Assembly (NCBI RefSeq): GCF_030068475.1
Contig: NZ_JAQOSP010000041.1
Location: forward strand, 1-64,000
Direction of reading: 5' to 3'
DNA from: Roseofilum acuticapitatum BLCC-M154
GTDB lineage: Bacteria > Cyanobacteriota > Cyanobacteriia > Cyanobacteriales > Desertifilaceae
Length of the DNA: 64,000 nucleotides
The position numbers and the translations under genes were made by a program. Shown here one piece after another: positions 1 through 64,000 of this stretch (positions within the stretch are counted from its first letter, which is position 1; each line of letters starts with the position of its first letter). The notes below the pieces were generated by a model. That model saw only the letters and a program-made list of their open reading frames with translations. It was not told the DNA's origin and searched no databases.

Positions 1-415
1 TTTTCCATTGGATAATCATCTCCTGCTTGATATCAAATATTATTAAATTCAAGTCATACCTGCTGATTGATTTTTGAATAAAAGGATCAACAAAAAAATC
101 TTCGTAAGTATCAGACGAAATCGCAAGATAGAGTTGGCGATCGCTTTCTATCTCTTCTAAGGCTAGACGATAGTTAAGAAACTGACCAAGGGCCAAATGA
201 AACTCCGTCAAACTGGAAAGACCGACAAAGCTTTTGATTTCAACAGCAATTTTACATCCTTCTCGTTCTGCACCCAGAAGTTTTTCTGCTCCAATGTCCA
301 GATACAATGCAATCTTCTCACTCACTCGAAGATAAAGCGGATCGTGAGTTATCTCCCAACCATCCTTTTCAAGGGCTATACGAACAATCTGGTGAAAAAG
401 ATCTCTAGCTGGCAT
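1..415 (-). CDS. xisH: XisH family protein, cut by the left edge
   Basis: The minus-strand frame from the ATG at 415 runs off the left edge after 138 codons. It begins MPARDLFHQIVRIALEKDGW and contains GAEREGCKIAVEIKSF, LGQFLNYR and LYLAISSDTYEDFF, the same pattern as the complete XisH at 1661-2077. That protein is also 138 residues, so only the stop or a last residue is missing. XisH is known as a factor needed for fdxN-element excision in heterocystous cyanobacteria. The K-x-A-V-E-I-K strand resembles an endonuclease-like fold, but I infer no activity. A xisI partner should lie just outside the window. It sits downstream of an MNT gene and a broken HEPN gene on the same strand. Confidence 0.88.
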   Translation of the reverse strand, partial: MPARDLFHQIVRIALEKDGWEITHDPLYLRVSEKIALYLDIGAEKLLGAEREGCKIAVEIKSFVGLSSLTEFHLALGQFLNYRLALEEIESDRQLYLAISSDTYEDFFVDPFIQKSISRYDLNLIIFDIKQEMIIQWK

Positions 416-449
416 CAGTGAGGATGAATTGTTTCATAGCTATTATATA

Positions 450-611
450 CTAAATACGAAAATCAATAATATTCATTACGGCGATTCTTAGACGAGAGCC
501 AGAAACCGGGTTTTTTGGAAAAACCCGGTTTCTATTTTTTGGGGTGATTTCGGAGCAGAAGAAAAAGGCGCGGAGGATATCTTCCAAGTACAGACGCACA
601 CTACGCGACAT
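450..611 (-). pseudogene. truncated HEPN-domain toxin gene, copy 1
   Basis: The ATG at 611 overlaps the end of the MNT gene (stop at 601), the usual MNT/HEPN arrangement. The frame reads MSRSVRLYLEDIL, the typical start of minimal HEPN (DUF86) toxins, then changes to unrelated residues (RAFFFCSEITP and onward) and stops at 450. The whole catalytic part, which should carry the R-x4-6-H motif of the RNase, is absent. An AT-flanked hairpin repeat at 501-533 lies in the replacing sequence. I call it a remnant; a very short functional peptide is possible but unlikely. Confidence 0.72.
501..533. repeat. perfect 15-bp inverted repeat, possible terminator
   Basis: Arms AGAAACCGGGTTTTT (501-515) and AAAAACCCGGTTTCT (519-533) are perfect complements around a 3-base loop, followed by a T-run on the plus strand. 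It lies inside the stretch that replaced the HEPN gene body. It may act as a transcription terminator or be an interspersed palindromic repeat; I cannot tell which. Confidence 0.75.
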
Positions 612-894
612 AAATTGCCTCCTGTTCTACGGTAGAACGAATCAGAGGTTTGAGCATTACTCGACTCACCAAATCGACTCGCGTCCCTAAATGATCCTCT
701 AGATAAAACTTGACATCCATATAGCGATCGAAGGTCACCAATCCGTCAAATTCTACTAAAATATCCACATCACTATCGGGTCTAGCTTCATCCCTAGCAA
801 CAGAGCCAAATATCGCCAGCGAAGTTATGCCAAACTCTTTTAAGGCTTGCTGGTGTTCTGCCAAAATCTCCAATACTTTGTCCCGTTGCATCAT
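601..894 (-). CDS. MNT-type minimal nucleotidyltransferase (antitoxin of HEPN/MNT pair)
   Basis: This 97-residue protein has the polymerase-beta nucleotidyltransferase signature: G30-S31, ten residues, then D42-x-D44 (GSVARDEARPDSDVD). Such proteins neutralise HEPN RNase toxins, in studied systems by AMPylating them. The ATG at 894 overlaps the stop of the DUF433 gene by four bases, so the two are translationally coupled. The expected HEPN partner begins in the overlap at 611 but is truncated, leaving this antitoxin without a toxin. A second copy lies at 2172-2438, within a 295-bp direct repeat differing at about seven positions. Confidence 0.88.
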   Translation of the reverse strand: MMQRDKVLEILAEHQQALKEFGITSLAIFGSVARDEARPDSDVDILVEFDGLVTFDRYMDVKFYLEDHLGTRVDLVSRVMLKPLIRSTVEQEAIYVA

Positions 895-1265
895 TTTTTA
901 GCCTCACGTTTGGCTTTAGCTGCTTTAATTTTTGCTCGAATCTCTTCTTGACCCGGTTTCGGTGGCATGGCGGCAATTTTGGCAATCAGATCGCGATTTT
1001 TTTCTTCATAATATAGCCGCAGTTCTTCCGCTTCCTTCAAAACTTGCTGATATTCGGCTTCAACCAGAGCGCGATTTTCTTCAATATACGTTAAAGCGTC
1101 GTTGATTTGTTGTTCTGTTAGGTCAAATAATCCCCGGATAAACTTAGGGGGATATTGAGCGGTCACATAGTCCATAATATCGTAGATCGTAATCCGTGTT
1201 CCGGCGAGGGTTAGTCCTCGTTCTGTACGGATAATTCCGGTTTGTTCATTGGATGGGTTGGTCAT
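891..1265 (-). CDS. DUF433 domain protein
   Basis: The N-terminal 60 residues match the DUF433 pattern: IIRTERGLTLAGTRITIYD, then a run of helices with a Pro-Pro-x-x-I-x-x-x-F element and LTEQQINDALTYI. DUF433 proteins are small helix-turn-helix-like proteins often found as antitoxins of PIN toxins. The remaining half is a charged coiled-coil-like tail ending in repeats of Lys and Ala, longer than the usual 75-80 residues. No PIN toxin is adjacent; the next gene, overlapping by four bases, is the MNT nucleotidyltransferase. The role is therefore unclear. Confidence 0.8.
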   Translation of the reverse strand: MTNPSNEQTGIIRTERGLTLAGTRITIYDIMDYVTAQYPPKFIRGLFDLTEQQINDALTYIEENRALVEAEYQQVLKEAEELRLYYEEKNRDLIAKIAAMPPKPGQEEIRAKIKAAKAKREAKK

Positions 1266-1319
1266 GATTTTTCCCGAAAGTCTAGTTGCTGAAGGTCAAT
1301 TTTATTTTAAACCAACAAC

Positions 1320-1673
1320 TTAAGCTGTGGCAAATTCGGTGAACTGCCGTTTGCTAGGATGATGGAACCCTAAAACAATATCATTTTGAGGAATGCCCGC
1401 AGCGAGTAAATCATCGACAATACAGAAATTAGTTAAGTCTTGTTCCACCCAAACTTTGCTATCTTTAATTTTTAAATAGATAATGATATGCTGTACTAGC
1501 TTCTTATCCTTCCAGCCAAAGCGAAACCACAGATATTCATCTCTAATTTCATCTAAAGCTAGGCGATCGCTGACTTCACATTCAGGATTTTTCTGGACTT
1601 GATGAATCTTCATACCATAATATTCAGTCAAGATTCGTTTTATGATCCGGCGGTAATGTTCTAAGTCAGCCAT
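1320..1673 (-). CDS. xisI: XisI family protein
   Basis: This 117-residue protein shows the XisI pattern: HYRRIIKRILTEYYGMK at the start, WVEQDLTNFCIVDDLLAAGI in the middle, and IVLGFHHPSKRQFTEFA at the end. The start codon at 1673 lies inside the end of xisH, a 13-base overlap that indicates one translationally coupled unit. XisI pairs with XisH; both were described as controlling excision of the fdxN element, but the pair is widespread in cyanobacteria lacking that element. Its molecular activity is not established by this sequence. Confidence 0.9.
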   Translation of the reverse strand: MADLEHYRRIIKRILTEYYGMKIHQVQKNPECEVSDRLALDEIRDEYLWFRFGWKDKKLVQHIIIYLKIKDSKVWVEQDLTNFCIVDDLLAAGIPQNDIVLGFHHPSKRQFTEFATA

Positions 1674-2077
1674 TTGACCAGTTCCTCCTTCGCTGTATCT
1701 ACTACCATTAACAAAACTCGATTATCTTTAATCACTGCTTGCACAGATTTTCTTTGAAAAAAATCTTCATAGACCAGATAATCAATTGCTAAATACAGGG
1801 TATATTCTGGTTCAGTACGTTGAATTAGATTTCGATATACAATGTATTGTCCCAATGCCCCATGAAAGTCATACATTAGGGATTTTCCCACAAAGCTTTT
1901 GACTTCAACAACTATTTTTTTGCCTTCTCGTTCTGCGGCAATTGGTTTTTCGGCTGCTAGATCCGCATAAAGTTCAGCATCTTCATATTTGATGAAGTAA
2001 GGATCGTCGGTAATCAGCCAACCATCTTTGATTAAGGCATTCTTGACCGCATCATGATAAATGTCTTTGGCAGGCAT
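1661..2077 (-). CDS. xisH: XisH family protein
   Basis: This full-length 138-residue XisH begins MPAKDIYHDAVKNALIKDGW, with AEREGKKIVVEVKSFVG and LYLAIDYLVYEDFFQ. The E-V-K/E-I-K strand and preceding acidic residues suggest a PD-(D/E)XK-like nuclease fold, an inference from pattern only. It overlaps xisI by 13 bases. It is clearly diverged from the xisH at 1-415, so the two loci are not a recent duplication even though both follow an MNT/truncated-HEPN unit. Confidence 0.9.
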   Translation of the reverse strand: MPAKDIYHDAVKNALIKDGWLITDDPYFIKYEDAELYADLAAEKPIAAEREGKKIVVEVKSFVGKSLMYDFHGALGQYIVYRNLIQRTEPEYTLYLAIDYLVYEDFFQRKSVQAVIKDNRVLLMVVDTAKEELVKWLT

Positions 2078-2101
2078 AGTGCAAGGGAGTTGGTAGTAAT
2101 T

Positions 2102-2182
2102 TTATTGTACAGTACATATTTTAATGACTTTGGCACAACAAGTGAGGATATCTTCCAAGTACAGATGCACACTACGCGACAT
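2102..2182 (-). pseudogene. truncated HEPN-domain toxin gene, copy 2
   Basis: The ATG at 2182 overlaps the end of the second MNT copy. The frame reads MSRSVHLYLEDILTCCAKVI, then KICTVQ and a stop at 2102. The first 20 residues match the start of minimal HEPN toxins and extend further than copy 1. The rest of the roughly 115-residue protein, including the catalytic R-x4-6-H region, is gone. The cut position differs from copy 1, so the two toxin losses are separate events or one was further eroded. Confidence 0.72.
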
Positions 2183-2438
2183 AAATTGCCTCCTGTTCTA
2201 CTGTAGAACGAATCAGAGGTTTGAGCATTACTCGACTCACCAAATCGACTCGCGTCCCTAAATGATCTTCAAGATAAAACTTGACATCCATATAGCGATC
2301 GAAGGTCACCAATCCGTCAAATTCTACTAAAATATCCACATCACTATCGGGTCTAGCTTCATCCCTAGCAACAGAGCCAAATATGGCCAGCGAAGTTAGG
2401 CCAAACTCTTTTAAGGCTTGCTGGTGTTGTGCCAAAAT
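2172..2438 (-). pseudogene. second MNT nucleotidyltransferase copy, 5' end replaced
   Basis: From 2438 down to the stop at 2172 the sequence repeats the MNT gene at 601-894 almost exactly, including GSVARDEARPDSDVD. The original first dozen codons are missing. The homology ends in the codons for LAEHQQ, and the upstream sequence is unrelated. The frame stays open to an ATG at 2594, but that would start in a C/T-rich minisatellite and is not credible. A TTG near the junction could still start an active protein of about 88 residues. Probably non-functional. Confidence 0.65.
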
Positions 2439-2520
2439 TGTTCTTCTTGTTGCTCTTCTGGCGTTTCCTCTGGCATGGCTCAAACCGAGAATTTTACCCG
2501 TATTATAAGCCCTCTCCCTT

Positions 2521-2540
2521 TCATGTCCGCTTTGCGGAAA
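2521..2540. repeat. interspersed TCCGC/GCGGA palindrome, copy 1
   Basis: The sequence TCATGTCCGCTTTGCGGAAA contains TCCGC and GCGGA arms. Near-identical 20-mers occur at 4091, 15140 and 41720. Confidence 0.7.
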
Positions 2541-2572
2541 ATCCCTCTCCCACGGGGAGAGGGACTTTTGCT

Positions 2573-2634
2573 CCCCATCCCCCCATCTCCCCATCTCCCT
2601 ATCCCCCTATCCCCCCATCTCCCTATCCCCCACC
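2573..2634. repeat. C-rich minisatellite (CCCCATCTCC-type)
   Basis: Degenerate tandem units built from CCCCATCT, CCCTATC and CCCCCAT run through this stretch. The minus strand reads GGGGAGATGGGG-type units like those at 38611 and 41563. It extends into the 3' end of the solute-binding protein gene. Confidence 0.85.
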
Positions 2635-3948
2635 CCTACTCAACAGGACGCGAGTTTCTTTCGCTGCCAATTCCATAGCTCTCTGGGGGGTTTCTCGACC
2701 GGTTAGAGCGGCACTCAGATACCGTTGCAGAATGTCTGAGGCTTGGGCATATTGGGGAATGGGAGGACGCAACACCGAGTTATCGAGAACGGGGAGCAAG
2801 CGGGGGAGATAATTCGATTCAGTGATTAATTGACTATCATAAAAGAGCGATCGCCGAGCGGGAACATATCCGGTTTGCTGAAAATATTGGCGCTGTACCT
2901 CTGGCTGGTTAAAATACTCGATCGCTTGCCAAGCTGCATCGGGATGTTGAGACGATTTAGCCATACCTAACCCCCAACCCCCTAAACACGCGCCACTCGT
3001 ATTTCCTGGAGTATGCATCATCGGTTTAATGGCAAATTTGCCCGCCAAATCCGAATCCGAAGCCAGGGAATACACATAGGGCCAGTTGCGTAAAAAAGCC
3101 GCTTTTCCATTTTGAAATAGGCGGCGGGTTTCTTCTTCCGAATAGGTGGTTACCCCTGGAGGCGAAATCCCTTCTGCTAGAGTATCGCGCAAAAACTCAA
3201 CTGCGGCGATCGCCTGAGCTTCATCTAATCCTACCGCTTGCATTTGCGGATCGATCCAAAATCCCCCATATCCAGCGAGAATTTCCACAAACATGGCCGA
3301 CAACCCTTCATACTGCTTCCCCTGCCAAACATAGCCCCATTCCACTAAATTGCGCTCCTGTAGGGTTTTGGCAATAGTCATCAACTCAGCAAAAGTTTCT
3401 GGAGGAGCTGCCCCAATTTGCTCCAACAAATCCCGGCGATAATAGAGCATTCCCCCATCGGTTTGAAACGGGATGCGGTAGAGCTTCCCTTGATAGCGTC
3501 CCCCCTCAATATCCCCCTGCAAGTAAACATTTAACTCTTCTGGAGTCATGCGATCCGATAAATCCGCCAACCATCCCGCAGCCGCAAACTTTTGTACCCA
3601 GACAATATCCATATAGACCAAATCGTAGGGAGAATCCCCCAATAAAAAGGCCGAAGTATAGAGATCTTCGACTAAATTGGTATTATTGGGCCCCTTAACC
3701 ACCTGTAACTGAATATTCGGGTGGGTTTGGTTAAACTGGGTTACTAGGGGTTGCCAGTGGGTGGCATCGATCGCCTGAATTAAGACTTTAACCGGTACTG
3801 GGGTTTGGGTAAAGGCAGGAGTCCCTAAGAACATGAACATAGCGCAGATCAAGGAGAATACTACCCCTAACCCATAAGCCCATAATCTGGAATCACTCAA
3901 CCAACGCTTGACTCTAACTCTGATGTGACTCAGGTAAACCATCATCAA
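2623..3948 (-). CDS. ABC transporter solute-binding protein, family 1 (sugar type)
   Basis: This 441-residue protein has a hydrophobic export segment at about residues 24-47 ending in TPAFTQT. The mature domain is typical of carbohydrate-binding family 1 proteins: FNQTHPNIQLQVV, YDLVYMDIVWVQKFA, LYRIPFQTDGGMLYYR, a conserved F-Q-N-G-K-A-A-F segment, and GGWGLGMAKSS. It should capture a sugar or oligosaccharide outside the cytoplasmic membrane for an ABC importer, but no permease or ATPase lies beside it. The last codons (three glycines) and the stop lie within the C-rich minisatellite, so the C-terminus may have been altered by repeat change. Confidence 0.9.
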   Translation of the reverse strand: MMMVYLSHIRVRVKRWLSDSRLWAYGLGVVFSLICAMFMFLGTPAFTQTPVPVKVLIQAIDATHWQPLVTQFNQTHPNIQLQVVKGPNNTNLVEDLYTSAFLLGDSPYDLVYMDIVWVQKFAAAGWLADLSDRMTPEELNVYLQGDIEGGRYQGKLYRIPFQTDGGMLYYRRDLLEQIGAAPPETFAELMTIAKTLQERNLVEWGYVWQGKQYEGLSAMFVEILAGYGGFWIDPQMQAVGLDEAQAIAAVEFLRDTLAEGISPPGVTTYSEEETRRLFQNGKAAFLRNWPYVYSLASDSDLAGKFAIKPMMHTPGNTSGACLGGWGLGMAKSSQHPDAAWQAIEYFNQPEVQRQYFQQTGYVPARRSLFYDSQLITESNYLPRLLPVLDNSVLRPPIPQYAQASDILQRYLSAALTGRETPQRAMELAAKETRVLLSRGGG

Positions 3949-4090
3949 CCCTCATAAAATGTCTTCTCTCCATTCCCCCATTCCCCCATTCCCGTCTCCA
4001 ATTGACACTGAATCGCGATCGGGATGCTATCCTATTTTGGAAGTCTGTATCATTAAAAAAACTAAAAGGTCTATCCTTCCCTGAATCCGT

Positions 4091-4110
4091 TCATGTCCGC
4101 TTGCGGAAAC
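4091..4110. repeat. interspersed TCCGC/GCGGA palindrome, copy 2
   Basis: TCATGTCCGCTTGCGGAAAC lies in the 238-bp divergent gap between the solute-binding protein and the isomerase gene. The rest of that gap holds one HIP1 site and no recognisable gene. Confidence 0.7.
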
Positions 4111-4186
4111 TGTCCTCGTGACAGGAGGGAGAGGCAAGGAAACCGTTCAAACTCAACTAACTGCGATCGCTTATCGATGAGAACCC

Positions 4187-4939
4187 ATGGTAGAAATCCT
4201 ACAAGTCGGCAACCGAGTCATTCAGACAGACGAAATTTTAAACCTACTCACCCGCTATCAATTAATGCCCCATGTAGTCAGGGGATTAGTCATTGATGGG
4301 GCGATCGCCGATTACTCTTGCACCCCCGAAGAAATCGAAGCGGCTCTCAAATCCGTCCACGGTCAGCTCAAGTTTACCACCCCGGAAGACAAAACCGCTT
4401 GGCTGGAAAATCAGGGCATGAATGCCGAACAATTCCAAGAAATCACCATTCGTCCCCTGCTGATCGAAAAATTTAAACAGGCCAAATGGGGAAACAAAGT
4501 AGAATCCTACTTTCTCAGTCGCAAAACCCACCTCGATCAAGTCGTCTATTCCCTGATTCGCACCAAAGACCTGGGATTAGCCCAAGAAGTCTACTTTCGT
4601 ATTCAAGAAGAAGAAGAAAGCTTTGCCGATCTCGCTCGCGAATACTCCCAAGGGCCGGAGAGCCATACAGGAGGCGTGTTAGGGCCGGTCTCCGTTGCTA
4701 CTCCTCACCCGATCTTAGCCAAACTCCTCTCCATTTCTCAACCGGGTCAACTCTGGCCACCCCGTAATTTAGGAGAATGGTATGTTATTGTCCGATTGGA
4801 AAAGTTCATTCCTGCCAAATTTGATGATGCCATGAGACGACAACTCATTGATGAATTGTTTGAACTTTGGATGCGAGAAGAAGTCCAAAAACTAGGGCCC
4901 ATTCGCTCCCTCTGGTCATCTGACAAACCAGAAACCTGA
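4187..4939 (+). CDS. PpiC/SurA-type peptidylprolyl isomerase of the secretion cluster
   Basis: This 250-residue protein has an N-terminal helical SurA-like segment and a parvulin rotamase domain at about 115-215: VYSLIRTKDLGLAQEVYFRI, then EESFADLAREYSQGPE, GGVLGPV and LGEWYVIVRLE. No signal peptide is visible, so it probably acts in the cytoplasm on unfolded exporter substrates. It lies 43 bases upstream of the cNMP/ABC exporter gene, followed by HlyD, an arrangement that supports a role in handling type I secretion substrates. Role inferred from context. Confidence 0.87.
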   Translation: MVEILQVGNRVIQTDEILNLLTRYQLMPHVVRGLVIDGAIADYSCTPEEIEAALKSVHGQLKFTTPEDKTAWLENQGMNAEQFQEITIRPLLIEKFKQAKWGNKVESYFLSRKTHLDQVVYSLIRTKDLGLAQEVYFRIQEEEESFADLAREYSQGPESHTGGVLGPVSVATPHPILAKLLSISQPGQLWPPRNLGEWYVIVRLEKFIPAKFDDAMRRQLIDELFELWMREEVQKLGPIRSLWSSDKPET

Positions 4940-4982
4940 TGCCACCCAATTTTTAATTTCTAATTTTTAATTTTTAATTGAC

Positions 4983-7900
4983 ATGACTCAAGCTGTCTCC
5001 CCTTCTCAAATCCAAGGATTTTTAGCGAAAATACCGCCCTTCGATCAGCTTAATCCCCATACCCTAGAGCAACTGACCTCTGGGTGTAAACTGCTGCGCT
5101 ATGCGATCGGGCAACCGATTATCATTCGGGAAAAAGTGCCCGCCCAAGTTTCCATCCTTTATCAAGGTCAAGTGCGGATTTTAGGCTATGACCAACGGCG
5201 ACAAACCACCGTGAGCTTAAAACGGGCTGAACCGGGGGAGGTGATGGGATGGGCGAGTTTGTTGCGCCAGAGTGGGTGTGAAACGGCCCTTGCTTCTACG
5301 GAAGTTATTTGTATCACTTTAGATGCCCAAGACTTTCTGCGCTTAATCGACCAGGAACCCCAATTTAGGGAGAGCCTAGGTCAACAAGTATCCCTGAGTG
5401 AGGTCTTTGAGCTGCTGAGTGTGGAACTGGGACGCAGAGCGGATGGCGCAGCCGACTTAAAAGAACTGACCTTTAAGGCGATCGCCAATACCACGGCCGT
5501 TAACCTGCCCTCTGGCAACCTGCAAGTCAGGGATTTGATTAATACCCTCAATCCCTCCCGCCTCTGGCTCGTCAGTAGTGGAACCGTAGGCGACTTTACC
5601 GCCGGCTCAAATGTCCCCCTGGATGACCTGGCCGAACAACCCAATCAAAGACTACCCATTAAAGGCAGATGGGGAGCCAGATTATTAGGGGTTGACCTCT
5701 TCCAAGAAACAGAAGACCCCATTGCCCCTCCCACGGGGCCCCAGACGGCTTCACCCGCTCCAGTCAAGCCCCCCCTGAAAAAAGCCCCCATTAGCACCCT
5801 ATCCCCCAGGAAACAGCTAGAGGGAGAAGACAGTGGCCTCGATATCAGCCGCGCTCCGGAAAATATCCCAGAATTAGAACAGACCAGTGGCGATCGCATC
5901 AGCTATCCCTTTATACGCGGCAAAGGAGAAATCGATGCCCCCATGGCCTGCTTCAAAATGTTGAGCCAGTTTATGGGCTGCTCCTTCCGTCGGGATGTAA
6001 TTCGCAAAATTCTGGAAAACCAACTGCGGAGCGTCGGCCAAATCTCTATAAACGCTTGTGGGGCGATCGCCGAAATGATGGGACTCCAAGCCCAAATGGT
6101 ACAACTGCCCGCCGCCTCCATCAACCGCATCAAAGGCCCCGCCATGATTCCCTGGGGGCAAAGCTTTGCCATCCTCTACCGGATCAGCGAGCGGGAAATC
6201 GTCATGGCAGTGCCCGAAAAAGGCATCGCTCGCAGACGAGTCGCCGACTTCGCCGAAGAATGGGGCGTAGTCCAAGGACAAGTCTTGCTACTCCAGTCTC
6301 CCCCAGAGCGACAACGGGAAAAATTTGGTCTCAATTGGTTTGTTCCCGCCCTAATTAAATATCGGGGCATCCTAATCCAAGTCTTCATCGCCTCCTTCTT
6401 CGTGCAGCTCTTTGGCTTGGCTAACCCCCTGATCACCCAGGTGATTATCGATAAAGTTCTGGTACAACGGAGCATTGACACCCTAGATATTTTGGGACTC
6501 TTCCTCCTAGGGGTAGCCATCTTTGAAGCCATCCTCACCCTCTTAAGAACCTATCTGTTTGTCGATACCACCAACCGCATTGACCTAGGACTTGGCTCAG
6601 AAGTCATTGCCCACCTGCTCAGGTTGCCCCTAGAATACTTCGATCGCCGACGAGTCGGGGAACTGGCAGGTCGGATTAACGAGTTAGAAAACATCCGCCA
6701 ATTTCTCACCGGAACCGCCCTCACCGTCGTCCTCGATGCCGTCTTCTCCGTCGTCTACATCGCAGTAATGTTCGTCTATAGCTGGCAACTGTCCCTCGTT
6801 GCCCTAGCGACAGTTCCCCTGTTTGCCCTAGTCACCATTGTGGCTTCCCCCATTGTCCGCCGCCAACTGCGCCATAAAGCCGAACGCTACGCCGACGTGC
6901 AATCCTATCTGGTGGAAGTGCTATCGGGGATTCAAACCGTTAAAGCCCAAAATATTGAGCTAAAATCCCGTTGGCAATGGCAAGAACGCTACGCCAAATA
7001 CATTAAATCCGGCTTTCGCTCCGTTCTCACCTTCAGTACCGCCGGTTCCATTAGTGGATTCCTGAATAAACTCTCTGGACTATTGATTCTCTGGTTTGGG
7101 GCGCAAATGGTACTCACCACAGCCGCCACCGATAACCCCTTTACCCTGGGACAGTTAATCGCCTTTCGGATTATTGCCGGGTATACAACTTCGCCCCTCT
7201 TGCGCCTGATTCAACTGTGGCAAAGCTTCCAGGAGACTGGGCTATCCATTGAACGACTCTCCGATGTCTTAGATGCCGAACCCGAAGCTGATGAAGCCAA
7301 CCGCTCCAATATTTCCATGCCTCCCATCCATGGCCATGTGAAGTATGAGGATGTGTCATTCCGGTTTGCTAGTGCCAATACCTGGCAATTGATGAATGTA
7401 AATCTAGAGTTTCCCCAGGGTAGGTTTGTGGGCATTGTCGGCCAAAGTGGTTCCGGTAAATCCACTTTGATGAAACTGCTGCAACGGTTGTATGAACCGG
7501 GTTCAGGCCGTATCTTGGTAGACCAGTTAGATGTGAGTAAGGTGGAGTTGTATTCCTTGCGTCGCCAAATTGGGGTGGTTCTGCAAGATACCCTGTTGTT
7601 TAATGGTTCGGTGCAAGAGAATATTGCTCTAGCGAATCCTGATGCTACGGAGCAGGAGATTATCGAAGCGGCGAAGGTGGCTGTAGCTCACGAGTTTATT
7701 ATGTCCCTACCCCAAGGCTATAACACGGTGGTGGGCGAGCGGGGGGCGAATTTATCCGGGGGACAACGACAACGGATCGCGATCGCCCGTACCGTCTTGC
7801 AAAGACCTCGCTTACTGATCCTGGATGAAGCCACTTCTGCTCTAGACTATGACAGTGAGCGGCAAGTGTGCCAAAATCTAGCCCAAACCTTCAAAGGAGA

Positions 7901-8063
7901 AACCGTTTTCTTTATTACTCACCGCTTAACTACGGTGCGGAATGCGGATGTGATTATTATGATGGATCAAGGTTCCGTTGTAGAACAGGGAACCCATGAG
8001 GAACTGATGGCTCTTAAAGGGCGGTATTACTGTCTATTTGAGCAACAGGACTCTCAGTTGTAG
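4983..8063 (+). CDS. type I secretion ABC exporter with cNMP-binding and C39-like domains
   Basis: The 1026 residues hold four parts: a cyclic-nucleotide-binding-like domain (about 14-130), a low-complexity linker (about 250-300), a peptidase-C39-like domain (about 312-440), and the exporter (six membrane segments, about 455-740, then the ATPase). The ATPase has Walker A GQSGSGKS with Lys826, LSGGQRQRIAIAR, Walker B LLILDEATSALD and the H-loop THR. In the C39-like domain a Cys is present (323), but the positions expected for His and Asp read QSFAILY and MAVPEKG. Proteolysis is therefore doubtful and a docking role as in HlyB is more likely. HlyD follows after an AT-rich heptamer repeat. Confidence 0.92.
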   Translation: MTQAVSPSQIQGFLAKIPPFDQLNPHTLEQLTSGCKLLRYAIGQPIIIREKVPAQVSILYQGQVRILGYDQRRQTTVSLKRAEPGEVMGWASLLRQSGCETALASTEVICITLDAQDFLRLIDQEPQFRESLGQQVSLSEVFELLSVELGRRADGAADLKELTFKAIANTTAVNLPSGNLQVRDLINTLNPSRLWLVSSGTVGDFTAGSNVPLDDLAEQPNQRLPIKGRWGARLLGVDLFQETEDPIAPPTGPQTASPAPVKPPLKKAPISTLSPRKQLEGEDSGLDISRAPENIPELEQTSGDRISYPFIRGKGEIDAPMACFKMLSQFMGCSFRRDVIRKILENQLRSVGQISINACGAIAEMMGLQAQMVQLPAASINRIKGPAMIPWGQSFAILYRISEREIVMAVPEKGIARRRVADFAEEWGVVQGQVLLLQSPPERQREKFGLNWFVPALIKYRGILIQVFIASFFVQLFGLANPLITQVIIDKVLVQRSIDTLDILGLFLLGVAIFEAILTLLRTYLFVDTTNRIDLGLGSEVIAHLLRLPLEYFDRRRVGELAGRINELENIRQFLTGTALTVVLDAVFSVVYIAVMFVYSWQLSLVALATVPLFALVTIVASPIVRRQLRHKAERYADVQSYLVEVLSGIQTVKAQNIELKSRWQWQERYAKYIKSGFRSVLTFSTAGSISGFLNKLSGLLILWFGAQMVLTTAATDNPFTLGQLIAFRIIAGYTTSPLLRLIQLWQSFQETGLSIERLSDVLDAEPEADEANRSNISMPPIHGHVKYEDVSFRFASANTWQLMNVNLEFPQGRFVGIVGQSGSGKSTLMKLLQRLYEPGSGRILVDQLDVSKVELYSLRRQIGVVLQDTLLFNGSVQENIALANPDATEQEIIEAAKVAVAHEFIMSLPQGYNTVVGERGANLSGGQRQRIAIARTVLQRPRLLILDEATSALDYDSERQVCQNLAQTFKGETVFFITHRLTTVRNADVIIMMDQGSVVEQGTHEELMALKGRYYCLFEQQDSQL

Positions 8064-8067
8064 ATCA

Positions 8068-8099
8068 ATTAAAAATTAAAAATTAAAAATTAAAAATTG
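8068..8099. repeat. heptamer tandem repeat (ATTAAAA)
   Basis: About four copies of the 7-base unit ATTAAAA fill the gap between the exporter gene and hlyD. Related arrays lie at 4947-4981 and 16246-16265, where TAGATCAATTAAAAATTAAA is shared exactly with this site. Confidence 0.75.
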
Positions 8100-8135
8100 A
8101 TTCTACTGTACCCATACCCATTACTCATTACTCAA

Positions 8136-9632
8136 ATGAAAGCACAAGCCAGATACACAGAAACTTATGTCGAACAGCCCATATTGCTAGAGCGGCCGGT
8201 GATTTGGTCTCAAGTCCTGGTTTGGCTGATTCTGTTGATTACGTCGTCGGGAATTGCTTGGGCGGCGATCGCCAAAATAGAACAGTCCGTTCCCGCTCAA
8301 GGGCAACTGGAACCCCAAGGATCGGTCAATGAAGTGAAATCTCCCACCAGTGGCATGGTGCGGGAAATCTTGATTAAAGATGGGGATGTGGTACAACAGG
8401 GTGAACTGTTAATTACGTTTGACCCCACGGCTCCCCAAGCGGATATTGAATCCCTGACTAAGCAACAAATTACTCTGAAAGAAGAAATACAAATTTACGA
8501 TCGCATCCTCTCTGGGGGAGATATCCAAAGCGGCCCTCCAGAACTGGCTTCCTTAGCCCGTTTGCGCCAAACCCTATTGGCAGAAAATCAATACTTTAAT
8601 GCCCAACTCGATGGCTATAACCCCAATCAATCGGTTGATGGCGATGTTCGCATCACCCAAGACCGCTTGCTGACAGCTTCCCGCGCTGAATACCAATCTA
8701 GGGTAGAAGCAGCACGGCTGAAAATTGCCGAGTTGGAGAAACAGATCAATCTGATCCAACGCCAAGCCATGGCGATCGCCCCTCGCATAGAGAAGACCAA
8801 AGAAACCTTAACCATTAACGAGAACACCTTAGACCGCATTCGCCCTGTAGTCGAAGAAGGGGCCCTCTCTCAACTCCAGTACGATCGCCAAGAACAGGAA
8901 GTGCTGCGCTATCAGGACGAGTTGCTGGCTAGGGAAGGGGAACTTGAACAACTCCAGCTAGAGGAACAACGGCTGCGGGTGGAACAAGCTCAGTCCCAGG
9001 AAGCTTTGTCTAATGCGATCGCCATTTCTGCCAAAGATATCTTAACGAGAGTGGCTGATAACCAACGCCGGATTGCCGAGATCGATTCCCAACTGGCTCG
9101 CGCCAAAATTGAAACCAACAAGCGGTTAGCCGAAGTCGAAGGGGAGCTGATCAAAGCTCAACAAGCCCTAGGTTATCAAGAATTGCGAGCGCCCGTTAGC
9201 GGAGTAGTCTTTGATTTACAAGCGGGTACGGGATACGTCGCCCAAGCCACAGAGCGCCTCTTATCAATTGTGCCGAATGAGGCCTTAGTTGCCGAGGTTT
9301 ATATCCAAAACAAGGATATTGGTTTTGTCGATGAAGGAATGCAAGTTGAGTTAGATGTCTCCTCTTTCCCTTCTTCTGAATTTGGCACAATTAAAGGAAC
9401 CCTGACCTGGATCGGTTCGGATGCTCTAGAACCTACCCAAGTGCGACCGTTCTACGCATTCCCGGCCAAAATTGAGTTAGACAAACAGTATTTCACAATT
9501 AATGATAAGCAACTGGATCTGCAAGCGGGGATGGATATTAGTGCCAGTATTAAAGTTAGGAAACGGACGGTTTTAAGTCTCTTGACCGATAAGTTTGACA
9601 CCAAGATTCGTAGCTTGGAAACCGTTCGTTAG
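8136..9632 (+). CDS. HlyD family membrane fusion protein
   Basis: This adaptor of a type I secretion system bridges the inner-membrane exporter and the outer-membrane channel. The ATG at 8136 gives 498 residues and a short cytoplasmic tail before the membrane segment (about 25-47). An upstream TTG at 8097 lies in the repeat and is less likely. A biotinyl-lipoyl-like half (VKSPTSGMVREILIKDGD) is followed by a long coiled coil (about 110-330, rich in Gln, Glu and Leu), the second lipoyl half (ELRAPVSGVVFDLQ), and a beta-barrel region. It is the third gene of the secretion set; the outer-membrane channel is not in the window. Confidence 0.9.
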   Translation: MKAQARYTETYVEQPILLERPVIWSQVLVWLILLITSSGIAWAAIAKIEQSVPAQGQLEPQGSVNEVKSPTSGMVREILIKDGDVVQQGELLITFDPTAPQADIESLTKQQITLKEEIQIYDRILSGGDIQSGPPELASLARLRQTLLAENQYFNAQLDGYNPNQSVDGDVRITQDRLLTASRAEYQSRVEAARLKIAELEKQINLIQRQAMAIAPRIEKTKETLTINENTLDRIRPVVEEGALSQLQYDRQEQEVLRYQDELLAREGELEQLQLEEQRLRVEQAQSQEALSNAIAISAKDILTRVADNQRRIAEIDSQLARAKIETNKRLAEVEGELIKAQQALGYQELRAPVSGVVFDLQAGTGYVAQATERLLSIVPNEALVAEVYIQNKDIGFVDEGMQVELDVSSFPSSEFGTIKGTLTWIGSDALEPTQVRPFYAFPAKIELDKQYFTINDKQLDLQAGMDISASIKVRKRTVLSLLTDKFDTKIRSLETVR

Positions 9633-9665
9633 TTTCTATTCCCTGTTCCCTATTCCCTGTTCTCT

Positions 9666-10214
9666 ATGCAATATATTCCTACAAAAATTCCTGATGTTCT
9701 GATCCTAGAACCCAAGGTTTTTGGAGACGATCGCGGCTTCTTCTTTGAAAGCTATAATCACCAACGCTTTGCCGAACTGACTGGCCAATCTGTGGAGTTT
9801 GTCCAAGATAATCATTCCCGCTCCGTCAAAGGAGTGCTAAGGGGTCTGCATTACCAAATTGAGCAGGCCCAGGGTAAGCTCGTCCGTGCTGCGGTGGGAG
9901 AAATCTTAGATGTAGCTGTGGATATCCGCAAAAATAGCCCCCATTTTGGCCAGTGGGTCAGTTGTCTGTTAACTGCCCAAAATCACCGCCAGTTGTGGAT
10001 TCCGCCGGGATTTGCCCACGGATTTGTGGTGCTGTCGGAGATAGCAGAAGTGCTGTATAAAGCCAGTGATTATTATGCACCCCAGCACGAGCGATCGATT
10101 TTGTGGAACGATCCTGATATTGCCATCGATTGGCAAATTGATGGGTTAGAACCTACCTTATCAGCCAAAGATAAAGCCGGTAAACTCTTGTCAGATGCTG
10201 AGGTGTATTCATGA
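9666..10214 (+). CDS. rfbC: dTDP-4-dehydrorhamnose 3,5-epimerase
   Basis: RfbC/RmlC epimerises C3 and C5 of dTDP-4-keto-6-deoxyglucose in dTDP-L-rhamnose synthesis. The 182 residues include DDRGFFFESYN, the catalytic-His region DNHSRSVKGVLRGLHYQ, and IPPGFAHGFVVLSE, all standard for the cupin family. A TTCCCTA/TTCCCTG heptamer repeat fills the gap just before the start. Its stop overlaps the start of rfbD by four bases, showing coupling. rfbB (the 4,6-dehydratase) is not in the window. Confidence 0.96.
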   Translation: MQYIPTKIPDVLILEPKVFGDDRGFFFESYNHQRFAELTGQSVEFVQDNHSRSVKGVLRGLHYQIEQAQGKLVRAAVGEILDVAVDIRKNSPHFGQWVSCLLTAQNHRQLWIPPGFAHGFVVLSEIAEVLYKASDYYAPQHERSILWNDPDIAIDWQIDGLEPTLSAKDKAGKLLSDAEVYS

Positions 10215-11098
10215 CCCGAATTTTGGTAACTGGGGCCCAAGGGCAGTTGGGCCAAGAGCTAGTCACCCTGTTGAAACCCTTGGGAGAGGTGACGGGGATC
10301 GATCGCCAGGAACTGGATTTAACTGAGTTTGACAAGGTGGCAGCCTTTTGGCAAGACTTACAACCGGATATTGTAGTGCATGGAGCGGCCTATACCGCAG
10401 TGGATAAGGCTGAAGAAGATGCGGATCTGGCTATGCAGGTGAATGGGGAAGCACCGGGACAATTAGCCCGTTTAGCAGCCGCTTCTGGCGCGAAGTTAAT
10501 CCATATTTCTACGGATTATGTATTTGATGGGGGTAAAAATCAGCCCTATCTGGAAACGGATAAAACCAATCCTCTGAGTTCTTATGGGCGATCGAAGTTG
10601 CGGGGGGAAGAGCTTGTACAAGAGAGTGGCGCAATGTTTGCCATCCTCAGAACCGCTTGGGTGTATGGGAATGGAATTACCGGTAATTTTGTCAAAACCA
10701 TGTTCCGCCTCGGTCAAGAGCGGGAAGAGTTGCGTGTAGTCTACGATCAGGTGGGTTCCCCGACTTGGACGGTGGATTTAGCGGGGGCGATCGCCCAATT
10801 GATTCCCAAGCTGAACGCGGAAACTGTGGGTATCTATCATTACACAAATGCGGGGGTGACCAGTTGGTACGATTTTGCGATCGCCATTTTTGAAGAAGCA
10901 AGCAAGTTAGGCATTCCCCTAAAAATTAAACGAGTGCTTCCCATTACCACCGACCAATATCCCACCCCCGCCAAACGTCCCGCTTACTCCGTTCTTTCAG
11001 GTCAAAAACTCGCTGATCTCCTGGGAAACCCTGCCCCCCACTGGCGCGAAAGTTTGCAGAAAATGTTAGCCGAATATGCCGAAAACTTAGTGTATTAG
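10211..11098 (+). CDS. rfbD: dTDP-4-dehydrorhamnose reductase
   Basis: This is the last step of dTDP-L-rhamnose synthesis, reducing the 4-keto sugar with NAD(P)H. The Rossmann motif is ILVTGAQGQLGQEL. The short-chain dehydrogenase features STDYVFDG and the Tyr-x3-Lys in SSYGRSKLRGE are present, and the 295-residue length is normal. It overlaps rfbC by four bases and is followed after 11 bases by a toxin-antitoxin pair that separates it from rfbA. Confidence 0.96.
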   Translation: MTRILVTGAQGQLGQELVTLLKPLGEVTGIDRQELDLTEFDKVAAFWQDLQPDIVVHGAAYTAVDKAEEDADLAMQVNGEAPGQLARLAAASGAKLIHISTDYVFDGGKNQPYLETDKTNPLSSYGRSKLRGEELVQESGAMFAILRTAWVYGNGITGNFVKTMFRLGQEREELRVVYDQVGSPTWTVDLAGAIAQLIPKLNAETVGIYHYTNAGVTSWYDFAIAIFEEASKLGIPLKIKRVLPITTDQYPTPAKRPAYSVLSGQKLADLLGNPAPHWRESLQKMLAEYAENLVY

Positions 11099-11109
11099 GG
11101 GTAATTTTT

Positions 11110-11340
11110 ATGAGTCAATATTTTAAAACATCTGCTTTTCAAAAAGTGATTGAGGAGATAGAAACCTTCTCTTTGGAAGATCAAGAAATTCTCCTCGATA
11201 TCCTCAATAAGCGTTTAGCAGAACAAAAGCGATCGCAATTACTCAAAGATGTTGCTGAAGCAAGATTAGAATATAGAATGGGAAATTTTCAATTGGGAAC
11301 GGTAGATGAATTTTTAGCAGCATTGGACGAAGAGGAATGA
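11110..11340 (+). CDS. RelB-like antitoxin
   Basis: This 76-residue acidic helical protein (SLEDQEILLDILNKRLAEQKR, then FLAALDEEE) lies directly before a RelE-family toxin and overlaps it by four bases. Size, charge and order fit the antitoxin of a type II pair that also represses its own operon. Antitoxins of this group diverge strongly, so the call rests mainly on context. Confidence 0.75.
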   Translation: MSQYFKTSAFQKVIEEIETFSLEDQEILLDILNKRLAEQKRSQLLKDVAEARLEYRMGNFQLGTVDEFLAALDEEE

Positions 11341-11627
11341 AGATTGCTTGGAGTCCTAAATCTCTACGTTCATTTAAACGTTTAACACGCAAAAATCCTG
11401 ATCTACGCTCTTTAATTGAAGTAACCATAAGACAGCTCATTGAAGATCCTTTTCATCCCAGTTTACGAACTCATAAGCTCAAAGGAGATTTTTCAGGATG
11501 TTGGTCATGTTCAATTGATTATAGCTATCGGATCATTTTTGAGTTTGTACCAGATCAAGAAGAGGAGGAAGAGGAAGAAGAAGTTATTTTATTGCTCAAT
11601 TTGGGCACTCACGATCAAGTTTATTGA
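11337..11627 (+). CDS. RelE/ParE-superfamily toxin
   Basis: A 96-residue protein with the RelE fold pattern: IAWSPKSLRSFKRLTRKNPDLR, then HKLKGDFSGCWSCSIDYSYRIIFEF and a final strand ILLLNLGTHDQVY. Toxins of this group cut mRNA on the ribosome. The last two strands are separated by an eight-Glu stretch (encoded by GAG/GAA repeats near 11560-11583), an unusual expansion that could affect activity. It lies inside the dTDP-rhamnose cluster, co-directional with it. Confidence 0.83.
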   Translation: MKIAWSPKSLRSFKRLTRKNPDLRSLIEVTIRQLIEDPFHPSLRTHKLKGDFSGCWSCSIDYSYRIIFEFVPDQEEEEEEEEVILLLNLGTHDQVY

Positions 11628-11675
11628 AAATTAAATTCTGTCCTCTATAACAGAGAAAGCTGTTGTAATTAAATC

Positions 11676-12749
11676 ATGAAAGCACTTATTTTATCTGGTG
11701 GTAAAGGCACTCGCCTACGCCCCATTACTTATACCGGAGCCAAACAATTGGTTCCTGTCGCCAATCAACCGATTTTATGGTACGGCATTCAAGGAATTGT
11801 CGCTGCCGGAATTACCGATATTGGCATTATTATTAGTCCCGAAACTGGGGAAGAAGTTAAAGCCACCACTGGGGATGGGGAAAGGTTTGGGGCGAAAATT
11901 ACCTATATTTTGCAAGATCAACCCGCCGGTTTAGCCCATGCTGTAAAAGTGGCGCAGCCGTTCCTAGGAAACGACCCATTCATTATGTATTTGGGCGATA
12001 ACATCATTCAAAGTGACTTAACCCCATTTTTGACCCAATTTAAGGAAAATAGCCTAGATGGGCTGATTTTGCTGCGTCCGGTGTCTAATCCCAGTGCCTT
12101 TGGAGTTGCTGAAGTTGATACTCAGGGAAGGGTCTTAAAATTGGTAGAAAAACCGAAAAACCCGCCCTCAAATCTAGCGCTGGTGGGGATTTACTTCTTT
12201 TCGACTGCCATTCATGAAGCCATTTCTAGTATTCAACCGTCACCACGGGGTGAGCTCGAAATCACCGATGCAATTCAAGTCTTAATCGATCGCCAAACTC
12301 AGGTCGAAGCGCGTCAAATCGAAGGATGGTGGCTAGACACCGGGAAAAAAGATGACCTGTTAGAAGCCAATCGCATCATTCTCGATACCCGCTTAGAATC
12401 AGAACAGCAAGGAACCATTGACTCCCAAAGTCAAGTGATTGGTCGGGTAAGCATCGGTGCGGGCACAAAAGTGATTAATAGCACAATTCGCGGCCCCGTT
12501 GCCATTGGCGAAAATTGTCATATTGAAAACACATTTATCGGCCCCTATAGTAGTATTGCCAGTGGCACAACCTTAAGGGAAGTTGATATTGAACACAGCG
12601 TGATTTTAGGAGAAGCTACCCTAGAAAACATTCAACAACGGATTGTTGATAGTGTGGTGGGTAGACGCGCTCGCTTAAATGTTGCGCCCCGTCGTCCCAC
12701 AGCTCTCAGATTTATGATTGGCGATGATTGTCAGATTGAATTGGTTTAA
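11676..12749 (+). CDS. rfbA: glucose-1-phosphate thymidylyltransferase, long form
   Basis: First step of dTDP-rhamnose synthesis: dTTP plus glucose-1-phosphate to dTDP-glucose. The N-terminus has the nucleotidyltransferase signature LSGGKGTRLRPIT, plus YLGDNI and the EKPKNPPSNLA segment. At 357 residues it belongs to the long type, with a C-terminal left-handed beta-helix (hexapeptide-like repeats VIGRVSIGAG, GPVAIGENCHIE, IGPYSSIASG). The two upstream rfb genes are separated from it by the toxin-antitoxin pair. Confidence 0.95.
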   Translation: MKALILSGGKGTRLRPITYTGAKQLVPVANQPILWYGIQGIVAAGITDIGIIISPETGEEVKATTGDGERFGAKITYILQDQPAGLAHAVKVAQPFLGNDPFIMYLGDNIIQSDLTPFLTQFKENSLDGLILLRPVSNPSAFGVAEVDTQGRVLKLVEKPKNPPSNLALVGIYFFSTAIHEAISSIQPSPRGELEITDAIQVLIDRQTQVEARQIEGWWLDTGKKDDLLEANRIILDTRLESEQQGTIDSQSQVIGRVSIGAGTKVINSTIRGPVAIGENCHIENTFIGPYSSIASGTTLREVDIEHSVILGEATLENIQQRIVDSVVGRRARLNVAPRRPTALRFMIGDDCQIELV

Positions 12750-12838
12750 GGGGCACACATCGCCTTTGTGTCATATGAAGGACTCACCGCCGAGTCAATC
12801 TAAATCACGTCAGTTTTGCAGAAACTTTTGCAGAAAAT

Positions 12839-12868
12839 TGCATAATTCTATAAAACTACCCTGATAAT
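12839..12868 (+). promoter_or_regulatory. candidate promoter, shared motif (site 1, sigma-like gene)
   Basis: TGCATAA (12839-12845), 13 bases, CCCT, then GATAAT (12863-12868), that is, a 17-base spacer between a -35-like and a -10-like box. It ends 49 bases before the start of the sigma-like gene. Same spacing as four other sites at 15836, 23331, 24385 and 24913; this site is the weakest in the CC region. Two TTTTGCAGAAA repeats lie just upstream. Confidence 0.55.
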
Positions 12869-12916
12869 TATGTAAGGTTTCAATAACACAGTAAGGATCA
12901 GGGAGATAAATAGACC

Positions 12917-14362
12917 ATGAAATCGCGCAAAGATACTGTTGAATTATTTTCAACATTTCTTCAAATCGATGACCAATATGACCGAATTGGGCCGGGGTGG
13001 CACAAATCACCCCGTTTGGCCAAGTCCATGACTCAGAAGGTGGAGAAAGAGCCAGGAATGCACAAAGAATATTGGGCCCAATACTGGCTCAGAGCATCAA
13101 TGGTAGAAGCTCCAGTTAATCGGCTGGCACGAGAACATCTGGCTGCCTATTTAGAAGAGACCTGTTGTCGGACAGCATGGAAAGTTTCCCAGCAGTATTC
13201 AGAGCGAAAAGTGGATGTTTTCCAGATGGCTAGAATGGTGGTACTAAATCCAGTTAAGCTGTTCAAAAGTTATGATTATAAAAGTAGTGGCGTGAAAACT
13301 TACGCTCAGTTTCCCCTGGAAAGTGCTGTTCGCGAACAACTACGGTGTAACGGTATGGAATTAGACAAATATAGTTGGCCGGCACTGCTACGAAGGATCA
13401 CAAAAAAGAAGCTCAAAGAGGCTTTGTCTAAAGCTGATGTTAAAGAGCCTACTTTTTCTCGTTGTTTGCAAGCTTGGCAATGTTTTCGGGAGCAATATGT
13501 ACCTAGGAAAGCTGATGGGCGTAAACAATTGCAACCCCCGGATCGGCAAGAATTAGACCAGATAGCCTCTCACTATCATCAACGCTATCCTTCTGAGGAC
13601 TTTACCCCCGATGGTGCAATGATTCAAACCTTACTCGATCTAGCAGTTCAAGCGATTCGAGAGAGTTTTAATACCAAGATTGTAGCGCTAGAAGATAGTG
13701 TGTTTGAACCCGCTAGTGTTTCTGAGCCATCCCTAGAAGAGGTAGAAGAGGCAGAAGAAGAAACGGAGCGTTTTAGACAAATTGGTGCAGTTCTTTCTCG
13801 AAAGTTTGATGAATTTGTAGTAGCCGATCGGAGGTTGCTTAAGCTCTGGTATGGCTTGGGGATGACTCAATCAGATTTAGCGCTTATTTTTAGCTTTGAA
13901 CAACAGTATCAAGTGTCTCGTAAAAAAGACAAATTGAAAAAAGTTTTGCTGAAATCTTTAGCTCAATGGAGTCAGGAAACTCTGAAGGTTACGATTACGT
14001 CTAACCAACTGAGCGAGACAGCTAATATTTTGGATATTTGGCTGGAAAAAATCGGTTGCTTTGACTTTTGCGCTCGCCTAAAGCAATCCCTGATGAATCA
14101 AGGCAATTTTGATGAGCTTAAAATCTTGAAGTTACACTTTGGTAAAGGATTGAAGCTTGAGGAGGTTGCCCAGGAAATGGGACGGGGACAAGGGGAGATT
14201 GAGCAGGTGATCGCCGAAATCAAGTCGAGGCTAGAGCAAGAATTATACACTCTAATTGCAACCGAGTTTCAGCTTTCTTTACAAGGGTGCAAATCAGACC
14301 ACAAAGCGATCGCTAATTTTGTCCAGATGTGTCTGTATAAATTGCCTTATGGCTCCCTTTAA
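12917..14362 (+). CDS. sigma-70-like transcription factor
   Basis: A 481-residue protein. Residues about 75-145 resemble sigma region 2 (DVFQMARMVVLNPVKLF, then SYDYKSSGVKTYAQFPLESA). Residues about 309-345 resemble region 4 (LLKLWYGLGMTQSDLALIF followed by a basic helix). A second HTH-like segment lies at about 404-440 (ILKLHFGKGLKLEEVAQEMG). The spacing is wider than in standard sigma factors and a -10 recognition region is not obvious, so it could be a sigma-like regulator. AGGGAG precedes the ATG. DUF1822 follows after 24 bases, so they form one operon. The shared element upstream suggests autoregulation (inference). Confidence 0.72.
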   Translation: MKSRKDTVELFSTFLQIDDQYDRIGPGWHKSPRLAKSMTQKVEKEPGMHKEYWAQYWLRASMVEAPVNRLAREHLAAYLEETCCRTAWKVSQQYSERKVDVFQMARMVVLNPVKLFKSYDYKSSGVKTYAQFPLESAVREQLRCNGMELDKYSWPALLRRITKKKLKEALSKADVKEPTFSRCLQAWQCFREQYVPRKADGRKQLQPPDRQELDQIASHYHQRYPSEDFTPDGAMIQTLLDLAVQAIRESFNTKIVALEDSVFEPASVSEPSLEEVEEAEEETERFRQIGAVLSRKFDEFVVADRRLLKLWYGLGMTQSDLALIFSFEQQYQVSRKKDKLKKVLLKSLAQWSQETLKVTITSNQLSETANILDIWLEKIGCFDFCARLKQSLMNQGNFDELKILKLHFGKGLKLEEVAQEMGRGQGEIEQVIAEIKSRLEQELYTLIATEFQLSLQGCKSDHKAIANFVQMCLYKLPYGSL

Positions 14363-14386
14363 ATAATCAACAGGAGGAATGAGACC

Positions 14387-15814
14387 ATGTTAACGATGAA
14401 TGAATCACTGATGCTCAATTCTAACCAGGTTTTGCTGGAAATTTCACCACAGGACAGGGAAACGGCTTGGCCGCCCGATAATCAATTTGCGACAGAAAAG
14501 GGACAATGGAATGCCTATTTGAACCGCCTCTGTCTCCAGGCGGTTTTGTCTTGGATGGCAGAAGAATCGGGGATTGAACCGCAAATTTACCCCAGTGCAA
14601 GGAATGCGGAAAAATTGTGGGAAGGGATTAATGGAACGGCGATCGCCCTGGAAGAGACTCGCATCGTCATGATTCCCAGTGAAGCCATCGATACTGAGGA
14701 ATTTATTGTCCCTCAAGAATGGGTAGATATTCCAGATTGGAAAGCCAATTATTATCTGGCAGTCCAAGTGTTTCCCGATGATGGCTATGTGCGAATTTGG
14801 GGATATGCCACCCATCAACACTTGAAAACATTAGCCGTCTATGATGCAGGCGATCGCACCTACAGTCTAGATGGAGTGGATGTCATTCAAGACCTGAATG
14901 TGATGTGGGTGGCGAGGGAACTGTGTCCGAATGAACAAGTAGAAGTTGCAGCTTTACCGATTTTATCTGCCCAGGACGCTGAACAGTTGTTAGCGCAACT
15001 GAGTTCGCAAGCCATTCATTACCGCCGATTTGGGCTTCCTTTTCCCCAGTGGGCTGCGTTGTTGACTCAAGGAGCTTGGAGAGAGCAGGTATGGGAAACG
15101 ACTACTACTCTAGAGAGAGTAGAGGCGATCGCCACTGATTCATATCCGCTTGCGGAAACCCTAACCAATTTATCCAATTGGTTGGAAAACCAGATTGAAA
15201 CTCAGTGGCAAACCCTGGAGCAATTTATGGCATACTCAACGGGTAATTTAAGTTTGGCCTTTCGCAATCTAGACATGACCGTAAATCCAGAAGAACGTAT
15301 TCCCATTCTGATTAACCGGATACAAACTAGTGCGGATGAAGGTCAAGTGAAAATTGCGGCCGAAGAGTTAGGCACAATGGGTCAAGGTCATCCGCAAATT
15401 ATTCCCGTTCTGGTCAATTTAATTCAAACGACCGAAGATGAAGAAACCCGTTGGGCCGCAGCCGAAAGTTTATGGACAATTTCCCCAGACCATCCCGGAT
15501 CGGGCGTTCGTAGAATTGCTGATTTAGGAATGCAATTTGGCAATTATCCCCTAGCTTTAATGGTGGCGATTTTACCTAAAAGAGAAGATAATCGGGCGAT
15601 TCTCCTGCGATTAAATCCGATGGGGAACCAGATGTATCTCCCTCCTGGAGTCGAGTTAACGGTGCTGGATGACGAAGGGGAGACGTTCTTGGAAACCGAA
15701 AGCCGAGAGCGTGATAATTATATTCAGCTTAAATTAGGCGGCGATCGCGGCGAACGTTTTAGCGTTAGAGTCGCCCTTGGTGAGACGGCAATCACAGAGG
15801 GATTCGTAATCTAA
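14387..15814 (+). CDS. DUF1822 family protein with HEAT-like repeats
   Basis: This 475-residue protein follows a strong AGGAGG site (14371-14376). The N-terminal two-thirds matches DUF1822, a cyanobacterial family without known function (YYLAVQVFPDDGYVRIWGYA is characteristic). Residues about 305-365 form two HEAT-like repeats (RIPILINRIQ, IAAEELGTMGQG, VLVNLIQTTEDEETRWAAAE), which usually bind other proteins. The C-terminus is a beta-rich domain. It is co-transcribed with the sigma-like gene, so a regulator or sensor that binds the sigma-like protein is a reasonable guess. An interspersed palindrome lies within the coding sequence at 15140-15159. Confidence 0.8.
   Translation: MLTMNESLMLNSNQVLLEISPQDRETAWPPDNQFATEKGQWNAYLNRLCLQAVLSWMAEESGIEPQIYPSARNAEKLWEGINGTAIALEETRIVMIPSEAIDTEEFIVPQEWVDIPDWKANYYLAVQVFPDDGYVRIWGYATHQHLKTLAVYDAGDRTYSLDGVDVIQDLNVMWVARELCPNEQVEVAALPILSAQDAEQLLAQLSSQAIHYRRFGLPFPQWAALLTQGAWREQVWETTTTLERVEAIATDSYPLAETLTNLSNWLENQIETQWQTLEQFMAYSTGNLSLAFRNLDMTVNPEERIPILINRIQTSADEGQVKIAAEELGTMGQGHPQIIPVLVNLIQTTEDEETRWAAAESLWTISPDHPGSGVRRIADLGMQFGNYPLALMVAILPKREDNRAILLRLNPMGNQMYLPPGVELTVLDDEGETFLETESRERDNYIQLKLGGDRGERFSVRVALGETAITEGFVI
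15140..15159. repeat. interspersed TCCGC/GCGGA palindrome inside a coding region, copy 3
   Basis: TCATATCCGCTTGCGGAAAC differs at one base from copies 2 and 4 and is read in frame within the DUF1822 gene, encoding SYPLAE. Confidence 0.7.
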
Positions 15815-15835
15815 AAAGATTCCGATCGGACGGAC

Positions 15836-15865
15836 TGCATAAATTGCTGGAGTCATCCCGATAAG
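15836..15865 (+). promoter_or_regulatory. candidate promoter, shared motif (site 2)
   Basis: TGCATAA (15836-15842), 13 bases, TCCC, GATAAG (15860-15865); ends 33 bases before the next start. It shares the longer stretch CTGGAGTCATCCC with the site at 23331. Confidence 0.6.
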
Positions 15866-15897
15866 TAGATGTAGAGAAAAATTTAGGAGTCACTCCG

Positions 15898-16143
15898 ATG
15901 TCTGCTTCTGAAACTGTGATGCACCAAATGTTTGCGAATCTGGTTGCCGAATATCATCCCTTTGCCAACTACCTCGGTTATCAAGAAGGCGAAAATGGCT
16001 TTATTATCATCTATGATGGCGGCAATGGCCGGCAAGCGATGGTGGTTGATACCCATGGCAATATTGTCCAAGATACGACCTTGGGAACCACCCGCACACT
16101 GGGATTACTGGCCCTAGGGGCTTGGTTATTGGGCGATCGCTAA
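15898..16143 (+). CDS. small conserved-looking protein, function unknown
   Basis: The 81 residues read as a compact alpha/beta protein (HQMFANLVAEYHPFANYLGY, then ENGFIIIYDGG and AMVVDTHGNIVQD), ending in a hydrophobic stretch TLGLLALGAWLLGDR that might associate with a membrane. I do not recognise the family. It starts behind its own copy of the shared promoter element, with TTAGGAG just upstream of the ATG. It lies between the DUF1822 and CHAT genes and ends before a strong hairpin at 16171-16208, so it may be transcribed alone. Confidence 0.72.
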   Translation: MSASETVMHQMFANLVAEYHPFANYLGYQEGENGFIIIYDGGNGRQAMVVDTHGNIVQDTTLGTTRTLGLLALGAWLLGDR

Positions 16144-16170
16144 TCCTGAGCTGTATTCACATTCTGAAAC

Positions 16171-16208
16171 ATTCGCTGACAAGAAAAGTTACATTCTTGT
16201 CAGCGAAT
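16171..16208 (+). terminator. perfect 15-bp stem hairpin
   Basis: Arms ATTCGCTGACAAGAA (16171-16185) and TTCTTGTCAGCGAAT (16194-16208) around an 8-base loop, 27 bases after the small gene. The following T content is modest, so it may be a terminator or an RNA/operator element before the CHAT gene. Confidence 0.6.
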
Positions 16209-16318
16209 TTAGTGTATACTCCGTGACGAGGAAGATAGCGGCTAGATCAATTAAAAATTAAAAATGGGTAAGGTCGAAGATTGTTGACCCGATAGGATAC
16301 TACATTCAGGCCAAGTTT

Positions 16319-19300
16319 ATGACTCAATTAGTCATTCTCAAACTAGGGAGCGGTAGTTTCGCCCAAGGTTTTCCGGTCACGCTCCAGATTGGTAAAGACG
16401 GTTCGATTCCGTCAGTTGAAGTGAGGGGGACATTGCCTCCGGCTCCGAAATTGGGCGATCGCTATACGCAATGGCAAGTTGCCTATCGCGGTTTAGGGCT
16501 ATCAGCGCGACTAGAGAAACCGAAGAAACAAAAGACTCAAGTCTCGCGATCGGGGCTATGTACGGAAGCCGCCCAGCAGCTTAAAGATCACCTCAATCAA
16601 TGGCTCAACTCGGAAGAGTTTCGCCCCATCAAAGAAGCACTGCTGAAAAAATTACAATCCTCAGAAGTCATTCGCTTCATCATTCAAACCCAAGAGCTGC
16701 AACATCAGCAACTACCTTGGCACTTTTGGACACTTTTAGTAGAAGACTACACCAAAGCCGAAATTGCCCTCAGTTCCCCCGAATATCAGGACGTGGAGCG
16801 GATCGAACGTCCGGGAGAGCCGCTCAAAATTTTGGCAATTTTGGGCAATAGTGAAGGCATTGATGTTCAAGCCGATCGCGAATTGCTCCAACAACTTCCA
16901 GGTGCAGAAGTAACCTTTCTCGTGGAGCCAAAGCGCAAAGAACTCACCGATACCTTATGGGCGAAAGGATGGGATATTCTCTGTTTTTCTGGCCATAGCT
17001 CAACGGAGGGCGAGACGGGAAAACTAGCGATTAATCAGACGGATAGTTTAACCGTTGCCGAACTCAAAAATGCCCTCAAAACCTCTATTGCCCAAGGATT
17101 GCGCTTGGCCATTTTCAACTCTTGTGATGGCTTGGGATTAGCTCGAAATCTAGCAGATTTGCATATTCCCCAAGTCATCGTCATGCGCGAACCCGTGCCC
17201 GATGTGGTGGCTCAGGAATTTCTCAAATATTTCCTCAAAGCCTTTGCCAGAGGTCAATCCCTGTACTTATCCGTCAGAGAAGCCAGGGAGAGATTACAAG
17301 GCATTGAAGATCAATTTCCTTGCGCCACTTGGTTACCCGTCATCTATCAAAACCCGGCAACTCTTCCTCCCACTTGGGAAGACTTGGGGGGAATTTGTGC
17401 CGATATTGGCTCGGAAAAAATCCTCGCTTGTCCCTATCGGGGATTATCCGCTTTTCGGGAAGAAGATGCGCCCTATTTCTTTGGTCGAGAAACCTTTACC
17501 GAACAGTTAATTCAGGCAGTTCACGAGAAGCCCTTCGTGGCCGTCATTGGGGCATCCGGTAGCGGTAAATCTTCTGTGGTGTTTGCCGGTTTAATTCCTC
17601 AATGGCGCTCAGATAATCATATCATTCTCAGCATCCGTCCTGGAGACCAGCCCTTTGTCAGCCTTGCAACCGCTCTCATCCCCCACCTAGACCCCCAACT
17701 AAGCGAAACTGACCAACTCATTGAAGCCAAAAAATTAGCCAGCGCCTTATCTTCTCAAGCCATATCACTGCGAGAAGTGATTGAACGGATTTTATCAAGA
17801 TCTACTCATACAACGGGGATCTTGTTAGTGATTGACCAATTTGAAGAACTGTATACTTTAGGTAAGAATCTTCAAGAGCGACAGCAGTGGTTAGAGAGTT
17901 GGTTAAGCGCCATCAAAGTCATTGCTCAACTGAAAGTGGTCATCACTTTACGCGCCGACTTTTTCACCCAAGCCATCGACGACCGACCCTTAACCGATGC
18001 TCTGCAAAATGCCGATGTCAAACTCGGCCCCATGAACCGGGAGGAGTTGGAGCGAACCATTACCCAACCCGCAGCTAAGGCGGGAATGTTGATTGAGCCA
18101 GGGTTAACGGATCGCATTTTGGAGGCCGTGCAGGCAGAACCGGGAAATCTACCCCTGCTCGAATTTGCCCTCACTTTACTCTGGGAACACCCCCGAAATG
18201 GCCGTTTGAATCATGCGGCTTATAAGGAGATTGGCGGCGTAGAATTGGCTTTAACTCGCTATGCTCAGGAGGTTTACGACCGACTTGATGGGACTGAGCA
18301 AGAAATTGCCAAACGGATTTTTCTGGAGTTAACCCAGTTGGGAGAAGGATCGCAAGAAACGCGCCGCCAGGTCTCGAAGCAAGAGTTACAGCGAATTGCC
18401 CCCTTTCCTTCTGTGTCGGGTACAGAAGAGCTAGTGGAGTCGGTGATTCAGAAATTAGCGGCGGCTAAGTTGGTGGTGACTAGCGAAACCTCGGTGGATA
18501 TTGTCCATGAAGCTCTAATTCGCCACTGGCCGCTGTTGCGGGAGTGGTTGGAGGAAAACCGAGAGCAACTGCTGCGTCAGCGAGCCATTGAGGGAGCTGC
18601 GAAAGAGTGGCAAAAGCAGGGAGAACCGGAGGAGTTAAGTTATCTGCTCCAGGGGGTGAAGTTAGCGGACGCGGAGAGTCTGCTGGACTCGGAGGGGATT
18701 GCCCTGTCGAGTTTAGCTAGGGATTATATTATCATCAGCCAGGCTGTGCGCGATCGCCTCCTGCAAGAAGAAGAAGACAGACGCGAGCGGGAGTTACAGC
18801 AGGAGCGCAAAGCCAGAATTGCCGCCCAGAGAACGACCCTCGCGGCAGTTGCATCGTTTTTTATTATACTGGTGGCTGGGGGATTTTCCTGGTGGCAGCG
18901 ACAGCAGTCCCTTCGCATTCTTCAGGATGTTTCGGCGGGTATCGAGGTGGGGACACCGCAACTGTTATCGCTGTTGCCGGATTTTTTCAAGATTGCCAAC
19001 CAACAGAAGCGTAGGGGAGAGATTGACCGCGCTCTGGCCTATTACCGCACAACTTTAACCGAGTCCAAGCAGTTACTCCAGCCTGCCGAAAATGAAGCGA
19101 TTCAACTCAGTGCTGCCGAGCAAGAGCAGTTAGAAAACCTGGTTCTGGACACTGAACAAGCCTTAGTCGAGACGATTGAAACCCATCGCCTACCGGAACT
19201 GGAGGCACAACTGAGTCAGGGGGAAATCGGCCAATTGCTCGATGAGACTTCTTTACTCGATTATGAGGAGCAATATACGGAGGGAGCGCTAAAAACCACT

Positions 19301-19609
19301 TACGCTATCCTCCTGCGGGAATGGGGAACTAAAGCGGATTTGAATGACAATGGGGAGCTGCAAACTCCAGAAGAAGCCGAGTATCTCCCTTGTGAGCTAT
19401 TAAAGGCGATCGATGCTCTTTGGCGCAAGCATAGTGGCGATCGCTGCGGTTGGTTTGCTCAAGATTCTGCCTATCAATCTGCCGAATGTGAAGAGTTAGA
19501 TGAATTAACCCTAACCCAGAAAATATTCCTCGTTCCTCCCTTTGATGCGGCCATTAATCGCCTGAATAGCTGTGATGTTACCCATGCTCCTGTCTCTCTC
19601 AACCCTTAA
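16319..19609 (+). CDS. CHAT protease - STAND NTPase protein with TM segment and EF-hand
   Basis: 1096 residues. The CHAT (caspase-like) peptidase domain, about 165-340, has catalytic His226 in FSGHSS and Cys269 in FNSCDG. The STAND NTPase, about 370-690, begins CPYRGLSAFREEDAPYFFGR, with Walker A GASGSGKSS (Lys417) and Walker B ILLVIDQFEELY. A coiled, charged segment precedes a membrane helix at about 840-860, which would keep the CHAT and NTPase parts on one side and the last 230 residues on the other. The C-terminus has a canonical EF-hand loop at 1007-1018 (DLNDNGELQTPE). CHAT-STAND proteins are typically signal-activated proteases in conflict or cell-death pathways; the target here is unknown. 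Confidence 0.9.
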   Translation: MTQLVILKLGSGSFAQGFPVTLQIGKDGSIPSVEVRGTLPPAPKLGDRYTQWQVAYRGLGLSARLEKPKKQKTQVSRSGLCTEAAQQLKDHLNQWLNSEEFRPIKEALLKKLQSSEVIRFIIQTQELQHQQLPWHFWTLLVEDYTKAEIALSSPEYQDVERIERPGEPLKILAILGNSEGIDVQADRELLQQLPGAEVTFLVEPKRKELTDTLWAKGWDILCFSGHSSTEGETGKLAINQTDSLTVAELKNALKTSIAQGLRLAIFNSCDGLGLARNLADLHIPQVIVMREPVPDVVAQEFLKYFLKAFARGQSLYLSVREARERLQGIEDQFPCATWLPVIYQNPATLPPTWEDLGGICADIGSEKILACPYRGLSAFREEDAPYFFGRETFTEQLIQAVHEKPFVAVIGASGSGKSSVVFAGLIPQWRSDNHIILSIRPGDQPFVSLATALIPHLDPQLSETDQLIEAKKLASALSSQAISLREVIERILSRSTHTTGILLVIDQFEELYTLGKNLQERQQWLESWLSAIKVIAQLKVVITLRADFFTQAIDDRPLTDALQNADVKLGPMNREELERTITQPAAKAGMLIEPGLTDRILEAVQAEPGNLPLLEFALTLLWEHPRNGRLNHAAYKEIGGVELALTRYAQEVYDRLDGTEQEIAKRIFLELTQLGEGSQETRRQVSKQELQRIAPFPSVSGTEELVESVIQKLAAAKLVVTSETSVDIVHEALIRHWPLLREWLEENREQLLRQRAIEGAAKEWQKQGEPEELSYLLQGVKLADAESLLDSEGIALSSLARDYIIISQAVRDRLLQEEEDRRERELQQERKARIAAQRTTLAAVASFFIILVAGGFSWWQRQQSLRILQDVSAGIEVGTPQLLSLLPDFFKIANQQKRRGEIDRALAYYRTTLTESKQLLQPAENEAIQLSAAEQEQLENLVLDTEQALVETIETHRLPELEAQLSQGEIGQLLDETSLLDYEEQYTEGALKTTYAILLREWGTKADLNDNGELQTPEEAEYLPCELLKAIDALWRKHSGDRCGWFAQDSAYQSAECEELDELTLTQKIFLVPPFDAAINRLNSCDVTHAPVSLNP

Positions 19610-19627
19610 TTCAACCCTCAAAGAACC

Positions 19628-20920
19628 ATGATTAACCTACTCCATACCATCAGGAAAACGAAGAAAATTCTATTCGCTCTGGTGAGTCTTCTGACCTTAA
19701 CCTTGATTCTGATAACCAGCCTTCCCAGTCACGGACTCATCCCCGATTTTGCCTACATCGTCAAATTCCAAGGCAGTCGCCTAACCCTAGGTGCAGGAAA
19801 CAGCCGAAATCGACAACCCGTTCAATTACAAGACCGCCTCGAATCGAATCGTATTCTCTATGTTCCCGGCGATAATCAACATTGGGCAAACCTCGCATTT
19901 ATCACCAATTCCCCTATAGATTCAACTGGATTAATGGTTACAGCCGGCCCCCATCGTAGTGCCACCCAATGGAGTTTTCCTTGTACAGCCAGAGGCCATT
20001 TTACGATTGGTTGGCAACGGGGAGGCGATAGGGGATGTGAACCCGGTATTCGAGTGCAATCAAGTGGTTCTGCAACCAGTCAATTATTGACACGAAAAGC
20101 GTTAACCGCTCAAAGCACAAATGAAGTTGTTGTTGTTCCCACTCCAGGAGAAAGTTTACTGCAAACTTCAGATAGTTCTACCGGAGTTGTGGTTGATGTT
20201 TTAATTGGAGACGTGCAAGTTCAGTCAGACAGATATCCCCAAGGCAGACTGATTAGAGCAGGACAAAGATATGCTTATCCAGAAGATACCGTAACTCCCA
20301 TAGATTCCAATGCCATTCTCAATTCTCCAGAACTGCGAAACTTCCGCAATCCCAATAACTGGACATCACCGGATTTACCAGATAGAGCAGCCAGTAGTAT
20401 TGTTTCCCAGTTAACTGAATTGGAAACAGCTTTGCGTCAATTACCACAGCAAACAGCGAGTCAATCTACACCAACTCAAGCAAGTAATCAACCTCAAACA
20501 ACAACTCAATCGGCATTGGGGAATCAGTGGGCTCTAATGTACGATGTATTTGTTTCCAGCCAACTTACAAATGATTGCCATCAAGCGGGGGGTCTAGCAG
20601 CATTAACTTTAATTAACTCTTCTCTAACGGGCTACACGGGGTCGCTTTCAATACCCAATAAAACATGGACATTAAATGAACCGTCAATTCACTCAGATCA
20701 AATAAATGGCTCTATCAATGGAGACCAAGTACAATTAAGGTTTACAGACACCATGGATTATCCCTATTATTCTATTGATTATATACTCAATGGTTCAATT
20801 AATAACCAAGGTTTTTTTGAGGGAACTGGTAGAGTATCAGGGGGGGGGTGTGAGGGACGAACTTTCTATTTTAGATTAATGAAAAAAGAGCAAGTTGTAG
20901 AGTATCTACAGCGATCCTAA
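19628..20920 (+). CDS. exported protein, paralogue 1 of tandem pair
   Basis: 430 residues, beginning 18 bases after the CHAT gene and so probably in its operon. A basic N-terminus and hydrophobic helix (about 14-35) form a signal peptide or anchor. The next 240 residues are nearly the same as in the gene at 20985: VKFQGSRLTLGAG, GDNQHWANLAF, AGPHR, QWSFPCTARG, PTPGESL and VDVLIGDVQVQSD, the last resembling a FecR-type fold. After a Gln/Thr-rich linker comes a different C-terminal beta module starting LGNQWALMYD. I do not recognise the whole protein. Confidence 0.78.
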   Translation: MINLLHTIRKTKKILFALVSLLTLTLILITSLPSHGLIPDFAYIVKFQGSRLTLGAGNSRNRQPVQLQDRLESNRILYVPGDNQHWANLAFITNSPIDSTGLMVTAGPHRSATQWSFPCTARGHFTIGWQRGGDRGCEPGIRVQSSGSATSQLLTRKALTAQSTNEVVVVPTPGESLLQTSDSSTGVVVDVLIGDVQVQSDRYPQGRLIRAGQRYAYPEDTVTPIDSNAILNSPELRNFRNPNNWTSPDLPDRAASSIVSQLTELETALRQLPQQTASQSTPTQASNQPQTTTQSALGNQWALMYDVFVSSQLTNDCHQAGGLAALTLINSSLTGYTGSLSIPNKTWTLNEPSIHSDQINGSINGDQVQLRFTDTMDYPYYSIDYILNGSINNQGFFEGTGRVSGGGCEGRTFYFRLMKKEQVVEYLQRS

Positions 20921-20984
20921 AATTTACTATGCTATAAACTAAAAGACTCAAAAAATAGTACGTCAACACTAATTTGAACTTAGC

Positions 20985-22484
20985 ATGATGATCAATAGAC
21001 TTTATATTCTACGCAGAGTTAAGCGATTACTCTTCGCTTTTGTCAGTCTCCTGACCTTAACCTTGATTCTCCTAACCAGTCTTCCCAGTCAAGGACTCAT
21101 CCCTGATGCTGCCTACATCGTTAAATTCCAAGGCAGCCGTCTAACCCTAGGTGCAGGAACCAGCCGCAACCGCCAACCTGTCCAACTGCAAGACCGCCTC
21201 GAATCGAATCGTATTCTCTATATTCCCGGCGATAATCAACATTGGGCCAACCTCGCATTTGCAGTCGATTCTCCTAAAGATCATACCGGATTAGTTGTCA
21301 GAGCCGGCCCCCATCGTACTGCATCACAGTGGAGCTTTCCTTGTACTGCCAGAGGCCGTTTTACCATTGCTTGGCAACGAGGAAGAAATCGGGGATGTGA
21401 GGAAGGAATTCGAGTACAATCAAGTGGCTCTGCAACCAGTCAATTGTTAACACGAAAAGCCTTAACCGCTCAAGGCAGAAATGAAGTTGTTGTTATCCCC
21501 ACTCCAGGAGAAAGCTTGATTCAAACTGCCGATAGTCCTACTGGAATTTTGGTTGATGTTTTAATTGGGGAAGTGAACGTTCAGTCAGACCGATATCCCC
21601 AAGGCAGACTGATTCGAGCAGGACAAAGATATGCTTATCCAGAAGATACCGTAACGCCCATAGATTCTAATGCGATTCTCAATTCTCCAGAACTGCGAGA
21701 TTTTGTAAACCCTGATAACTGGTCACCAGACCTTTTCGATCGCTTTGCTAATGGTATTGTTGCACAGTTGACTGAATTGGAAACCGCCATCAGATCGAAT
21801 CCTCCAACCCTGGCTTCACCCCCTCCAAGTCGTCAACCCAATACTCAACCTACAGCATCAACCACTGGAACTGATTTAAATGGTGATTGGCGATTTGATT
21901 TTGGTTGGTTTACTTATTCATCGCAGGAAGGATGTACATCTGTTTCTCCAGGAACGTATACCGGTCTCATGACTATTAGTCAAAATGGCAACCAACTGAG
22001 TATGTCACCTGATGGGCCAGTTCCAATGGATGATGGAACTTTATCAGGCAATCAATTTCAAGCTAGAGGAGGAACTCCCATGCGATGGGTAGGCACAGTC
22101 AGTAGTGATGGTAATGAAATTAGTGGAGATGGAATTTGTGATAGTTTTACTATGCCTTTTAAGTTGACACGCTTACCTGAAAATAATATTCCTGATGGGG
22201 CGATCGATATTTCAGGAAAATGGGTTTTAGTGATTTTAGGTGGGAGCAATATAAGAGCTGTAGATACCATCGTTCAAACAGGCAATGAATTCCAATTACT
22301 CTCAGGAATTTCGGGTCGTTCTATCAAAGGAGAAATTGAAAATAATGAAATCCTAATTTATTTTACCAATACTCCAGAGCGCGGAAGAATAAGTGCCGAT
22401 CTCAACCGAATAGAATTTCCAGACCAAATTATGATCCGTTTGGGTTCACCAGGCTGTTCAGACTCCCAAAGTTGTCAAATATAG
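20985..22484 (+). CDS. exported protein, paralogue 2 of tandem pair
   Basis: 499 residues. The N-terminal ~275 residues closely repeat the preceding gene, including the signal segment, QWSFPCTARG and RLIRAGQRYAYPEDTV. The proline/threonine linker leads to two beta-rich modules, each opening with G-x-W (LNGDWRFDFG and ISGKWVLVIL), unlike the single module of paralogue 1. Several cysteines in the C-terminal part fit an extracytoplasmic location. Function unknown; a sensor head with interchangeable tails is an inference from the pattern of conservation. Confidence 0.78.
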   Translation: MMINRLYILRRVKRLLFAFVSLLTLTLILLTSLPSQGLIPDAAYIVKFQGSRLTLGAGTSRNRQPVQLQDRLESNRILYIPGDNQHWANLAFAVDSPKDHTGLVVRAGPHRTASQWSFPCTARGRFTIAWQRGRNRGCEEGIRVQSSGSATSQLLTRKALTAQGRNEVVVIPTPGESLIQTADSPTGILVDVLIGEVNVQSDRYPQGRLIRAGQRYAYPEDTVTPIDSNAILNSPELRDFVNPDNWSPDLFDRFANGIVAQLTELETAIRSNPPTLASPPPSRQPNTQPTASTTGTDLNGDWRFDFGWFTYSSQEGCTSVSPGTYTGLMTISQNGNQLSMSPDGPVPMDDGTLSGNQFQARGGTPMRWVGTVSSDGNEISGDGICDSFTMPFKLTRLPENNIPDGAIDISGKWVLVILGGSNIRAVDTIVQTGNEFQLLSGISGRSIKGEIENNEILIYFTNTPERGRISADLNRIEFPDQIMIRLGSPGCSDSQSCQI

Positions 22485-22494
22485 AATTAAAAAT

Positions 22495-23103
22495 ATGCCC
22501 TACAGCCAGTTCACCACCATCACCAAAGTCAAAGAAGCCTTCAGCCTCACCACAGTAGAAGGGGTGCGCTTTTTTCCAGACCTCCCACCCATTGAACCGA
22601 GTCAAACCCTTTCAGAAACCCTGAGCGAAACCCTTCCCCTAGCGGTAGCAACGGGTAGTGAAAAAGCCCGTTCCGAGTTAATCATTAGTCCCCTTTTAGT
22701 CGAAGTGCGCCGTATTCTTAAGCGTCAAATTAGTCTATTTTCTGGGGAAGAATTTAATGTTGATGAATCTTTAGGACTCAATGGGCGCTGTGACTTTCTG
22801 ATTAGTCACTCTAGGGAACAATTGGCCATTGAAGCCCCAGCGATTCTGATTGTAGAAGCCAAACAAGCGGATCTGAAAACCGGAATTGGTCAATGTTTGG
22901 CGGAAATGGTCGCTGCCCAACAATTTAATCACAGTAAACAAAACCCTTTACCGACAATCTATGGTTCAGTAACCAATGGCTTCCAATGGCAGTTTTTAAA
23001 GCTGGCAGGTACTGAAGTAACAATTGATCTCAATCTTTATCCTCTGCCCCCCGTGGAGACGATTTTAGGGATGTTCATTTGGATGGTAAATGAAGGGAAT
23101 TGA
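22495..23103 (+). CDS. PD-(D/E)XK nuclease-like protein
   Basis: A 202-residue protein with a restriction-endonuclease-like pattern: Glu61 in SELIISPLL, Asp100 in NGRCDFLIS, Glu121-Ala-Lys123 in ILIVEAK, and Gln133. This is the usual E...D...ExK...Q arrangement. Similar cyanobacterial proteins resemble the N-terminus of type I restriction R subunits, but no helicase or methylase is nearby. Whether it cuts DNA is not shown. It begins 10 bases after paralogue 2. A truncated copy of its own first 51 codons follows at 23144. Confidence 0.75.
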   Translation: MPYSQFTTITKVKEAFSLTTVEGVRFFPDLPPIEPSQTLSETLSETLPLAVATGSEKARSELIISPLLVEVRRILKRQISLFSGEEFNVDESLGLNGRCDFLISHSREQLAIEAPAILIVEAKQADLKTGIGQCLAEMVAAQQFNHSKQNPLPTIYGSVTNGFQWQFLKLAGTEVTIDLNLYPLPPVETILGMFIWMVNEGN

Positions 23104-23143
23104 TCTCAAATCCGTTACCCATTGTTAATTGTTAATTGACATT

Positions 23144-23299
23144 ATGCCCTACAGCCAGTTCACCACTATTACTAAAGTGAAGGAAGCGTTCAGCCTAACC
23201 ACAGTGGAAGGGGTGCGTTTTCTGCCGGACATTGAGCCAGTGTCCCCCAGTCCCATTTTACAGGGTCTGTTGGAAACCAATATTCCTTGGGCGATCTAG
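23144..23299 (+). pseudogene. truncated duplicate of the nuclease-like gene
   Basis: The 51-codon frame starts MPYSQFTTITKVKEAFSLTT and VEGVRF, identical in protein to the start of the gene at 22495. It then diverges and stops at 23299, before any catalytic residue. It starts after a TTAATTG heptamer repeat and ends just upstream of the promoter element at 23331. A tandem partial duplication is the simplest explanation. Confidence 0.8.
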
Positions 23300-23330
23300 T
23301 TCAGTAAAGATCTGATTTTCCTCAGTCCGT

Positions 23331-23360
23331 TGCATAAAACCCTGGAGTCATCCCAACAAA
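23331..23360 (+). promoter_or_regulatory. candidate promoter, shared motif (site 3)
   Basis: TGCATAA (23331-23337), 13 bases ending CTGGAGTCA, TCCC, AACAAA (23355-23360). It lies 93 bases before the lipoprotein start. Confidence 0.55.
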
Positions 23361-23452
23361 TTAATAGCAAGGGAAAAGCTACTCATTGACCTCTGTTGTA
23401 GCCAATACCTTGCTGCTGAAACAAGATTGTGCAACATTCTGAGGAAATCACC

Positions 23453-24133
23453 ATGAAATTCGCCACCCAACTTCCCCAAGCTCTCGTTAAAGTTAGTTTA
23501 GCGGCTGCTGTTCTTTTACTCGCCAATGGCTGCTATCAACCAGAATCCCTTACTCCAGAAACCTCAGAACCAACTCCCTCCATAGAAACGCCTTCAGAAA
23601 CCCCCAATCCAGAACCTGCGGCTTCTCCATCATCCATACCTTCTGAGGAGAACGTATCTATTGACGTGCAAACCCAAAACCCTCCAGTTATTCCCTCTGT
23701 TCCAGACTCTAATTCCACTCAACCCATTCCCAATTCTCCCTTACCTCCTTCAACTTATCGGCCTCCTCAGATAGATTCTAGCAGTCCACTCGATGGAATT
23801 TGGAAATTGCAATATAGCGTTCATGGAATCATTTATCAAAGTGTCTTAAAGATGGAAGGCAATCAAGGAAAAATGCTCACTCGTTTCTTTAATGTCAATG
23901 CGGGACAACCCGAAGAAGTCGAACAAACCTTAAAGATTGAACCTTCTGCTCACGGACTCCTATTACTCGGTTCTAACCCCGTTTATCCAGGGACAAATAC
24001 TCCCTATCCGACGTACAGTGCTGATAATTTTCTGTTTACTGTCAATCCAGATGGTTCACGATTTGCCTATACTTGTGATACAGCTAATCGATGTTCTCCC
24101 GTAGAAATGGAGTATGTGGGAGCGAGTTTTTAA
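23453..24133 (+). CDS. lipoprotein with beta-rich C-terminal domain
   Basis: The ATG at 23453, behind GAGGAA, gives 226 residues; an upstream GTG at 23429 lacks such a site. The signal peptide ends in a lipobox LLLANGC, so the Cys is lipidated and the protein anchored outside the cytoplasmic membrane. A Pro/Ser/Glu-rich spacer of about 90 residues leads to a module starting LDGIWKLQYSVHG, with the same G-x-W opening as the tails of the two exported paralogues upstream, and two cysteines near the end. Function unknown. It is preceded by the shared promoter element. Confidence 0.82.
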   Translation: MKFATQLPQALVKVSLAAAVLLLANGCYQPESLTPETSEPTPSIETPSETPNPEPAASPSSIPSEENVSIDVQTQNPPVIPSVPDSNSTQPIPNSPLPPSTYRPPQIDSSSPLDGIWKLQYSVHGIIYQSVLKMEGNQGKMLTRFFNVNAGQPEEVEQTLKIEPSAHGLLLLGSNPVYPGTNTPYPTYSADNFLFTVNPDGSRFAYTCDTANRCSPVEMEYVGASF

Positions 24134-24176
24134 TTGTAGTCGATTCGATTAAGATTGATACAATTATGATTGGTCT

Positions 24177-24211
24177 ATTGTAGGGGCGGGTTTGAAACCC
24201 GCCCCTACAAT
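24177..24211. repeat. perfect 17-bp palindrome with 1-base loop
   Basis: ATTGTAGGGGCGGGTTT (24177-24193), G, then its exact complement (24195-24211). A degenerate relative (ACCCGCCCCTACAA) recurs at about 24347-24360. This type of GGGGCGGGTTT palindrome is a common dispersed element in cyanobacteria. It lies in the 316-bp gap after the lipoprotein gene, which otherwise holds only promoter site 4. Confidence 0.85.
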
Positions 24212-24384
24212 GTTTCATTGTTAATCAAATTAACTTATTTATTAGATTAAATCCTTAAATAGTTGCTACTGTCTGTGTACTGTAGAGACATGGTGGGTTC
24301 GTGCGGGTTTAGAAAAATAGTTGTCAGTCTACAAGATTTGCGTATAACCCGCCCCTACAAATTTTATATAGGCCAGAGTCGGAG

Positions 24385-24414
24385 TGCATAAATCTAGATT
24401 TCTCTCCCAATAGA
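24385..24414 (+). promoter_or_regulatory. candidate promoter, shared motif (site 4)
   Basis: TGCATAA (24385-24391), 13 bases, TCCC, AATAGA (24409-24414), ending 36 bases before the membrane-protein start. Confidence 0.55.
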
Positions 24415-24449
24415 TAAGCACAAGAACAAATCAAGTTGAGGGAAACACC

Positions 24450-24806
24450 ATGAATCCTACTGGAGACAACAAAAACAAAATTGAAACTATCCATGCAGAA
24501 CTGGAAGCCCAAAAGTTAACCCAAATGGTTAAACTCTCTGAGAAGAGTTTGTGGGCTACGATTGCTCTGGGTATTGTTTTTCCTATCGGAGGATATATTT
24601 ATACTAGGCGCTGGCTGTCGGGTTTGGGATTTATGCTCGGAGGTATGGGTTTGGCGATCGCCGTTTACGCGGTCGAGCCAGACCAGTACAGAGCCGATCC
24701 CATGGCGTTCACATTATGCTCGCTTTACGGTGCGATCGTTTCCCCCCTCGATAATAGTCGTGCGATTTCCCGCGCTCGTGAACGAGTCAGCGATCTATCG
24801 GAGTAG
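24450..24806 (+). CDS. small membrane protein, function unknown
   Basis: 118 residues with a charged N-terminal helix, then two hydrophobic segments (about 34-52, ALGIVFPIGGYIYT, and 58-75, GFMLGGMGLAIAVYAV) and a basic C-terminal tail. The layout resembles TM2-like or small two-helix membrane proteins. GAGGGAAAC precedes the ATG. It has its own copy of the shared promoter element and is followed by a clear terminator, so it is probably transcribed alone. Confidence 0.75.
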   Translation: MNPTGDNKNKIETIHAELEAQKLTQMVKLSEKSLWATIALGIVFPIGGYIYTRRWLSGLGFMLGGMGLAIAVYAVEPDQYRADPMAFTLCSLYGAIVSPLDNSRAISRARERVSDLSE

Positions 24807-24839
24807 ATCTGGCTCAATCTGAATAGCCTATCCTACGGT

Positions 24840-24876
24840 AAACCCCCAGTTCTTAACCAACTGGGGGTTTTCTTTA
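24840..24876 (+). terminator. rho-independent terminator
   Basis: The stem AAACCCCCAGTT (24840-24851) pairs with AACTGGGGGTTT (24859-24870), followed by TTCTTT. It ends the membrane-protein transcript. Confidence 0.88.
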
Positions 24877-24912
24877 ACGCTACAAATTGCCAAAACAGCT
24901 TTTGGGTTGATC

Positions 24913-24942
24913 TGCATAATTTCTTGAACCTTTCCCTATAAG
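24913..24942 (+). promoter_or_regulatory. candidate promoter, shared motif (site 5)
   Basis: TGCATAA (24913-24919), 13 bases, TCCC, TATAAG (24937-24942), 66 bases before the secreted-protein start. Confidence 0.6.
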
Positions 24943-25007
24943 AGTACAGAAGCTAATCAAGCTTCAGGTTCAAATTCACTCTACTCGTTCATTCCAGGAG
25001 CAACGTT

Positions 25008-25517
25008 ATGAATTCTTTTATCACCTCTTCTCTGCAATCTGTTTACCAAGCTACTACCAACTTTATGAAACCTAAAGCTACAGTTAAAACCGCGATCGCC
25101 CTCTTTTCTGGTCTGCTAGTTGCTGCTCCTACCGCCGCGTTTGCGAACCGCTATACGGATGTCGTCTACCAACAGTTAATGGATGCTGCTATTGGTTTGG
25201 GTATTTTAAGTAACTATCAAGTGGTTGATACTCCTTATGTAAATACCTTAGATGATAATCGCTCAGAAACGATCTCCGTCACCCTTTATTCTGGCCACTC
25301 CTATGCTCTACTGGGAGTGTGCGATCAAGATTGCCGAGATCTAGACCTGTATCTCTACGATGGCTATGGGAACTTAGTTGATTCTGATACCAGCAGAGAT
25401 GATTATCCCATCGTTGAGGTGTCACCTAGCCGGAGCGGTCGTTTCTATGTTAAAACTTCGATGGCCAGTTGTTCAGCGTCTTACTGCTATTATGGCGTGG
25501 GTCTGTTTGGGAGATGA
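25008..25517 (+). CDS. secreted protein, PPC-like beta domain
   Basis: 169 residues. A signal peptide (KTAIALFSGLLVAAPTAAFA) is preceded by a longer than usual N-terminal extension. The mature part has a jelly-roll pattern like the bacterial pre-peptidase C-terminal domain: SETISVTLYSGHSYALLGVC, DLDLYLYDGYGNLVDSD, and SGRFYVKTSM. Two closely spaced Cys pairs (CDQDC, CSASYC) suggest disulfides outside the cell. No catalytic domain is attached. It lies behind the shared promoter element, with CAGGAGCAACG as ribosome binding site, and before a bidirectional hairpin. Confidence 0.78.
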   Translation: MNSFITSSLQSVYQATTNFMKPKATVKTAIALFSGLLVAAPTAAFANRYTDVVYQQLMDAAIGLGILSNYQVVDTPYVNTLDDNRSETISVTLYSGHSYALLGVCDQDCRDLDLYLYDGYGNLVDSDTSRDDYPIVEVSPSRSGRFYVKTSMASCSASYCYYGVGLFGR

Positions 25518-25560
25518 TAAATAATACTAATTTTTTCTTGAAAAATAAGTATATTAACTG

Positions 25561-25595
25561 AATTAATCACTTCAGCAAAACTGAAGTGATTAATT
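25561..25595. terminator. bidirectional hairpin between convergent genes
   Basis: Arms AATTAATCACTTCAG and CTGAAGTGATTAATT are perfect around CAAAA, between the ends of the plus-strand gene at 25517 and the minus-strand gene at 25622. Confidence 0.8.
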
Positions 25596-25621
25596 GCTTT
25601 AGAGTCTAAAGAGCTATAACT

Positions 25622-25906
25622 TTAAATGAATGACTCCCGTGCCATGAATTCCACCCTGGGGATTAAGGGATCTTGAACTAACCCGACTCCCTGATATCCC
25701 CAACGATTTAAGAGAGCGCTTAATTGGGAACTTACTAAGGTTTCTACTGCAAATTTCTGGGTTAAATCGGGGGCGTGGGTGTTGAGATAACTGTAAGCTT
25801 CAAAGTCTTGTTGAAAGAGTAATATATATTGGTTATCTCCAAGATGAGCGGTGATGTATTGACCGTCATTTTTAGAGCGAATGAGATAATAGGTTTGAAA
25901 AGCCAT
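25622..25906 (-). CDS. conserved-looking small protein, function unknown
   Basis: A 94-residue soluble protein (FQTYYLIRSKNDGQYITAHL, then FAVETLVSSQLSALLNRWGY). No signal peptide or membrane segment. I do not recognise a named family. It begins eight bases after the peptide-type permease gene on the same strand, so the two are likely co-transcribed, but a functional link is not evident. Confidence 0.72.
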   Translation of the reverse strand: MAFQTYYLIRSKNDGQYITAHLGDNQYILLFQQDFEAYSYLNTHAPDLTQKFAVETLVSSQLSALLNRWGYQGVGLVQDPLIPRVEFMARESFI

Positions 25907-25914
25907 AAATAGGT

Positions 25915-26943
25915 TTATTTGAGGTCTTCTAAGCGAATACGAGGGTCAGCGAACTTTAACATGAGGTCGGCAATTAGGTTGCCGATAATGAGCATGACTG
26001 CTCCCATCATCAGGCTGGCCATAATTAAGTATAAATCTTGGGATTGCACGGCACTGAGAATTAAGCGCCCTAAACCTGGCCAGTTAAAGAAAAATTCGGT
26101 AATAAAGGAGCCACTTAATAAGCTGGCAAACTCAAAACCTAACAGGGTGATTAGGGGGTTGATGGCGTTGCGGAGAGCATGAACATAAATAACCCGATTT
26201 TCGGGTAATCCTTTAGCGCGAGCGGTGCGAATATAATCTTGGCGCAAAACGTCTAGAAATTGTCCTCTGGTGAGGCGTTGGAGTCCGGCAAATCCGGTGA
26301 TACTAAGAGCTAAGACGGGTAAAATCATGTGCCAACCAATATCCAGGATTTTGCCGGGTAACGTGAGGTCAGAAAAATAGATGCTGGTCATGTCTCCGAC
26401 GGGTAAGAGGGGGGATACACTTTGGGCAAAAAAGAGGAGCGCTAGGGCAGTAATAAAGCTGGGAAATCCTTGGCCAATGTAGCTGAGAACTCGGAGACTT
26501 TGATCGAGTTTTGTGTTTTGTTTGAGAGCAGCAATAATACCTAATGGAAGGGCGATCGCCCAGTTAATCACTAGAGATATAATCGCTAACAGGAGGGTAT
26601 TGGCCATCCGTTCCCACAGTAGCGAGGCTACGGAGCGCTGATAGACAAAACTCTGTCCAAAATCTCCGTATCTTAAAATACGCCACAGCCAGCGAAAATA
26701 CTGTTCATAAGCAGGCTTATCTAAGCCAAATTGTTGGGAGAGTTGTTCCAGGGTTTCGGGGGAAATTTGGGGATTTTGCCGCAGGGTATCGATGTAGTTA
26801 CCAGGGGCAAGTTGAATAATGGTAAAGCTTAGGGCAGAGGCTAATAACAGGGTGATTAATCCTTGTAAAACCCGCTTGCTAATGTAAAGGAAGACTTCGT
26901 TACTAAAGAGTCCCCGGAGATTGTAGGAGAGGGTAGAGTTCAT
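25915..26943 (-). CDS. ABC transporter permease, DppB/OppB type
   Basis: 342 residues with six membrane segments and the binding-protein-dependent permease loop (YIRTARAKGLPENRVIYVHAL, split from 20: the EAA-like motif with conserved Gly). The N-terminal segment KRVLQGLITLLLASALSF and the NWPGLGRL signature near the C-terminus are those of dipeptide/oligopeptide or nickel importer permeases. The second permease, the ATPases and the binding protein are not adjacent; scattered subunits are usual in cyanobacteria. Upstream there is a short G-rich repeat and heptamers of ATTACCT. Confidence 0.92.
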   Translation of the reverse strand: MNSTLSYNLRGLFSNEVFLYISKRVLQGLITLLLASALSFTIIQLAPGNYIDTLRQNPQISPETLEQLSQQFGLDKPAYEQYFRWLWRILRYGDFGQSFVYQRSVASLLWERMANTLLLAIISLVINWAIALPLGIIAALKQNTKLDQSLRVLSYIGQGFPSFITALALLFFAQSVSPLLPVGDMTSIYFSDLTLPGKILDIGWHMILPVLALSITGFAGLQRLTRGQFLDVLRQDYIRTARAKGLPENRVIYVHALRNAINPLITLLGFEFASLLSGSFITEFFFNWPGLGRLILSAVQSQDLYLIMASLMMGAVMLIIGNLIADLMLKFADPRIRLEDLK

Positions 26944-27028
26944 GGATTGGAATGGGGGAGTGGGGGAATGGGGGAATGGGGAGACACGGCAATTACCTAT
27001 TACCTATTACCCATTACTTATGACCCAA

Positions 27029-27550
27029 TTAGTATTGGATGAGACTAATAATGGGGACATCGGGGAGGTTTTTGCGTCCTTCTAATGCTCCTAATTCAAT
27101 GACGAAGACAAATCCGGCTAAGATGGCTCCGGCTTGTTCAATGAGTTCGGCGGTGGCTTTTGCGGTTCCCCCAGTAGCGATGAGGTCATCAACGACTACG
27201 ACGCGATCGCCGTTTTTTAAGGCATCTTGATGCATTTCTAACTGATCCTGGCCATATTCGAGATCGTAACTCTGTTGGTAAACTGGGGCGGGCAGCTTTT
27301 TCGGTTTGCGTACTGGAATAAAGCCACAATTCAATTGATACGCCACTGGTGTACCAAAAATAAAGCCCCGTGACTCCATGCCCAAAATATAGTCCGGAGA
27401 GAGTTCTCCACAGCGTTGTGCCAAGAGATCGATGGTGGAGCGAAACCCTTGGGGGTGCTTCAACAGCGTAGTAATATCGCGAAACAAGATCCCCGGTTTC
27501 GGAAAATCGGGAATATCGCGAATGAGAGCCTGAATGTCTTGAATATCCAT
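27029..27550 (-). CDS. apt: adenine phosphoribosyltransferase
   Basis: Purine salvage: adenine plus PRPP to AMP and pyrophosphate, in the cytosol. The ATG at 27550 ([20 protein letters not shown]) gives 173 residues, the family's normal length; an upstream in-frame ATG at 27598 adds 16 unlikely residues. The PRPP-binding motif [14 protein letters not shown] and the [10 protein letters not shown] loop are intact. A stand-alone gene in this window. Confidence 0.95.
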
Positions 27551-27850
27551 AATCCAATACTTTTGTGATGATCGAGTTATAGGAGTGTACGCTTCCAAAT
27601 CCTAACCGATCGCCAGGCCAAATCTATAATAGAGAAGCACGCGATCGCCTCTAGGGGTTACTCTAGAACAAAGGGTGAGCGATCCGGTAATATGCACTTA
27701 GTATCCTAGACTAACTCCTAAACTATTTATTAGCGATCGTGTTCCCCTTGGATGGTCTAATTAACCTGGTTCATTCGTCATCAGAGATCCTGATAGTATG
27801 CCCTGGCAGTTGAACAGTTCAGCACAAGGGCAGTCGCTAACACGATTTGA

Positions 27851-28474
27851 ATGTTTCTTGAGAACCCAATGCAAACCAACAGTCCACCCCTGAATACTAC
27901 TCCCCTAATTCTGGAGAATTTGGTCGATCCGCCCCTCAATTCCTCAGAATGTCCCCGTCGTACTCGCTGGCATCTCGATTTAATTCTGCTGGCTCTCGAA
28001 GCCCTCGATTTAGGTGGCTCAGAAGCTATGCTCGCTGCGTCCCAAACCCTGCAACTCCAAGAAATCATTAAAAATCGTGTGACTCTATGGCGCTTACGCA
28101 GTTCTAACCCCTTTCGCCGTGCCCATATGCGCCGTTCTCTCAGTTTAGAAGAAGCCAAAGCATTAGTGGCGATCGCCGCTACTCTTGCCCGTAAACGCAC
28201 CGTCCTCATCCGTCAACTGCTGGTTGCCTACGACCAACTCCAAGACAGAAATTTGTCTGTAGAACATCATTTTCGCCTTTCCGAATACCTCGATCGCTTC
28301 CGCGCTCATTTTCGCTCGCGTATGAACCTTAAACGCTCTGCCTTAGCCAAATATGAAGACGATCAAACCCTCAATGAACTGGGCATATCTTTGCTCAGTC
28401 AACTGCTGTTTTGCACCGGAACAAAAGGAATGCAACGACTATGGATGAGCTTATTTGATGGAGAAGTAGCATGA
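27851..28474 (+). CDS. DUF3038 domain protein
   Basis: A helical, basic protein of up to 207 residues (or 201 from the ATG at 27869), matching DUF3038: WHLDLILLALEALDLGGSEA, then SLEEAKALVAIAATLARK and LRQLLVAYDQLQ-like helices. DUF3038 is cyanobacterial and of unknown function. Its stop overlaps the start of the DUF4335 gene by four bases, a pairing I know as conserved in cyanobacteria. The 250-bp upstream gap contains HIP1 sites and no other gene. Confidence 0.85.
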   Translation: MFLENPMQTNSPPLNTTPLILENLVDPPLNSSECPRRTRWHLDLILLALEALDLGGSEAMLAASQTLQLQEIIKNRVTLWRLRSSNPFRRAHMRRSLSLEEAKALVAIAATLARKRTVLIRQLLVAYDQLQDRNLSVEHHFRLSEYLDRFRAHFRSRMNLKRSALAKYEDDQTLNELGISLLSQLLFCTGTKGMQRLWMSLFDGEVA

Positions 28475-29946
28475 GTATCGAACGTCAATATCGTTTACCC
28501 AACTGCACCTTGACCCTCTGGGGATGGAGTGATGCGAACGAGGGAAGTTCCTTAGACTTCCAGTCCCTATCCATGCTCACCAATGCAGAATGTCAAATTG
28601 CCGGAGTCAAATTAACCGGGGGAAAAGAATTTTTTGAAAGCCTGGTTTGGGCAGTCAGCGCCTATGCTCAACAAGTCTTAAGTGGGGTTGCCTATCCCCA
28701 AGACCATCTCCCCGGCCCTAAATGGATACATTTAGAAAAACTCAGCGGCCACTACCATCGCCTGTGCCTAGTCCATCATAGCCCCGATCCTGCTGCCACT
28801 GCCGCGAACCCTACAGAAGTTAAATTAAGCGATGTGCAACTGTTTGACCTGGTAGAAGCAGTGGATCAATTTTTTGCCGATACCCAAACCCTACCGAGTC
28901 TCTCTTGGTCTCTGGCTCCCACCCCTAAACGCTATGTGCAATCCACTATTCCTGTGAGTCAACGGGCTGCTCCTGCGGCATTAGGGGTCGTGGGTTTGGC
29001 GGTGGCTGCTGGGGTGTTTCTGATGATGCCCGTGCCTACGGTTAACCGGCCCAATCAAGTGGAGGAAGTTAAACCCTCTAGTTCTTCTGAGTCCGGAGAC
29101 TCGGATCTCCCGCCTTCCCCTTCCCCCAATACGGATGGGAATGAACAAGGGCGTAATGGAGAAGGGGCTTTAAATGTTTCTGATTCGAGTACGGTTAATC
29201 CTTTGAACACTGAGCGTTCATCACGACAACCGATTGAAGATATCGATCGCCTAGTAGAACAGCGATCCTCAATTAACGATCCCACAGAAATAGGGAGTTT
29301 AAACCGGAGATTACATGAAGATATTGACCGAGCTTGGCAAAGTCGCGAGGATTTAGAGAAGGATTTAACCTACCGGGTGGCCGTGGGAGAGGATGGCGCA
29401 ATTTTGGGCTATCGAGGAACTGATGCAGCCATGAGTCCCCAAGATGATCAATTAACTCCGTTGTTAGAGTTAGCTTATATTCCGACGGCCGATGGGGGGA
29501 CGGAAACGGAATCTATTGCCGAGTTTAAGGTGGTCTTTCGGAAAAAAGGGGTGGTTGAAGTTAGTCCTTGGAATGGTTTTCCCCCAGGTTCTCAAAGTTT
29601 AGGCCCGGAAATTACCGATCCGTTTTTGCTGGAAAATTTGAATGAGGAACTCTATGACCAAATCGATCGGGCCCGGATTCGGAAAGTGGATTTTCCCAGG
29701 GAACTGAATTATCGGGTGGCGGTGAAACGAGATGGGGAGATTGCTGATTATGAAGCGCTGAATCAAGCGGCGTTTGATTATTTGGATCGAACTCCTCTAC
29801 CGAGTTTACTGCAAGTGACTGAAAATACTAACTCTGCTGGAGAGCAAGACAGTGCGAATGAACCTTTAGCTCAATTTAAGGTGGTGTTTACTGCGGAGGG
29901 GATTTTACAGGTGAGTCCTTGGCGGGGATATTATGGGGTTAATTGA
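28471..29946 (+). CDS. DUF4335 domain protein with tandem C-terminal repeats
   Basis: 491 residues. The N-terminal ~150 residues fit DUF4335 (YRLPNCTLTLWGWSD, WIHLEKLSGHYHRLCLVHH). A hydrophobic segment at about 170-190 (AALGVVGLAVAAGVFLMM) probably anchors it in a membrane, followed by a Ser/Pro/Asn-rich linker. Two copies of a ~115-residue unit follow, each with LNxxL, a DRA helix, LxYRVAV and a closing FKVVF...G..xVSPW strand. Function unknown; coupled with DUF3038. Its last 16 bases overlap the convergent ATPase gene. Confidence 0.83.
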   Translation: MSIERQYRLPNCTLTLWGWSDANEGSSLDFQSLSMLTNAECQIAGVKLTGGKEFFESLVWAVSAYAQQVLSGVAYPQDHLPGPKWIHLEKLSGHYHRLCLVHHSPDPAATAANPTEVKLSDVQLFDLVEAVDQFFADTQTLPSLSWSLAPTPKRYVQSTIPVSQRAAPAALGVVGLAVAAGVFLMMPVPTVNRPNQVEEVKPSSSSESGDSDLPPSPSPNTDGNEQGRNGEGALNVSDSSTVNPLNTERSSRQPIEDIDRLVEQRSSINDPTEIGSLNRRLHEDIDRAWQSREDLEKDLTYRVAVGEDGAILGYRGTDAAMSPQDDQLTPLLELAYIPTADGGTETESIAEFKVVFRKKGVVEVSPWNGFPPGSQSLGPEITDPFLLENLNEELYDQIDRARIRKVDFPRELNYRVAVKRDGEIADYEALNQAAFDYLDRTPLPSLLQVTENTNSAGEQDSANEPLAQFKVVFTAEGILQVSPWRGYYGVN

Positions 29947-31358
29947 GTTTTTTTGCTGTTTTGAATCTGGGGTAGGCTGGATAAAGCCCGTTGTAAATGG
30001 TCTAGGGTAATGGGGGTTTCTGGGGATTCAAGGGTGGCGAAAATAGTGGCTTTATGGGCGATCGCCTGAATTTGTCCTCCAGTGAGTTTCCAGCGCTGTG
30101 CTATCTGTTCCCAGTTTAAGGATGAACTGACTTGAATAGGGGGAGGAAAGGCTTTTTGCCAGAGTTGGAGGCGATCGCCTGCTTGGGGAAGGGGAAAGAC
30201 TAAAATTTGCTCGATTATGCCTTCTCGAATCCATTTTTGTAACCCAATAGACCCTTGATAGGCGGGATCGAGGGTTAAAATAGTGATTCCTGGCTGTTGC
30301 TGGCGATCGCGCAAAAAGGGAGTGATGGAGGCTTGAATGCCTCGTTTTAACCACAAATGAGCCGATTTAATCAGCAAAAGGGGAGCCTTGAGAGCCTGAA
30401 GATCGGATAATCCGGCGATCGGATCGGGCCAAAGCTGAAGATCGACTTGCGTGATATTTTGGTTAACCTCAGTGGCGATCGCTTCAGTCGCCGTAGCTTT
30501 TCCGGTTCCAGCTATTCCCGAAAATACAGTAATTTCTCCCGGATGGATTGCCCCCCGATCCTGTTGATATCGGTAAGCGATATACTTGAGATTTTCTTGT
30601 AAAGTCGAAGACACTATTAAATCTGACCAAGATTTTTGGGGGCTATAGGATTGAAGCTTGAGCGCTTCTCTTTTTGGGTATAATAAGTATTCTAAACTTT
30701 GCTCATCGGGGCGATCGGCTAACAGATAGTTAATTAATCTCGGCGCAAGTTTAACCCCACTATGTAAAAAAGTCTCGGAGTTTGGCGGCCAAAATTCGAC
30801 TAAACCCAATTGAGTTAAAATTGATGTAGAAGTGAGACAAATTCGGGCTTCTCTCCATTGATGATCTCCGCGACAAAATAAGCGTAAGATCAGATCCACT
30901 GTGGGTAAATCACTCTGCTGATTATCTTGTAAATACTGGTAAAGACGGGAATAGCGATGATTGACTTCTGGGGCTAAACTGGCTAATACGAGATGTTTTT
31001 CAAATAGAGTTAAAGGGGCGCGATCGCACAGCAAAGGTAATCCTAATTTTATCCCCTGCTCATGGCTGGCGATAATCTTTTCTTGGAGTTGCTGCTGATA
31101 GTTTAAGCCCTCTGACTTATGGGCAAAGACTTCGAGTTTACCGATCTCATCTCGTCCCACCGTTCCTTCTAGGGTAACTAAGCCTTTCCACCAATCACTA
31201 CTGGCGCGATCGCCTGGAGTTTTAGCCACCCGATCGATGGCTGTTCTCTCCCGTTGTCGTCTAGCGACAGCTAAACGGAGAATGCGATCGAGCCAATTGA
31301 ACTCGGTTCTTAAATAGCCCCAGTTATCACTAAAAGCAGTGGTGCGATCGCTTGACAT
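29931..31358 (-). CDS. AAA-type ATPase with degenerate Walker B
   Basis: 475 residues. An N-terminal helical/winged-helix region (about 15-210) has LFEKHLVLASLAPEVNHRYS and PTVDLILRLF, resembling the N-terminus of the ATPases that accompany extracellular contractile injection systems. The AAA core starts at about 270: Walker A FSGIAGTGKATATE (Lys287), but the Walker B position reads PLLLIKSAHLW, with Lys-Ser where Asp-Glu is expected. Hydrolysis is therefore doubtful. No injection-system tail or sheath gene is in the window. It lies three bases upstream, in reading order, of nothing related; the SGNH gene precedes it by three bases on the same strand. Confidence 0.75.
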   Translation of the reverse strand: MSSDRTTAFSDNWGYLRTEFNWLDRILRLAVARRQRERTAIDRVAKTPGDRASSDWWKGLVTLEGTVGRDEIGKLEVFAHKSEGLNYQQQLQEKIIASHEQGIKLGLPLLCDRAPLTLFEKHLVLASLAPEVNHRYSRLYQYLQDNQQSDLPTVDLILRLFCRGDHQWREARICLTSTSILTQLGLVEFWPPNSETFLHSGVKLAPRLINYLLADRPDEQSLEYLLYPKREALKLQSYSPQKSWSDLIVSSTLQENLKYIAYRYQQDRGAIHPGEITVFSGIAGTGKATATEAIATEVNQNITQVDLQLWPDPIAGLSDLQALKAPLLLIKSAHLWLKRGIQASITPFLRDRQQQPGITILTLDPAYQGSIGLQKWIREGIIEQILVFPLPQAGDRLQLWQKAFPPPIQVSSSLNWEQIAQRWKLTGGQIQAIAHKATIFATLESPETPITLDHLQRALSSLPQIQNSKKTQLTP

Positions 31359-31361
31359 TCT

Positions 31362-32711
31362 TCAGTTTTCCTTTCTATCTACCGTGGAACTGAGGAATTG
31401 ACAGACTTGGGGGGTTAAGACTTGGGCAGCGATCGCATGGCCGCGATCGTTCCAATGTCCCCCACATTCTACTGCATTAGCAAACCCATGTAAGCAGACC
31501 TGGTTCTCTTGGGCGTAGGTTTGCAGAGTGGGCGCTAAATTGACCACCGGAAAATTGAGGCGATCGCCTAAAGCCTTAATCCGATGATCGGGGTAAAATA
31601 AATCCGTAATTCCATTACTAGCAACAAACCCATCCCGAAAAGCTGGATTGGGGTTCACTTGCACCTCATTGGTTAAAGTAACCACCATCAACTCTGCATT
31701 TTTTTCTTGCACTTCTTGATGCATTAACCCCATTACATCCTCGGTCACTCGCCAAGCATTTTCCCAAGTCTCATCCTCTGGTTCCCGATACAAATAATTA
31801 TAAGTATACTGGCGCAGAGCTTCTAATTCTCGGTTTTTCATATCCTTTTCCACATTTCGCACCAACTGCAAAATCCGAGAATGATTCACTAACCAACTGG
31901 GCAACATATCCACCCGCGATAGATTATAGGGCGGTAGGGTTTTATCGGGATTGCGGAAGGACATATCTAGCTCTAACTGGCCCTGAGTGTTATAGACAAA
32001 ATAGGGACGATTGCGAGCATCTAAAGGTTTATAATTATCGGCGATATCATTACCGGTAAATACGGCTAATAAGATCATATCCGGGCTATAGGGCCATACA
32101 TCTCGACGCAAGCGTAATAATTCTTGTGCGGTTCCATAGTTGGTTACGCCAAAATTAATCACCTCTGGGGTTTTTCCCTGGAGTGCCGGACACTTTTGTA
32201 AGCCTTGTTCCATTAACCACCAATAGGTTTGTTCTAGGGGCACTTGTAGGGCTTCCGAAAAAGAATCCCCTAAAATGGCAATGCGGAAGGTATTGGGCGG
32301 TTTTTCTAGAGGATGTTCGCGATCGCGCAATCCAACACTATTAATCTCAATATAGGCTTCTCCCTCTGCTGTCCACCATCCCGACACCCCCGGTTGATGA
32401 CTCCATCCCAAATCCTCATCCGTTTGGAAAAAGTTCGGTTGAGGGCTTCCCGGTGCAGGTTTGGGGGGTGTATTTCTCTGGGAAGGCAGAATATTTTCCT
32501 GTACTGGAGGGGGTGAAGGTGCGGGAGTGGGAGAGGGTTCTACAGGAGAAGGAGTCGGTTCTGGAGAACTCGATGCTTGGGGTTGGGGTTTGGCTTGAGG
32601 GGGAATATTAGCGATGCGTAACCCCACTTCAGCCATTAATAGGGCAAAGAGTACACTTCCTGCGGCTAACCCCAGGTTCCCCATCCATGTTTTTAACCCG
32701 TTTGTCTTCAT
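31362..32711 (-). CDS. membrane-anchored SGNH/GDSL hydrolase
   Basis: 449 residues: an N-terminal membrane helix (about 8-30), a Pro/Ser/Gln-rich linker (about 38-95), then an SGNH esterase domain. Block I is ILGDSFSE (Ser about 148), block III is TGNDIADN, and the His block is GGHWNDRGH near the end. Such enzymes remove or transfer acyl groups on extracytoplasmic polysaccharides or similar esters; the substrate is unknown. The stop is three bases before the start of the AAA gene, which suggests one operon. Confidence 0.85.
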   Translation of the reverse strand: MKTNGLKTWMGNLGLAAGSVLFALLMAEVGLRIANIPPQAKPQPQASSSPEPTPSPVEPSPTPAPSPPPVQENILPSQRNTPPKPAPGSPQPNFFQTDEDLGWSHQPGVSGWWTAEGEAYIEINSVGLRDREHPLEKPPNTFRIAILGDSFSEALQVPLEQTYWWLMEQGLQKCPALQGKTPEVINFGVTNYGTAQELLRLRRDVWPYSPDMILLAVFTGNDIADNYKPLDARNRPYFVYNTQGQLELDMSFRNPDKTLPPYNLSRVDMLPSWLVNHSRILQLVRNVEKDMKNRELEALRQYTYNYLYREPEDETWENAWRVTEDVMGLMHQEVQEKNAELMVVTLTNEVQVNPNPAFRDGFVASNGITDLFYPDHRIKALGDRLNFPVVNLAPTLQTYAQENQVCLHGFANAVECGGHWNDRGHAIAAQVLTPQVCQFLSSTVDRKEN

Positions 32712-32786
32712 TGAGCGTTTGAGCGTTGAGAGTTCTAGAAGCTCTGATTTTAGCAGTTGGTTGAACCGGTGATGGGAAATGACACC

Positions 32787-34016
32787 CTAATCACAAGGAT
32801 GCAATCGACTTACTCCCCTACGAATGCGTAACCATTCACTGGCTAATCGGGTTTCCCCTGGTTGAATTCGGCGATCGCCTAATTGGGGATTTCGAGCATA
32901 AAATATGGCATCAGCCACCCGATCTAAATCTTGGCTCTCTAAGTTCACACCATCGCGAGATAAGCTATCATAACTTGCCAAACCGACTGAATGCCCCAGC
33001 CTACTTTGACATCCATGATTCTCGGTGACTAGAAGCTCATTCATTACCCTTTGAATGGCATTCCATTCTTGGATATACTCAGTTTCATCCGGTCTAATTT
33101 TGCGCTCTGACAGTTGGGGATTGACACTGTAGAAAAAATGATCTGTCCAGTCATCAATCGCCTCTGATGGGATTGACTTTCGAGCCTCCGTCATATACCC
33201 CATTTCTTGTAGGAAGGTGCGTAACTCCGAAAAAAATGAACGGCGATCGTCATGCTGATAAACTTGCTCTATCCGTTGCCAGCCATCTTCTGATTCTCCC
33301 AGTAAATATTTAGTGGCTAAATACGCCCCTAAAAAGCCCCGCACATTAGAGGGATCATCTCCATATTCTTGCTTTCTCTGTTGATAATATTTCCAGAGTT
33401 GAGTGGCATGGCTATAAACCTCTTCAGGAAAAAGAGTAGTAACTTCTCTCAAACCGTCTGAATCATATTGCCAAATTTGGGGAGGAAAGCCAGAATTAGC
33501 ATAAGCCGTAAATGCATAAGCAAAACGAGAATCCATGCTGTCAAATTCTATGATGCCATCGCCATCTAAATCTTTGAGGATAGGGATAGCGGCTCCATCT
33601 CCCCAGTCATGGGTAAGATAAGTATAGGTTTCAGAGGCTGGATCGTAGCGGTAAATCAGGGAGTAGAAACAACAGTGAGCGCCACCAGTAAAGAGAGTTA
33701 ATATAATTTCGGGTTCTGAATCTCCATCTAAATCTTGAACCCAAGAGGACGGATTATTTTCGCGAAAGTAGGGGCGATCGAATTCTTCACTTCTTCTAGG
33801 GACGAGCTGATTGAAGAGGATTTTACCCTCTCGAACAATTTTTAAGCGCAGGTTCAAAGCGCGAAAACTATTTTCTTCTTGGTCATAGGAAATTTCGGCT
33901 TCAACATTCTGGAATTCAGCCCTGTGAATGGTGGCATGGGCTTTTTCTGGAGTGAGGAGGAATAGGGCGCTAATGAGAGCAGAAATTCCACAGGTTAATA
34001 AGGAGGATGTGTTCAT
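32787..34016 (-). CDS. exported protein with FG-GAP/VCBS-like calcium motifs
   Basis: The ATG at 34016 (MNTSSLLTCGISALISALFL) starts a good signal peptide ending KAHA, giving 409 residues; the open frame extends 42 codons further without coding character. The mature part contains two D-x-D-x-D/E repeats (VQDLDGDSEPEI and LKDLDGDGIIEF), as in FG-GAP or VCBS repeat proteins that bind calcium. It then has a helical C-terminal half with a duplicated PQLxxRxIxPxET element. Function unknown; periplasmic or surface location inferred. Confidence 0.8.
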   Translation of the reverse strand: MNTSSLLTCGISALISALFLLTPEKAHATIHRAEFQNVEAEISYDQEENSFRALNLRLKIVREGKILFNQLVPRRSEEFDRPYFRENNPSSWVQDLDGDSEPEIILTLFTGGAHCCFYSLIYRYDPASETYTYLTHDWGDGAAIPILKDLDGDGIIEFDSMDSRFAYAFTAYANSGFPPQIWQYDSDGLREVTTLFPEEVYSHATQLWKYYQQRKQEYGDDPSNVRGFLGAYLATKYLLGESEDGWQRIEQVYQHDDRRSFFSELRTFLQEMGYMTEARKSIPSEAIDDWTDHFFYSVNPQLSERKIRPDETEYIQEWNAIQRVMNELLVTENHGCQSRLGHSVGLASYDSLSRDGVNLESQDLDRVADAIFYARNPQLGDRRIQPGETRLASEWLRIRRGVSRLHPCD

Positions 34017-34223
34017 CTTACAGTTTCTTTGAGTTAATTGTAGTGTCATGACCGCACTAAAATAGGGCATTAGCGTAGGGTGGGTTAGGCGGCTAAAGCC
34101 TAGACTGTGAAAGCAATCTATCAATCCGTCGTAACCCACCATTTTAGGGTTGTCACTACAGTAGTTTGGAATGACTCTATTAGAGAAAGGCTATAGTGAA
34201 ATGTTTGAGCTAAATATAACGCA

Positions 34224-35210
34224 TCATCCTCCAATTTGGGACATGGTGCGAGTATATGTGCCTTGTGTTCCAGAGTCTCGTTGCTTGAAATTAATTTCTG
34301 GTTTAATTTGTAGGAGATCGGCGACTTGTTGGCGTAATTCGGTTAAAGGAGTGTGCGATCGCAACCCAGTTTTGAGATCGATCTGTCCCGTTTCATTGAG
34401 CAGACAGGGACGCAACCAACCATCTGCCGATAATCGCATTCGATTACAGCGATCGCAAAAACATTCAGACATTTGACTAATAAATCCTAATGTTCCCTGA
34501 GCGCCAGGAATTTGGAACACATCAGCCGGCCCATTTCCTCGCACCTCACCTTCCGTAAGTCCCCAACGCTCCCGAATTCTCTGGCGCAATTCCTCCGAAG
34601 GTATCCAGGCTCGCTCGGTAAATAAATGATCATTGCCAATAGGCATAAACTCAATAAATCTTACATGCCATTGCCGCTCTAGGGTCAATGCTGCTAAATT
34701 TAACACCTCATGGTCATTGACCCCAGGAATCACCACCACATTCAATTTTAAGGGATTGAACCCCACCTCATACGCCTTCTGAATCCCTGCCCAGGTGCGT
34801 TCCCAGCGACTTTTCCCCCGATTGCCGATAATTTGGTCAAATGTCTCTGGTTCTAGGGAATCCAGGCTAATATTAATCCGTCTTAAACCCGCATCATAGA
34901 GGTCTTGTGCCAGGGTATCGAGTAAGAATCCATTGGTGGTCATGGCTAAATCTTGGGTTTGGGGCAGTTGGGCAATTTCCCGCACCAAATCAACGACACC
35001 GGGACGCAGTAAAGGTTCACCTCCAGTCAAACGAAAGCGAGTAAAGCCTACGGGGATAAATACCTCATTTAAGAGGGTGAGCAGTTCATCAGCAGTGAGG
35101 AGATCTTGACTTAAAATATAGTTGAGTTCTTCCCCCGTCGGCATACAATATTCACACCGAAAATTACATCGGTCAATTAAGCTAATGCGAAGGTAATCTA
35201 CGGTATTCAT
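34224..35210 (-). CDS. moaA: GTP 3',8-cyclase
   Basis: Radical-SAM enzyme of molybdenum cofactor synthesis, converting GTP to 3',8-cyclo-GTP. The ATG at 35210 gives 328 residues. The N-terminal cluster motif has Cys15, Cys19 and Cys22 (CNFRCEYC). The second cluster motif is [15 protein letters not shown] with a later CL. The C-terminal Gly-Gly tail (SQIGG) is conserved and needed for activity in the family. An upstream in-frame TTG adds only four residues. queG lies 42 bases upstream. Confidence 0.95.
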
Positions 35211-35252
35211 AAGTATTGACAAGAAGGATCGGATGAGCTAATAAAACGTATT

Positions 35253-36221
35253 CTAGATACTTTTCTCCGTATTTTTCAATCGGGACAAATTAGCGCGGGC
35301 ATTTCTTCTCCACATTTCGGGTTTGATGCGTCTGAGAGCAGAAGCGCGAAAGCGTCGATCCCACTCTTGTTCGGAGAGGTTGGCTAAATCGATCAGTTTG
35401 GGGGCAAGGTTTTCTGGATAGGGGTGGAAGTCTTGGATCTCGGTGGGTTTAGCAAATCTCTGATTCCAGGGACAAACCTCTTGACAAATGTCGCATCCTG
35501 CTACCCATCCGTTCAGGTTTTGGGCGATCGCCTCTGGCAGTTCTGTAGCCCGGTTTTCGATCGTGTGATAAGCAATACAGCGATTGGCATCCACCACAAA
35601 GGGTTCGGCGATCGCCCCCGTCGGGCAAGCCTGAATACAGCGCACACAAGTGCCACAATGCTCTGTATGGGGTTTATCCGGTTCTAAGGGCAAATTCGTC
35701 AAAATCTCCCCTAAGAACACCCAGGAGCCAAATTTACGGGTAATTAGATTACCATTTTTCCCCACCCACCCCAAGCCTGCCCTTTCGGCCCAGAGTTTAT
35801 CTTGAACCGGGCCGGTATCCACATAGGCTTTAAGTTGGATATCTTGCCCCTGTTGCTGTAACCACCCACTCAAAGCCTTTAACTTTTTGCCCATGACTCG
35901 ATGATAATCCCGTCCCCAAGCATAGCGAGAAATTTTGCCATACTCTAGCCCTTGGGGTTGAGCATAGGGAGCATAATAATTGAGTGATAAACTAATAATC
36001 GAAGCCACCTGGGGGAAGGCGGTGCGGATCTCTTGGCGTTTCGGATTAGCCATCCAATCCATGTCTGCATGATAGCCCTGAGCTAACCAGTTTTGTAGTC
36101 TTTGAGCTGCTTTTTGGGCGATCGCCCCCTCCACTACTGCTATCCCCACTTGACTGAAGCCCAGATCGAGCGCTTTTTCTTTCACCTGTTCTGAACTTAA
36201 GGTTCCAGAATCATCAGACAT
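35253..36221 (-). CDS. queG: epoxyqueuosine reductase
   Basis: Last step of queuosine synthesis in tRNA, reducing epoxyqueuosine with a cobalamin and two 4Fe-4S clusters. 322 residues. The N-terminal signature is LGFSQVGIAVVEG. The two cluster motifs are CGTCVRCIQACPTGAI and CDICQEVCPWN, and the DTGPVQDKLWAERAGLGWVG region is typical. Same strand as moaA and possibly co-transcribed, with no metabolic link. Confidence 0.95.
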   Translation of the reverse strand: MSDDSGTLSSEQVKEKALDLGFSQVGIAVVEGAIAQKAAQRLQNWLAQGYHADMDWMANPKRQEIRTAFPQVASIISLSLNYYAPYAQPQGLEYGKISRYAWGRDYHRVMGKKLKALSGWLQQQGQDIQLKAYVDTGPVQDKLWAERAGLGWVGKNGNLITRKFGSWVFLGEILTNLPLEPDKPHTEHCGTCVRCIQACPTGAIAEPFVVDANRCIAYHTIENRATELPEAIAQNLNGWVAGCDICQEVCPWNQRFAKPTEIQDFHPYPENLAPKLIDLANLSEQEWDRRFRASALRRIKPEMWRRNARANLSRLKNTEKSI

Positions 36222-36254
36222 GAATCCTACCCAAACTCACCTTTTATGTCTGAG

Positions 36255-36683
36255 TTATTCTTTCTTCAAAGCGGGGACACTTGCTTCTAGTTTCAAGCAA
36301 TTGCGACCCTCAATTTGCAAGCGATACTCGACTCTATCCATCAACCGATTCATAATCAGCCAGCCATAACCCCCTTCTTGTTTTTGCTCTGGATCGGGAG
36401 GTAAATAGGTGGCTAAATCATAGCCTTGACCATGATCCCAAACCTCTAGAGCAATATCACTATCCTTCATTTCTAAACACATCACCACCGGTAATTCTGC
36501 CTTTTCTTTATGGGCATGACGAACCACATTAGAATAGGCTTCTACTAAGGCTAATCGAAACCGAGTCGATTGTCTTGACCAATCCGGGGATTCCCCCAGT
36601 TCCACTTCCAAACAGCCCAATAACCAGGACTCAACTATTCCTAGAAATTTCAAATCGCTTGGTACATTTAGCTCAGTTTTCAT
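36255..36683 (-). CDS. RsbW-like anti-sigma/serine kinase ATPase
   Basis: 142 residues forming one GHKL ATPase domain: N-box ALVEAYSNVVRHAH, DHGQGYDL (D-x-G-x-G-type box) and GGYGWLIMNRLMD. Such proteins bind a sigma factor or phosphorylate an anti-sigma antagonist. Its start lies five bases after the stop of the SpoIIE phosphatase gene, so the phosphatase and this kinase form a partner-switching pair. No STAS antagonist is adjacent. Confidence 0.9.
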   Translation of the reverse strand: MKTELNVPSDLKFLGIVESWLLGCLEVELGESPDWSRQSTRFRLALVEAYSNVVRHAHKEKAELPVVMCLEMKDSDIALEVWDHGQGYDLATYLPPDPEQKQEGGYGWLIMNRLMDRVEYRLQIEGRNCLKLEASVPALKKE

Positions 36684-36688
36684 CAGAC

Positions 36689-38386
36689 CTACAAAACCTC
36701 CAAAGATAGCAGCGTTTGATCATCTTCTTGTATAGCATTATCTGCGCGAACACTATCAAGCAGTTGGGTTAAATTTAATTTTCCGGGTTGTTGAATCAAC
36801 AGCCTCCATAACCCTTCTTGATTGAGCATAGCCTCCGAACTCGATTGACCTGCACCCGGATCTTTTGCTTCCGTAATGCCATCACTGGTGAGTAACAGCA
36901 CATCTCCTGGTTCCATTTTCACTTGTCCAGACTGAGCCTTCCAAACAGGCAATATGCCCACCGGAATACCCCGCACTTTGAGAATATTGGGTTCTACCGT
37001 TACCGGTTCATTGGCAGCCAATTGCTCCATCAGTTTTTTGTGAGACCAAATCAGGGGATAAACATGGCCGGCACTGGCATAGGCGAGTTCCTGAGTTGAG
37101 GGACGATAGCGAGCTACTGCCATGGTGATGAAAGAGTTGTTATTCGTCAAATCATCAATCAGGGAACTATTGAGGTTGCGGATGACTTCATTCGGCTCCT
37201 GGGAGGTGTCCTGAGAGAGTTCTCGACGCAGTACGGAAATGGCACTAGCCATAAATAGGGCAGCCGGAACGCCTTTACCGGATACATCGCCAACGGCTAC
37301 CCAAATATCGCCTTGGGGATGGACATAGACTTCAAAGAAATCTCCGCCGACTTCCCTTGCGGGATAGCAATAGGCTTGGACATCCACTGCATCAATTTCG
37401 GGCCAACTTTGCCGCAGCAGGTTTGCCTGAAATTGACGAGCAACTTCGAGTTCTGATTGCAATTGATTGGCGAGTTTAGTTGCTCTTTCATAGAGTTTGG
37501 CTTGGGAGAGCGCTAAGGAGGCTTGTTCGATGATGCTCTCTAGGAGTTGCACATCCTCATCGGGCCAAAGTCCATCGGTATCATATTGGTAGAGGGAGAG
37601 GATACCAAAGAGGTTCTCTTGATAGCTTAGGGGGACGGCTAAGTGCAGATAGGGGCGATCGCCTTCTCCATACCGTTGACTTTGGGTTTGATGACTCTCG
37701 AAAGCCGCTTCAATTAAGGCTTGAGAGTCTGGAGAATTGAGTAAATTGGTCTCGTCTGCCTCTTCAGACGGATTACGATAAGTAAACCGATGTTGGGTTA
37801 GCTTATTGTCTTCCACAGACTGAAGGCAACAGAAATCCGCTTCAAAATTCTTGCCCACTGTTTCGCTGATATTTTGCAACATGCTGTTGTAATCCAGCTT
37901 ATCTCTGAGGGTGGTCATCACCGTATTTTGAATCGATTCCCGTCGTAGCGATCGCCTCAAATTATTGGTGCTTTGTTTAATCACATCATAGGTTTCTGAG
38001 GCTTGCTCAATTAAGGCCTTCAGTTCCGTCGGGTTCCAGGGTTTAACAATATACTTAAACACCTTGCCCGCATTAATGGCCTCAACCAGGTCTTCTACAT
38101 CCGTATAACCTGTTAACAAGATGCGGATCGTATCTGGATACTGTTCTACCGTTTTTCCCAGAAACTCCGTACCATTCATTTCTGGCATCCGTTGGTCAGA
38201 GATAATGATCGCCATTTCTCCTTCTTGATCCAGAACCTCTAAAGCCACCTTTGCACTTTCAGCGCGGTAAACTTGAAAATCTCGTCGAAAGGTTCGATAC
38301 AGTAGATCTAAGTTATCCCGCTCGTCATCAACGACCATTAATTTGGCCTTTTTGCTCCGTCTTTCTCGGCGTTCACCCTGACTCAT
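36689..38386 (-). CDS. response regulator - GAF - SpoIIE (PP2C) phosphatase
   Basis: 565 residues. Receiver domain (about 15-130) with VVDDERDN and the phospho-acceptor in IIISDQRMPEMNG. A coiled linker and GAF domain follow (about 170-320), then a PP2C-type SpoIIE phosphatase (about 345-565) with REVGGDFFEV, GDVSGKGVPAALFM and LLTSDGITEA, the metal-binding aspartates intact. It should dephosphorylate a STAS antagonist when its receiver is phosphorylated. The RsbW-like gene follows five bases later. Confidence 0.93.
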   Translation of the reverse strand: MSQGERRERRSKKAKLMVVDDERDNLDLLYRTFRRDFQVYRAESAKVALEVLDQEGEMAIIISDQRMPEMNGTEFLGKTVEQYPDTIRILLTGYTDVEDLVEAINAGKVFKYIVKPWNPTELKALIEQASETYDVIKQSTNNLRRSLRRESIQNTVMTTLRDKLDYNSMLQNISETVGKNFEADFCCLQSVEDNKLTQHRFTYRNPSEEADETNLLNSPDSQALIEAAFESHQTQSQRYGEGDRPYLHLAVPLSYQENLFGILSLYQYDTDGLWPDEDVQLLESIIEQASLALSQAKLYERATKLANQLQSELEVARQFQANLLRQSWPEIDAVDVQAYCYPAREVGGDFFEVYVHPQGDIWVAVGDVSGKGVPAALFMASAISVLRRELSQDTSQEPNEVIRNLNSSLIDDLTNNNSFITMAVARYRPSTQELAYASAGHVYPLIWSHKKLMEQLAANEPVTVEPNILKVRGIPVGILPVWKAQSGQVKMEPGDVLLLTSDGITEAKDPGAGQSSSEAMLNQEGLWRLLIQQPGKLNLTQLLDSVRADNAIQEDDQTLLSLEVL

Positions 38387-38610
38387 GCCACGCTCCCATT
38401 GCAGGTTGGTTTGACACTATGGTACAGAAAGTCACCCAGTGGGGATAAGACTTTCGGTTTAACGGGCCCTTCAAAGCTGCTATCTTTACTAGATTTCATG
38501 AGGTTTGTCAAGGTCATCTCAATCTACAGGATCATTTGCTCCAAGCAGTTGACTATTTTGGGATATTGATCCGCATTATTAGACAGTTTACACTGACTCG
38601 ACTAGCCCTG

Positions 38611-38684
38611 GATAGGGGGAGATGGGGGAATGGGGGGGATGGGGAGATGGGGGGATGGGGAGATGGGGAGATGGGGAGTGGGAT
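38611..38684. repeat. G-rich minisatellite (GGGGAGAT-type)
   Basis: Degenerate units GGGGAGATG, GGGGGATG and GGGGAATG lie within the 438-bp gap between the SpoIIE gene and topA. The rest of that gap has two TTGACA hexamers (about 38738 and 38765) that might be -35 boxes for topA, without convincing -10 boxes. Confidence 0.85.
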
Positions 38685-38824
38685 ATAACTAAGGAAAGGG
38701 AAATGGGCATCGCCCATAAATCTTAATAATTTATCCCTTGACAATTGCACAAAAATCTTTCAAGTTGACAAACTAGCTAGAGATTCATTCATCCATCTCA
38801 GCCGATCTATTCCCCCAATGCCCT

Positions 38825-41413
38825 ATGTCAACTCTCGTTATTGTTGAATCTCCAACCAAAGCGCGAACCATCCGCAACTTTTTACCCACAGGCTATCAAG
38901 TGGAAGCCTCTATGGGTCATGTTCGTGACCTCCCCTCGGCGGCTGATGAAATTCCCGCCAGTGTTAAAGGCGAAAAATGGGCCCAATTGGGAGTCAATGT
39001 AGAATCGAACTTTGAACCGCTTTATGTGATCCCCAAAGATAAAAAGAAAGTGGTCAAGGAACTCAAGGATGCGCTCAAAAAAGCGGATGAGTTGATTCTG
39101 GCCACTGATGAAGACCGAGAAGGTGAAAGCATTAGCTGGCATCTGAAGGAACTACTAAAACCGAAGGTTCCCATCAAACGGATGGTCTTTCATGAGATTA
39201 CCCAGGAAGCGATTCGGGCAGCCCTACAAAACTGCCGGGATATTGACTTGCAATTGGTTCATGCTCAGGAAACTCGGCGGATTTTAGACCGTTTGGTGGG
39301 GTATACGATTTCTCCTTTGTTGTGGAAAAAAATTGCGCCGAAGTTGTCTGCGGGCCGGGTGCAGTCGGTGGCGGTGCGGTTGTTGGTCGCTCGCGAGCGG
39401 GAGCGGCGAGGGTTTCATCAGGGGTCTTATTGGGATCTGAAGGCGACTTTAGAACAGACCAAAATGGCGTTTGAAGCCCGGTTAACCAGTCTAGATGGGA
39501 CGAAGATTGCTACAGGTAGTGATTTTGATCCAGATACGGGGAAAATTATTAAAAATCGTAAGGTGAAGCTGCTGAATGAGGCGGAAGCGAAGGCGCTACA
39601 AAAGCAGTTAGAGGGGAAAACTTGGACGGTGACGGAGGTGGATGAAAAGCCGACGACGCGCAAACCTTCTCCTCCTTTTACGACTTCGACTTTGCAGCAG
39701 GAAGCGAACCGAAAATTGGGGTTGTCGGCGAAGGAGACGATGCGGACGGCGCAAAATTTGTACGAGCAGGGTTATATTACTTATATGCGGACGGATTCGG
39801 TACATTTGTCGAAGGAGGCGATCGCCGCCGCTCGCAGTTGTGTAGAACAGAAATATGGCTCGGAATATCTCTCGCCTCAACCGCGCCAATACAGCACGAA
39901 AACGAAGGGAGCGCAGGAAGCTCACGAAGCGATCCGTCCGGCTGGGAATCACTTCCGCACCCCCCAAGAGACGCGGTTAGAGGGTCGGGAAGGGAAGCTT
40001 TATGACCTGATTTGGAAGCGCACAGTGGCTTCTCAGATGGCGAACGCCCAGTTAACCCAAATTGCGGTTAATCTGCGAGTGGAAACGGCGGAGTTTCGTT
40101 CTTCTGGTAAGCGGATTAATTTTCCTGGCTTTTTCCGCGCTTATGTGGAAGGTTCGGACGATCCTGATGCAGCGTTGGAAAATCAGGAGGTGATTCTGCC
40201 TGAACTGAAGACAGGGGATCATCCTGATTGTAAACAATTGGAGGCGATCGGTCACCAAACTCAACCTCCGGCTCGGTATACGGAAGCCTCCTTAGTCAAA
40301 ACCCTGGAAAAGGAAGGGGTGGGCCGTCCGAGTACCTACGCCAGCATCATTGATACGATTATCGGCAAGGGGTATGCCCAAATGATTAATAAGGCTCTTG
40401 TGCCTTCGTTTACGGCTTTTGCGGTGACGAACCTGCTAGAGCAACATTTTCCCGATTTGGTGGATACCCAGTTCACTTCGCGCATGGAGCAAACCCTAGA
40501 TGATATTTCTACGGGGGAAGTGGATTGGTTACCCTATCTGAAAACCTTTTATCAGGGTGAAACGGGTCTAGAAACCCAGGTTAAGGAACGGGAGAGCCAA
40601 ATCGATCCGAATACGGCCAAAACCCTGGAATTGGAAGGTTTAGAGGCGAAAGTCCGTTTAGGGAAATATGGCCCCTATGTGGTGGTGGAAAATGGTGAGG
40701 ATGAACCGCTCACGGCTTCTATTCCTCCGCACCTCACTCCCGATACCCTCGATCGCGAACAGGTGCAAACTCTACTGAAGCAAAAAACGGAAGGCCCTGA
40801 CTCTGTTGGTGTTCATCCGGAAATGGGAGAGGAAATTTTTATTCTCAATGGCAACTATGGCCCCTATGTGCAGCTTGGGGAGGTTTCGGAAGAGAATAAG
40901 AAACCTAAACGCGCTTCTCTGCCGAAGGGGATGAAACCGGAAGAGGTGACGCTAGAGATAGCTGTGGGTTTGTTATCTTTGCCGCGACTGTTGGGTAAGC
41001 ATCCTGAAACGGGGGCTAATGTTAAGGCGGGGTTAGGTCGCTTTGGCCCCTATGTGGTTCATGACCAGGGTAAGGAGGGCAAAGAGTATCGCTCTTTGAA
41101 GAAGGAAGATGATATCTTAACGATTGGCTTGGATCGTGCCCTGGAATTACTGGCCCAACCGAAACGAACGAGGGGAGCGGGTCGCGGAAAGACGAAGGAA
41201 CCTCTACGAGAGTTGGGCAAACACCCAGAGGATGGGGAGGTGATTAATGTCTATGATGGCCCCTATGGCCCCTATGTGAAGCATGGTAAGGTGAATGCGA
41301 GTGTACCCAAGGAGCGGCCGGTGGAAGAGGTCACTCTAGAAGAAGCTCTGGAGTTACTCAAGGCGAAGAAAGGGACGAAAACGACCAGTTCGCGGGGTCG
41401 TAAGAAGGCCTAA
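38825..41413 (+). CDS. topA: DNA topoisomerase I
   Basis: Relaxes negative supercoils by transient single-strand cleavage. 862 residues. The Toprim domain starts [20 protein letters not shown], with the [15 protein letters not shown] acidic motif. The active-site Tyr lies in [13 protein letters not shown] (about 318). The C-terminus has no four-Cys zinc fingers. Instead there are four GPYV repeats ([36 protein letters not shown]) and a basic tail, as in other cyanobacterial TopA proteins. The GGxRCPH-type tail of E. coli is absent. Confidence 0.97.
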
Positions 41414-41430
41414 TCCTCAATTTGTCTCTT

Positions 41431-41471
41431 CCCCCTCTTTTGTCTATTGGCTAGAAGAGGGGGAGTTTTTT
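41431..41471 (+). terminator. rho-independent terminator of topA
   Basis: CCCCCTCTT (41431-41439) pairs with AAGAGGGGG (41455-41463), followed by AGTTTTTT, 18 bases after the topA stop. Confidence 0.88.
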
Positions 41472-41562
41472 CCTCAGAGCCTTGTGGAAAAACGCAAGAT
41501 CCTGTGGAAAAAATGGGGAAAACTTGGTTCGATCGGGGGTGATACAGCGCTTTGCGCTGTGA

Positions 41563-41645
41563 TGGGGGGATGAGGGGATGAGGGGATGAGGGGATGGGGG
41601 GATGGGGGGATGTAGGGATGAGGGGATGGGGGGATGGGGGAATGT
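41563..41645. repeat. G-rich minisatellite (GGGGATGA octamer)
   Basis: About nine tandem units of GGGGATGA, GGGGGATG or GGGATGTA. Followed by two small hairpins built from GGGAGC/GCTCCC (41648-41663) and GCGGGC/GCCCGC. The whole 345-bp gap between topA and the signalling operon contains only terminators and repeats. Confidence 0.88.
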
Positions 41646-41694
41646 AGGGAGCAAGATGCTCCCACTCCAGTAATATCACTCAGATTGAGGGAGT

Positions 41695-41720
41695 GCGGGC
41701 ATCTTGCCCGCTAGTTTTTT
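41695..41720 (+). terminator. GC hairpin with T-run
   Basis: GCGGGC, ATCTT, GCCCGC, then TAGTTTTTT. Fits a second terminator after topA, or a dispersed repeat. Confidence 0.65.
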
Positions 41721-41739
41721 CATGTCCGCTTGCGGAAAC
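41720..41739. repeat. interspersed TCCGC/GCGGA palindrome, copy 4
   Basis: TCATGTCCGCTTGCGGAAAC, identical to the copy at 4091-4110. Confidence 0.7.
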
Positions 41740-41759
41740 TGGACTTGATATGAGAGCGC

Positions 41760-42854
41760 CTAATTACTCACGGGTAAGGTAATGGTGATGGTGGTTTCTC
41801 CATCGGGTACACTGGCAATGGTTAAATCTCCTTGATGGATTTGGGCTATCCGTTTGGCGATCGCCAAACCTAAGCCTGAACCCTGTTGTTCGTGAAGCTT
41901 ACGATTAAATTGCATATAGGCTCCTACTTGCTCGATTTGTTCTGGACTCATCCCCCGTCCGGAGTTGATAATAGTTAAGATGACGGAGCGATCTTTGACC
42001 TTTGTCGTTACCTGTACTGGGGTTCCATTTGGGGAGAATTTGAAGGCATTCTCGATGACTTCTTGTACCAGTTTATGCAGTTGAGTGACTTCGATCTGGA
42101 CGGGAGCATCTTCTAATTGATATTTCAGATCGCTTAAACGCTGCCATTGGTCGGCAGTTATGCCGATTGCTTCTTCGACGGTATCGCGAATTGATTCAGT
42201 GGATTGGGAGCGCCATTGATTGATGCGATCGCTGTTTTTGCTGGCTAATTCCAAATCAGCATATAAGAGAAAATTCTGAATTAAACGGTGTAATCTTTTT
42301 CCCGATACCAGAATTTGCTCGGCCATCTCGCGGATCTCTTCTGGTTTTAAGTCTTCTGCTTCATAAATCATCAGTTCCGCAAATCCCATAATTCCATTGA
42401 GGGGAGTGCGTAATTCATGGGGAAGCGATCGCGTAATGCTCTGCCGTAGCTCATCCAATTGTCCCTGAGAAGCTTGTTTAATCCGGGCTTGTTTATCTAA
42501 ACGGGTATTAATCGCTTTGAGCAATTCATCCGGTAAACAGGGTTTGGTTAAATAATCATCTGCTCCTAACTCCATACCAGAGCGGAGATCGTTTTTTTCT
42601 GCTTTCGCTGTTAAAAAAATAAAGGGAATCATCGCCGTTTTTGGGTCGGAGCGCAATTGCTCTAATACCCCATAACCATCTAATTGAGGCATCATTACAT
42701 CACAGAGAATCAGATCCGGGATTTCAGTTTTAGCGATTTCTACCCCAATGCGGCCATTTTCTGCTCCTAGTCCTTCAAAATCCTCTGCTTCTAAGAGATC
42801 GAGAATATTTTCTCGAATCAGTTCTTCGTCTTCAATGACTAATACTTTAACCAT
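41760..42854 (-). CDS. response regulator-histidine kinase hybrid
   Basis: 364 residues: receiver (about 1-120) with VLVIEDEELI and the acceptor Asp in LILCDVMMPQLDG, then a HisKA-type helix with SLPHELRTPLNGIMGF and a HATPase domain (N-box VIENAFKFS, GRGMSPE, GSGLGLAIAKRI). No sensor domain, so input presumably arrives by phosphotransfer to the receiver. Last gene of a four-gene signalling operon, 51 bases after the GGDEF/EAL gene. Confidence 0.93.
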   Translation of the reverse strand: MVKVLVIEDEELIRENILDLLEAEDFEGLGAENGRIGVEIAKTEIPDLILCDVMMPQLDGYGVLEQLRSDPKTAMIPFIFLTAKAEKNDLRSGMELGADDYLTKPCLPDELLKAINTRLDKQARIKQASQGQLDELRQSITRSLPHELRTPLNGIMGFAELMIYEAEDLKPEEIREMAEQILVSGKRLHRLIQNFLLYADLELASKNSDRINQWRSQSTESIRDTVEEAIGITADQWQRLSDLKYQLEDAPVQIEVTQLHKLVQEVIENAFKFSPNGTPVQVTTKVKDRSVILTIINSGRGMSPEQIEQVGAYMQFNRKLHEQQGSGLGLAIAKRIAQIHQGDLTIASVPDGETTITITLPVSN

Positions 42855-42905
42855 CCCTATCGTCTCCTCAAGTCTTACATACTCAGTGTTTTTTCTAGTT
42901 TAACC

Positions 42906-44672
42906 TTAATTTTTGATGTATTTCTCCCAATCTTTACCCCGATTAGCCAGGAGCATCTTAGGCAGTTGTTTTTGGGTGTTCAGGATTTGTTCTTCAAAAT
43001 CCTCCTGAGCGAGAGGCTTACTGAAATAATAGCCCTGAATGATTTCACAGTTCTGAGCCTGTAAAAATCGCACTTCGCCTTCCGTCTCCACTCCTTCAGC
43101 CACTACTTTCAAGTCTAAGGCTTGTGCCATTTTGATAATGGCAGATACGAGGGATTGTTGTTTCGTACTATGTTCAATTTTCTTAATAAAACAACGGTCT
43201 ATTTTTAAGATATCAAAAGGAAAATCCTTGAGGTATTCTAGGGAGGAGTATCCAGTACCAAAATCATCTAAGGCTAGTTTAACACCAATGGACTTAAGGG
43301 AATTTAAGATTTTTAAGGCTTCTTGTTTTTGTTCAACTAAGGCAGTTTCAGTTAACTCTAATTCTAGGGTCGAGGGAATATACCCAATTGAAATCAAAGC
43401 ATCTAAAAGCCATTGATGCAGGGGAAGTTGAGTGAGTTGACGAGGGGATAAGTTGACGCTCATTTGAAAATCGGGGTTGAATTGTTGCCAGCGTTTGGCT
43501 TGTTCGCAGGCTTGCACGAGTACCCATTTACCAATGGTATCAATTAATCCGGTTTGTTCGGCGATGGGGATAAATTTAGCGGGAGATACCCATCCCCGTT
43601 CTGGATGTTGCCAGCGAATGAGGGCTTCTGCGCCGATGACTTTGCCGGTTTGTAGGCTGACTTGGGGTTGATAATGAACTTGTAGTTCTTGGCGATCTAG
43701 GGCATATCGCAAGCTGGCTTCTAGGTTTAGGCGATCGCCTGAACCGACATAGAATGTGGGAATATAGAATTGATATTTATTACCTCCCCGTTCCCTGGCT
43801 TGATTAAGGGCGCGACTGGCATTTTGAATGAGGGGATCGATGTCTTGGCCGTCCCTGGGATAATAGGTAATGCCGATACTGGCGGTAATGGCTAGATTTT
43901 CACCGTTAATGTTGAAGGGTTTAGAGAGTTCTGCGATCAGGGTTTCCATCTGTTCCATGACTTCATGGCGGGCGATCTGTTCTCCTAAAATGGCTACAAA
44001 TACGTCATCACTGAGGCGAGCGAGAAGGGGTGAGTGGGCTTTGAGGATTTCGCCAATGGATTGAGCTACAGCTTGCAGGAGGCGATCGCCGATATCATAG
44101 CCCAGAGTGTCATTAATCCGATCAAAACGGTCTAAACCAATACATAATACTGGGATGAGTTGTTCTTGTCCCACCACCAAGGTAGAGCTGTTTTCCACCA
44201 AGGTTTGGAAAAGATCCCGTAAACGGGTACGGTTCGGCAGATGGGTGAGCAAATCTTCTGAAGCTTGGCGTTGTAGTTCTTGCAGATAGTGGGCATTGAG
44301 GCTCGCTTGTTTATCCAACCGTGCTGCCACTGCTCGCAGAATTTCATTGGGGAGACAGGGTTTCATCAAGTAATCATCCGCCCCTAGCTCCATGCCATAA
44401 CGAAAATCCAGGCGATCGCTTTTTGCCGTCAAGAAAATAAACGGAATATGGGAGAGCATTGGATTCTCCTGTAGCGTCGTTAATACGGCATAACCCGTTA
44501 ACTCCGGCATCATCACATCACATAAAATCAAATCCGGTATGGCATTTTGGGCAATCTTCAACCCCTCTCGACCATTTTCTGCACCCAGAGCTTCATATCC
44601 CTCTGATTCGAGCAATTCGAGCAAGTTTTCCCGAATGGCTTCATCATCTTCAATGACTAGAATTTTTGTCAT
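42906..44672 (-). CDS. response regulator with degenerate GGDEF and intact EAL domain
   Basis: 588 residues: receiver (1-120, acceptor in LILCDVMMPELTG), a GGDEF-type domain (about 135-300) whose signature reads LSDDVF instead of GGDEF, so no cyclase activity is expected, and an EAL domain (about 325-565). The EAL residues for metal binding and hydrolysis of cyclic di-GMP are present: EALIRW, ELTETALVE, DDFGTGYSSL, LKIDRCFI, VAEGVETEGE. Predicted phosphorylation-controlled c-di-GMP phosphodiesterase. It overlaps the preceding gene by four bases. Confidence 0.93.
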   Translation of the reverse strand: MTKILVIEDDEAIRENLLELLESEGYEALGAENGREGLKIAQNAIPDLILCDVMMPELTGYAVLTTLQENPMLSHIPFIFLTAKSDRLDFRYGMELGADDYLMKPCLPNEILRAVAARLDKQASLNAHYLQELQRQASEDLLTHLPNRTRLRDLFQTLVENSSTLVVGQEQLIPVLCIGLDRFDRINDTLGYDIGDRLLQAVAQSIGEILKAHSPLLARLSDDVFVAILGEQIARHEVMEQMETLIAELSKPFNINGENLAITASIGITYYPRDGQDIDPLIQNASRALNQARERGGNKYQFYIPTFYVGSGDRLNLEASLRYALDRQELQVHYQPQVSLQTGKVIGAEALIRWQHPERGWVSPAKFIPIAEQTGLIDTIGKWVLVQACEQAKRWQQFNPDFQMSVNLSPRQLTQLPLHQWLLDALISIGYIPSTLELELTETALVEQKQEALKILNSLKSIGVKLALDDFGTGYSSLEYLKDFPFDILKIDRCFIKKIEHSTKQQSLVSAIIKMAQALDLKVVAEGVETEGEVRFLQAQNCEIIQGYYFSKPLAQEDFEEQILNTQKQLPKMLLANRGKDWEKYIKN

Positions 44673-45787
44673 AAGTTATTTACAGATAAGTTTAACGGTA
44701 AAACCACAGTGAATGTGCTACCCACTCCCACCTCACTTTCTACTGTAATCTCTCCCTGCTGTAAATCGATAGCCCGCTTAACAATTGCTAATCCTAACCC
44801 CGTTCCGGGAATATTTTCCACCGCATTACCCCGATAGAAAGACTCAAACAAGTGTTCTTTTTCCGATGAACTAATCCCCATGCCCCGATCTACCACTTTT
44901 AAGATTAACTTTTGAGGATCATTATATAGCTCCACAACTACACGGGAACCCGATGGCGAGTATTTGACTGCATTCGAGAGTAAATTATAAGCAATATGAT
45001 CCATTAATTCTGGGTCTAAATAAACTTGATGAGTTTCTAAAGCATCCGTTTTTAACTCAATTTCTACCTTGGTTTTAGGAGATGCTTTGATTTTCGCGAT
45101 CGTGTGGGTACATAGATGTTGAATATCCATCCATTCAGGTTGTACTTTTACTTGGTCAGACTCAACTTTACCAATCACTAAAATATCTTCTAGAATCTGA
45201 GTCATGCGCTGGACACCTGACTTAATTCGTTCAAAATGCACTTGTTTTTTGTCTTCTGTCCATTTATAACTATATTTTTCTAATAAACCCGTAGAAAAGA
45301 GAATGGTTGCTAAGGGAGTACGAAATTCATGGGAAACCATTGTCACAAACCGAGATCTTAATTCCAGTAATTCCCGTTCTCTCAATAGATTTTTGGTCAT
45401 TTCCGCTTCTACTTGAGCGCGAGATAAGGCGATTTCTAATGTGGTATGTAAGTCCCTTTCTTCAAAGGGTTTAACTACATAGCCAAAAGGATTCGTTTTT
45501 GTCGCTCTCTCTAGGGTACTGGGATCGGTATGAGAGGTTAAGTAAACTACGGGTATATTAAACTCGTGCAAAATTTTCTCCCCTGCTTCTATGCCATCCA
45601 TATCTCCTTTGAGAACAATATCCATTAATACCAAATCTGGCTTAACTTTTTGAACTTTTTCTAAGGCTTTTTCTCCGGAGCTGACTATCCCTAACACTTC
45701 ATATCCCATCCGCATTAAGCTATTGCGGATATCCATCGCAATGATTCGCTCATCTTCAACTACTAATATTTTGATTGAATTCATCAT
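44669..45787 (-). CDS. response regulator-histidine kinase hybrid
   Basis: 372 residues: receiver (about 5-125, VVEDERIIAMDIRNSL, acceptor in LVLMDIVLKGDMDG), then HisKA with MVSHEFRTPLATILFS and HATPase (LLSNAVKYSPSG, DRGMGISSSE, GTGLGLAIVKRA). The start lies 32 bases inside the end of the PAS kinase gene, and its stop overlaps the GGDEF/EAL start by four bases, so the order of translation is tightly coupled. Distinct in sequence from the hybrid at 41760. Confidence 0.93.
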   Translation of the reverse strand: MMNSIKILVVEDERIIAMDIRNSLMRMGYEVLGIVSSGEKALEKVQKVKPDLVLMDIVLKGDMDGIEAGEKILHEFNIPVVYLTSHTDPSTLERATKTNPFGYVVKPFEERDLHTTLEIALSRAQVEAEMTKNLLRERELLELRSRFVTMVSHEFRTPLATILFSTGLLEKYSYKWTEDKKQVHFERIKSGVQRMTQILEDILVIGKVESDQVKVQPEWMDIQHLCTHTIAKIKASPKTKVEIELKTDALETHQVYLDPELMDHIAYNLLSNAVKYSPSGSRVVVELYNDPQKLILKVVDRGMGISSSEKEHLFESFYRGNAVENIPGTGLGLAIVKRAIDLQQGEITVESEVGVGSTFTVVLPLNLSVNNL

Positions 45788-47957
45788 TTTGATCTGCCTT
45801 TTGATTATGAACCCAAGGAAAAGTAACCTGAATTTGGGTTCCTTGATTCCCTATGATATTTAAGTCTCCTTCAAGTTGCTCGACTAGATTTTGGACTAAT
45901 TGTAATCCCAAAGAATTGATTTGTTCTAGATCAAAATCTTGGGGTAATCCTCGACCGTTGTCTTCAACACCAAATCTGATTTCCCTAGGAGATTCCTGTA
46001 TAAAATAAACTTCGATAGTTCCAGTAGATCGTCCTAAAAAAGCATACTTAAAACAGTTAGATACTAATTCATTGACTATTAATCCACAAGGAATTGCTGT
46101 ATCTACATCTAAGGCAATTGATTGTAGGCTAAAGTCTATTTTAATTCGTTCTGATGATATGCCATAGGAACTGACTAGATTGTTGACTACTGTATAAATA
46201 TAATCTTGAGCATCTACTTCTCCCATCTCTTGGGAACGATAGAGTTTTTCATGAATCAAACTCATGGATCGAACGCGATTTTCACTATCTTTGAAGAGTT
46301 CTCGATCTTGGGGATTTTGCACATAACTCGATTGTAATCTTAGGAGACTGGCAATGACTTGTAAGTTGTTTTTGACGCGGTGGTGCAGTTCTTTCAGTAA
46401 GGTTTCTTTTTCTTGGACGGATGACTGAAGTTTTTCGTTGAGATGCCGTAATTGAGCCGTTCTTTTTTTTACTCTAGACTCTAAATCTTCATTCAAAGAT
46501 TCTAGGGATTCGGCGGCTTTTCGCTGGCTGGTGACATCACTAAAACAATGAACTCGACCGCGAATCTGACCACTGAGTTCATAGGGTCTAGAGACCAGTT
46601 CAATTACGCGATCGTCAATGAGTTCAATGAGATTTTGGTGAATTTCTGTGGGGTCTTGATAATCTTGATTGATCAAGTTGATAAAGTCTTCTGGATAGCG
46701 GACTTGATCGAGTAAGAAGGCATTAACTAACTGGGAGTCTCTAGAGGATAAGATCTCTGGAGGAATGCGCCACATTTGCACATATTGTTGATTAAAATTG
46801 AGGATATCTCCTTCTGGATTTAAGACTAAAATGCCATCAGCCGTAGAGTCTAATGTGGCTTGCAGCAGGGAAATCGAGCGCTCTAAAGCGACTTCGGTTT
46901 GTTTGCGTTCGGTGATGTCTTCGGAAATGGAGGCTAAACGATAGACGCGATCGCCAGACGGATGACGCACGGGGAAACATCGGGTACGAATCCAACGAGT
47001 GACACCACTGGGGTGTAAGATGCGGTATTCCTGTTCCCAGGGGCCGTGACGTTGAGCGGGTAAGGTGACTTGAATGCGATCGCCTTCTTGAGGATGAATC
47101 ATCCTTAACCAGGATTGGGGGTTTTCATATAAACTATCACAGGATTCGCCCCACACTTTTTCATAGGATGGACTGACATAAATCATTGCTTGGCTCTCGA
47201 TGTCCATGAGCCAAAAGACTTCATTGAGATTTTCTACCAAATGGCGAAACCGCTCTTCTGAATCTCGCAGCGCTTCAATATTGAGGGTAGTTTCAGTTAA
47301 GCTATTACCCAGGCAAACTTGACCAACCACTTCTCCATCATCATTTTTCATCACCATCCCTTTGATGCGGTAGGGAATGGGCCCCGCACGAGTGAGCAGC
47401 AGGGTATCAATTTCATGTTGTCCGTCTTGAAAAGCTTTTTGGATATGTTCCCGCATCATCGGTTGCTCTTCAGGAGGAAAGAGATTTAAAACCGATTGAT
47501 GTATTAAGCGCGTTGGGTTTAAACCGGTAACTTTTTCTAGAGCTGAGTTCCACCGTTTCAGATAATATTCAGTGTCGATGGAATACAGAATATCGGGTAA
47601 GCGGTTAAACAGGCCTTGGCGAGCGTTTAAGCGTTGCGATCTCTCATAGGCCGATAAGACTAACCGTAAAAACTCCTCTTGTTCCTCCCGATTGTCCTCC
47701 CCTAAGTTAGCACAGGCAAGCTGATGGCCATGCACCACATCTACTACACTGATACCGGAAGCTAAAGCCAATTGTCCTAAAAAGATATTGGCAGATATGG
47801 GAAGGGTAGGAACAAGCAAGCCATTTTTCTGACCTGTTGCTAAGGTTTCACAGGACTGGGTATCCTCTGGATGAGTGGCTTTTCCCTGAATATAGGCATT
47901 CAATTCTATGGCATAACGCTGATGAAACTCAGCTAATGTCTCATCTTTTGAGACCAT
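45756..47957 (-). CDS. multi-PAS sensor histidine kinase (HisKA_2 type)
   Basis: 733 residues. An N-terminal ~110-residue region of a kind seen in cyanobacterial sensors, three PAS domains (about 125-235, 240-355, 365-485; the second followed by a typical PAC segment ASISEDITERKQ), a coiled coil, then the HisKA_2 phospho-acceptor (ELHHRVKNNLQVIASLLRLQ) and HATPase (GLIVNELVSNCFKYAF, EDNGRGLP). No membrane segment, so it is a cytosolic sensor; ligand unknown. First gene of the four-gene operon. Confidence 0.93.
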   Translation of the reverse strand: MVSKDETLAEFHQRYAIELNAYIQGKATHPEDTQSCETLATGQKNGLLVPTLPISANIFLGQLALASGISVVDVVHGHQLACANLGEDNREEQEEFLRLVLSAYERSQRLNARQGLFNRLPDILYSIDTEYYLKRWNSALEKVTGLNPTRLIHQSVLNLFPPEEQPMMREHIQKAFQDGQHEIDTLLLTRAGPIPYRIKGMVMKNDDGEVVGQVCLGNSLTETTLNIEALRDSEERFRHLVENLNEVFWLMDIESQAMIYVSPSYEKVWGESCDSLYENPQSWLRMIHPQEGDRIQVTLPAQRHGPWEQEYRILHPSGVTRWIRTRCFPVRHPSGDRVYRLASISEDITERKQTEVALERSISLLQATLDSTADGILVLNPEGDILNFNQQYVQMWRIPPEILSSRDSQLVNAFLLDQVRYPEDFINLINQDYQDPTEIHQNLIELIDDRVIELVSRPYELSGQIRGRVHCFSDVTSQRKAAESLESLNEDLESRVKKRTAQLRHLNEKLQSSVQEKETLLKELHHRVKNNLQVIASLLRLQSSYVQNPQDRELFKDSENRVRSMSLIHEKLYRSQEMGEVDAQDYIYTVVNNLVSSYGISSERIKIDFSLQSIALDVDTAIPCGLIVNELVSNCFKYAFLGRSTGTIEVYFIQESPREIRFGVEDNGRGLPQDFDLEQINSLGLQLVQNLVEQLEGDLNIIGNQGTQIQVTFPWVHNQKADQNDEFNQNISS

Positions 47958-48143
47958 TATCCCTCCAGACTACTGATATTGTAATAATTTCTATAGGGGT
48001 TTGGACATTTGGATTGCATGATTATTATTCTACCGCAGTTGGATCGATGGGCGATCGCCGATCGCAGCATGAGGGGATGACAGGACATGGACTTGGGACA
48101 GAAGAGAGACCCTTCTTAGCCATGAGCCATCACCCCATCAAGA

Positions 48144-50051
48144 TTAATGGTTCAGAGTTAATTTACCCAGACGATTTTGTACCTCTAAATAAATCAACAA
48201 CGCATTCATATCGGCAGGATTAACCCCACCAATTCGAGAAGCTTGACCCACCGTCAATGGACGCACCTGGTCTAACTTTTCCCGCGCTTCCATCGACAGA
48301 GTTTCAATTTGGAAATAATCCAAACTCTCCGGCAACTTCTGATTGGCATGACGGTTAATTTGGTCGATCTGATTTTGTTGGCGTTGGATATAACCCGAAT
48401 ATTTAATTTCAATCTCTGCCCCTTGTTTTTCCTCCAAGGCTAACTCTGGATTGCCCAATTCATAGCGCTCTAAATCAGCATAATGAAAGCGGGGACGGCG
48501 CAATAAATCCGCCAGGGTAATCGACCCCTTGATTTTTTGCCCGGTATCGGCGACAATCTGCTTGCCTACGGGATCGAGTTCTTTGACACGAGTTTCATAC
48601 AGCCGTTCTTTTTCGGCGATAATCTTCTCTTGTTTCTGGGTGAAAAGGCTCCAGCGTCGGTCATCAATTAGGCCAATTTCTCGGCCCAAAGGTGTTAACC
48701 GTTGATCGGCATTATCAGAGCGCAACAGCAGACGATATTCTGAACGGGAAGTGAGCATCCGATAGGGTTCGCGCAGTTCTTTGGTACACAAATCATCAAT
48801 TAATGTCCCCAGATAACTTTGTTCGCGGGCAAAAATAATCGGCTCTTGTCCGCGTACTAAGCGCACGGCATTAATTCCGGCTACTAATCCTTGAGCGGCT
48901 GCTTCTTCATAACCGGTTGTGCCATTAATTTGTCCCGCGCAAAACAAGCCTTCTACCTTCTTCGTCATCAATGTGGGATAACATTGGGTGGCGGGTAAAT
49001 AGTCATATTCCACCGCATAGGCTGGACGCAACATCACACAGTTTTCTAAGCCGGGTAAAGAGCGTAACATCCTCAATTGCAACGTTTCCGGTAAACCCGT
49101 AGAAAATCCTTGGATATATAACTCCGGAATGGTGCGGCCTTCGGGTTCAATAAAGATCTGATGGGAGTCCTTGTCGGCAAAGCGAACAATTTTATCCTCA
49201 ATACTGGGACAATAGCGCGGCCCTTTGGCATCTACCCATCCGCCATAGACGGGGGAAAGGTGCAAGTTATCACGAATGAGTTGATGGGTTTCGGCGGTAG
49301 TGCGGGTAATATGACAGTCCATCTGTTCCCGTGTAATCCACAGTTCCGGGTCAAAACTAAACCAACCGGCTTCATCTTCTCCGGGTTGCCGCTCCATTTT
49401 GCCATAGTCCACGGAGCGCTTATCCACCCGCGCAGGGGTTCCGGTTTTCAGCCGTCCGGTTTCAAACCCTAAGCGGTTCAGGGTTTCCGTGAGTCCCACG
49501 GCGGGAAATTCTCCAGCTCGTCCGGCATCCATGGATTTTTTACCGACCCAAATTTTACCACCGAGGAAGGTTCCGGTGGTGAGAATGACGGCGCGACATC
49601 TGAAGGCGACTCCAAAGTAGGTTTCTACACCAATAATTTCATCGTTGTTTCCCAGTACCAAGTCGGTAACCATGCCTTCGCGCAAGACCAGGTTTTCTTG
49701 GGTTTCGACGATGGTTTTCATGACCGCAGCGTATTCGCGCTTATCGGTTTGAGCGCGTAGGGCCCAGACTGCGGGGCCCCGTGAGGCATTGAGGATGCGT
49801 TTCTGGAGATACGTGCGATCGCTCATTTTACCAATTTCTCCCCCCAACGCATCCACCTCATGGGTCAATTGGGACTTAGCCGGGCCTCCCACAGCCGGGT
49901 TACAGGGTTGCCAGGCAATTTTATCCAAATTCAGCGTCAGCAGCAGGGTGCGACATCCAAGGCGGGCCGAGGCGAGGGCTGCTTCGCACCCGGAATGGCC
50001 TGCACCGACAACAACGATATCAAATTCATCTTGGAAGTCTACGGAAGTCAT
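48144..50051 (-). CDS. mnmG: tRNA uridine-5-carboxymethylaminomethyl enzyme MnmG (GidA)
   Basis: FAD-dependent subunit that, with MnmE, modifies the wobble uridine of several tRNAs. The ATG at 50051 gives 635 residues, normal for the family; the open frame extends 17 codons upstream, but the FAD motif [20 protein letters not shown] sits correctly from this start. [27 protein letters not shown] and SGYIQRQ are characteristic. The start codon lies inside one copy of a 75-bp direct repeat (50047-50121), with the other copy at 50880. Confidence 0.96.
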
Positions 50052-50121
50052 GGCGTTGCGGTTGAACGGAAAACATAGACTTTTATTGTAGCAATCTGAC
50101 AACCTGAAGAAACTTGATTTT
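50047..50121. repeat. 75-bp direct repeat, left copy (mnmG start region)
   Basis: Matches 50880-50954 with only two differences (GT/AC at 50055-50056). Covers the mnmG start codon and its whole leader up to three bases before the PIN gene stop. Confidence 0.92.
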
Positions 50122-50123
50122 CG

Positions 50124-50579
50124 TTAAGATATCAACTTGCTCGGATCGATCGCCTCAATTTGAGAACACCAAGCAAAATCCTTGGTATTAAAAGTATAAA
50201 TTGTGCTAATTTTATGGGCTAACATAATGGCAATATGAAGTAAATCAAAGACTCCTCCATTGGTGACAGGACGTTCTTCCAATAAAGTGATCCAACTCTC
50301 AAAGAGATCCACCGGAGTTGACAGCAAGCAGATATGGGGCATCTGACAAATCCGTTTAATGCGGATAATTGCTTCTGTTGGCTGTAAAGGGGTGGCTAAA
50401 ATAGCCGGATTAGTAATATAGGAGTAAAATTCTGCTAAAACCTGAGATGAAACACACAAAATTTCCCGGTCGGTAGGTCTAAATATTTCTAAGGCGGCTT
50501 GATGTTGAGGAGCTTTGAGATTAGCAACATAAGCGAGTATATTCGTGTCCAGATAAATTCGTTTAGCTTCTGTTGCCAT
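50124..50579 (-). CDS. PIN-domain toxin (VapC-like)
   Basis: 151 residues from the ATG at 50579. PIN acidic residues are in place: Asp in YLDTNILAYV, Glu in VLAEFYSYI, and Asp in NGGVFDLLHIAIML and NTKDFAW. PIN toxins of this type cleave RNA. A small protein with the properties of an antitoxin overlaps its 5' end by 17 bases. The module sits between two copies of a 75-bp repeat, which suggests insertion between mnmG and the large ATPase gene. Confidence 0.85.
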   Translation of the reverse strand: MATEAKRIYLDTNILAYVANLKAPQHQAALEIFRPTDREILCVSSQVLAEFYSYITNPAILATPLQPTEAIIRIKRICQMPHICLLSTPVDLFESWITLLEERPVTNGGVFDLLHIAIMLAHKISTIYTFNTKDFAWCSQIEAIDPSKLIS

Positions 50580-50769
50580 AAAGCATCGTCCGATTAAAGG
50601 GCTGGAGAATTTCGCTGGCAAAAAACAAGGAATTTAGGTCTGATTCTGAGGAATTTTCTGGGGTTAATTGCTTCTGCTGTTGATTTCGCGTTTTAAAGGT
50701 TTCTATCATCAGAGAAATTTGCTCGATTTGTCCTGGGGTGAGTCCAGTGATATCAATAGTTTGAGTCAT
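50563..50769 (-). CDS. probable antitoxin of the PIN module
   Basis: 68 residues, with an N-terminal helical segment (DITGLTPGQIEQISLMIETF) and a Gln/Ser-rich tail, overlapping the PIN gene by 17 bases. Size, position and overlap fit the cognate antitoxin. I do not recognise a specific antitoxin family and no AbrB or ribbon-helix-helix motif is clear. Confidence 0.65.
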   Translation of the reverse strand: MTQTIDITGLTPGQIEQISLMIETFKTRNQQQKQLTPENSSESDLNSLFFASEILQPFNRTMLYGNRS

Positions 50770-50879
50770 TTTTGAGTTGGGTTCTAGGGGTTGTTGACAT
50801 TTTAGCTAATTTTGGCGCTCAGGGTCAGAAAGTGGGTTTCTTGGGTGCTTAAATCTCCTCTAATACTAAGTCTACAAGA

Positions 50880-50954
50880 GTCATGGCACTGCGGTTGAAC
50901 GGAAAACATAGACTTTTATTGTAGCAATCTGACAACCTGAAGAAACTTGATTTT
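50880..50954. repeat. 75-bp direct repeat, right copy
   Basis: Second copy of 50047-50121. Here it contains the last 12 codons and stop of the large ATPase gene, and a vestige of the mnmG start (ATGACT, then GTAGACTT) that leads nowhere. Confidence 0.92.
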
Positions 50955-53900
50955 GGGTTGGGAAGTGCGAAGACCAAATATACGAGCCAAATAATAGTGA
51001 TCTGTGTGTTCGGAACAGTCCCACTCAGCGCGACTGACGTAAAATGGGATGCGATCGCACTGAGATTCATCTGTAACTGTTGTTTTTGCGTCAATATACA
51101 AAAATTCTGCACCCTGTTCATCCAGAATTACAAAATCATAGGGTTGGCGTTGTTCTCGCTCTTGGTTAAGCCAATGAACACGATCTTCACCAAATTTTTC
51201 CACCAACCGATGATATAAAAATTCTTCCCCTTCCCGACCAATTTCAGCAAGATTTTGTTTATAGTAACTGATACTGACTGGGGATAAATCTTGAATCTGA
51301 ATAAAACTGAATGGGTCTGAAAATTGCACCTTTTTCGGTGGAGCAAAGAGATGAACGACAGCCTCATAAATTCCCAATTCATGCAAGGCAAACACTAAGC
51401 TAGAATCATTGCCGATTTCTGCCGCATCTTGTAAAAGATTAACTACCGATAATTTTTCCTTACTTTCAATTAACTCAGTCACTTCCTCTAACGTAACCTC
51501 TTGCACTAAACGATTAAAGCTCTCAAACTCCCGATCGGTCATTTCCTGTCTCACCGCTTGAAAGTCTTTAAATTGCTGCGTATTTTGGGCAAAATAGTCT
51601 AGATCTTGCTCAGAAACCTCTGGATTTTCTGCCAAGCGACTTAAAGCCGAAAGTTTATCCTGGTGATTGAGAATCTTAAAAATACCGGTACTGACTTCTG
51701 GATCGTTCACAGTTTTCAGTAATAGATTGGCTCTGTTTTTATAAAAATAGCGAAATATATCTTCAATATACGGATCTGAGTAATGATTAGACCATTCAAG
51801 TAATTTCGTGATTATTCGAGTAAACTTAGGATCTCCAACTTTATCTTCTCTCTCCCAATTTTCTAGCGCTTCGTCAATCTCTCTAGCAATATCTTTAATC
51901 GTTTTGATCTCTTCTTGCTTATGAAAGAGATTTTCAGCATTAACGAATCGTTTATCCAACAGAAAATCATTCCAATAGTCAGACGTGAGCATTTCTAGGG
52001 CTTCTTTTAACTCTTCTGGGATATTCTCATCTTTCTTGAGATCTTCTTTCTGCATCAATTTACCGCATTGATTAGGCAAAAGGCAATGCTCTTCAAAGAT
52101 GGATTGATCTTGTTGATAAAGAAAACAGCAAAATTGATCTAGCCATGCAATCACCCGATCTTGCTCCCAGTCAAAATATTGCACTAAACTATCAAGCGTT
52201 TCTTGGTTTTTAATATCAGCAGCAATAGAGCTAAAAATCCATTCATGAACGAGACTCCAGGAAAAAGACCCCATATTCTCTAAGTGTTTTTTATCGGGAA
52301 TTTCTCCAGGATAAAAATCATGGGAAAATTCCCAAATCTGATGTTTGATAGAGGTTTGAGGCTCGGAGGTAGGGAAATAGCTAATTAAATGATAGATGGG
52401 GCGACTCAAGTTCCAATACTCTGAAGCATCTTCTTCCTTTTTCGCAACTTTAATACAAGCATTAATTTCATCAGAAATATTTTTAACTGCCTTCTGATCA
52501 ATGTGATTTTCAAACCCTGTAATTCTCCGATCTAAGAGAATTTCTCGACAGGGTAAACTCAGCATTTCCATCACATCTTTCAGTTCTTCTGGAATGCGAT
52601 CGTCAAGGTAGCACCCTTCATTGTTGATTAATATCCCCTTTTGATTCGGGAGAAGACAGTATTTTCTCAGGAATTTATCATGATGATCTCGAACAAAGTG
52701 AAGTACAGAATTCAGCCATTGCAGTGTTTGTTCAATACTCTGATCCAGATGTTCTGCGAGTGCTTCAACGGTTTTGAGCCGATGAATATCTTCTAACAAG
52801 TTCTCAAACGTATATTTGATATCCTCTGGGAATTTTTGACCCAAGACTGATTTAAGAATGTCGTGCCAATCTAAAATCTGATCGGCTTGGGGTAAATATT
52901 CAGGATAAAACTCAGAGGCTAACTGAGCAAACTGTTGGACTTTGGATCGGTTTTTGTAACTGGGAATTAGGGCTTCTTTAAGGGGAATTCTTCCTCCGGC
53001 AACGGTATCGACTAAGGTTGTATTACTCAGTTGAACGACTAAGTTATCTAGAATTTGCCTGTTGTACCATGGTTGGTCAATATTTTCTGGCAGTTTAGCA
53101 CCCTCTTTTAGTTTTGCTAATAGGTGAACTTGATGCCAATTGGAGGAGACTAAATGGAGTAATTCAGCATAAAGAGCGTTTGCTTCTTCTAAAATTTCTT
53201 TATTCTGAGGGGTTTTGATGGGATTATCAGGATTGAGTAAGATGCTATCTCTGGGTTCGGTGGGATTGAATAAGGGACTATTGATGACGACAGGATAGGG
53301 AAAAGTTTCTGAACCAATGAGGGGAAATTCACAGAAGAGGGTTGGGATTTCGTCGGCAATTTCTTGGATGGAATAGAGATGATTTTCTCGTGGTTCAACT
53401 GCAATTGCAAGGGTAAGGGTTTCCTGAGAATTGGATAAGCAAGCAATGGTTTGTTGGTGTTGTTCTGAATCCCCCTTTTGTTGCACAATGGTGACGATTG
53501 ATAGGTTATGGATTTGATGACGCTCTAGGGTGGTGTAGCTGTAGGTGATATCTTGCGTTCGATCGCATAGGGTGACGGAAGTAATGGTAGGGATAAAAGC
53601 CAGTGCATAGGCGATCGCATGATGCAAGTCCTGAATCCCAACTTGAGCTACCTTAAAGCCAGCTTCATCTAATACATAGCGAAAGCAGGTATCACAGGTT
53701 TGATTGGGTTGATAGTTCTCGATGGGAGGATAGGAGCGATCGCTATCGATATCTTCAAAGAGCGCAAACGCATCATCTACGTTTTGGATCATTTCGTCTA
53801 AGTCGGTTGCACTGCGATCGAGAAGAATCTTAAATGGCTTGTAAATCAAGGTTTGATCGTCCTGATTTTGCAACACTCCACTGACTTCAACCTTACGCGA

Positions 53901-54251
53901 GAGTAAGTGAGTCGTCATGAAGCCTGTGCCAAATTTTCCTGTAGTTTTAGGCGTTTGATGTTCTTCCCGTTTGCGCTCTTTACTAGAAACCTGTTCAATT
54001 AAGTAAGTAATATTTTCAATAGAAAAGGGATTACCATTGTGTCGAAACTCTACATACTCCGGAGTCAAGATGATTTCCACCTTAACTTGCTCATTGGCTA
54101 CATCTTTAGCATTTTGGAGCAGTTCCCAAATCCACCGTCGCTTAGAAGATGCTCGGTTAAAAAGCTGATCGATCCCATCGAGGAGTTTAGTCGCGATCAC
54201 TTTCTGGTAGGCTTTTTTCCTCGCCTCTTCTGCCTGCTGTCGGATACCCAT
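50916..54251 (-). CDS. sacsin-like GHKL ATPase with C-terminal DUF3883 domain
   Basis: 1111 residues. The N-terminal ~200 form a Hsp90/sacsin-type ATPase: N-box WIWELLQNAKDV, FRHNGNPFS, and TGKFGTGFMTTHLLS. A long helical middle (about 330-980) follows. The C-terminal ~110 residues are DUF3883: IGREGEEFLYHRLVEKFG, then PYDFVI...FLYIDAKTT, a D...D-A-K pattern of PD-(D/E)XK-like folds. This architecture recurs in stand-alone genes near defence islands. ATP-gated nuclease or chaperone-like defence is an inference. The gene is alone, with a PIN module downstream and Uma2/XisI genes upstream. Its last codons lie in the 75-bp repeat. Confidence 0.85.
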   Translation of the reverse strand: MGIRQQAEEARKKAYQKVIATKLLDGIDQLFNRASSKRRWIWELLQNAKDVANEQVKVEIILTPEYVEFRHNGNPFSIENITYLIEQVSSKERKREEHQTPKTTGKFGTGFMTTHLLSRKVEVSGVLQNQDDQTLIYKPFKILLDRSATDLDEMIQNVDDAFALFEDIDSDRSYPPIENYQPNQTCDTCFRYVLDEAGFKVAQVGIQDLHHAIAYALAFIPTITSVTLCDRTQDITYSYTTLERHQIHNLSIVTIVQQKGDSEQHQQTIACLSNSQETLTLAIAVEPRENHLYSIQEIADEIPTLFCEFPLIGSETFPYPVVINSPLFNPTEPRDSILLNPDNPIKTPQNKEILEEANALYAELLHLVSSNWHQVHLLAKLKEGAKLPENIDQPWYNRQILDNLVVQLSNTTLVDTVAGGRIPLKEALIPSYKNRSKVQQFAQLASEFYPEYLPQADQILDWHDILKSVLGQKFPEDIKYTFENLLEDIHRLKTVEALAEHLDQSIEQTLQWLNSVLHFVRDHHDKFLRKYCLLPNQKGILINNEGCYLDDRIPEELKDVMEMLSLPCREILLDRRITGFENHIDQKAVKNISDEINACIKVAKKEEDASEYWNLSRPIYHLISYFPTSEPQTSIKHQIWEFSHDFYPGEIPDKKHLENMGSFSWSLVHEWIFSSIAADIKNQETLDSLVQYFDWEQDRVIAWLDQFCCFLYQQDQSIFEEHCLLPNQCGKLMQKEDLKKDENIPEELKEALEMLTSDYWNDFLLDKRFVNAENLFHKQEEIKTIKDIAREIDEALENWEREDKVGDPKFTRIITKLLEWSNHYSDPYIEDIFRYFYKNRANLLLKTVNDPEVSTGIFKILNHQDKLSALSRLAENPEVSEQDLDYFAQNTQQFKDFQAVRQEMTDREFESFNRLVQEVTLEEVTELIESKEKLSVVNLLQDAAEIGNDSSLVFALHELGIYEAVVHLFAPPKKVQFSDPFSFIQIQDLSPVSISYYKQNLAEIGREGEEFLYHRLVEKFGEDRVHWLNQEREQRQPYDFVILDEQGAEFLYIDAKTTVTDESQCDRIPFYVSRAEWDCSEHTDHYYLARIFGLRTSQPKIKFLQVVRLLQ

Positions 54252-54342
54252 GTTTTCCCTGATATGTGAGTATCGCTTATTGTATCATACTCTAGCTTGA
54301 CTGCGATCGCCCCCTACTCCCGAAAAACCTTGGATCTAAACC

Positions 54343-55005
54343 TTATGTTGGCTGACTCTCTAAAATTTCTCGGATTCTCTCCCGAAACGATCTCACCGCC
54401 AAACGCTGACCAACTTCTTTACTTTGCTCAATGAAACCGGGTATTTCATCCAAAGGTAAAAAGGGGAAAGCTAGACTTTTATCTGACCGTTTATATTCCC
54501 CATCGATCAGTTGATAAACTTGTAGGGTTTCCTTCGTATATCTCCACAGTTCCGGCACTCCCAACGCTGCATAAATCGTAAATTTCTTCAGGGATGAGCG
54601 AGTGTAATCTGACTCAATTGCCAAATCTGGAGGTGGATCGTTAGGCAGTTCAATATTTTTACTTCTGACTAAAGCTTCATTCTGAATATAAAAGCACGTA
54701 TCAGGTTCAATAGCACGACTTAAATCTTCCCGTTCTAAGAGCAATGAACCAACATCCATCACCTCAATTTCTAATTCATCCGCGATCGCATGAATAAAAC
54801 GGGCTATTAGTCGATTAGGGACTTCATGCTGTTGTAATGGCATCCTCAGTTCTAATACTCCTTCCTGATAAGCAATTCTCCACCCCCGATCCTCGCCCAC
54901 ATCTGCCATCAGTGCCTGATAGGTTGACCAGCTTACATTGCGTAAAATGATGCGATTTTCTGAGGAAACTTGCTCTTGTATGGGAGCCAAAGTTTTACTT
55001 GCCAT
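54343..55005 (-). CDS. Uma2 family endonuclease-like protein
   Basis: 220 residues from the ATG at 55005, which has AAGGAGA just upstream; a longer frame from 55053 lacks this. The family (DUF820) has a PD-(D/E)XK-type core, visible as PPPDLAIESDYT and KKFTIYAALGVPELWRY. Uma2 proteins occur in dozens of copies in filamentous cyanobacteria; activity and role are not established. A second, divergent member is at 57058. Confidence 0.88.
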   Translation of the reverse strand: MASKTLAPIQEQVSSENRIILRNVSWSTYQALMADVGEDRGWRIAYQEGVLELRMPLQQHEVPNRLIARFIHAIADELEIEVMDVGSLLLEREDLSRAIEPDTCFYIQNEALVRSKNIELPNDPPPDLAIESDYTRSSLKKFTIYAALGVPELWRYTKETLQVYQLIDGEYKRSDKSLAFPFLPLDEIPGFIEQSKEVGQRLAVRSFRERIREILESQPT

Positions 55006-55065
55006 TCTCAGTCTCCTTGGACTCATAAGCTTACACTGAAAGATTTTTTTCATCCTGTCAATGGG

Positions 55066-55413
55066 TCAGCCGACAGCATAATCAGTCATTTCTCGCATAA
55101 TTGGAGGGAAAAAACCAAAAACGATATCCTGTTTAGGTACACCCAAGTCAACTAAATCGGCTGCCATATCATGCTCGGTTGAGTTAGCAAAAATCCAGAT
55201 TTTTTCATTGCGAATATCCATATGCATCACACAATGATGTACCCAGCGCTTATTGAGCCAACCGAGATAAACAATTTGATAATGATTTCGCTGGGTGTCA
55301 AAAATAGTCAGCACTTCAATTTCACCATAAGCTGGCTTGACTTTTGCGTAATCGATTAGCAATTGCTGAACGATTTGTTGATAGTGGGTTAATTTATCGC
55401 TCAGTTCTTCCAT
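55066..55413 (-). CDS. xisI: XisI family protein without an adjacent XisH
   Basis: 115 residues with the XisI pattern: HYQQIVQQLLIDYAKVK, WVHHCVMHMDIRNEKIWI, DLGVPKQDIVFGF and REMTDYAVG. The upstream 160 bases (55414-55573) hold no xisH, unlike the unit at 1320-2077. An orphan xisI may act with a distant XisH or be a leftover. Confidence 0.88.
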   Translation of the reverse strand: MEELSDKLTHYQQIVQQLLIDYAKVKPAYGEIEVLTIFDTQRNHYQIVYLGWLNKRWVHHCVMHMDIRNEKIWIFANSTEHDMAADLVDLGVPKQDIVFGFFPPIMREMTDYAVG

Positions 55414-55573
55414 AGGGCAATTTGCTCCAATTCAATATTGTAAACAAGAAGCTTAACGGATTTTGCGTAAATCACTAAACTAATAATATTATAAGGTATT
55501 CTAAATGACGATCGCCAGAACCAATCTGGTTAACACTAATCACTGAAGCGATCTTTTACATTCGAGGACATTC

Positions 55574-56983
55574 ATGACTGAGCCATCTCAATCCGCTAAA
55601 CTCAATCCTAGCTCTAGTTTTAGCGTCAAAATTCGGGTTAAACTCCATAATCGTGCGGGCGCTCTCGCAACGGTTACTGGTGCGATCGCATCGGTTGGCG
55701 GTAGTTTAGGAGAAATTAACCTTTTGCAGCGTACCCTAGATTTTACCCTGCGGGAAATCACCGTAGACGCTGCCTCAACCGAACAAGCCGAGGAGATTGT
55801 CCAAGGGATTAAAGCCTTGCCAGACATTGACGTATTGGAAGTCTCCGACCAAACCTTTGACCTGCATAAGGGCGGTAAGATTACCATTAATAGCAAAATT
55901 GCCATTAAAGGTCAATCTGACTTGGCGATGGCTTACACTCCTGGGGTGGGTCGGATTTGTAAGGCGATCGCCGAAAATCCCCAAAAAGCCTTTGATTTAA
56001 CCATCAAAAGCAACACTATTGCCATTGTCACCGATGGTAGCGCAGTTTTGGGATTGGGCAATCTCGGCCCCTTGGGCGCTCTGCCAGTTATGGAAGGGAA
56101 AGCCATGCTATTTAAGGATTTTGGCGGTCTCGATGCCTTTCCCGTCTGTCTAGATACCCAGGATACCGAAGAAATTATTGCCACCGTTAAACGCATGGCT
56201 CCCGTATTTGGGGGCGTGAATTTGGAAGATATTAGCGCTCCCCGATGCTTTGAAATTGAGCGCCGTCTTAAGGAAGAGCTAGATATTCCCATTTTCCATG
56301 ATGACCAACATGGAACGGCGATCGTAACTCAAGCTGCCCTCTATAATGCCCTGAAATGGGTTAAAAAGAGCCTAGACAAGGTACGAATTGTGATTAATGG
56401 GGCCGGGGCCGCTGGGGTGGCGATCGCCCATTTGTTGCAAGAAGCAGGCGCAAAACATATCGTCATGTGTGACTCCAAAGGCATTCTTTCTAAACAACGC
56501 TCTGACCTGAATGCCGCTAAACAAGAATTTGCAGTAGATGAATCTGGCTCTTTAGCTGATGCCATGAAAAACACCGATGTGTTTGTTGGCGTGAGCGTGC
56601 CAGGGGTGTTAACTCCAGAAATGGTCAGTACCATGGCCAAAGATCCGATCGTCTTTGCCATGGCTAACCCCATTCCCGAAATTCAACCAGAGCTAGTCAC
56701 CGATCTCGTCGCAGTTATGGCCACTGGACGCAGTGATTATCCCAATCAGATCAATAATGTCTTAGCCTTCCCTGGGATATTCCGAGGTGCTTTAGATTGC
56801 CGCTCCCGCACGATTACACGCAAAATGTGTATTGAAGCAGCAGCAGCGATCGCCTCTTTAGTCAGTCCCATGGACTTAGGCCCCCATAATATCATTCCCT
56901 CCGTGTTCGATCCTCGTGTTGCTCCTGCCGTATCTGCGGCAGTGCAACAAGCTGCCCGGGCCGAAGGGGTTGCCCAATGTTAA
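55574..56983 (+). CDS. malic enzyme with N-terminal ACT domain
   Basis: Oxidative decarboxylation of malate to pyruvate with NAD(P). 469 residues. An ACT regulatory domain (about 18-90: RVKLHNRAGALATVTGAIAS) precedes the malic core: YTPGVGRICKAIAENP, VTDGSAVLGLGNLGPLGALP, FHDDQHGTAIV, and the dinucleotide fold VINGAGAAGVAIAHLL. The ACT fusion suggests control by a small ligand, probably an amino acid. Stand-alone gene. Confidence 0.94.
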   Translation: MTEPSQSAKLNPSSSFSVKIRVKLHNRAGALATVTGAIASVGGSLGEINLLQRTLDFTLREITVDAASTEQAEEIVQGIKALPDIDVLEVSDQTFDLHKGGKITINSKIAIKGQSDLAMAYTPGVGRICKAIAENPQKAFDLTIKSNTIAIVTDGSAVLGLGNLGPLGALPVMEGKAMLFKDFGGLDAFPVCLDTQDTEEIIATVKRMAPVFGGVNLEDISAPRCFEIERRLKEELDIPIFHDDQHGTAIVTQAALYNALKWVKKSLDKVRIVINGAGAAGVAIAHLLQEAGAKHIVMCDSKGILSKQRSDLNAAKQEFAVDESGSLADAMKNTDVFVGVSVPGVLTPEMVSTMAKDPIVFAMANPIPEIQPELVTDLVAVMATGRSDYPNQINNVLAFPGIFRGALDCRSRTITRKMCIEAAAAIASLVSPMDLGPHNIIPSVFDPRVAPAVSAAVQQAARAEGVAQC

Positions 56984-57057
56984 AAGAGTAGGTGATGGGA
57001 ATGGGGAAGATCAACTTTTGCCTATTCCCCATTCCTTAAAAGAAGTCAAGAACGAAA

Positions 57058-57630
57058 TTAATCAAACAGATCCAGATTCAAACTAAATCCGGGTAATATG
57101 GACTCGCCAGATAATTCTGTAGGTAAATTTCGTACTTCTACTTCTTTTTGTGGCCGATAAATTTCGACTTGTTGCTGTTGGGGATTAATCAACCATGCCA
57201 ATTGTACACCCGCATCCATATATTCCCTCATTTTGGTACGCAACTGTTCTAAACTATCCGTTGCTGACCTTAATTCAATCGCAAAATCGGGCGCAATGGG
57301 CGGAAATTTCCGTCGCTGTTCTGGCGTTAAGGCTAAATACCGTTCCCGGCGAATCCAAGCCGCATCTGGAGAACGATCTGCACCATTGGGTAACTTAAAG
57401 ATCGTAGAAGAACTGAAGGTATAACCCAGGTTAGTTTGCCGATTCCAAATCCCCAAATCAGTGATTAAATCTGCTTCTCGCTTTCCGCTATCACCTCCTA
57501 CGGGGGGCATAATAATGAGTTCTCCTCTAGCATTTCGTTCAAAGTTTAACTCGCGGTTATTTTGACATAAGTGATAAAATTGATCATCACTGAGGTTAAC
57601 GGTATCTAAATGTAATATCAAAGGACTCAT
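57058..57630 (-). CDS. Uma2 family endonuclease-like protein
   Basis: 190 residues from the ATG at 57630. The core motifs of the family are GELIIMPPVGGDSGKREADL, PDAAWIRRERY, PDFAIELRSATDSL and YMDAGVQLAWLINP. The Asp/Glu pattern of a restriction-endonuclease-like fold is retained. Distinct subgroup from the protein at 54343. Role unknown. Confidence 0.9.
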   Translation of the reverse strand: MSPLILHLDTVNLSDDQFYHLCQNNRELNFERNARGELIIMPPVGGDSGKREADLITDLGIWNRQTNLGYTFSSSTIFKLPNGADRSPDAAWIRRERYLALTPEQRRKFPPIAPDFAIELRSATDSLEQLRTKMREYMDAGVQLAWLINPQQQQVEIYRPQKEVEVRNLPTELSGESILPGFSLNLDLFD

Positions 57631-57713
57631 AAACCCATTCTTAACCAAAACTGACGTTAATATTATATCGCTATCTAATTTCCTATTCCCGAAACTGTAA
57701 CGCCCAGATAACC

Positions 57714-58076
57714 ATGAAAACTCTTTCCCATTGGATCGGTACTACCTTTAGCACCCTTATTCTGAGCTATCCCTTTGTGGCTTGGGCAGGGCCAACCCTA
57801 TACTATGAAAAATTATGGTTAAATCTGTCGGTTCCGGCTTGTTTGCAGAAAGCAGAACAGGCGATCGCCTCTACGGAGGTTCCCGTCTTAAATATCAATG
57901 CTAACCGCGTGTTAGCCGTCAGTCCCACCGTCTCCGTGGCTATTGACTGTGAGGCGATCGACAATAGAACCCGCAGTATCATTATGGTCAGCAGTGATGG
58001 CGATCGCCCCATGACAGCTATTAACCTAACCCAAGCCTTAAAAGAAGCCATGAGCCACATGAATGAGTTCCTATAA
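57714..58076 (+). CDS. small exported protein, function unknown
   Basis: 120 residues with a signal peptide ending VAWAGP at about residue 26. The mature part is a ~90-residue alpha/beta protein (ACLQKAEQAIASTEVPVLNI, VAIDCEAIDN, IIMVSSDGDRP) with two cysteines that could form a disulfide. I do not recognise a named family. It converges with the ABC ATPase gene, overlapping by six bases. Confidence 0.75.
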   Translation: MKTLSHWIGTTFSTLILSYPFVAWAGPTLYYEKLWLNLSVPACLQKAEQAIASTEVPVLNINANRVLAVSPTVSVAIDCEAIDNRTRSIIMVSSDGDRPMTAINLTQALKEAMSHMNEFL

Positions 58077-58730
58077 TTCTAGGCGATCGCTCGTTACCCG
58101 CTCCATTTGCTGACGATCGTGACTTGTCCAAATACAACATCGATAAGAATTGTCCCCCATCCAACGATCGATTAACTCTTCTACTTGTTCTGTCGTTTTT
58201 GGGTCGAGAGATGCCGTAGGTTCATCTAAAAACAAAATCATCGGATGCAATTGTAGAGCGCGAATTAAACTCAGAATTTGCCGCTCTCCTCCAGATAGAT
58301 TCATCGCTGACTTTTGCAGAAAATCTGAAGAGCGATTGAGTTGGGTGAGCAAGATTTGAACATCCTCTAGGTTATAGGTTTTACTTTGATGAATTCCTAG
58401 GCTATAAACAATCTGTAAATTTTCTTCAACTGTACCTTCAAATAGACTCGGTTGTTGATGAATATAAATGGCTTGGGAACGATAATAGGGTAACAAATTT
58501 GGGTTCAGATTACAGTTTTTTCCTAGCTCTTTTGACCATAAAATACGACCCTCATCCAGAGGATCTAATCCTGCGAGAGCGCGTAATAATAGAGTTTTCC
58601 CTTTTCCAGATGCTCCCACTAAACCCAGACGAGATCCTGGGTTTAGGCTAAAAGTTAAGTTCCTCCAGAGCCATTTTCCTTGAATTCTGCGCCCAATTTG
58701 ATGAACCGATAAACAAGTATTGCTATTCAT
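58071..58730 (-). CDS. ABC transporter ATPase, YbbL/FetA-like
   Basis: 219-residue single ATPase domain: Walker A VGASGKGKTLLLR, Q-loop IHQQPSLFEG, signature NLSGGERQILSLIR, Walker B MILFLDEPTASLD, and SHD. Short length and the SLFEGTVEENL segment fit the FetA/YbbL group that works with a separate permease (FetB type), which is not in the window. Substrate unknown. Confidence 0.87.
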   Translation of the reverse strand: MNSNTCLSVHQIGRRIQGKWLWRNLTFSLNPGSRLGLVGASGKGKTLLLRALAGLDPLDEGRILWSKELGKNCNLNPNLLPYYRSQAIYIHQQPSLFEGTVEENLQIVYSLGIHQSKTYNLEDVQILLTQLNRSSDFLQKSAMNLSGGERQILSLIRALQLHPMILFLDEPTASLDPKTTEQVEELIDRWMGDNSYRCCIWTSHDRQQMERVTSDRLEL

Positions 58731-58759
58731 ATGTCTATTGCCTATTCCTCACCAACGAC

Positions 58760-60076
58760 CTAGCTTTGGCTATAGCGAAAGGCATTATCCCATAAATAAT
58801 CTACGATCTCTAAGGAATCATCTAAGGATTTAACTTGGCACTTTCCCCACTCATCATAGCTGAGTAAAGGAACATCGGATTGGGGTTTTCCCTGCATAGT
58901 GTTTAATCTTCCGCGAATATGATATAAATTATTTAGGGGGCCATTAATGTCAAAATCAATGCGACGATTCCAAGTCGTTTCCATCCAGGACTCAATACGA
59001 TCGTCTAAGTCTTCTGGAGTCATGGGTTTGCCACTGGTAAGCAGATGATAGTAGACCAAAATAATCTCTTTACATTCTTCTTCCTCTGCGGCATCGATGA
59101 GAGTATGAAAAACAGTGGTATTATTGGCTAAATTCTTAAAAAATAGGGTATCAGTTACTTTTTTCTGAAATTTGAGTCTCTTAGTTTTGTAGCTACTATA
59201 TTGCTTAAATGCAAATCCCCCCAGAGTGAGCAAAAGAGAGAGGGTCGTGAGCAAAACTGGAGTTAAATTCCGTACCTCTTCTTCATTCGCTTTCAGCTCT
59301 TCCATTCCCGGTAGAGTGCCGGTGAAAAATAGGATGATACCAACAATAATTACAATTTGGGGCAAAACCTTGATAACCAGAGGAACGGCTGCACCAATCG
59401 CTGAGGCAATTAAGATCAATCGGTCTTTCCAAGTCATGCTGACTTTGACATTGGGAAAGAGAAATTCTAAATCAAATTTAGGAACATTTTGATAATAAAA
59501 GAGGTAAATTTTTCCCGGACTAAAATTGAGAGCTTTATGACCTGCGAAATAGGAGTTATCTTTGAATTTCATGGCGATAACTACTCGCTCAAAGATGTCC
59601 AGTTTCTCCTCAATACTGCGAAACCACTTTCTACGGGTAATCAGTTCATAAATATCTCCCTGACAGTAGAATAGAATTCGATCGAAGTCGTTGAAATCAA
59701 CATCAGTGTTCAGTTCAATCAGGGATTGTTGATTAAAGGCTTGTTCGAGAGTCTCTTGGGAAAGGGGAAAATAATTAGCCCGTTCTAGAACTTGCTCAAA
59801 ATGGTTAAAGAAATCAGCTTCCATCTGCTGCTGCTCCCTAGAGGTAAATCCCTGAAACTCGGAGAGAGTTTCATAAGGATTAAAGGGGGTATAATAGTGT
59901 TTGAGATCTTCTAAAATTGAATGGAAGTGAAAATGGTAATAGGCGGATAAAAGCTGACAAAATTGGCGAAATTTATCCCGATCGCCTTTGGACAGCTTTC
60001 CATCTCTGAGACATAATTCAATCAGATGATGGCGGTCAAAGGGAATATGGGCTTCGCGATCGCTATAATGAGCCAT
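58760..60076 (-). CDS. DUF3754 (TMEM143-like) membrane protein
   Basis: 438 residues. The N-terminal ~210 residues are soluble (RHHLIELCLRDGKLSKGDRD, KFKDNSYFAGHKALNFSPGK, IYLFYYQNVPKFDLEFLFP is typical of DUF3754). Membrane segments lie at about 220-262 and 272-292, followed by a soluble C-terminal tail. The family is shared by cyanobacteria and plastids; function unknown. Its start is four bases from the edge of a decayed IS605-type transposon, so its promoter region may derive from that element. Confidence 0.83.
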   Translation of the reverse strand: MAHYSDREAHIPFDRHHLIELCLRDGKLSKGDRDKFRQFCQLLSAYYHFHFHSILEDLKHYYTPFNPYETLSEFQGFTSREQQQMEADFFNHFEQVLERANYFPLSQETLEQAFNQQSLIELNTDVDFNDFDRILFYCQGDIYELITRRKWFRSIEEKLDIFERVVIAMKFKDNSYFAGHKALNFSPGKIYLFYYQNVPKFDLEFLFPNVKVSMTWKDRLILIASAIGAAVPLVIKVLPQIVIIVGIILFFTGTLPGMEELKANEEEVRNLTPVLLTTLSLLLTLGGFAFKQYSSYKTKRLKFQKKVTDTLFFKNLANNTTVFHTLIDAAEEEECKEIILVYYHLLTSGKPMTPEDLDDRIESWMETTWNRRIDFDINGPLNNLYHIRGRLNTMQGKPQSDVPLLSYDEWGKCQVKSLDDSLEIVDYLWDNAFRYSQS

Positions 60077-60079
60077 AGG

Positions 60080-60320
60080 TCAGAGAATCATTAGAGATTG
60101 CTGCAACGGAACGGATGAAACACCAGACAGCCAGCTTCTAGTCTCACTCTTCTTTACCTGAGTCAACATTGCAGAAAGTTTGTTGTACCCAGGGTATTTA
60201 TCGGACACAACGAGAAGCTAAAGCGTCGTTCCACACGACCCGAACACAGCCAAACAACTGAGCTAGGCTCTGTCGCTGTTGGTCGGTTGGATAGAAACTG
60301 TTTTGATATCTCGCTTTCAT
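60080..60320 (-). pseudogene. TnpB remnant (IS605 family), frameshifted
   Basis: From the ATG at 60320 the minus strand encodes MKARYQNSFYPTDQQRQSLA, LFGCVRVVWNDALAS and then a stop at 60198. This is the usual N-terminus of IS200/IS605 TnpB. In another frame the downstream sequence continues TnpB homology with NKLSAMLTQVKKSETRSWLS and SSVPLQQSLMIL, ending at 60080. So there is a deletion/frameshift and loss of the RuvC nuclease and zinc parts. Only the first ~80 codons survive. Confidence 0.83.
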
Positions 60321-60371
60321 TGCTTGTGCTAGAATTGGTTTGTAAATTTATTCTAGCTTGGTCTACCGGAA

Positions 60372-60449
60372 ATGGCAACCCATTTACGCAAGGAAAGAAA
60401 CAGTATTTCAAGCCTTAAAGTTCACTGGGTTTGTGTGACTATGATATAA
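60372..60449 (+). pseudogene. TnpA remnant (IS200-type Y1 transposase)
   Basis: The ATG at 60372 starts MATHLRKERNSISSLKVHWV, then CVTMI and stop, matching the first 23 residues of IS200/IS605 TnpA. The catalytic His-U-His and Tyr parts are gone. It points away from the TnpB remnant; the 51 bases between the two starts contain a hairpin GCTAGAAT...ATTCTAGC. This divergent layout is that of IS605. The 157 bases after it (60450-60606) hold no clear gene. Confidence 0.78.
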
Positions 60450-60606
60450 TTTTGTCCACTTCAGCGAGAGCGTCTCCTAAATGGTGGTGCGATCGCCCGA
60501 AAACGGTAAACCCGATGTTCTGGGTCTAAATAGGAGAGTAATTGCTCAATGCCTACGCTACCAACGCCGATGTAGAAGAACGGTAGTCTGTAGGGATTTA
60601 AAAAAA

Positions 60607-62019
60607 TCAGCTCTTATCATCTAGAACTTCCAGTTTATAACCTGGATTGTCTGTGTATTGGCTTTCAAAGGTTAACTTAGGATCAATCTTGAAATCAACT
60701 GTGCCATTGCCGCAAACAGCTTCATCGGGATTAACCCGAAACATAGCCGCATCAATACAACGAGCTAGATAAATAAATTCTTCATCGACTATTCCGGAAA
60801 CTCCGGCATTGAGGAAATAAACTCCAGGATGAAGGAAGCATTCAAAGGAAAATTGAACGGTAATCACTTGATTGGGTTCAAAGTGAGCAATTTTATGGAA
60901 AGAAGGGCTGACAGAGGCTCCACCTAATTCTAGTCCACTGATGGTTTTAATTAACATGCCAAAGCGCACGTTTTGAGCCATTTTGGAAAAGCGGACTTGG
61001 AAGGTGTAAATGTAGGATTGTCTGCGAATCAGATGATTGACCACTCGACCGGAGAGGGTTTCAATATGAGGGTCAAGAATTTCTGCGCCTCTGGTGGTGT
61101 AGGAAAGGGTATGTTCGGGGTTAAGATGGGGATCGTAGTAGTCTCCTAATGTGGGTATGGATGGGGAAGAGTTGGAGTCTTGAAGAGGGGAAGATTGACC
61201 GTTTGTTTGTGCTTTTTCTGGAGTTTGAAGGCTTTGCTGTTGATGGGATTTTTTCAGTTCTTCGCGCAGGATGTGGCTTTTGTCTGAGGGAGCGTAGATC
61301 AGTTCTTGATATTTAGAAACAACAAATTTCGGTTTATTGTTGAGGATAATTTCACCTTTGTCCATGAGAATGGCTCGATCGCATAATTCCACAACCGACG
61401 AAGCAGCATGAGATACAAATAACACTGTACCGCCGCGATCGCTAATTTCCTGAATTCGAGCAAAACACTTGCGCTGAAACGCTTCATCTCCCACGGATAA
61501 AGCTTCATCGACTACCAAAATATCCGGCTCCACACTCGTTGCCACTGCAAACGCCAAGCGCACAAACATCCCACTAGAATAAGTTTTTACTGGCTGCTCA
61601 ATAAATTCACCAATATCGGCAAAGGCAACAATGGAATCAAACTTAGTCTGAATTTCATCCTTAGTTAAGCCCAACAACTGACCATTAAAAAACACATTCT
61701 GCCGACCGGTAAATTCCGGATTAAATCCACTACCCAACTCCAACAGCGCCGATAAGCGACCATTGACCTGAACTTCCCCCGTCGTCGGAGTCAAGGTGGC
61801 GGCAATAATTTGCAGCAGGGTACTTTTTCCCGAACCATTACGCCCGACAATGCCCAGAGTTTGCCCTTGGGGAATTTCCAAATCAATATCATGCAGCGCC
61901 CAAAACTCCTGCCCCCTTGTTTTTCCGGGTAGCAATAGCTCTTTGAGGCGATCGCCCGGATGGGCATATCGCTTAAACGACTTAGAAACACCTTTTAGTG
62001 AAATCACCATTTCACTCAT
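60607..62019 (-). CDS. polysaccharide ABC exporter ATPase, Wzt type with C-terminal Wzt domain
   Basis: 470 residues. ATPase domain (about 1-240): Walker A GIVGRNGSGKSTLLQ, VKTYSSGMFVRLAFAVA in place of a canonical LSGGQ, Walker B PDILVVDEALSVGD, and VSHA. After a Gln/Ser-rich linker the C-terminal ~150 residues form a beta-sandwich of the Wzt-C type that recognises the end of the polysaccharide. Exports O-antigen or similar polymer with the Wzm permease encoded 76 bases upstream on the same strand. Confidence 0.92.
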   Translation of the reverse strand: MSEMVISLKGVSKSFKRYAHPGDRLKELLLPGKTRGQEFWALHDIDLEIPQGQTLGIVGRNGSGKSTLLQIIAATLTPTTGEVQVNGRLSALLELGSGFNPEFTGRQNVFFNGQLLGLTKDEIQTKFDSIVAFADIGEFIEQPVKTYSSGMFVRLAFAVATSVEPDILVVDEALSVGDEAFQRKCFARIQEISDRGGTVLFVSHAASSVVELCDRAILMDKGEIILNNKPKFVVSKYQELIYAPSDKSHILREELKKSHQQQSLQTPEKAQTNGQSSPLQDSNSSPSIPTLGDYYDPHLNPEHTLSYTTRGAEILDPHIETLSGRVVNHLIRRQSYIYTFQVRFSKMAQNVRFGMLIKTISGLELGGASVSPSFHKIAHFEPNQVITVQFSFECFLHPGVYFLNAGVSGIVDEEFIYLARCIDAAMFRVNPDEAVCGNGTVDFKIDPKLTFESQYTDNPGYKLEVLDDKS

Positions 62020-62095
62020 GGAAACACAATATCTTTAGTCCGTGCGATCGTCAACCAACCCGACACTCTATCACCAATAACCATCCGTCCCTCCC

Positions 62096-62974
62096 CTAGA
62101 TCACATCAGCAAACGCAGGGCGCAGTCGTCGATAGACCCATAAACCCCCTGACAACAGTACCAGAGAAACGCCCAAAGCACTCATCCATTCTCCCCAATG
62201 TTGCATCTGCCCCACTAAGATCAAATCCCGATAAGTTTCCGAAATAGCCGCCAAAGGATTAAGCCAAAACACCAACTGTCGCCAAGGTTCAGGAATAATG
62301 CTCACCGGATACACAATCGGAGTCATATAAAACCACAAATTGGTAATCACCGCCAAACTTTGGGGAATATCGCGCAAAAAAACCGTTAAGGCCGAGACCA
62401 AATACCCCAAACCGGCCGTGAGCAATAACTGGGGTAACCAAGCCAAGGGCAATAATAACAGCGTCGGATGCAGCGTCTGGGTAATTAAGCCCGTTAAAAC
62501 AATTAGGGCAATTAACCCCATAGAACTTTCAATAAAGGCGCTCAGAACCGGCACAAGGGGCAACAAACCCAGGGGAAAGACCACTTTCTTCACTAAATTC
62601 GGTTGACTAATCACCGCATTCGAGGACTGAAGCAAACCCGTCATAAAAGCAGTCCAGGGCAGCAGTCCCGCAAATAACCATAACCCAAATGTGAGGTTGT
62701 TGGCCGCCATGCCCTGAAGATTGAGCTTCACCTTCAGCACAATCGAAAACACATAGGTGTAAATCAGCAATTGGGAGAGTTGATTGAGCAACGGCCACAA
62801 ATTTCCCAGTACCGAACCCTGGTAACGGGCTGCTAAATCCCGGTGAACTAAGCTTTTGAGTAAATTAGCTTGCAGCAACCATTGACGTTTTCCCCAAGAT
62901 TTGGCGATCGCCTCTAACCCTATTCCTCCCTTATTTGCCCTCAACAAAATGTGTCCTCTCTCACCACTCAACAA
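62096..62974 (-). CDS. polysaccharide ABC exporter permease, Wzm/TagG type
   Basis: ABC-2 type permease with six membrane segments. The family pattern is RDLAARYQGSVLGNLWPLLN, ending with FYMTPIVYP and LNPLAAISETYRDLI. Partner of the Wzt-type ATPase. The frame has no ATG upstream of the conserved region: the 62974 start is TTG and gives 292 residues, 25 or so more than typical. A later non-ATG start, near GGAGGAATAG, is possible, so the N-terminus is uncertain. Confidence 0.9.
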   Translation of the reverse strand: MLSGERGHILLRANKGGIGLEAIAKSWGKRQWLLQANLLKSLVHRDLAARYQGSVLGNLWPLLNQLSQLLIYTYVFSIVLKVKLNLQGMAANNLTFGLWLFAGLLPWTAFMTGLLQSSNAVISQPNLVKKVVFPLGLLPLVPVLSAFIESSMGLIALIVLTGLITQTLHPTLLLLPLAWLPQLLLTAGLGYLVSALTVFLRDIPQSLAVITNLWFYMTPIVYPVSIIPEPWRQLVFWLNPLAAISETYRDLILVGQMQHWGEWMSALGVSLVLLSGGLWVYRRLRPAFADVI

Positions 62975-63151
62975 TAGCGCAATCCCAGACTCCAGAGAGT
63001 ATGGCTCTCAAATTCTGACACTCTCCCCGACTAGCGTGCAACGGTGTCTTTACCCAAAGTTTTGTAAAATCGTAGTCTCGGTTACAGCAATCTAGTCTAT
63101 CCCATCTCTATATCATAAAGTGTTCAACTCACTCGAATTTTATCCATTAGT

Positions 63152-64000
63152 GTGAACTTTGATTCCTACAATCCAGGGGACTTCTACGATGAACTCTTCG
63201 GCCCCGACGGTAATCCCCGGCCCGAATGCAAACCCCTTATAGACCACTTAAATCATCTCTCTCGCGAACACCTTCACCAACGCCAACAAGCTGCCCAGAT
63301 TGGACTCTTCAAGCTGGGAGTAACCTTTAATGTCTATGGTGCAGAAGAAGGAACCGAGCGGATTTTTCCCTTCGATCTCATTCCCCGTGTCGTCTTATCT
63401 CACGAGTGGAAAACCCTACAACAGGGACTCAAACAACGGATTGAAGCCCTGAATTTATTTATTGCCGACATTTATGACCAGCAAAAAATCATTAAAGATA
63501 AAGTCATTCCCGAAGAATTAATTCACTCGGCCACCGGCTTTCTCAAACCCTGTATGGGACTCAAACCCCCCAAAGGAGTCTGGTGTCATATTACTGGAAC
63601 CGACTTGGTGCGCGATAAAGACGGAAAATGGTACGTTTTAGAAGACAATTTGCGCTGTCCTTCCGGCGTTTCCTATGTCCTAGAAAATCGCCGGGTCATG
63701 AAAAGTACCTTTCCTCAAGTCTTTAGCTTGATGGATATTGAACCGGTCGATCAATATGCCGGGGGTTTACTCGATACCTTACTTAACCTAGCCCCCAGCC
63801 ATGTCCCTGAACCAACAGTAGTCGTATTAACTCCTGGAGTCTATAACTCGGCTTATTTTGAACATTCATTTTTAGCCCAGCAAATGGGAGTGGAATTAGT
63901 GGAAGGCCGGGATTTAGTCATTGCTGATGGCTACCTGCAAATGCGAACCACCAAGGGACTGCAACGGGTGGATGTGGTTTATCGTCGCATTGATGATAGC
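63152..64000 (+). CDS. circularly permuted ATP-grasp type 2 protein, cut by the right edge
   Basis: 283 codons from a GTG at 63152, open to the window end. Conserved motifs: NPGDFYDELFGPDGNPRPEC, IFPFDLIPRVV, CMGLKPPKGVWCHITGTDLV, LEDNLRCPSGVSYVLENR and LTPGVYNSAYFEHSFLA. This family (about 480 residues) usually lies in an operon with an alpha-E protein and a transglutaminase-like protein and is thought to make a peptide-type bond; the product is unknown. No ATG is in frame nearby, so the GTG start is my choice. Confidence 0.88.
   Translation, partial: MNFDSYNPGDFYDELFGPDGNPRPECKPLIDHLNHLSREHLHQRQQAAQIGLFKLGVTFNVYGAEEGTERIFPFDLIPRVVLSHEWKTLQQGLKQRIEALNLFIADIYDQQKIIKDKVIPEELIHSATGFLKPCMGLKPPKGVWCHITGTDLVRDKDGKWYVLEDNLRCPSGVSYVLENRRVMKSTFPQVFSLMDIEPVDQYAGGLLDTLLNLAPSHVPEPTVVVLTPGVYNSAYFEHSFLAQQMGVELVEGRDLVIADGYLQMRTTKGLQRVDVVYRRIDDS

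Follow-up and report, generated by a model that had tools for sequence, protein, structure and literature searches.

A TGCATAA-N17-GATAAG element suggests an autoregulated sigma factor in cyanobacterial CHAT/DUF1822 gene clusters

Multicellular cyanobacteria are rich in caspase-like and STAND proteins, and to our knowledge the outputs that they switch on are largely unknown. Here we examine a 64,000-nt stretch of DNA (the window) from Roseofilum acuticapitatum BLCC-M154 (NZ_JAQOSP010000041.1; genome, 5.22 Mb), in which five genes of one cluster, a sigma-like gene among them, are preceded by a shared two-part element, and ask what this element is and which protein reads it. A sequence-only reading had proposed a class of promoters belonging to the co-located sigma-like protein, which would be autoregulated, and this proposal is supported by the uniqueness of the pattern in the genome, its conservation upstream of orthologues and its fixed spacing. 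In our assessment, the sigma-70 family protein encoded at 12917-14362 very probably reads the five elements as promoters; related sigma genes would likewise be autoregulated, and the promoter would have spread in some lineages.

12839..12868, + strand: promoter-like element 1, TGCATAA-N17-GATAAT, before the sigma-like gene (putative autoregulation), with counterparts kept upstream of orthologues
15836..15865, + strand: promoter-like element 2, TGCATAA-N17-GATAAG, before the 81-aa gene and then the CHAT/STAND gene
23331..23360, + strand: promoter-like element 3, TGCATAA-N17-AACAAA, the weakest -10 of the five, before the lipoprotein gene
24385..24414, + strand: promoter-like element 4, TGCATAA-N17-AATAGA, before the small membrane protein gene
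24913..24942, + strand: promoter-like element 5, TGCATAA-N17-TATAAG, before the gene for a secreted PPC-like protein

All five lie where the sequence-only reading had placed them, on the coding strand (+), and are intergenic as claimed; the start codon is 32-92 bases further on (33-93 had been given). Bare TGCATAA is not enriched in the window, as had been anticipated (10 found, 8.9 expected), and five copies occur beyond the elements, where two had been counted. The spaced form TGCATAA-N14-CC was observed six times against 0.45 expected from dinucleotide shuffles, none of 100 of which reached six; its sixth copy, at 55863, is inside coding DNA and is without the NAYAR part. Across the whole 5.22-Mb genome, TGCATAA-N14-CC-NN-A(T/C)A(A/G) has exactly five perfect matches, every one within this 12-kb cluster, and reversed-pattern controls gave no match at zero mismatch; with one mismatch allowed, pattern and control are similar (15 and 10 matches). 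The chance of five independent sites falling within one 12.1-kb stretch of 5,220 kb is about 3e-11. A chance match selected by eye would be in keeping with the ordinary frequency of the bare heptamer, but is refuted by the confinement of the full pattern to this cluster together with its conservation in an independent set of loci (below), and we give it next to no credence.

The genes that follow the elements form a single block on one strand.

12917..14362, + strand: sigma-70 family protein, 481 aa, long form with a C-terminal extension (TIGR02937, 60.3 bits); proposed reader of the elements
14387..15814, + strand: DUF1822 protein (PF08852, 353 bits), directly 3' of the sigma gene; conserved partner and candidate sigma regulator
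15898..16143, + strand: 81-aa protein without a family match
16319..19609, + strand: CHAT (caspase-like) protease fused to an nSTAND1 NTPase, 1096 aa (PF12770, 51 bits; PF20703, 405 bits); candidate trigger
19628-20920 and 20985-22484, + strand: two tandem paralogous secreted proteins of no family, their similarity seen in the translations
22495..23103, + strand: PD-(D/E)xK nuclease-like protein (PADLOC PDLC01472, 174 bits)
23429..24133, + strand: lipoprotein, with a lipobox-like LLLANGC in the translation
24450..24806, + strand: small membrane protein, 118 aa
25008..25517, + strand: secreted protein with weak PPC-domain similarity, the final gene of the block, beyond which genes are on the - strand

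The CHAT domain scores well above its cut-off (51 against 24 bits) and is preceded by the first ~110 residues of the protein. The sigma protein is divergent. It matches TIGR02937, the model spanning region 2 to region 4, over residues 76-347 (60.3 bits; cut-off, 42.9), and 15 of 17 relatives match this model too; the protein gives no match to Pfam region 2, and its Sigma70_r4 score (23.7 bits, residues 400-433) is just below the gathering score of 24.1, while some relatives match clearly. A profile search against solved structures retrieved sigma factors only at E 0.04-0.6, and the predicted structure (pLDDT 42.5, built from two sequences) was too poor for use. Scanning a collection of genome contigs with this protein found no relative.

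If the element belongs to the sigma gene, it should travel with it. Among relatives in other genomes, exact TGCATAA was found within 400 bases upstream of 37 of 74 long-form sigma genes, spanning 15 family-level cyanobacterial groups, against 3/74 in reverse orientation and a mean of 2.3/74 for rearranged heptamers; in a second set of loci, fetched after the hypothesis had been fixed, the count was 28 of 56. None of the 16 short-form genes, the sister group, carries it, and the idea of an element common to both forms was dropped; nor did any other shared spaced word stand out upstream of the short-form genes. An unbiased spaced-word search ranked GCATAA-17-GATA first. Among sites of relatives, (G/C)A lies exactly 17 bases downstream in 32 of 39, with every other spacing at 8 or fewer, and this fixed distance, already suspected from the window, resembles that of a -35/-10 pair. 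Two boxes, a fixed spacing of about 17 bases, a position upstream of genes and a single orientation together have the form of a promoter. The conserved core is TGCATAA-N17-(G/C/N)ATAA(G/T); the heptamer, the spacing and the -10-like box of the original description are retained in it, and the C-C pair, which is local to this genome, was removed from the element class because it is not conserved among relatives. Half of the long-form genes are without exact TGCATAA. In part this goes with sites that differ by one mismatch, upstream sequence that is cut short or start codons that were misjudged, and in clades L177-L182 the element is apparently absent.

These comparisons bear on whether the five sites are alike through recent duplication of upstream regions within the cluster, with no regulator implied. 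Such copying would suit the 13-base stretch CTGGAGTCATCCC common to the spacers of sites 15836 and 23331, as well as the tandem paralogues at 19628-22484. The remaining spacers, however, are unrelated, leaving the two boxes as the common part, and the same boxes with unrelated spacers precede both the sigma gene in other families and unrelated genes. Duplication is largely refuted because the element is conserved upstream of orthologues, and we consider it very improbable.

Of the ten genes of the cluster, those for sigma, DUF1822 and often CHAT are the only ones recurring in other loci. In 66 of 73 long-form loci DUF1822 lies close to the sigma gene, almost invariably as its immediate downstream neighbour, and in one locus (L109) the two are fused. 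Several sites per sigma cluster are also seen elsewhere: in L187, for instance, one precedes a CHAT gene, and L170 has four.

In certain other families the element is dispersed. Family f13 has 71 promoter matches and no control matches, all of them in sigma-positive genomes and none in four genomes without the sigma gene, although three of these four share their genus with a sigma-positive genome that has 10 sites; candidate targets there include TerD, TerB, dynamin, tubulin-like, Hsp70, WYL and restriction genes. A scan of 245 genomes gave about 200 matches, compared with 11 for controls. Among 84,980 species there are 22 exact matches, 18 of them cyanobacterial, and all 18 of these are intergenic. 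The first base of the -10 box (G or C) tracks sigma clade, with 3 changes against a shuffled mean of 14, and not host family; host families f14 and f20 each contain both types. This match between -10 variant and sigma clade across host families, and the co-occurrence within f13, suggest that the element is read by the sigma protein.

The elements could also be promoters at which TGCATAA is bound by an activator or another alternative sigma factor that accompanies the sigma gene; that other sigma would then use the -10-like block. Class-II activator sites likewise lie at a fixed distance from the -10 box, some genomes with dispersed sites (G400 and G039) have only divergent sigma-like genes, and Nostoc genomes have isolated intergenic matches and no obvious long-form sigma gene. 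Against this, recurrence in other loci is confined to the genes for sigma, DUF1822 and often CHAT, and both boxes differ from housekeeping ones, since the -10 is GATAAG/CATA-like rather than TATAAT; the -10 variant tracks sigma clade; and the divergent sigma-DUF1822 pairs of G400 and G383 are themselves preceded by TGCATAA. We regard this alternative as unlikely, if the most serious of those considered.

With the sigma protein as reader, TGCATAA would serve as the -35 box and the NATAAN block, which follows after 17 bases, as the -10 box. Within this genome the five elements would define a closed local regulon, whose first unit comprises the sigma gene, under positive autoregulation, with DUF1822; the second, the 81-aa gene, the CHAT/STAND protease and the following genes; and further units, the genes for the lipoprotein, the membrane protein and the secreted protein. 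The same promoter would be retained upstream of related sigma genes, and in some lineages this promoter class would have spread into a regulon that spans the genome and takes in many stress and conflict genes. The sigma protein may be held inactive by a partner, most plausibly DUF1822, until a signal sensed by the STAND/CHAT protein releases it through proteolysis or conformational change, whereupon autoregulation would amplify the response.

The -35 consensus of the sporulation-type SigF and SigG promoters of Bacillus contains GCATA or TGMATA, and the SigB/SigF/SigG model gives a weak match in 7 of 17 long-form proteins; host, architecture and context differ. A literature text search for TGCATAA with cyanobacteria returned nothing related (a chloroplast YlmG paper was judged unrelated by its title). 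SigJ of Nostoc punctiforme (mSphere 2019, PMC6495340) is likewise an alternative sigma factor of a cyanobacterium; its regulon is dispersed and its promoter recognisable. This promoter, the J-Box, is an extended -10 (GGGaAtacT) whose -35 is weak, whereas the two boxes described here are both strong; neither of them matches the J-Box, which occurs in none of the five window sites. Similar in outline is the CASP-sigma of type III-E CRISPR (Science 2022, PMC10028731), with the TPR-CHAT protease Csx29, in which the inhibitor Csx30 and its cleavage were demonstrated, and sigma sites within its own locus, with at least one outside, indicated positive autoregulation of defence genes. The CHAT protease, ECF-like sigma and own-locus sites are shared; profile searches of the ten cluster proteins, by contrast, found no Cas7-11 family or CRISPR components, and an inhibitor and its cleavage are here a guess. 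The nearest precedent is the set of EACC2-caspase/DUF1822/ECF sigma neighbourhoods described in eLife in 2021 (PMC8195603), with the same sigma-like gene, adjoining DUF1822 and CHAT/caspase protein whose C-terminal module varies (in this cluster, nSTAND1). The coupled sigma factor was predicted there to regulate many genes; no promoter or regulon was given, and the word "promoter" is absent. What differs here is the putative promoter class, with its apparent autoregulation and its local or dispersed candidate targets.

Our best reading is that the locus encodes an autoregulated alternative sigma factor of these caspase/DUF1822 systems, with a previously undescribed promoter class. Because the element precedes distant sigma relatives in 15 families and, in some, stress and defence genes genome-wide, it resembles the switch of an immune-type regulon that activates itself and has been little studied. 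More tentatively, and at somewhat less than even chances, we propose a protease-gated immune sigma family of cyanobacteria, autoregulated via TGCATAA-N17-GATAAG, serving here as the private switch of a STAND/CHAT cluster and elsewhere driving an anti-invader regulon across the genome (Ter proteins, dynamins, tubulin-like GTPases, Hsp70, WYL regulators and restriction-like nucleases), much as inducible innate immunity does in other organisms. A sigma factor whose promoter can be read would represent the output side of caspase-like/STAND systems, and in any genome the sequence alone would suffice to list its targets. The transcriptional output predicted in 2021 becomes directly testable, and reporters may serve the search for the trigger. 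One sigma family would appear to shift between a private, single-cluster regulon and one dispersed across the genome.

Five copies of a promoter-like element, TGCATAA followed after 17 bases by a -10-like box, had been reported in the window from the sequence alone, and all five were found at the positions given for them:

12839, TGCATAA, 17 bases, GATAAT
15836, TGCATAA, 17 bases, GATAAG
23331, TGCATAA, 17 bases, AACAAA
24385, TGCATAA, 17 bases, AATAGA
24913, TGCATAA, 17 bases, TATAAG

Within the window, TGCATAA-N14-CC was observed 6 times against 0.45 expected, and TGCATAA alone showed no enrichment. The full pattern, TGCATAA-N14-CC-NN-A(T/C)A(A/G), had 5 perfect matches in the entire 5.22-Mb genome, every one in this cluster; the reversed control had none, and the number of one-mismatch matches was close to that of the control. 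The elements at 15836 and 23331 have 13 additional spacer bases in common (CTGGAGTCATCCC), a likeness suggesting that one of them may have been copied from the other.

The cluster genes, all on the + strand, span 12917-25517, and the subsequent genes lie on the opposite strand. Their order is sigma-like, DUF1822, 81-residue protein, CHAT-nSTAND1, two tandem secreted paralogues and a PD-(D/E)xK nuclease-like gene, followed by lipoprotein, small membrane protein and secreted protein genes. Each of the five elements sits in an intergenic gap of this block, so that every gene of it has an element ahead. The sigma-like protein scores above the cut-off of the general sigma-70 model TIGR02937, matches Pfam region 4 only marginally and has no Pfam region 2 match.

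19628-20920 and 20985-22484, + strand, tandem secreted proteins, first ~220 residues nearly identical, C-terminal parts different
22495-23103, + strand, PD-(D/E)xK nuclease-like protein (PADLOC PD_DExK, 174 bits)

The two tandem secreted proteins have no family match; a copy of the nuclease-like protein, 66% identical, is held by L158, a sigma-gene locus in family-level group f32. An overlapping pair of small genes at 11110-11627 is toxin-antitoxin-like, the second gene being ParE/RelE-like. Since no relative of the sigma gene was detectable in five further species of the genus, which together have 1 match, the sigma cluster looks like a lineage-specific island.

Further genomes from the order and the class yielded relatives of the sigma gene, whose neighbourhoods were retrieved. 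In the resulting tree a short form (~400 residues) is separate from a form that is mostly longer (~480-640 residues) and includes the window protein. Conservation ahead of orthologues, a check named in the earlier proposal, was evident: with start codons picked mechanically, exact TGCATAA occurs within 400 bases upstream of 37/74 long-form genes, in loci covering 15 family-level groups, leaving half of the long-form genes without it, and ahead of 0/16 short-form genes. Controls on the same 74 genes gave 3 for the reverse orientation and a mean of 2.3 for all rearrangements of the heptamer. The hypothesis was set on the first loci, and 28 of the 56 later loci, serving as a test set, carry exact TGCATAA. 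The strongest further positions lie 17 and 18 bases downstream (G/C in 37/38, then A in 32/38); (G/C)A stands at the 17-base distance in 32/39 sites, and at all other distances from 8 to 29 in at most 8. A spaced-word search without prior choice returned GCATAA-17-GATA as its top result.

Several observations bear on which protein reads the element. The -10 variant (G-first or C-first) requires 3 changes on the sigma tree versus 14 with shuffled labels, and both variants occur within one host family (f14 and f20, for example). In family f13, TGCATAA-N15-CTGATAA has 71 matches against 0 for the control, being carried by 8/11 genomes with the sigma gene and 0/4 without it, counts that are not independent because the genomes are kin. 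One genome (G424) has the sigma gene and ten sites, and three congeneric genomes have neither. Another, G400, has six sites and no close long-form sigma gene; a divergent sigma-DUF1822 pair is present there, as in G383, with TGCATAA upstream of the pair in both. L158 holds most of the window cluster (CHAT 65% identical), its sigma gene has lost the N-terminus, and exact TGCATAA in gene direction occurs nowhere in the locus, a pattern consistent with joint decay of gene and element. Taken together, the match of -10 variant to clade, the f13 co-occurrence, G400/G383 and L158 favour the sigma protein as the likeliest reader. In seven f13 genomes (G041, G340, G356, G385, G399, G411 and G446) the long-form sigma gene occurs as two or three paralogues; each of these paralogues has its own -10 variant, kept between species (GATAAGTA, GATGTACT, GATATATA).

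Spacing, conservation and the tie to this sigma family strongly suggest that the element is a -35/-10 promoter of the co-located sigma protein, with autoregulation, as first proposed.

Dispersed sites occur in other genomes. In a scan of 245 genomes, about 200 matches to TGCATAA-N17-GATAAG compare with 11 for the reversed pattern (tallied from the table) and are concentrated in f13 and f14; no same-strand reading frame of at least 100 codons surrounds the element at any of 30 f13 sites examined. Genes behind f13 sites include TerD, TerD-vWA/TerF, TerB-like, dynamin-like and double GTPases, a tubulin-like GTPase, Hsp70, WYL regulators, an OLD/AbiEii-like ATPase, a PLD/SNF2 restriction-like protein and a GmrSD-type protein; behind f14 sites stand, among others, the sigma gene itself and genes for a serpin and for STAND NTPases. 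By our reading of these families, the targets appear to have a conflict flavour. An exact 18-base version of the element has 22 matches in 84,980 species, 18 of them cyanobacterial and all 18 intergenic, and 3 of the 4 others lie in reading frames. Isolated intergenic matches also occur in Nostoc/Anabaena genomes (L315, L319, L321, L322, L324, L325, L330), some preceding genes that read as phenylalanine/histidine ammonia-lyase-like or PhzF-like. At L187, from +4281 to +15000 relative to the sigma gene, the element stands 60-75 bases ahead of a CHAT gene, the gene after it and a short DUF4258-like gene, which adjoin vWA, PP2C-like and kinase-like genes, a set reminiscent of a TerY-type triad.

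The window gene set corresponds to that of the EACC2-caspase/DUF1822/ECF-sigma neighbourhoods described in 2021, for which transcriptional output was predicted and no promoter given (PMC8195603); the promoter reported here may already be described in a subscription journal. The SigJ J-Box (PMC6495340) differs from the window element. Among systems already worked out, CASP-sigma of type III-E CRISPR comes closest: there, the inhibitor of an ECF-like sigma is cleaved by a CHAT protease and the system's own locus contains sigma sites (PMC10028731). In the window system, DUF1822 would be the partner of the sigma protein, as it lies close to the sigma gene in 66/73 loci and, at 8564-10477 (- strand) of L109, a DUF1822 segment is fused to the C-terminal end of a sigma-like protein, which suggests that the two proteins contact each other; the CHAT/STAND protein would be the trigger.

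What the first reader, a model, noticed from the sequence alone, without database searches (positions are those of the whole stretch)
12839..25517. Candidate self-regulated CHAT-protease/STAND system with sigma-like factor, DUF1822 and exported output
In 12.7 kb all genes point the same way: sigma-like, DUF1822/HEAT, small protein, CHAT-STAND-TM-EF-hand, two exported paralogues, PD-(D/E)XK protein, lipoprotein, membrane protein, secreted protein. Known: CHAT-STAND proteins are proteases activated by oligomerisation, and sigma factors are often released by cleavage of an inhibitor. Inference: DUF1822 may hold the sigma-like factor, the CHAT protease may release it on an envelope or calcium signal, and the shared promoters would then drive surface proteins. 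As a whole unit this is not a system I know as described.
Basis: inference. Interest (0 to 1): 0.75.

Follow-up and report, generated by a model that had tools for sequence, protein, structure and literature searches.

The report
Protease-linked sigma-factor switch in cyanobacteria
A cyanobacterial gene set pairs a gene-switching sigma factor with a probable holder protein (DUF1822) and a sensor protease, and a shared promoter sequence ties this switch to its own gene, to protease genes and to exported proteins, so a mostly unstudied bacterial signalling route becomes testable.

Summary
In detail: ten same-strand genes at 12917-25517, with five copies of a two-box promoter motif (TGCATAA-N13/14-CCC) before five transcription units (0.34 expected). 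The core, sigma factor - DUF1822 - CHAT protease, is conserved across cyanobacteria: a sigma gene lies directly before DUF1822 in 74 of 82 and 79 of 85 cases. It is already in print in one sentence (PMC8195603). The rest of the 12.7 kb is lineage-specific. New here is the promoter link. TGCATAA is the most enriched 7-mer before the sigma genes. In 77 independent loci I found 35 two-box sites (3.75 expected), 34 intergenic and 15 before the sigma gene itself. In the same genome a second sigma of this family shares a sister promoter with an unlinked gene for the same kind of CHAT protease, plus two subtilases and a CAP-RTX protein. DUF1822 co-diverges with both sigma and CHAT; sigma and CHAT do so only weakly. 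Most likely DUF1822 is an anti-sigma factor that the CHAT protease inactivates, as Csx29 does to Csx30. Binding and cleavage remain inferred. The 'EF-hand' lies in a GUN4-like domain with four invariant cysteines.

The parts
12839..12866 (+). two-box promoter motif before the sigma gene (TGCATAA-N13-CCCTGATA)
12917..14362 (+). sigma factor, long class, 481 aa; sigma-70 family match 76-347, second region-4-like HTH 400-433
   Evidence: model residues 19-357 match sigma subunits domain-wise
14387..15814 (+). DUF1822 protein, 475 aa: N-terminal alpha/beta part, low-confidence linker about 249-298, HEAT repeats about 300-366, Ig-like sandwich about 374-474; proposed anti-sigma factor
15836..15863 (+). 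two-box promoter motif before the 81-aa gene and the CHAT operon
15898..16143 (+). 81-aa orphan protein
   Evidence: no relative
16319..19609 (+). sensor protease, 1096 aa: constant N-terminal domain, CHAT with H226/C269, nSTAND1, one TM, GUN4-like Cys-rich tail with an EF-like loop
19628..20920 (+). exported protein EXP1, 430 aa
   Evidence: EXP genes also follow the CHAT-STAND gene in L008, L096, L097, L098
20985..22484 (+). exported paralogue EXP2, 499 aa
22495..23103 (+). PD-(D/E)XK protein; probably a passenger
23331..23358 (+). two-box promoter motif before the lipoprotein gene
23429..24133 (+). lipoprotein (LANGC lipobox, read by eye)
24176..24212 (+). strong terminator-like hairpin
24385..24412 (+). 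two-box promoter motif before the membrane protein gene
24450..24806 (+). small membrane protein, 118 aa
24913..24940 (+). two-box promoter motif before the secreted protein gene
25008..25517 (+). secreted PPC-like protein; a 43% identical paralogue at C86 has the same motif

Best explanation
This is a protease-gated sigma switch. The sigma factor recognises TGCATAA (-35) and CCCNATA (-10) promoters, including its own. DUF1822 holds it inactive. The CHAT protease, with a swappable sensor half (here nSTAND1 plus a membrane segment and a Cys-rich GUN4-like tail), fires on an envelope signal and inactivates DUF1822, probably by a cut in its disordered linker. Freed sigma then transcribes its own operon, the CHAT operon and genes for exported proteins. 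Shown: gene order, promoter motif and its link to sigma genes, co-divergence. Inferred: sigma-DUF1822 binding, cleavage, nature of the signal.
For: Five motif copies against 0.34 expected. TGCATAA is the top 7-mer before sigma genes: 18 of 65 against 17 of 659 other genes, p 2e-11. Two-box motif before sigma genes in 12 of 121 against 12 of 1267 others, shuffles 0.10. In 77 loci chosen by DUF1822 similarity alone: 35 sites in 26 loci, 34 intergenic, shuffles 3.75, reversed pattern 1; 15 of 35 precede the sigma gene itself (by eye). Own genome: 8 sister promoters against 1 control, all with GCATAAAA at one spacing, before a sigma gene and an unlinked EACC2-CHAT-type gene. Sigma directly before DUF1822 in 74 of 82 and 79 of 85. 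Distance correlations over 92 triplets: sigma-DUF1822 0.78, DUF1822-CHAT 0.51, sigma-CHAT 0.24. H226 and C269 nearly invariant in 45 CHATs. Precedent: Csx29 cleaves Csx30, which inhibits an ECF-like sigma that binds motifs in its own locus (PMC10028731, passages).
Against: No direct evidence that DUF1822 binds sigma or is cut: the linked model has pTM 0.61 and its interface could not be read. In the replication set TGCATAA alone, within 150 nt, is only weakly enriched before sigma (9 of 58 against 16 of 241, p 0.03) and is not the top 7-mer. Most sigma genes lack a strict two-box match. Exported-product enrichment among neighbours is weak (6 of 12 against 344 of 1255, p 0.08). Per-genome co-occurrence of sigma and strict motif is modest (6 of 14 against 6 of 82, p 0.002; same order only, p 0.02) and may reflect genome size. 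CHAT is missing after DUF1822 in about a third of loci.
Confidence: 0.48

Rival explanations
1. Immune or cell-death system: the caspase-like protein self-activates on infection and the sigma factor switches on suicide or defence genes, as proposed for EACC2 systems in general.
For: PMC8195603 places EACC2-caspase genes with an ECF sigma factor and DUF1822 among conflict systems. nSTAND1 and PD-(D/E)XK domains occur in the window.
Against: The commonest sensor half in 45 CHATs is CHASE2 (25), with periplasmic-binding domains in 5; the downstream gene is DUF928 in 19 of 37. Motif-linked genes include subtilases, CAP-RTX, PPC-like and lipoproteins rather than nucleases.
Confidence: 0.2
2. The TGCATAA motif is the site of another regulator or of a housekeeping sigma with an activator; the sigma gene is only one of its targets.
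For: No transcript start sites are known. A sigma with two HTH parts and a motif with three blocks leave room for another factor.
Against: The motif precedes sigma genes in many genera, and its second box differs with sigma class in the same genome (CCCNATA for the long class, CTGAGAACCCTATAG for the short).
Confidence: 0.2
3. Only the sigma-DUF1822-CHAT core is a unit; the other genes were gathered by chance and share a common cyanobacterial promoter type.
For: The 81-aa, lipoprotein, membrane and PPC-like genes have no relative in the other loci. An early scan of 29 genomes gave 108 motif matches against 45 in the reversed control, a modest excess.
Against: Five motif copies fall on exactly five transcription units. 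EXP genes follow the CHAT-STAND gene in 4 other genomes. A PPC paralogue elsewhere in the genome carries the motif too.
Confidence: 0.12

Closest known systems
EACC2-caspase neighbourhoods with ECF sigma factor and DUF1822 (PMC8195603, 2021)
   Same: Same triad: constant N-terminal domain plus caspase-like (CHAT) protein with a variable C-terminal half, next to a sigma factor and DUF1822
   Different: In the passages seen that paper gives one sentence, calls DUF1822 a TPR protein and names no promoters or regulon; here the sigma is tied by motif to itself, CHAT and exported genes, and the sensor half is nSTAND1-TM-GUN4-like
Craspase: Csx29 (TPR-CHAT) / Csx30 / CASP-sigma of type III-E CRISPR (PMC10028731)
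   Same: CHAT protease, a sigma-holding protein and an ECF-like sigma, with motifs in its own locus
   Different: No Cas7-11 among the ten genes scanned; sensing by membrane or STAND domains instead of guide RNA; no detected similarity of DUF1822 to Csx30 (inconclusive)
CalpL / CalpT / CalpS (PMC11417357, PMC12751052; search listings and start of abstracts only, roles otherwise recalled)
   Same: Protease releases a sigma factor from an inhibitor
   Different: Lon-type protease activated by cyclic oligoadenylate in CRISPR systems

Membership tests
[quoted passage not shown]
   CHAT in 45 of 45 and a conserved ~170-aa N-terminal part; no EACC2 model was available to name that part
EACC2-caspase/sigma/DUF1822 neighbourhood (PMC8195603) | adjacent sigma factor and DUF1822 genes | tested here: met
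   sigma directly before DUF1822 in 74 of 82 and 79 of 85; a CHAT or STAND gene within two genes downstream in 53 of 82, a CHAT gene in 57 of 85
EACC2-caspase/sigma/DUF1822 neighbourhood (PMC8195603) | variable C-terminal sensor half | tested here: met
   CHASE2 25, nSTAND1 6, periplasmic-binding 5 of 45
sigma-70 family | curated sigma-70 model above cut-off | tested here: met
   TIGR02937 60.3 bits against 42.9
CHAT peptidase | Pfam CHAT above cut-off and His/Cys dyad | tested here: met
   51 against 24 bits; H226 and C269 nearly invariant
Craspase (type III-E) | Cas7-11 guide-RNA effector gene | tested here: not met
   PADLOC scan of the ten genes shows none
Craspase (type III-E) | anti-sigma protein cleaved by the CHAT protease | not testable with these tools
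   needs purified proteins
GUN4 | Pfam GUN4 above cut-off | tested here: inconclusive
   27.6 against 29.2 bits
EF-hand | D-x-N/D-x-N/D-G loop kept in relatives | tested here: inconclusive
   kept in 4 of 5; no Pfam EF-hand match

The most novel reading that the evidence does not exclude
Cyanobacteria use a widespread, multi-copy class of one-step signalling systems in which a sensor-CHAT protease destroys a DUF1822 anti-sigma factor and frees a dedicated sigma with its own promoter code (TGCATAA plus a class-specific -10), controlling secreted proteases, adhesins and peptides: a CRISPR-free relative in logic of Craspase.
Probability: 0.4. Interest if true: 0.8.

Novelty: new variant of a known kind. 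Interest (0 to 1): 0.63.

Why it matters
If true, the many CHAT-sensor proteins of unknown function in cyanobacteria gain a role and a readout: each has a partner sigma and a promoter motif that can be found by sequence alone. It would place caspase-like proteases in ordinary envelope signalling, not only in death or CRISPR immunity, and make the sigma-DUF1822-CHAT hypothesis testable with one reporter.

Tried and rejected
Generic sigma-70 promoter and terminator scan: no excess. Rfam: nothing. Natural sigma-DUF1822 fusions: the 646-655-aa DUF1822 frames (L100, L101, L102) are STAND-like proteins with an N-terminal HTH-like part and a DUF1822 tail, not sigma fusions (read by eye). A motif before DUF1822 in G095 lies in the 3' end of the upstream gene and is not counted. 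PDB sequence searches with sigma, DUF1822 and CHAT gave no useful match. Foldseek on the linked model: none at E 0.001. Model of DUF1822 alone: HEAT and Ig-like parts only; the N-terminal part was barely tested, and no Csx30 match was listed. The pair model could not be read for contacts, because no coordinates are given. Papers: DUF1822 in 2 papers, EACC2 in one relevant paper, TGCATAA with sigma/cyanobacteria gave no motif paper among the 12 listed. That the promoter link is not in print rests on these searches of open papers only. Rows dropped: three duplicate loci (L279, L282, L317); L030, L035, L107, L109, L110 and short fragments; sequences sharing 20- or 25-mers.
Full report
OBSERVATION. 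The ten genes are there, on one strand, from 12917 to 25517. Family scans give: a sigma-70 family protein (TIGR02937 60.3 bits, cut-off 42.9) with a further region-4-like match at residues 400-433 just below the Pfam cut-off; DUF1822 with HEAT repeats; an 81-aa protein without family; a 1096-aa protein with CHAT, nSTAND1 and a GUN4-like tail (27.6 bits, cut-off 29.2); and a PD-(D/E)XK protein. In five related tails the loop is kept in four, and four cysteines are invariant, which fits a domain outside the cytoplasm (inference).

PROMOTERS. The two-box motif TGCATAA-N13/14-CCC occurs five times in the window, always on the + strand, 62-98 nt before a start codon of this cluster; shuffled windows give 0.34 on average and never more than 2. 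The five sites precede the sigma gene, the 81-aa/CHAT operon, the lipoprotein, the membrane protein and the secreted protein. In the whole genome the short pattern has 28 matches; most of the others lie inside genes or before no clear start. One extra match, at C86, precedes a 150-aa exported protein 43% identical to the window's secreted protein.

CONSERVATION OF THE CORE. I took DUF1822 neighbourhoods from the genome and its relatives. Of 82 DUF1822 hits, 74 have a sigma gene directly before them on the same strand, and 53 have a CHAT or STAND gene within two genes after. In 80 named loci from a second collection the numbers are 79 and 57 of 85. All 45 CHAT proteins tested have a Pfam CHAT domain; 25 carry CHASE2, 6 nSTAND1, 5 a periplasmic-binding domain. 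The next gene is DUF928 in 19 of 37. Sigma proteins come in a short class (about 220 aa) and a long one (about 400-600 aa); DUF1822 length follows sigma length (rho 0.74, n 74), while CHAT length does not follow DUF1822 length (rho -0.03, n 53). Over 92 complete triplets, protein distances correlate 0.78 for sigma-DUF1822, 0.51 for DUF1822-CHAT and 0.24 for sigma-CHAT. This is what one expects if DUF1822 is the piece in contact with both, but it does not prove contact; shared descent of neighbours adds to it.

WHAT IS SPECIAL HERE. The same combination, sigma - DUF1822 - CHAT/nSTAND1/tail - exported EXP genes, occurs in four other genomes (L008, L096, L097, L098), among 291 genomes searched, of which 6 (own included) have an EXP match. 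The 81-aa, lipoprotein, membrane and PPC-like genes of the window were not found in the other loci.

PROMOTER LINK ACROSS GENOMES. In an unbiased count of 7-mers in the 150 nt before sigma genes against other genes of the same loci, TGCATAA is first (18 of 65 against 17 of 659, p 2e-11; next best 3e-5). Genes other than sigma that carry it in those loci are often exported proteins (by eye). In the named set the 7-mer alone is weaker (9 of 58 against 16 of 241, p 0.03), partly because start codons are uncertain and leaders long: several sites lie 185-315 nt upstream. The two-box motif does better: 12 of 121 sigma genes against 12 of 1267 others, 0.10 expected by shuffling. Over the 77 non-duplicate named loci there are 35 distinct sites in 26 loci, 34 of them intergenic although ORFs cover 83% of the DNA; shuffles give 3.75, the reversed pattern 1. 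In the 80 discovery loci, which hold many short-class sigmas with another second box, the same count is 13 against 5.55. By eye, 15 of the 35 precede the sigma gene, 3 Sec-type exported proteins, 4 peptides with a double-glycine leader, 3 kinases, 4 other proteins, and 6 remain unassigned. Against this: the first relatives scan shows only a modest excess (108 against 45 in 29 genomes), and the per-genome overlap of sigma and strict motif is 6 of 14 against 6 of 82 (p 0.002; p 0.02 within the order), which genome size may confound.

A SECOND CASE IN THE SAME GENOME. The genome has three DUF1822 genes, each behind a sigma gene. The short sigma at C81 has a promoter with CTGAGAACCCTATAGAGG. This string, with up to 2 mismatches, occurs 8 times in the genome (control 1), and all eight carry GCATAAAA at the same distance upstream (read by eye). 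The genes behind them are the C81 sigma itself; an unlinked CHAT gene at C87 whose product is 50% identical over 362 residues to the window's CHAT protein; two very large subtilases with DUF4114; a CAP-RTX protein; a glycosyltransferase; a DUF1997/kinase operon; and a 72-aa protein. Here gene order cannot explain the tie between sigma and protease. No TGCATAA box was seen before the third sigma, at C70.

STRUCTURE. A model of sigma and DUF1822 read as one chain reached pLDDT 80.6 and pTM 0.61. Residues 19-357 align, domain by domain (Z 7-9, rmsd about 26), to sigma subunits of RNA polymerase complexes. DUF1822 alone has a confident N-terminal half, a disordered linker near 249-298, HEAT repeats and an Ig-like sandwich. 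Contacts between the two could not be read.

MECHANISM. The best reading is a protease-gated sigma switch in the manner of Csx29-Csx30-CASP-sigma, where the sigma also binds motifs in its own locus (PMC10028731, passages). Sigma-promoter link: well supported by comparison. DUF1822 as anti-sigma: likely. Cleavage by CHAT and the nature of the signal: inferred.

WHAT IS KNOWN. [quoted passage not shown] No promoter, regulon or anti-sigma role was found in the papers searched.

Noticed in passing
window 23144-23300: Decayed partial copy of the start of the PD-(D/E)XK gene (MPYSQFTTITKVKEAFSLTTVEGVRF), lying just after the intact gene.
   Followed up: partly
L100, L101, L102 (7.4-9.8 kb): DUF1822 C-terminal part fused to a STAND-like NTPase with an HTH-like N-terminus; these loci lack the sigma gene, so the DUF1822 tail also pairs with another likely DNA-binding protein.
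   Followed up: partly
L285, L295, L299 (minus strand, 8.0-11 kb): Small peptides with double-glycine leaders downstream of TGCATAA two-box sites; they may be secreted peptides of the same regulon.
   Followed up: no
alignment A1 (69 sigma proteins): NCBIfam model for the type III-E CRISPR sigma factor (NF041236) matches 5 of 69 of these sigma factors, best E 3.2e-8.
   Followed up: no
window 24180-24360: A GGGGCGGGTTTGAAACCCGCCCC hairpin with a partial second copy (AACCCGCCCCTACAAA) near 24346, like a mobile intergenic repeat.
   Followed up: no
L195 (G010 C148): Three near-identical TGCATAA promoters within 700 nt upstream of a sigma-DUF1822-CHAT locus on the other strand.
   Followed up: no
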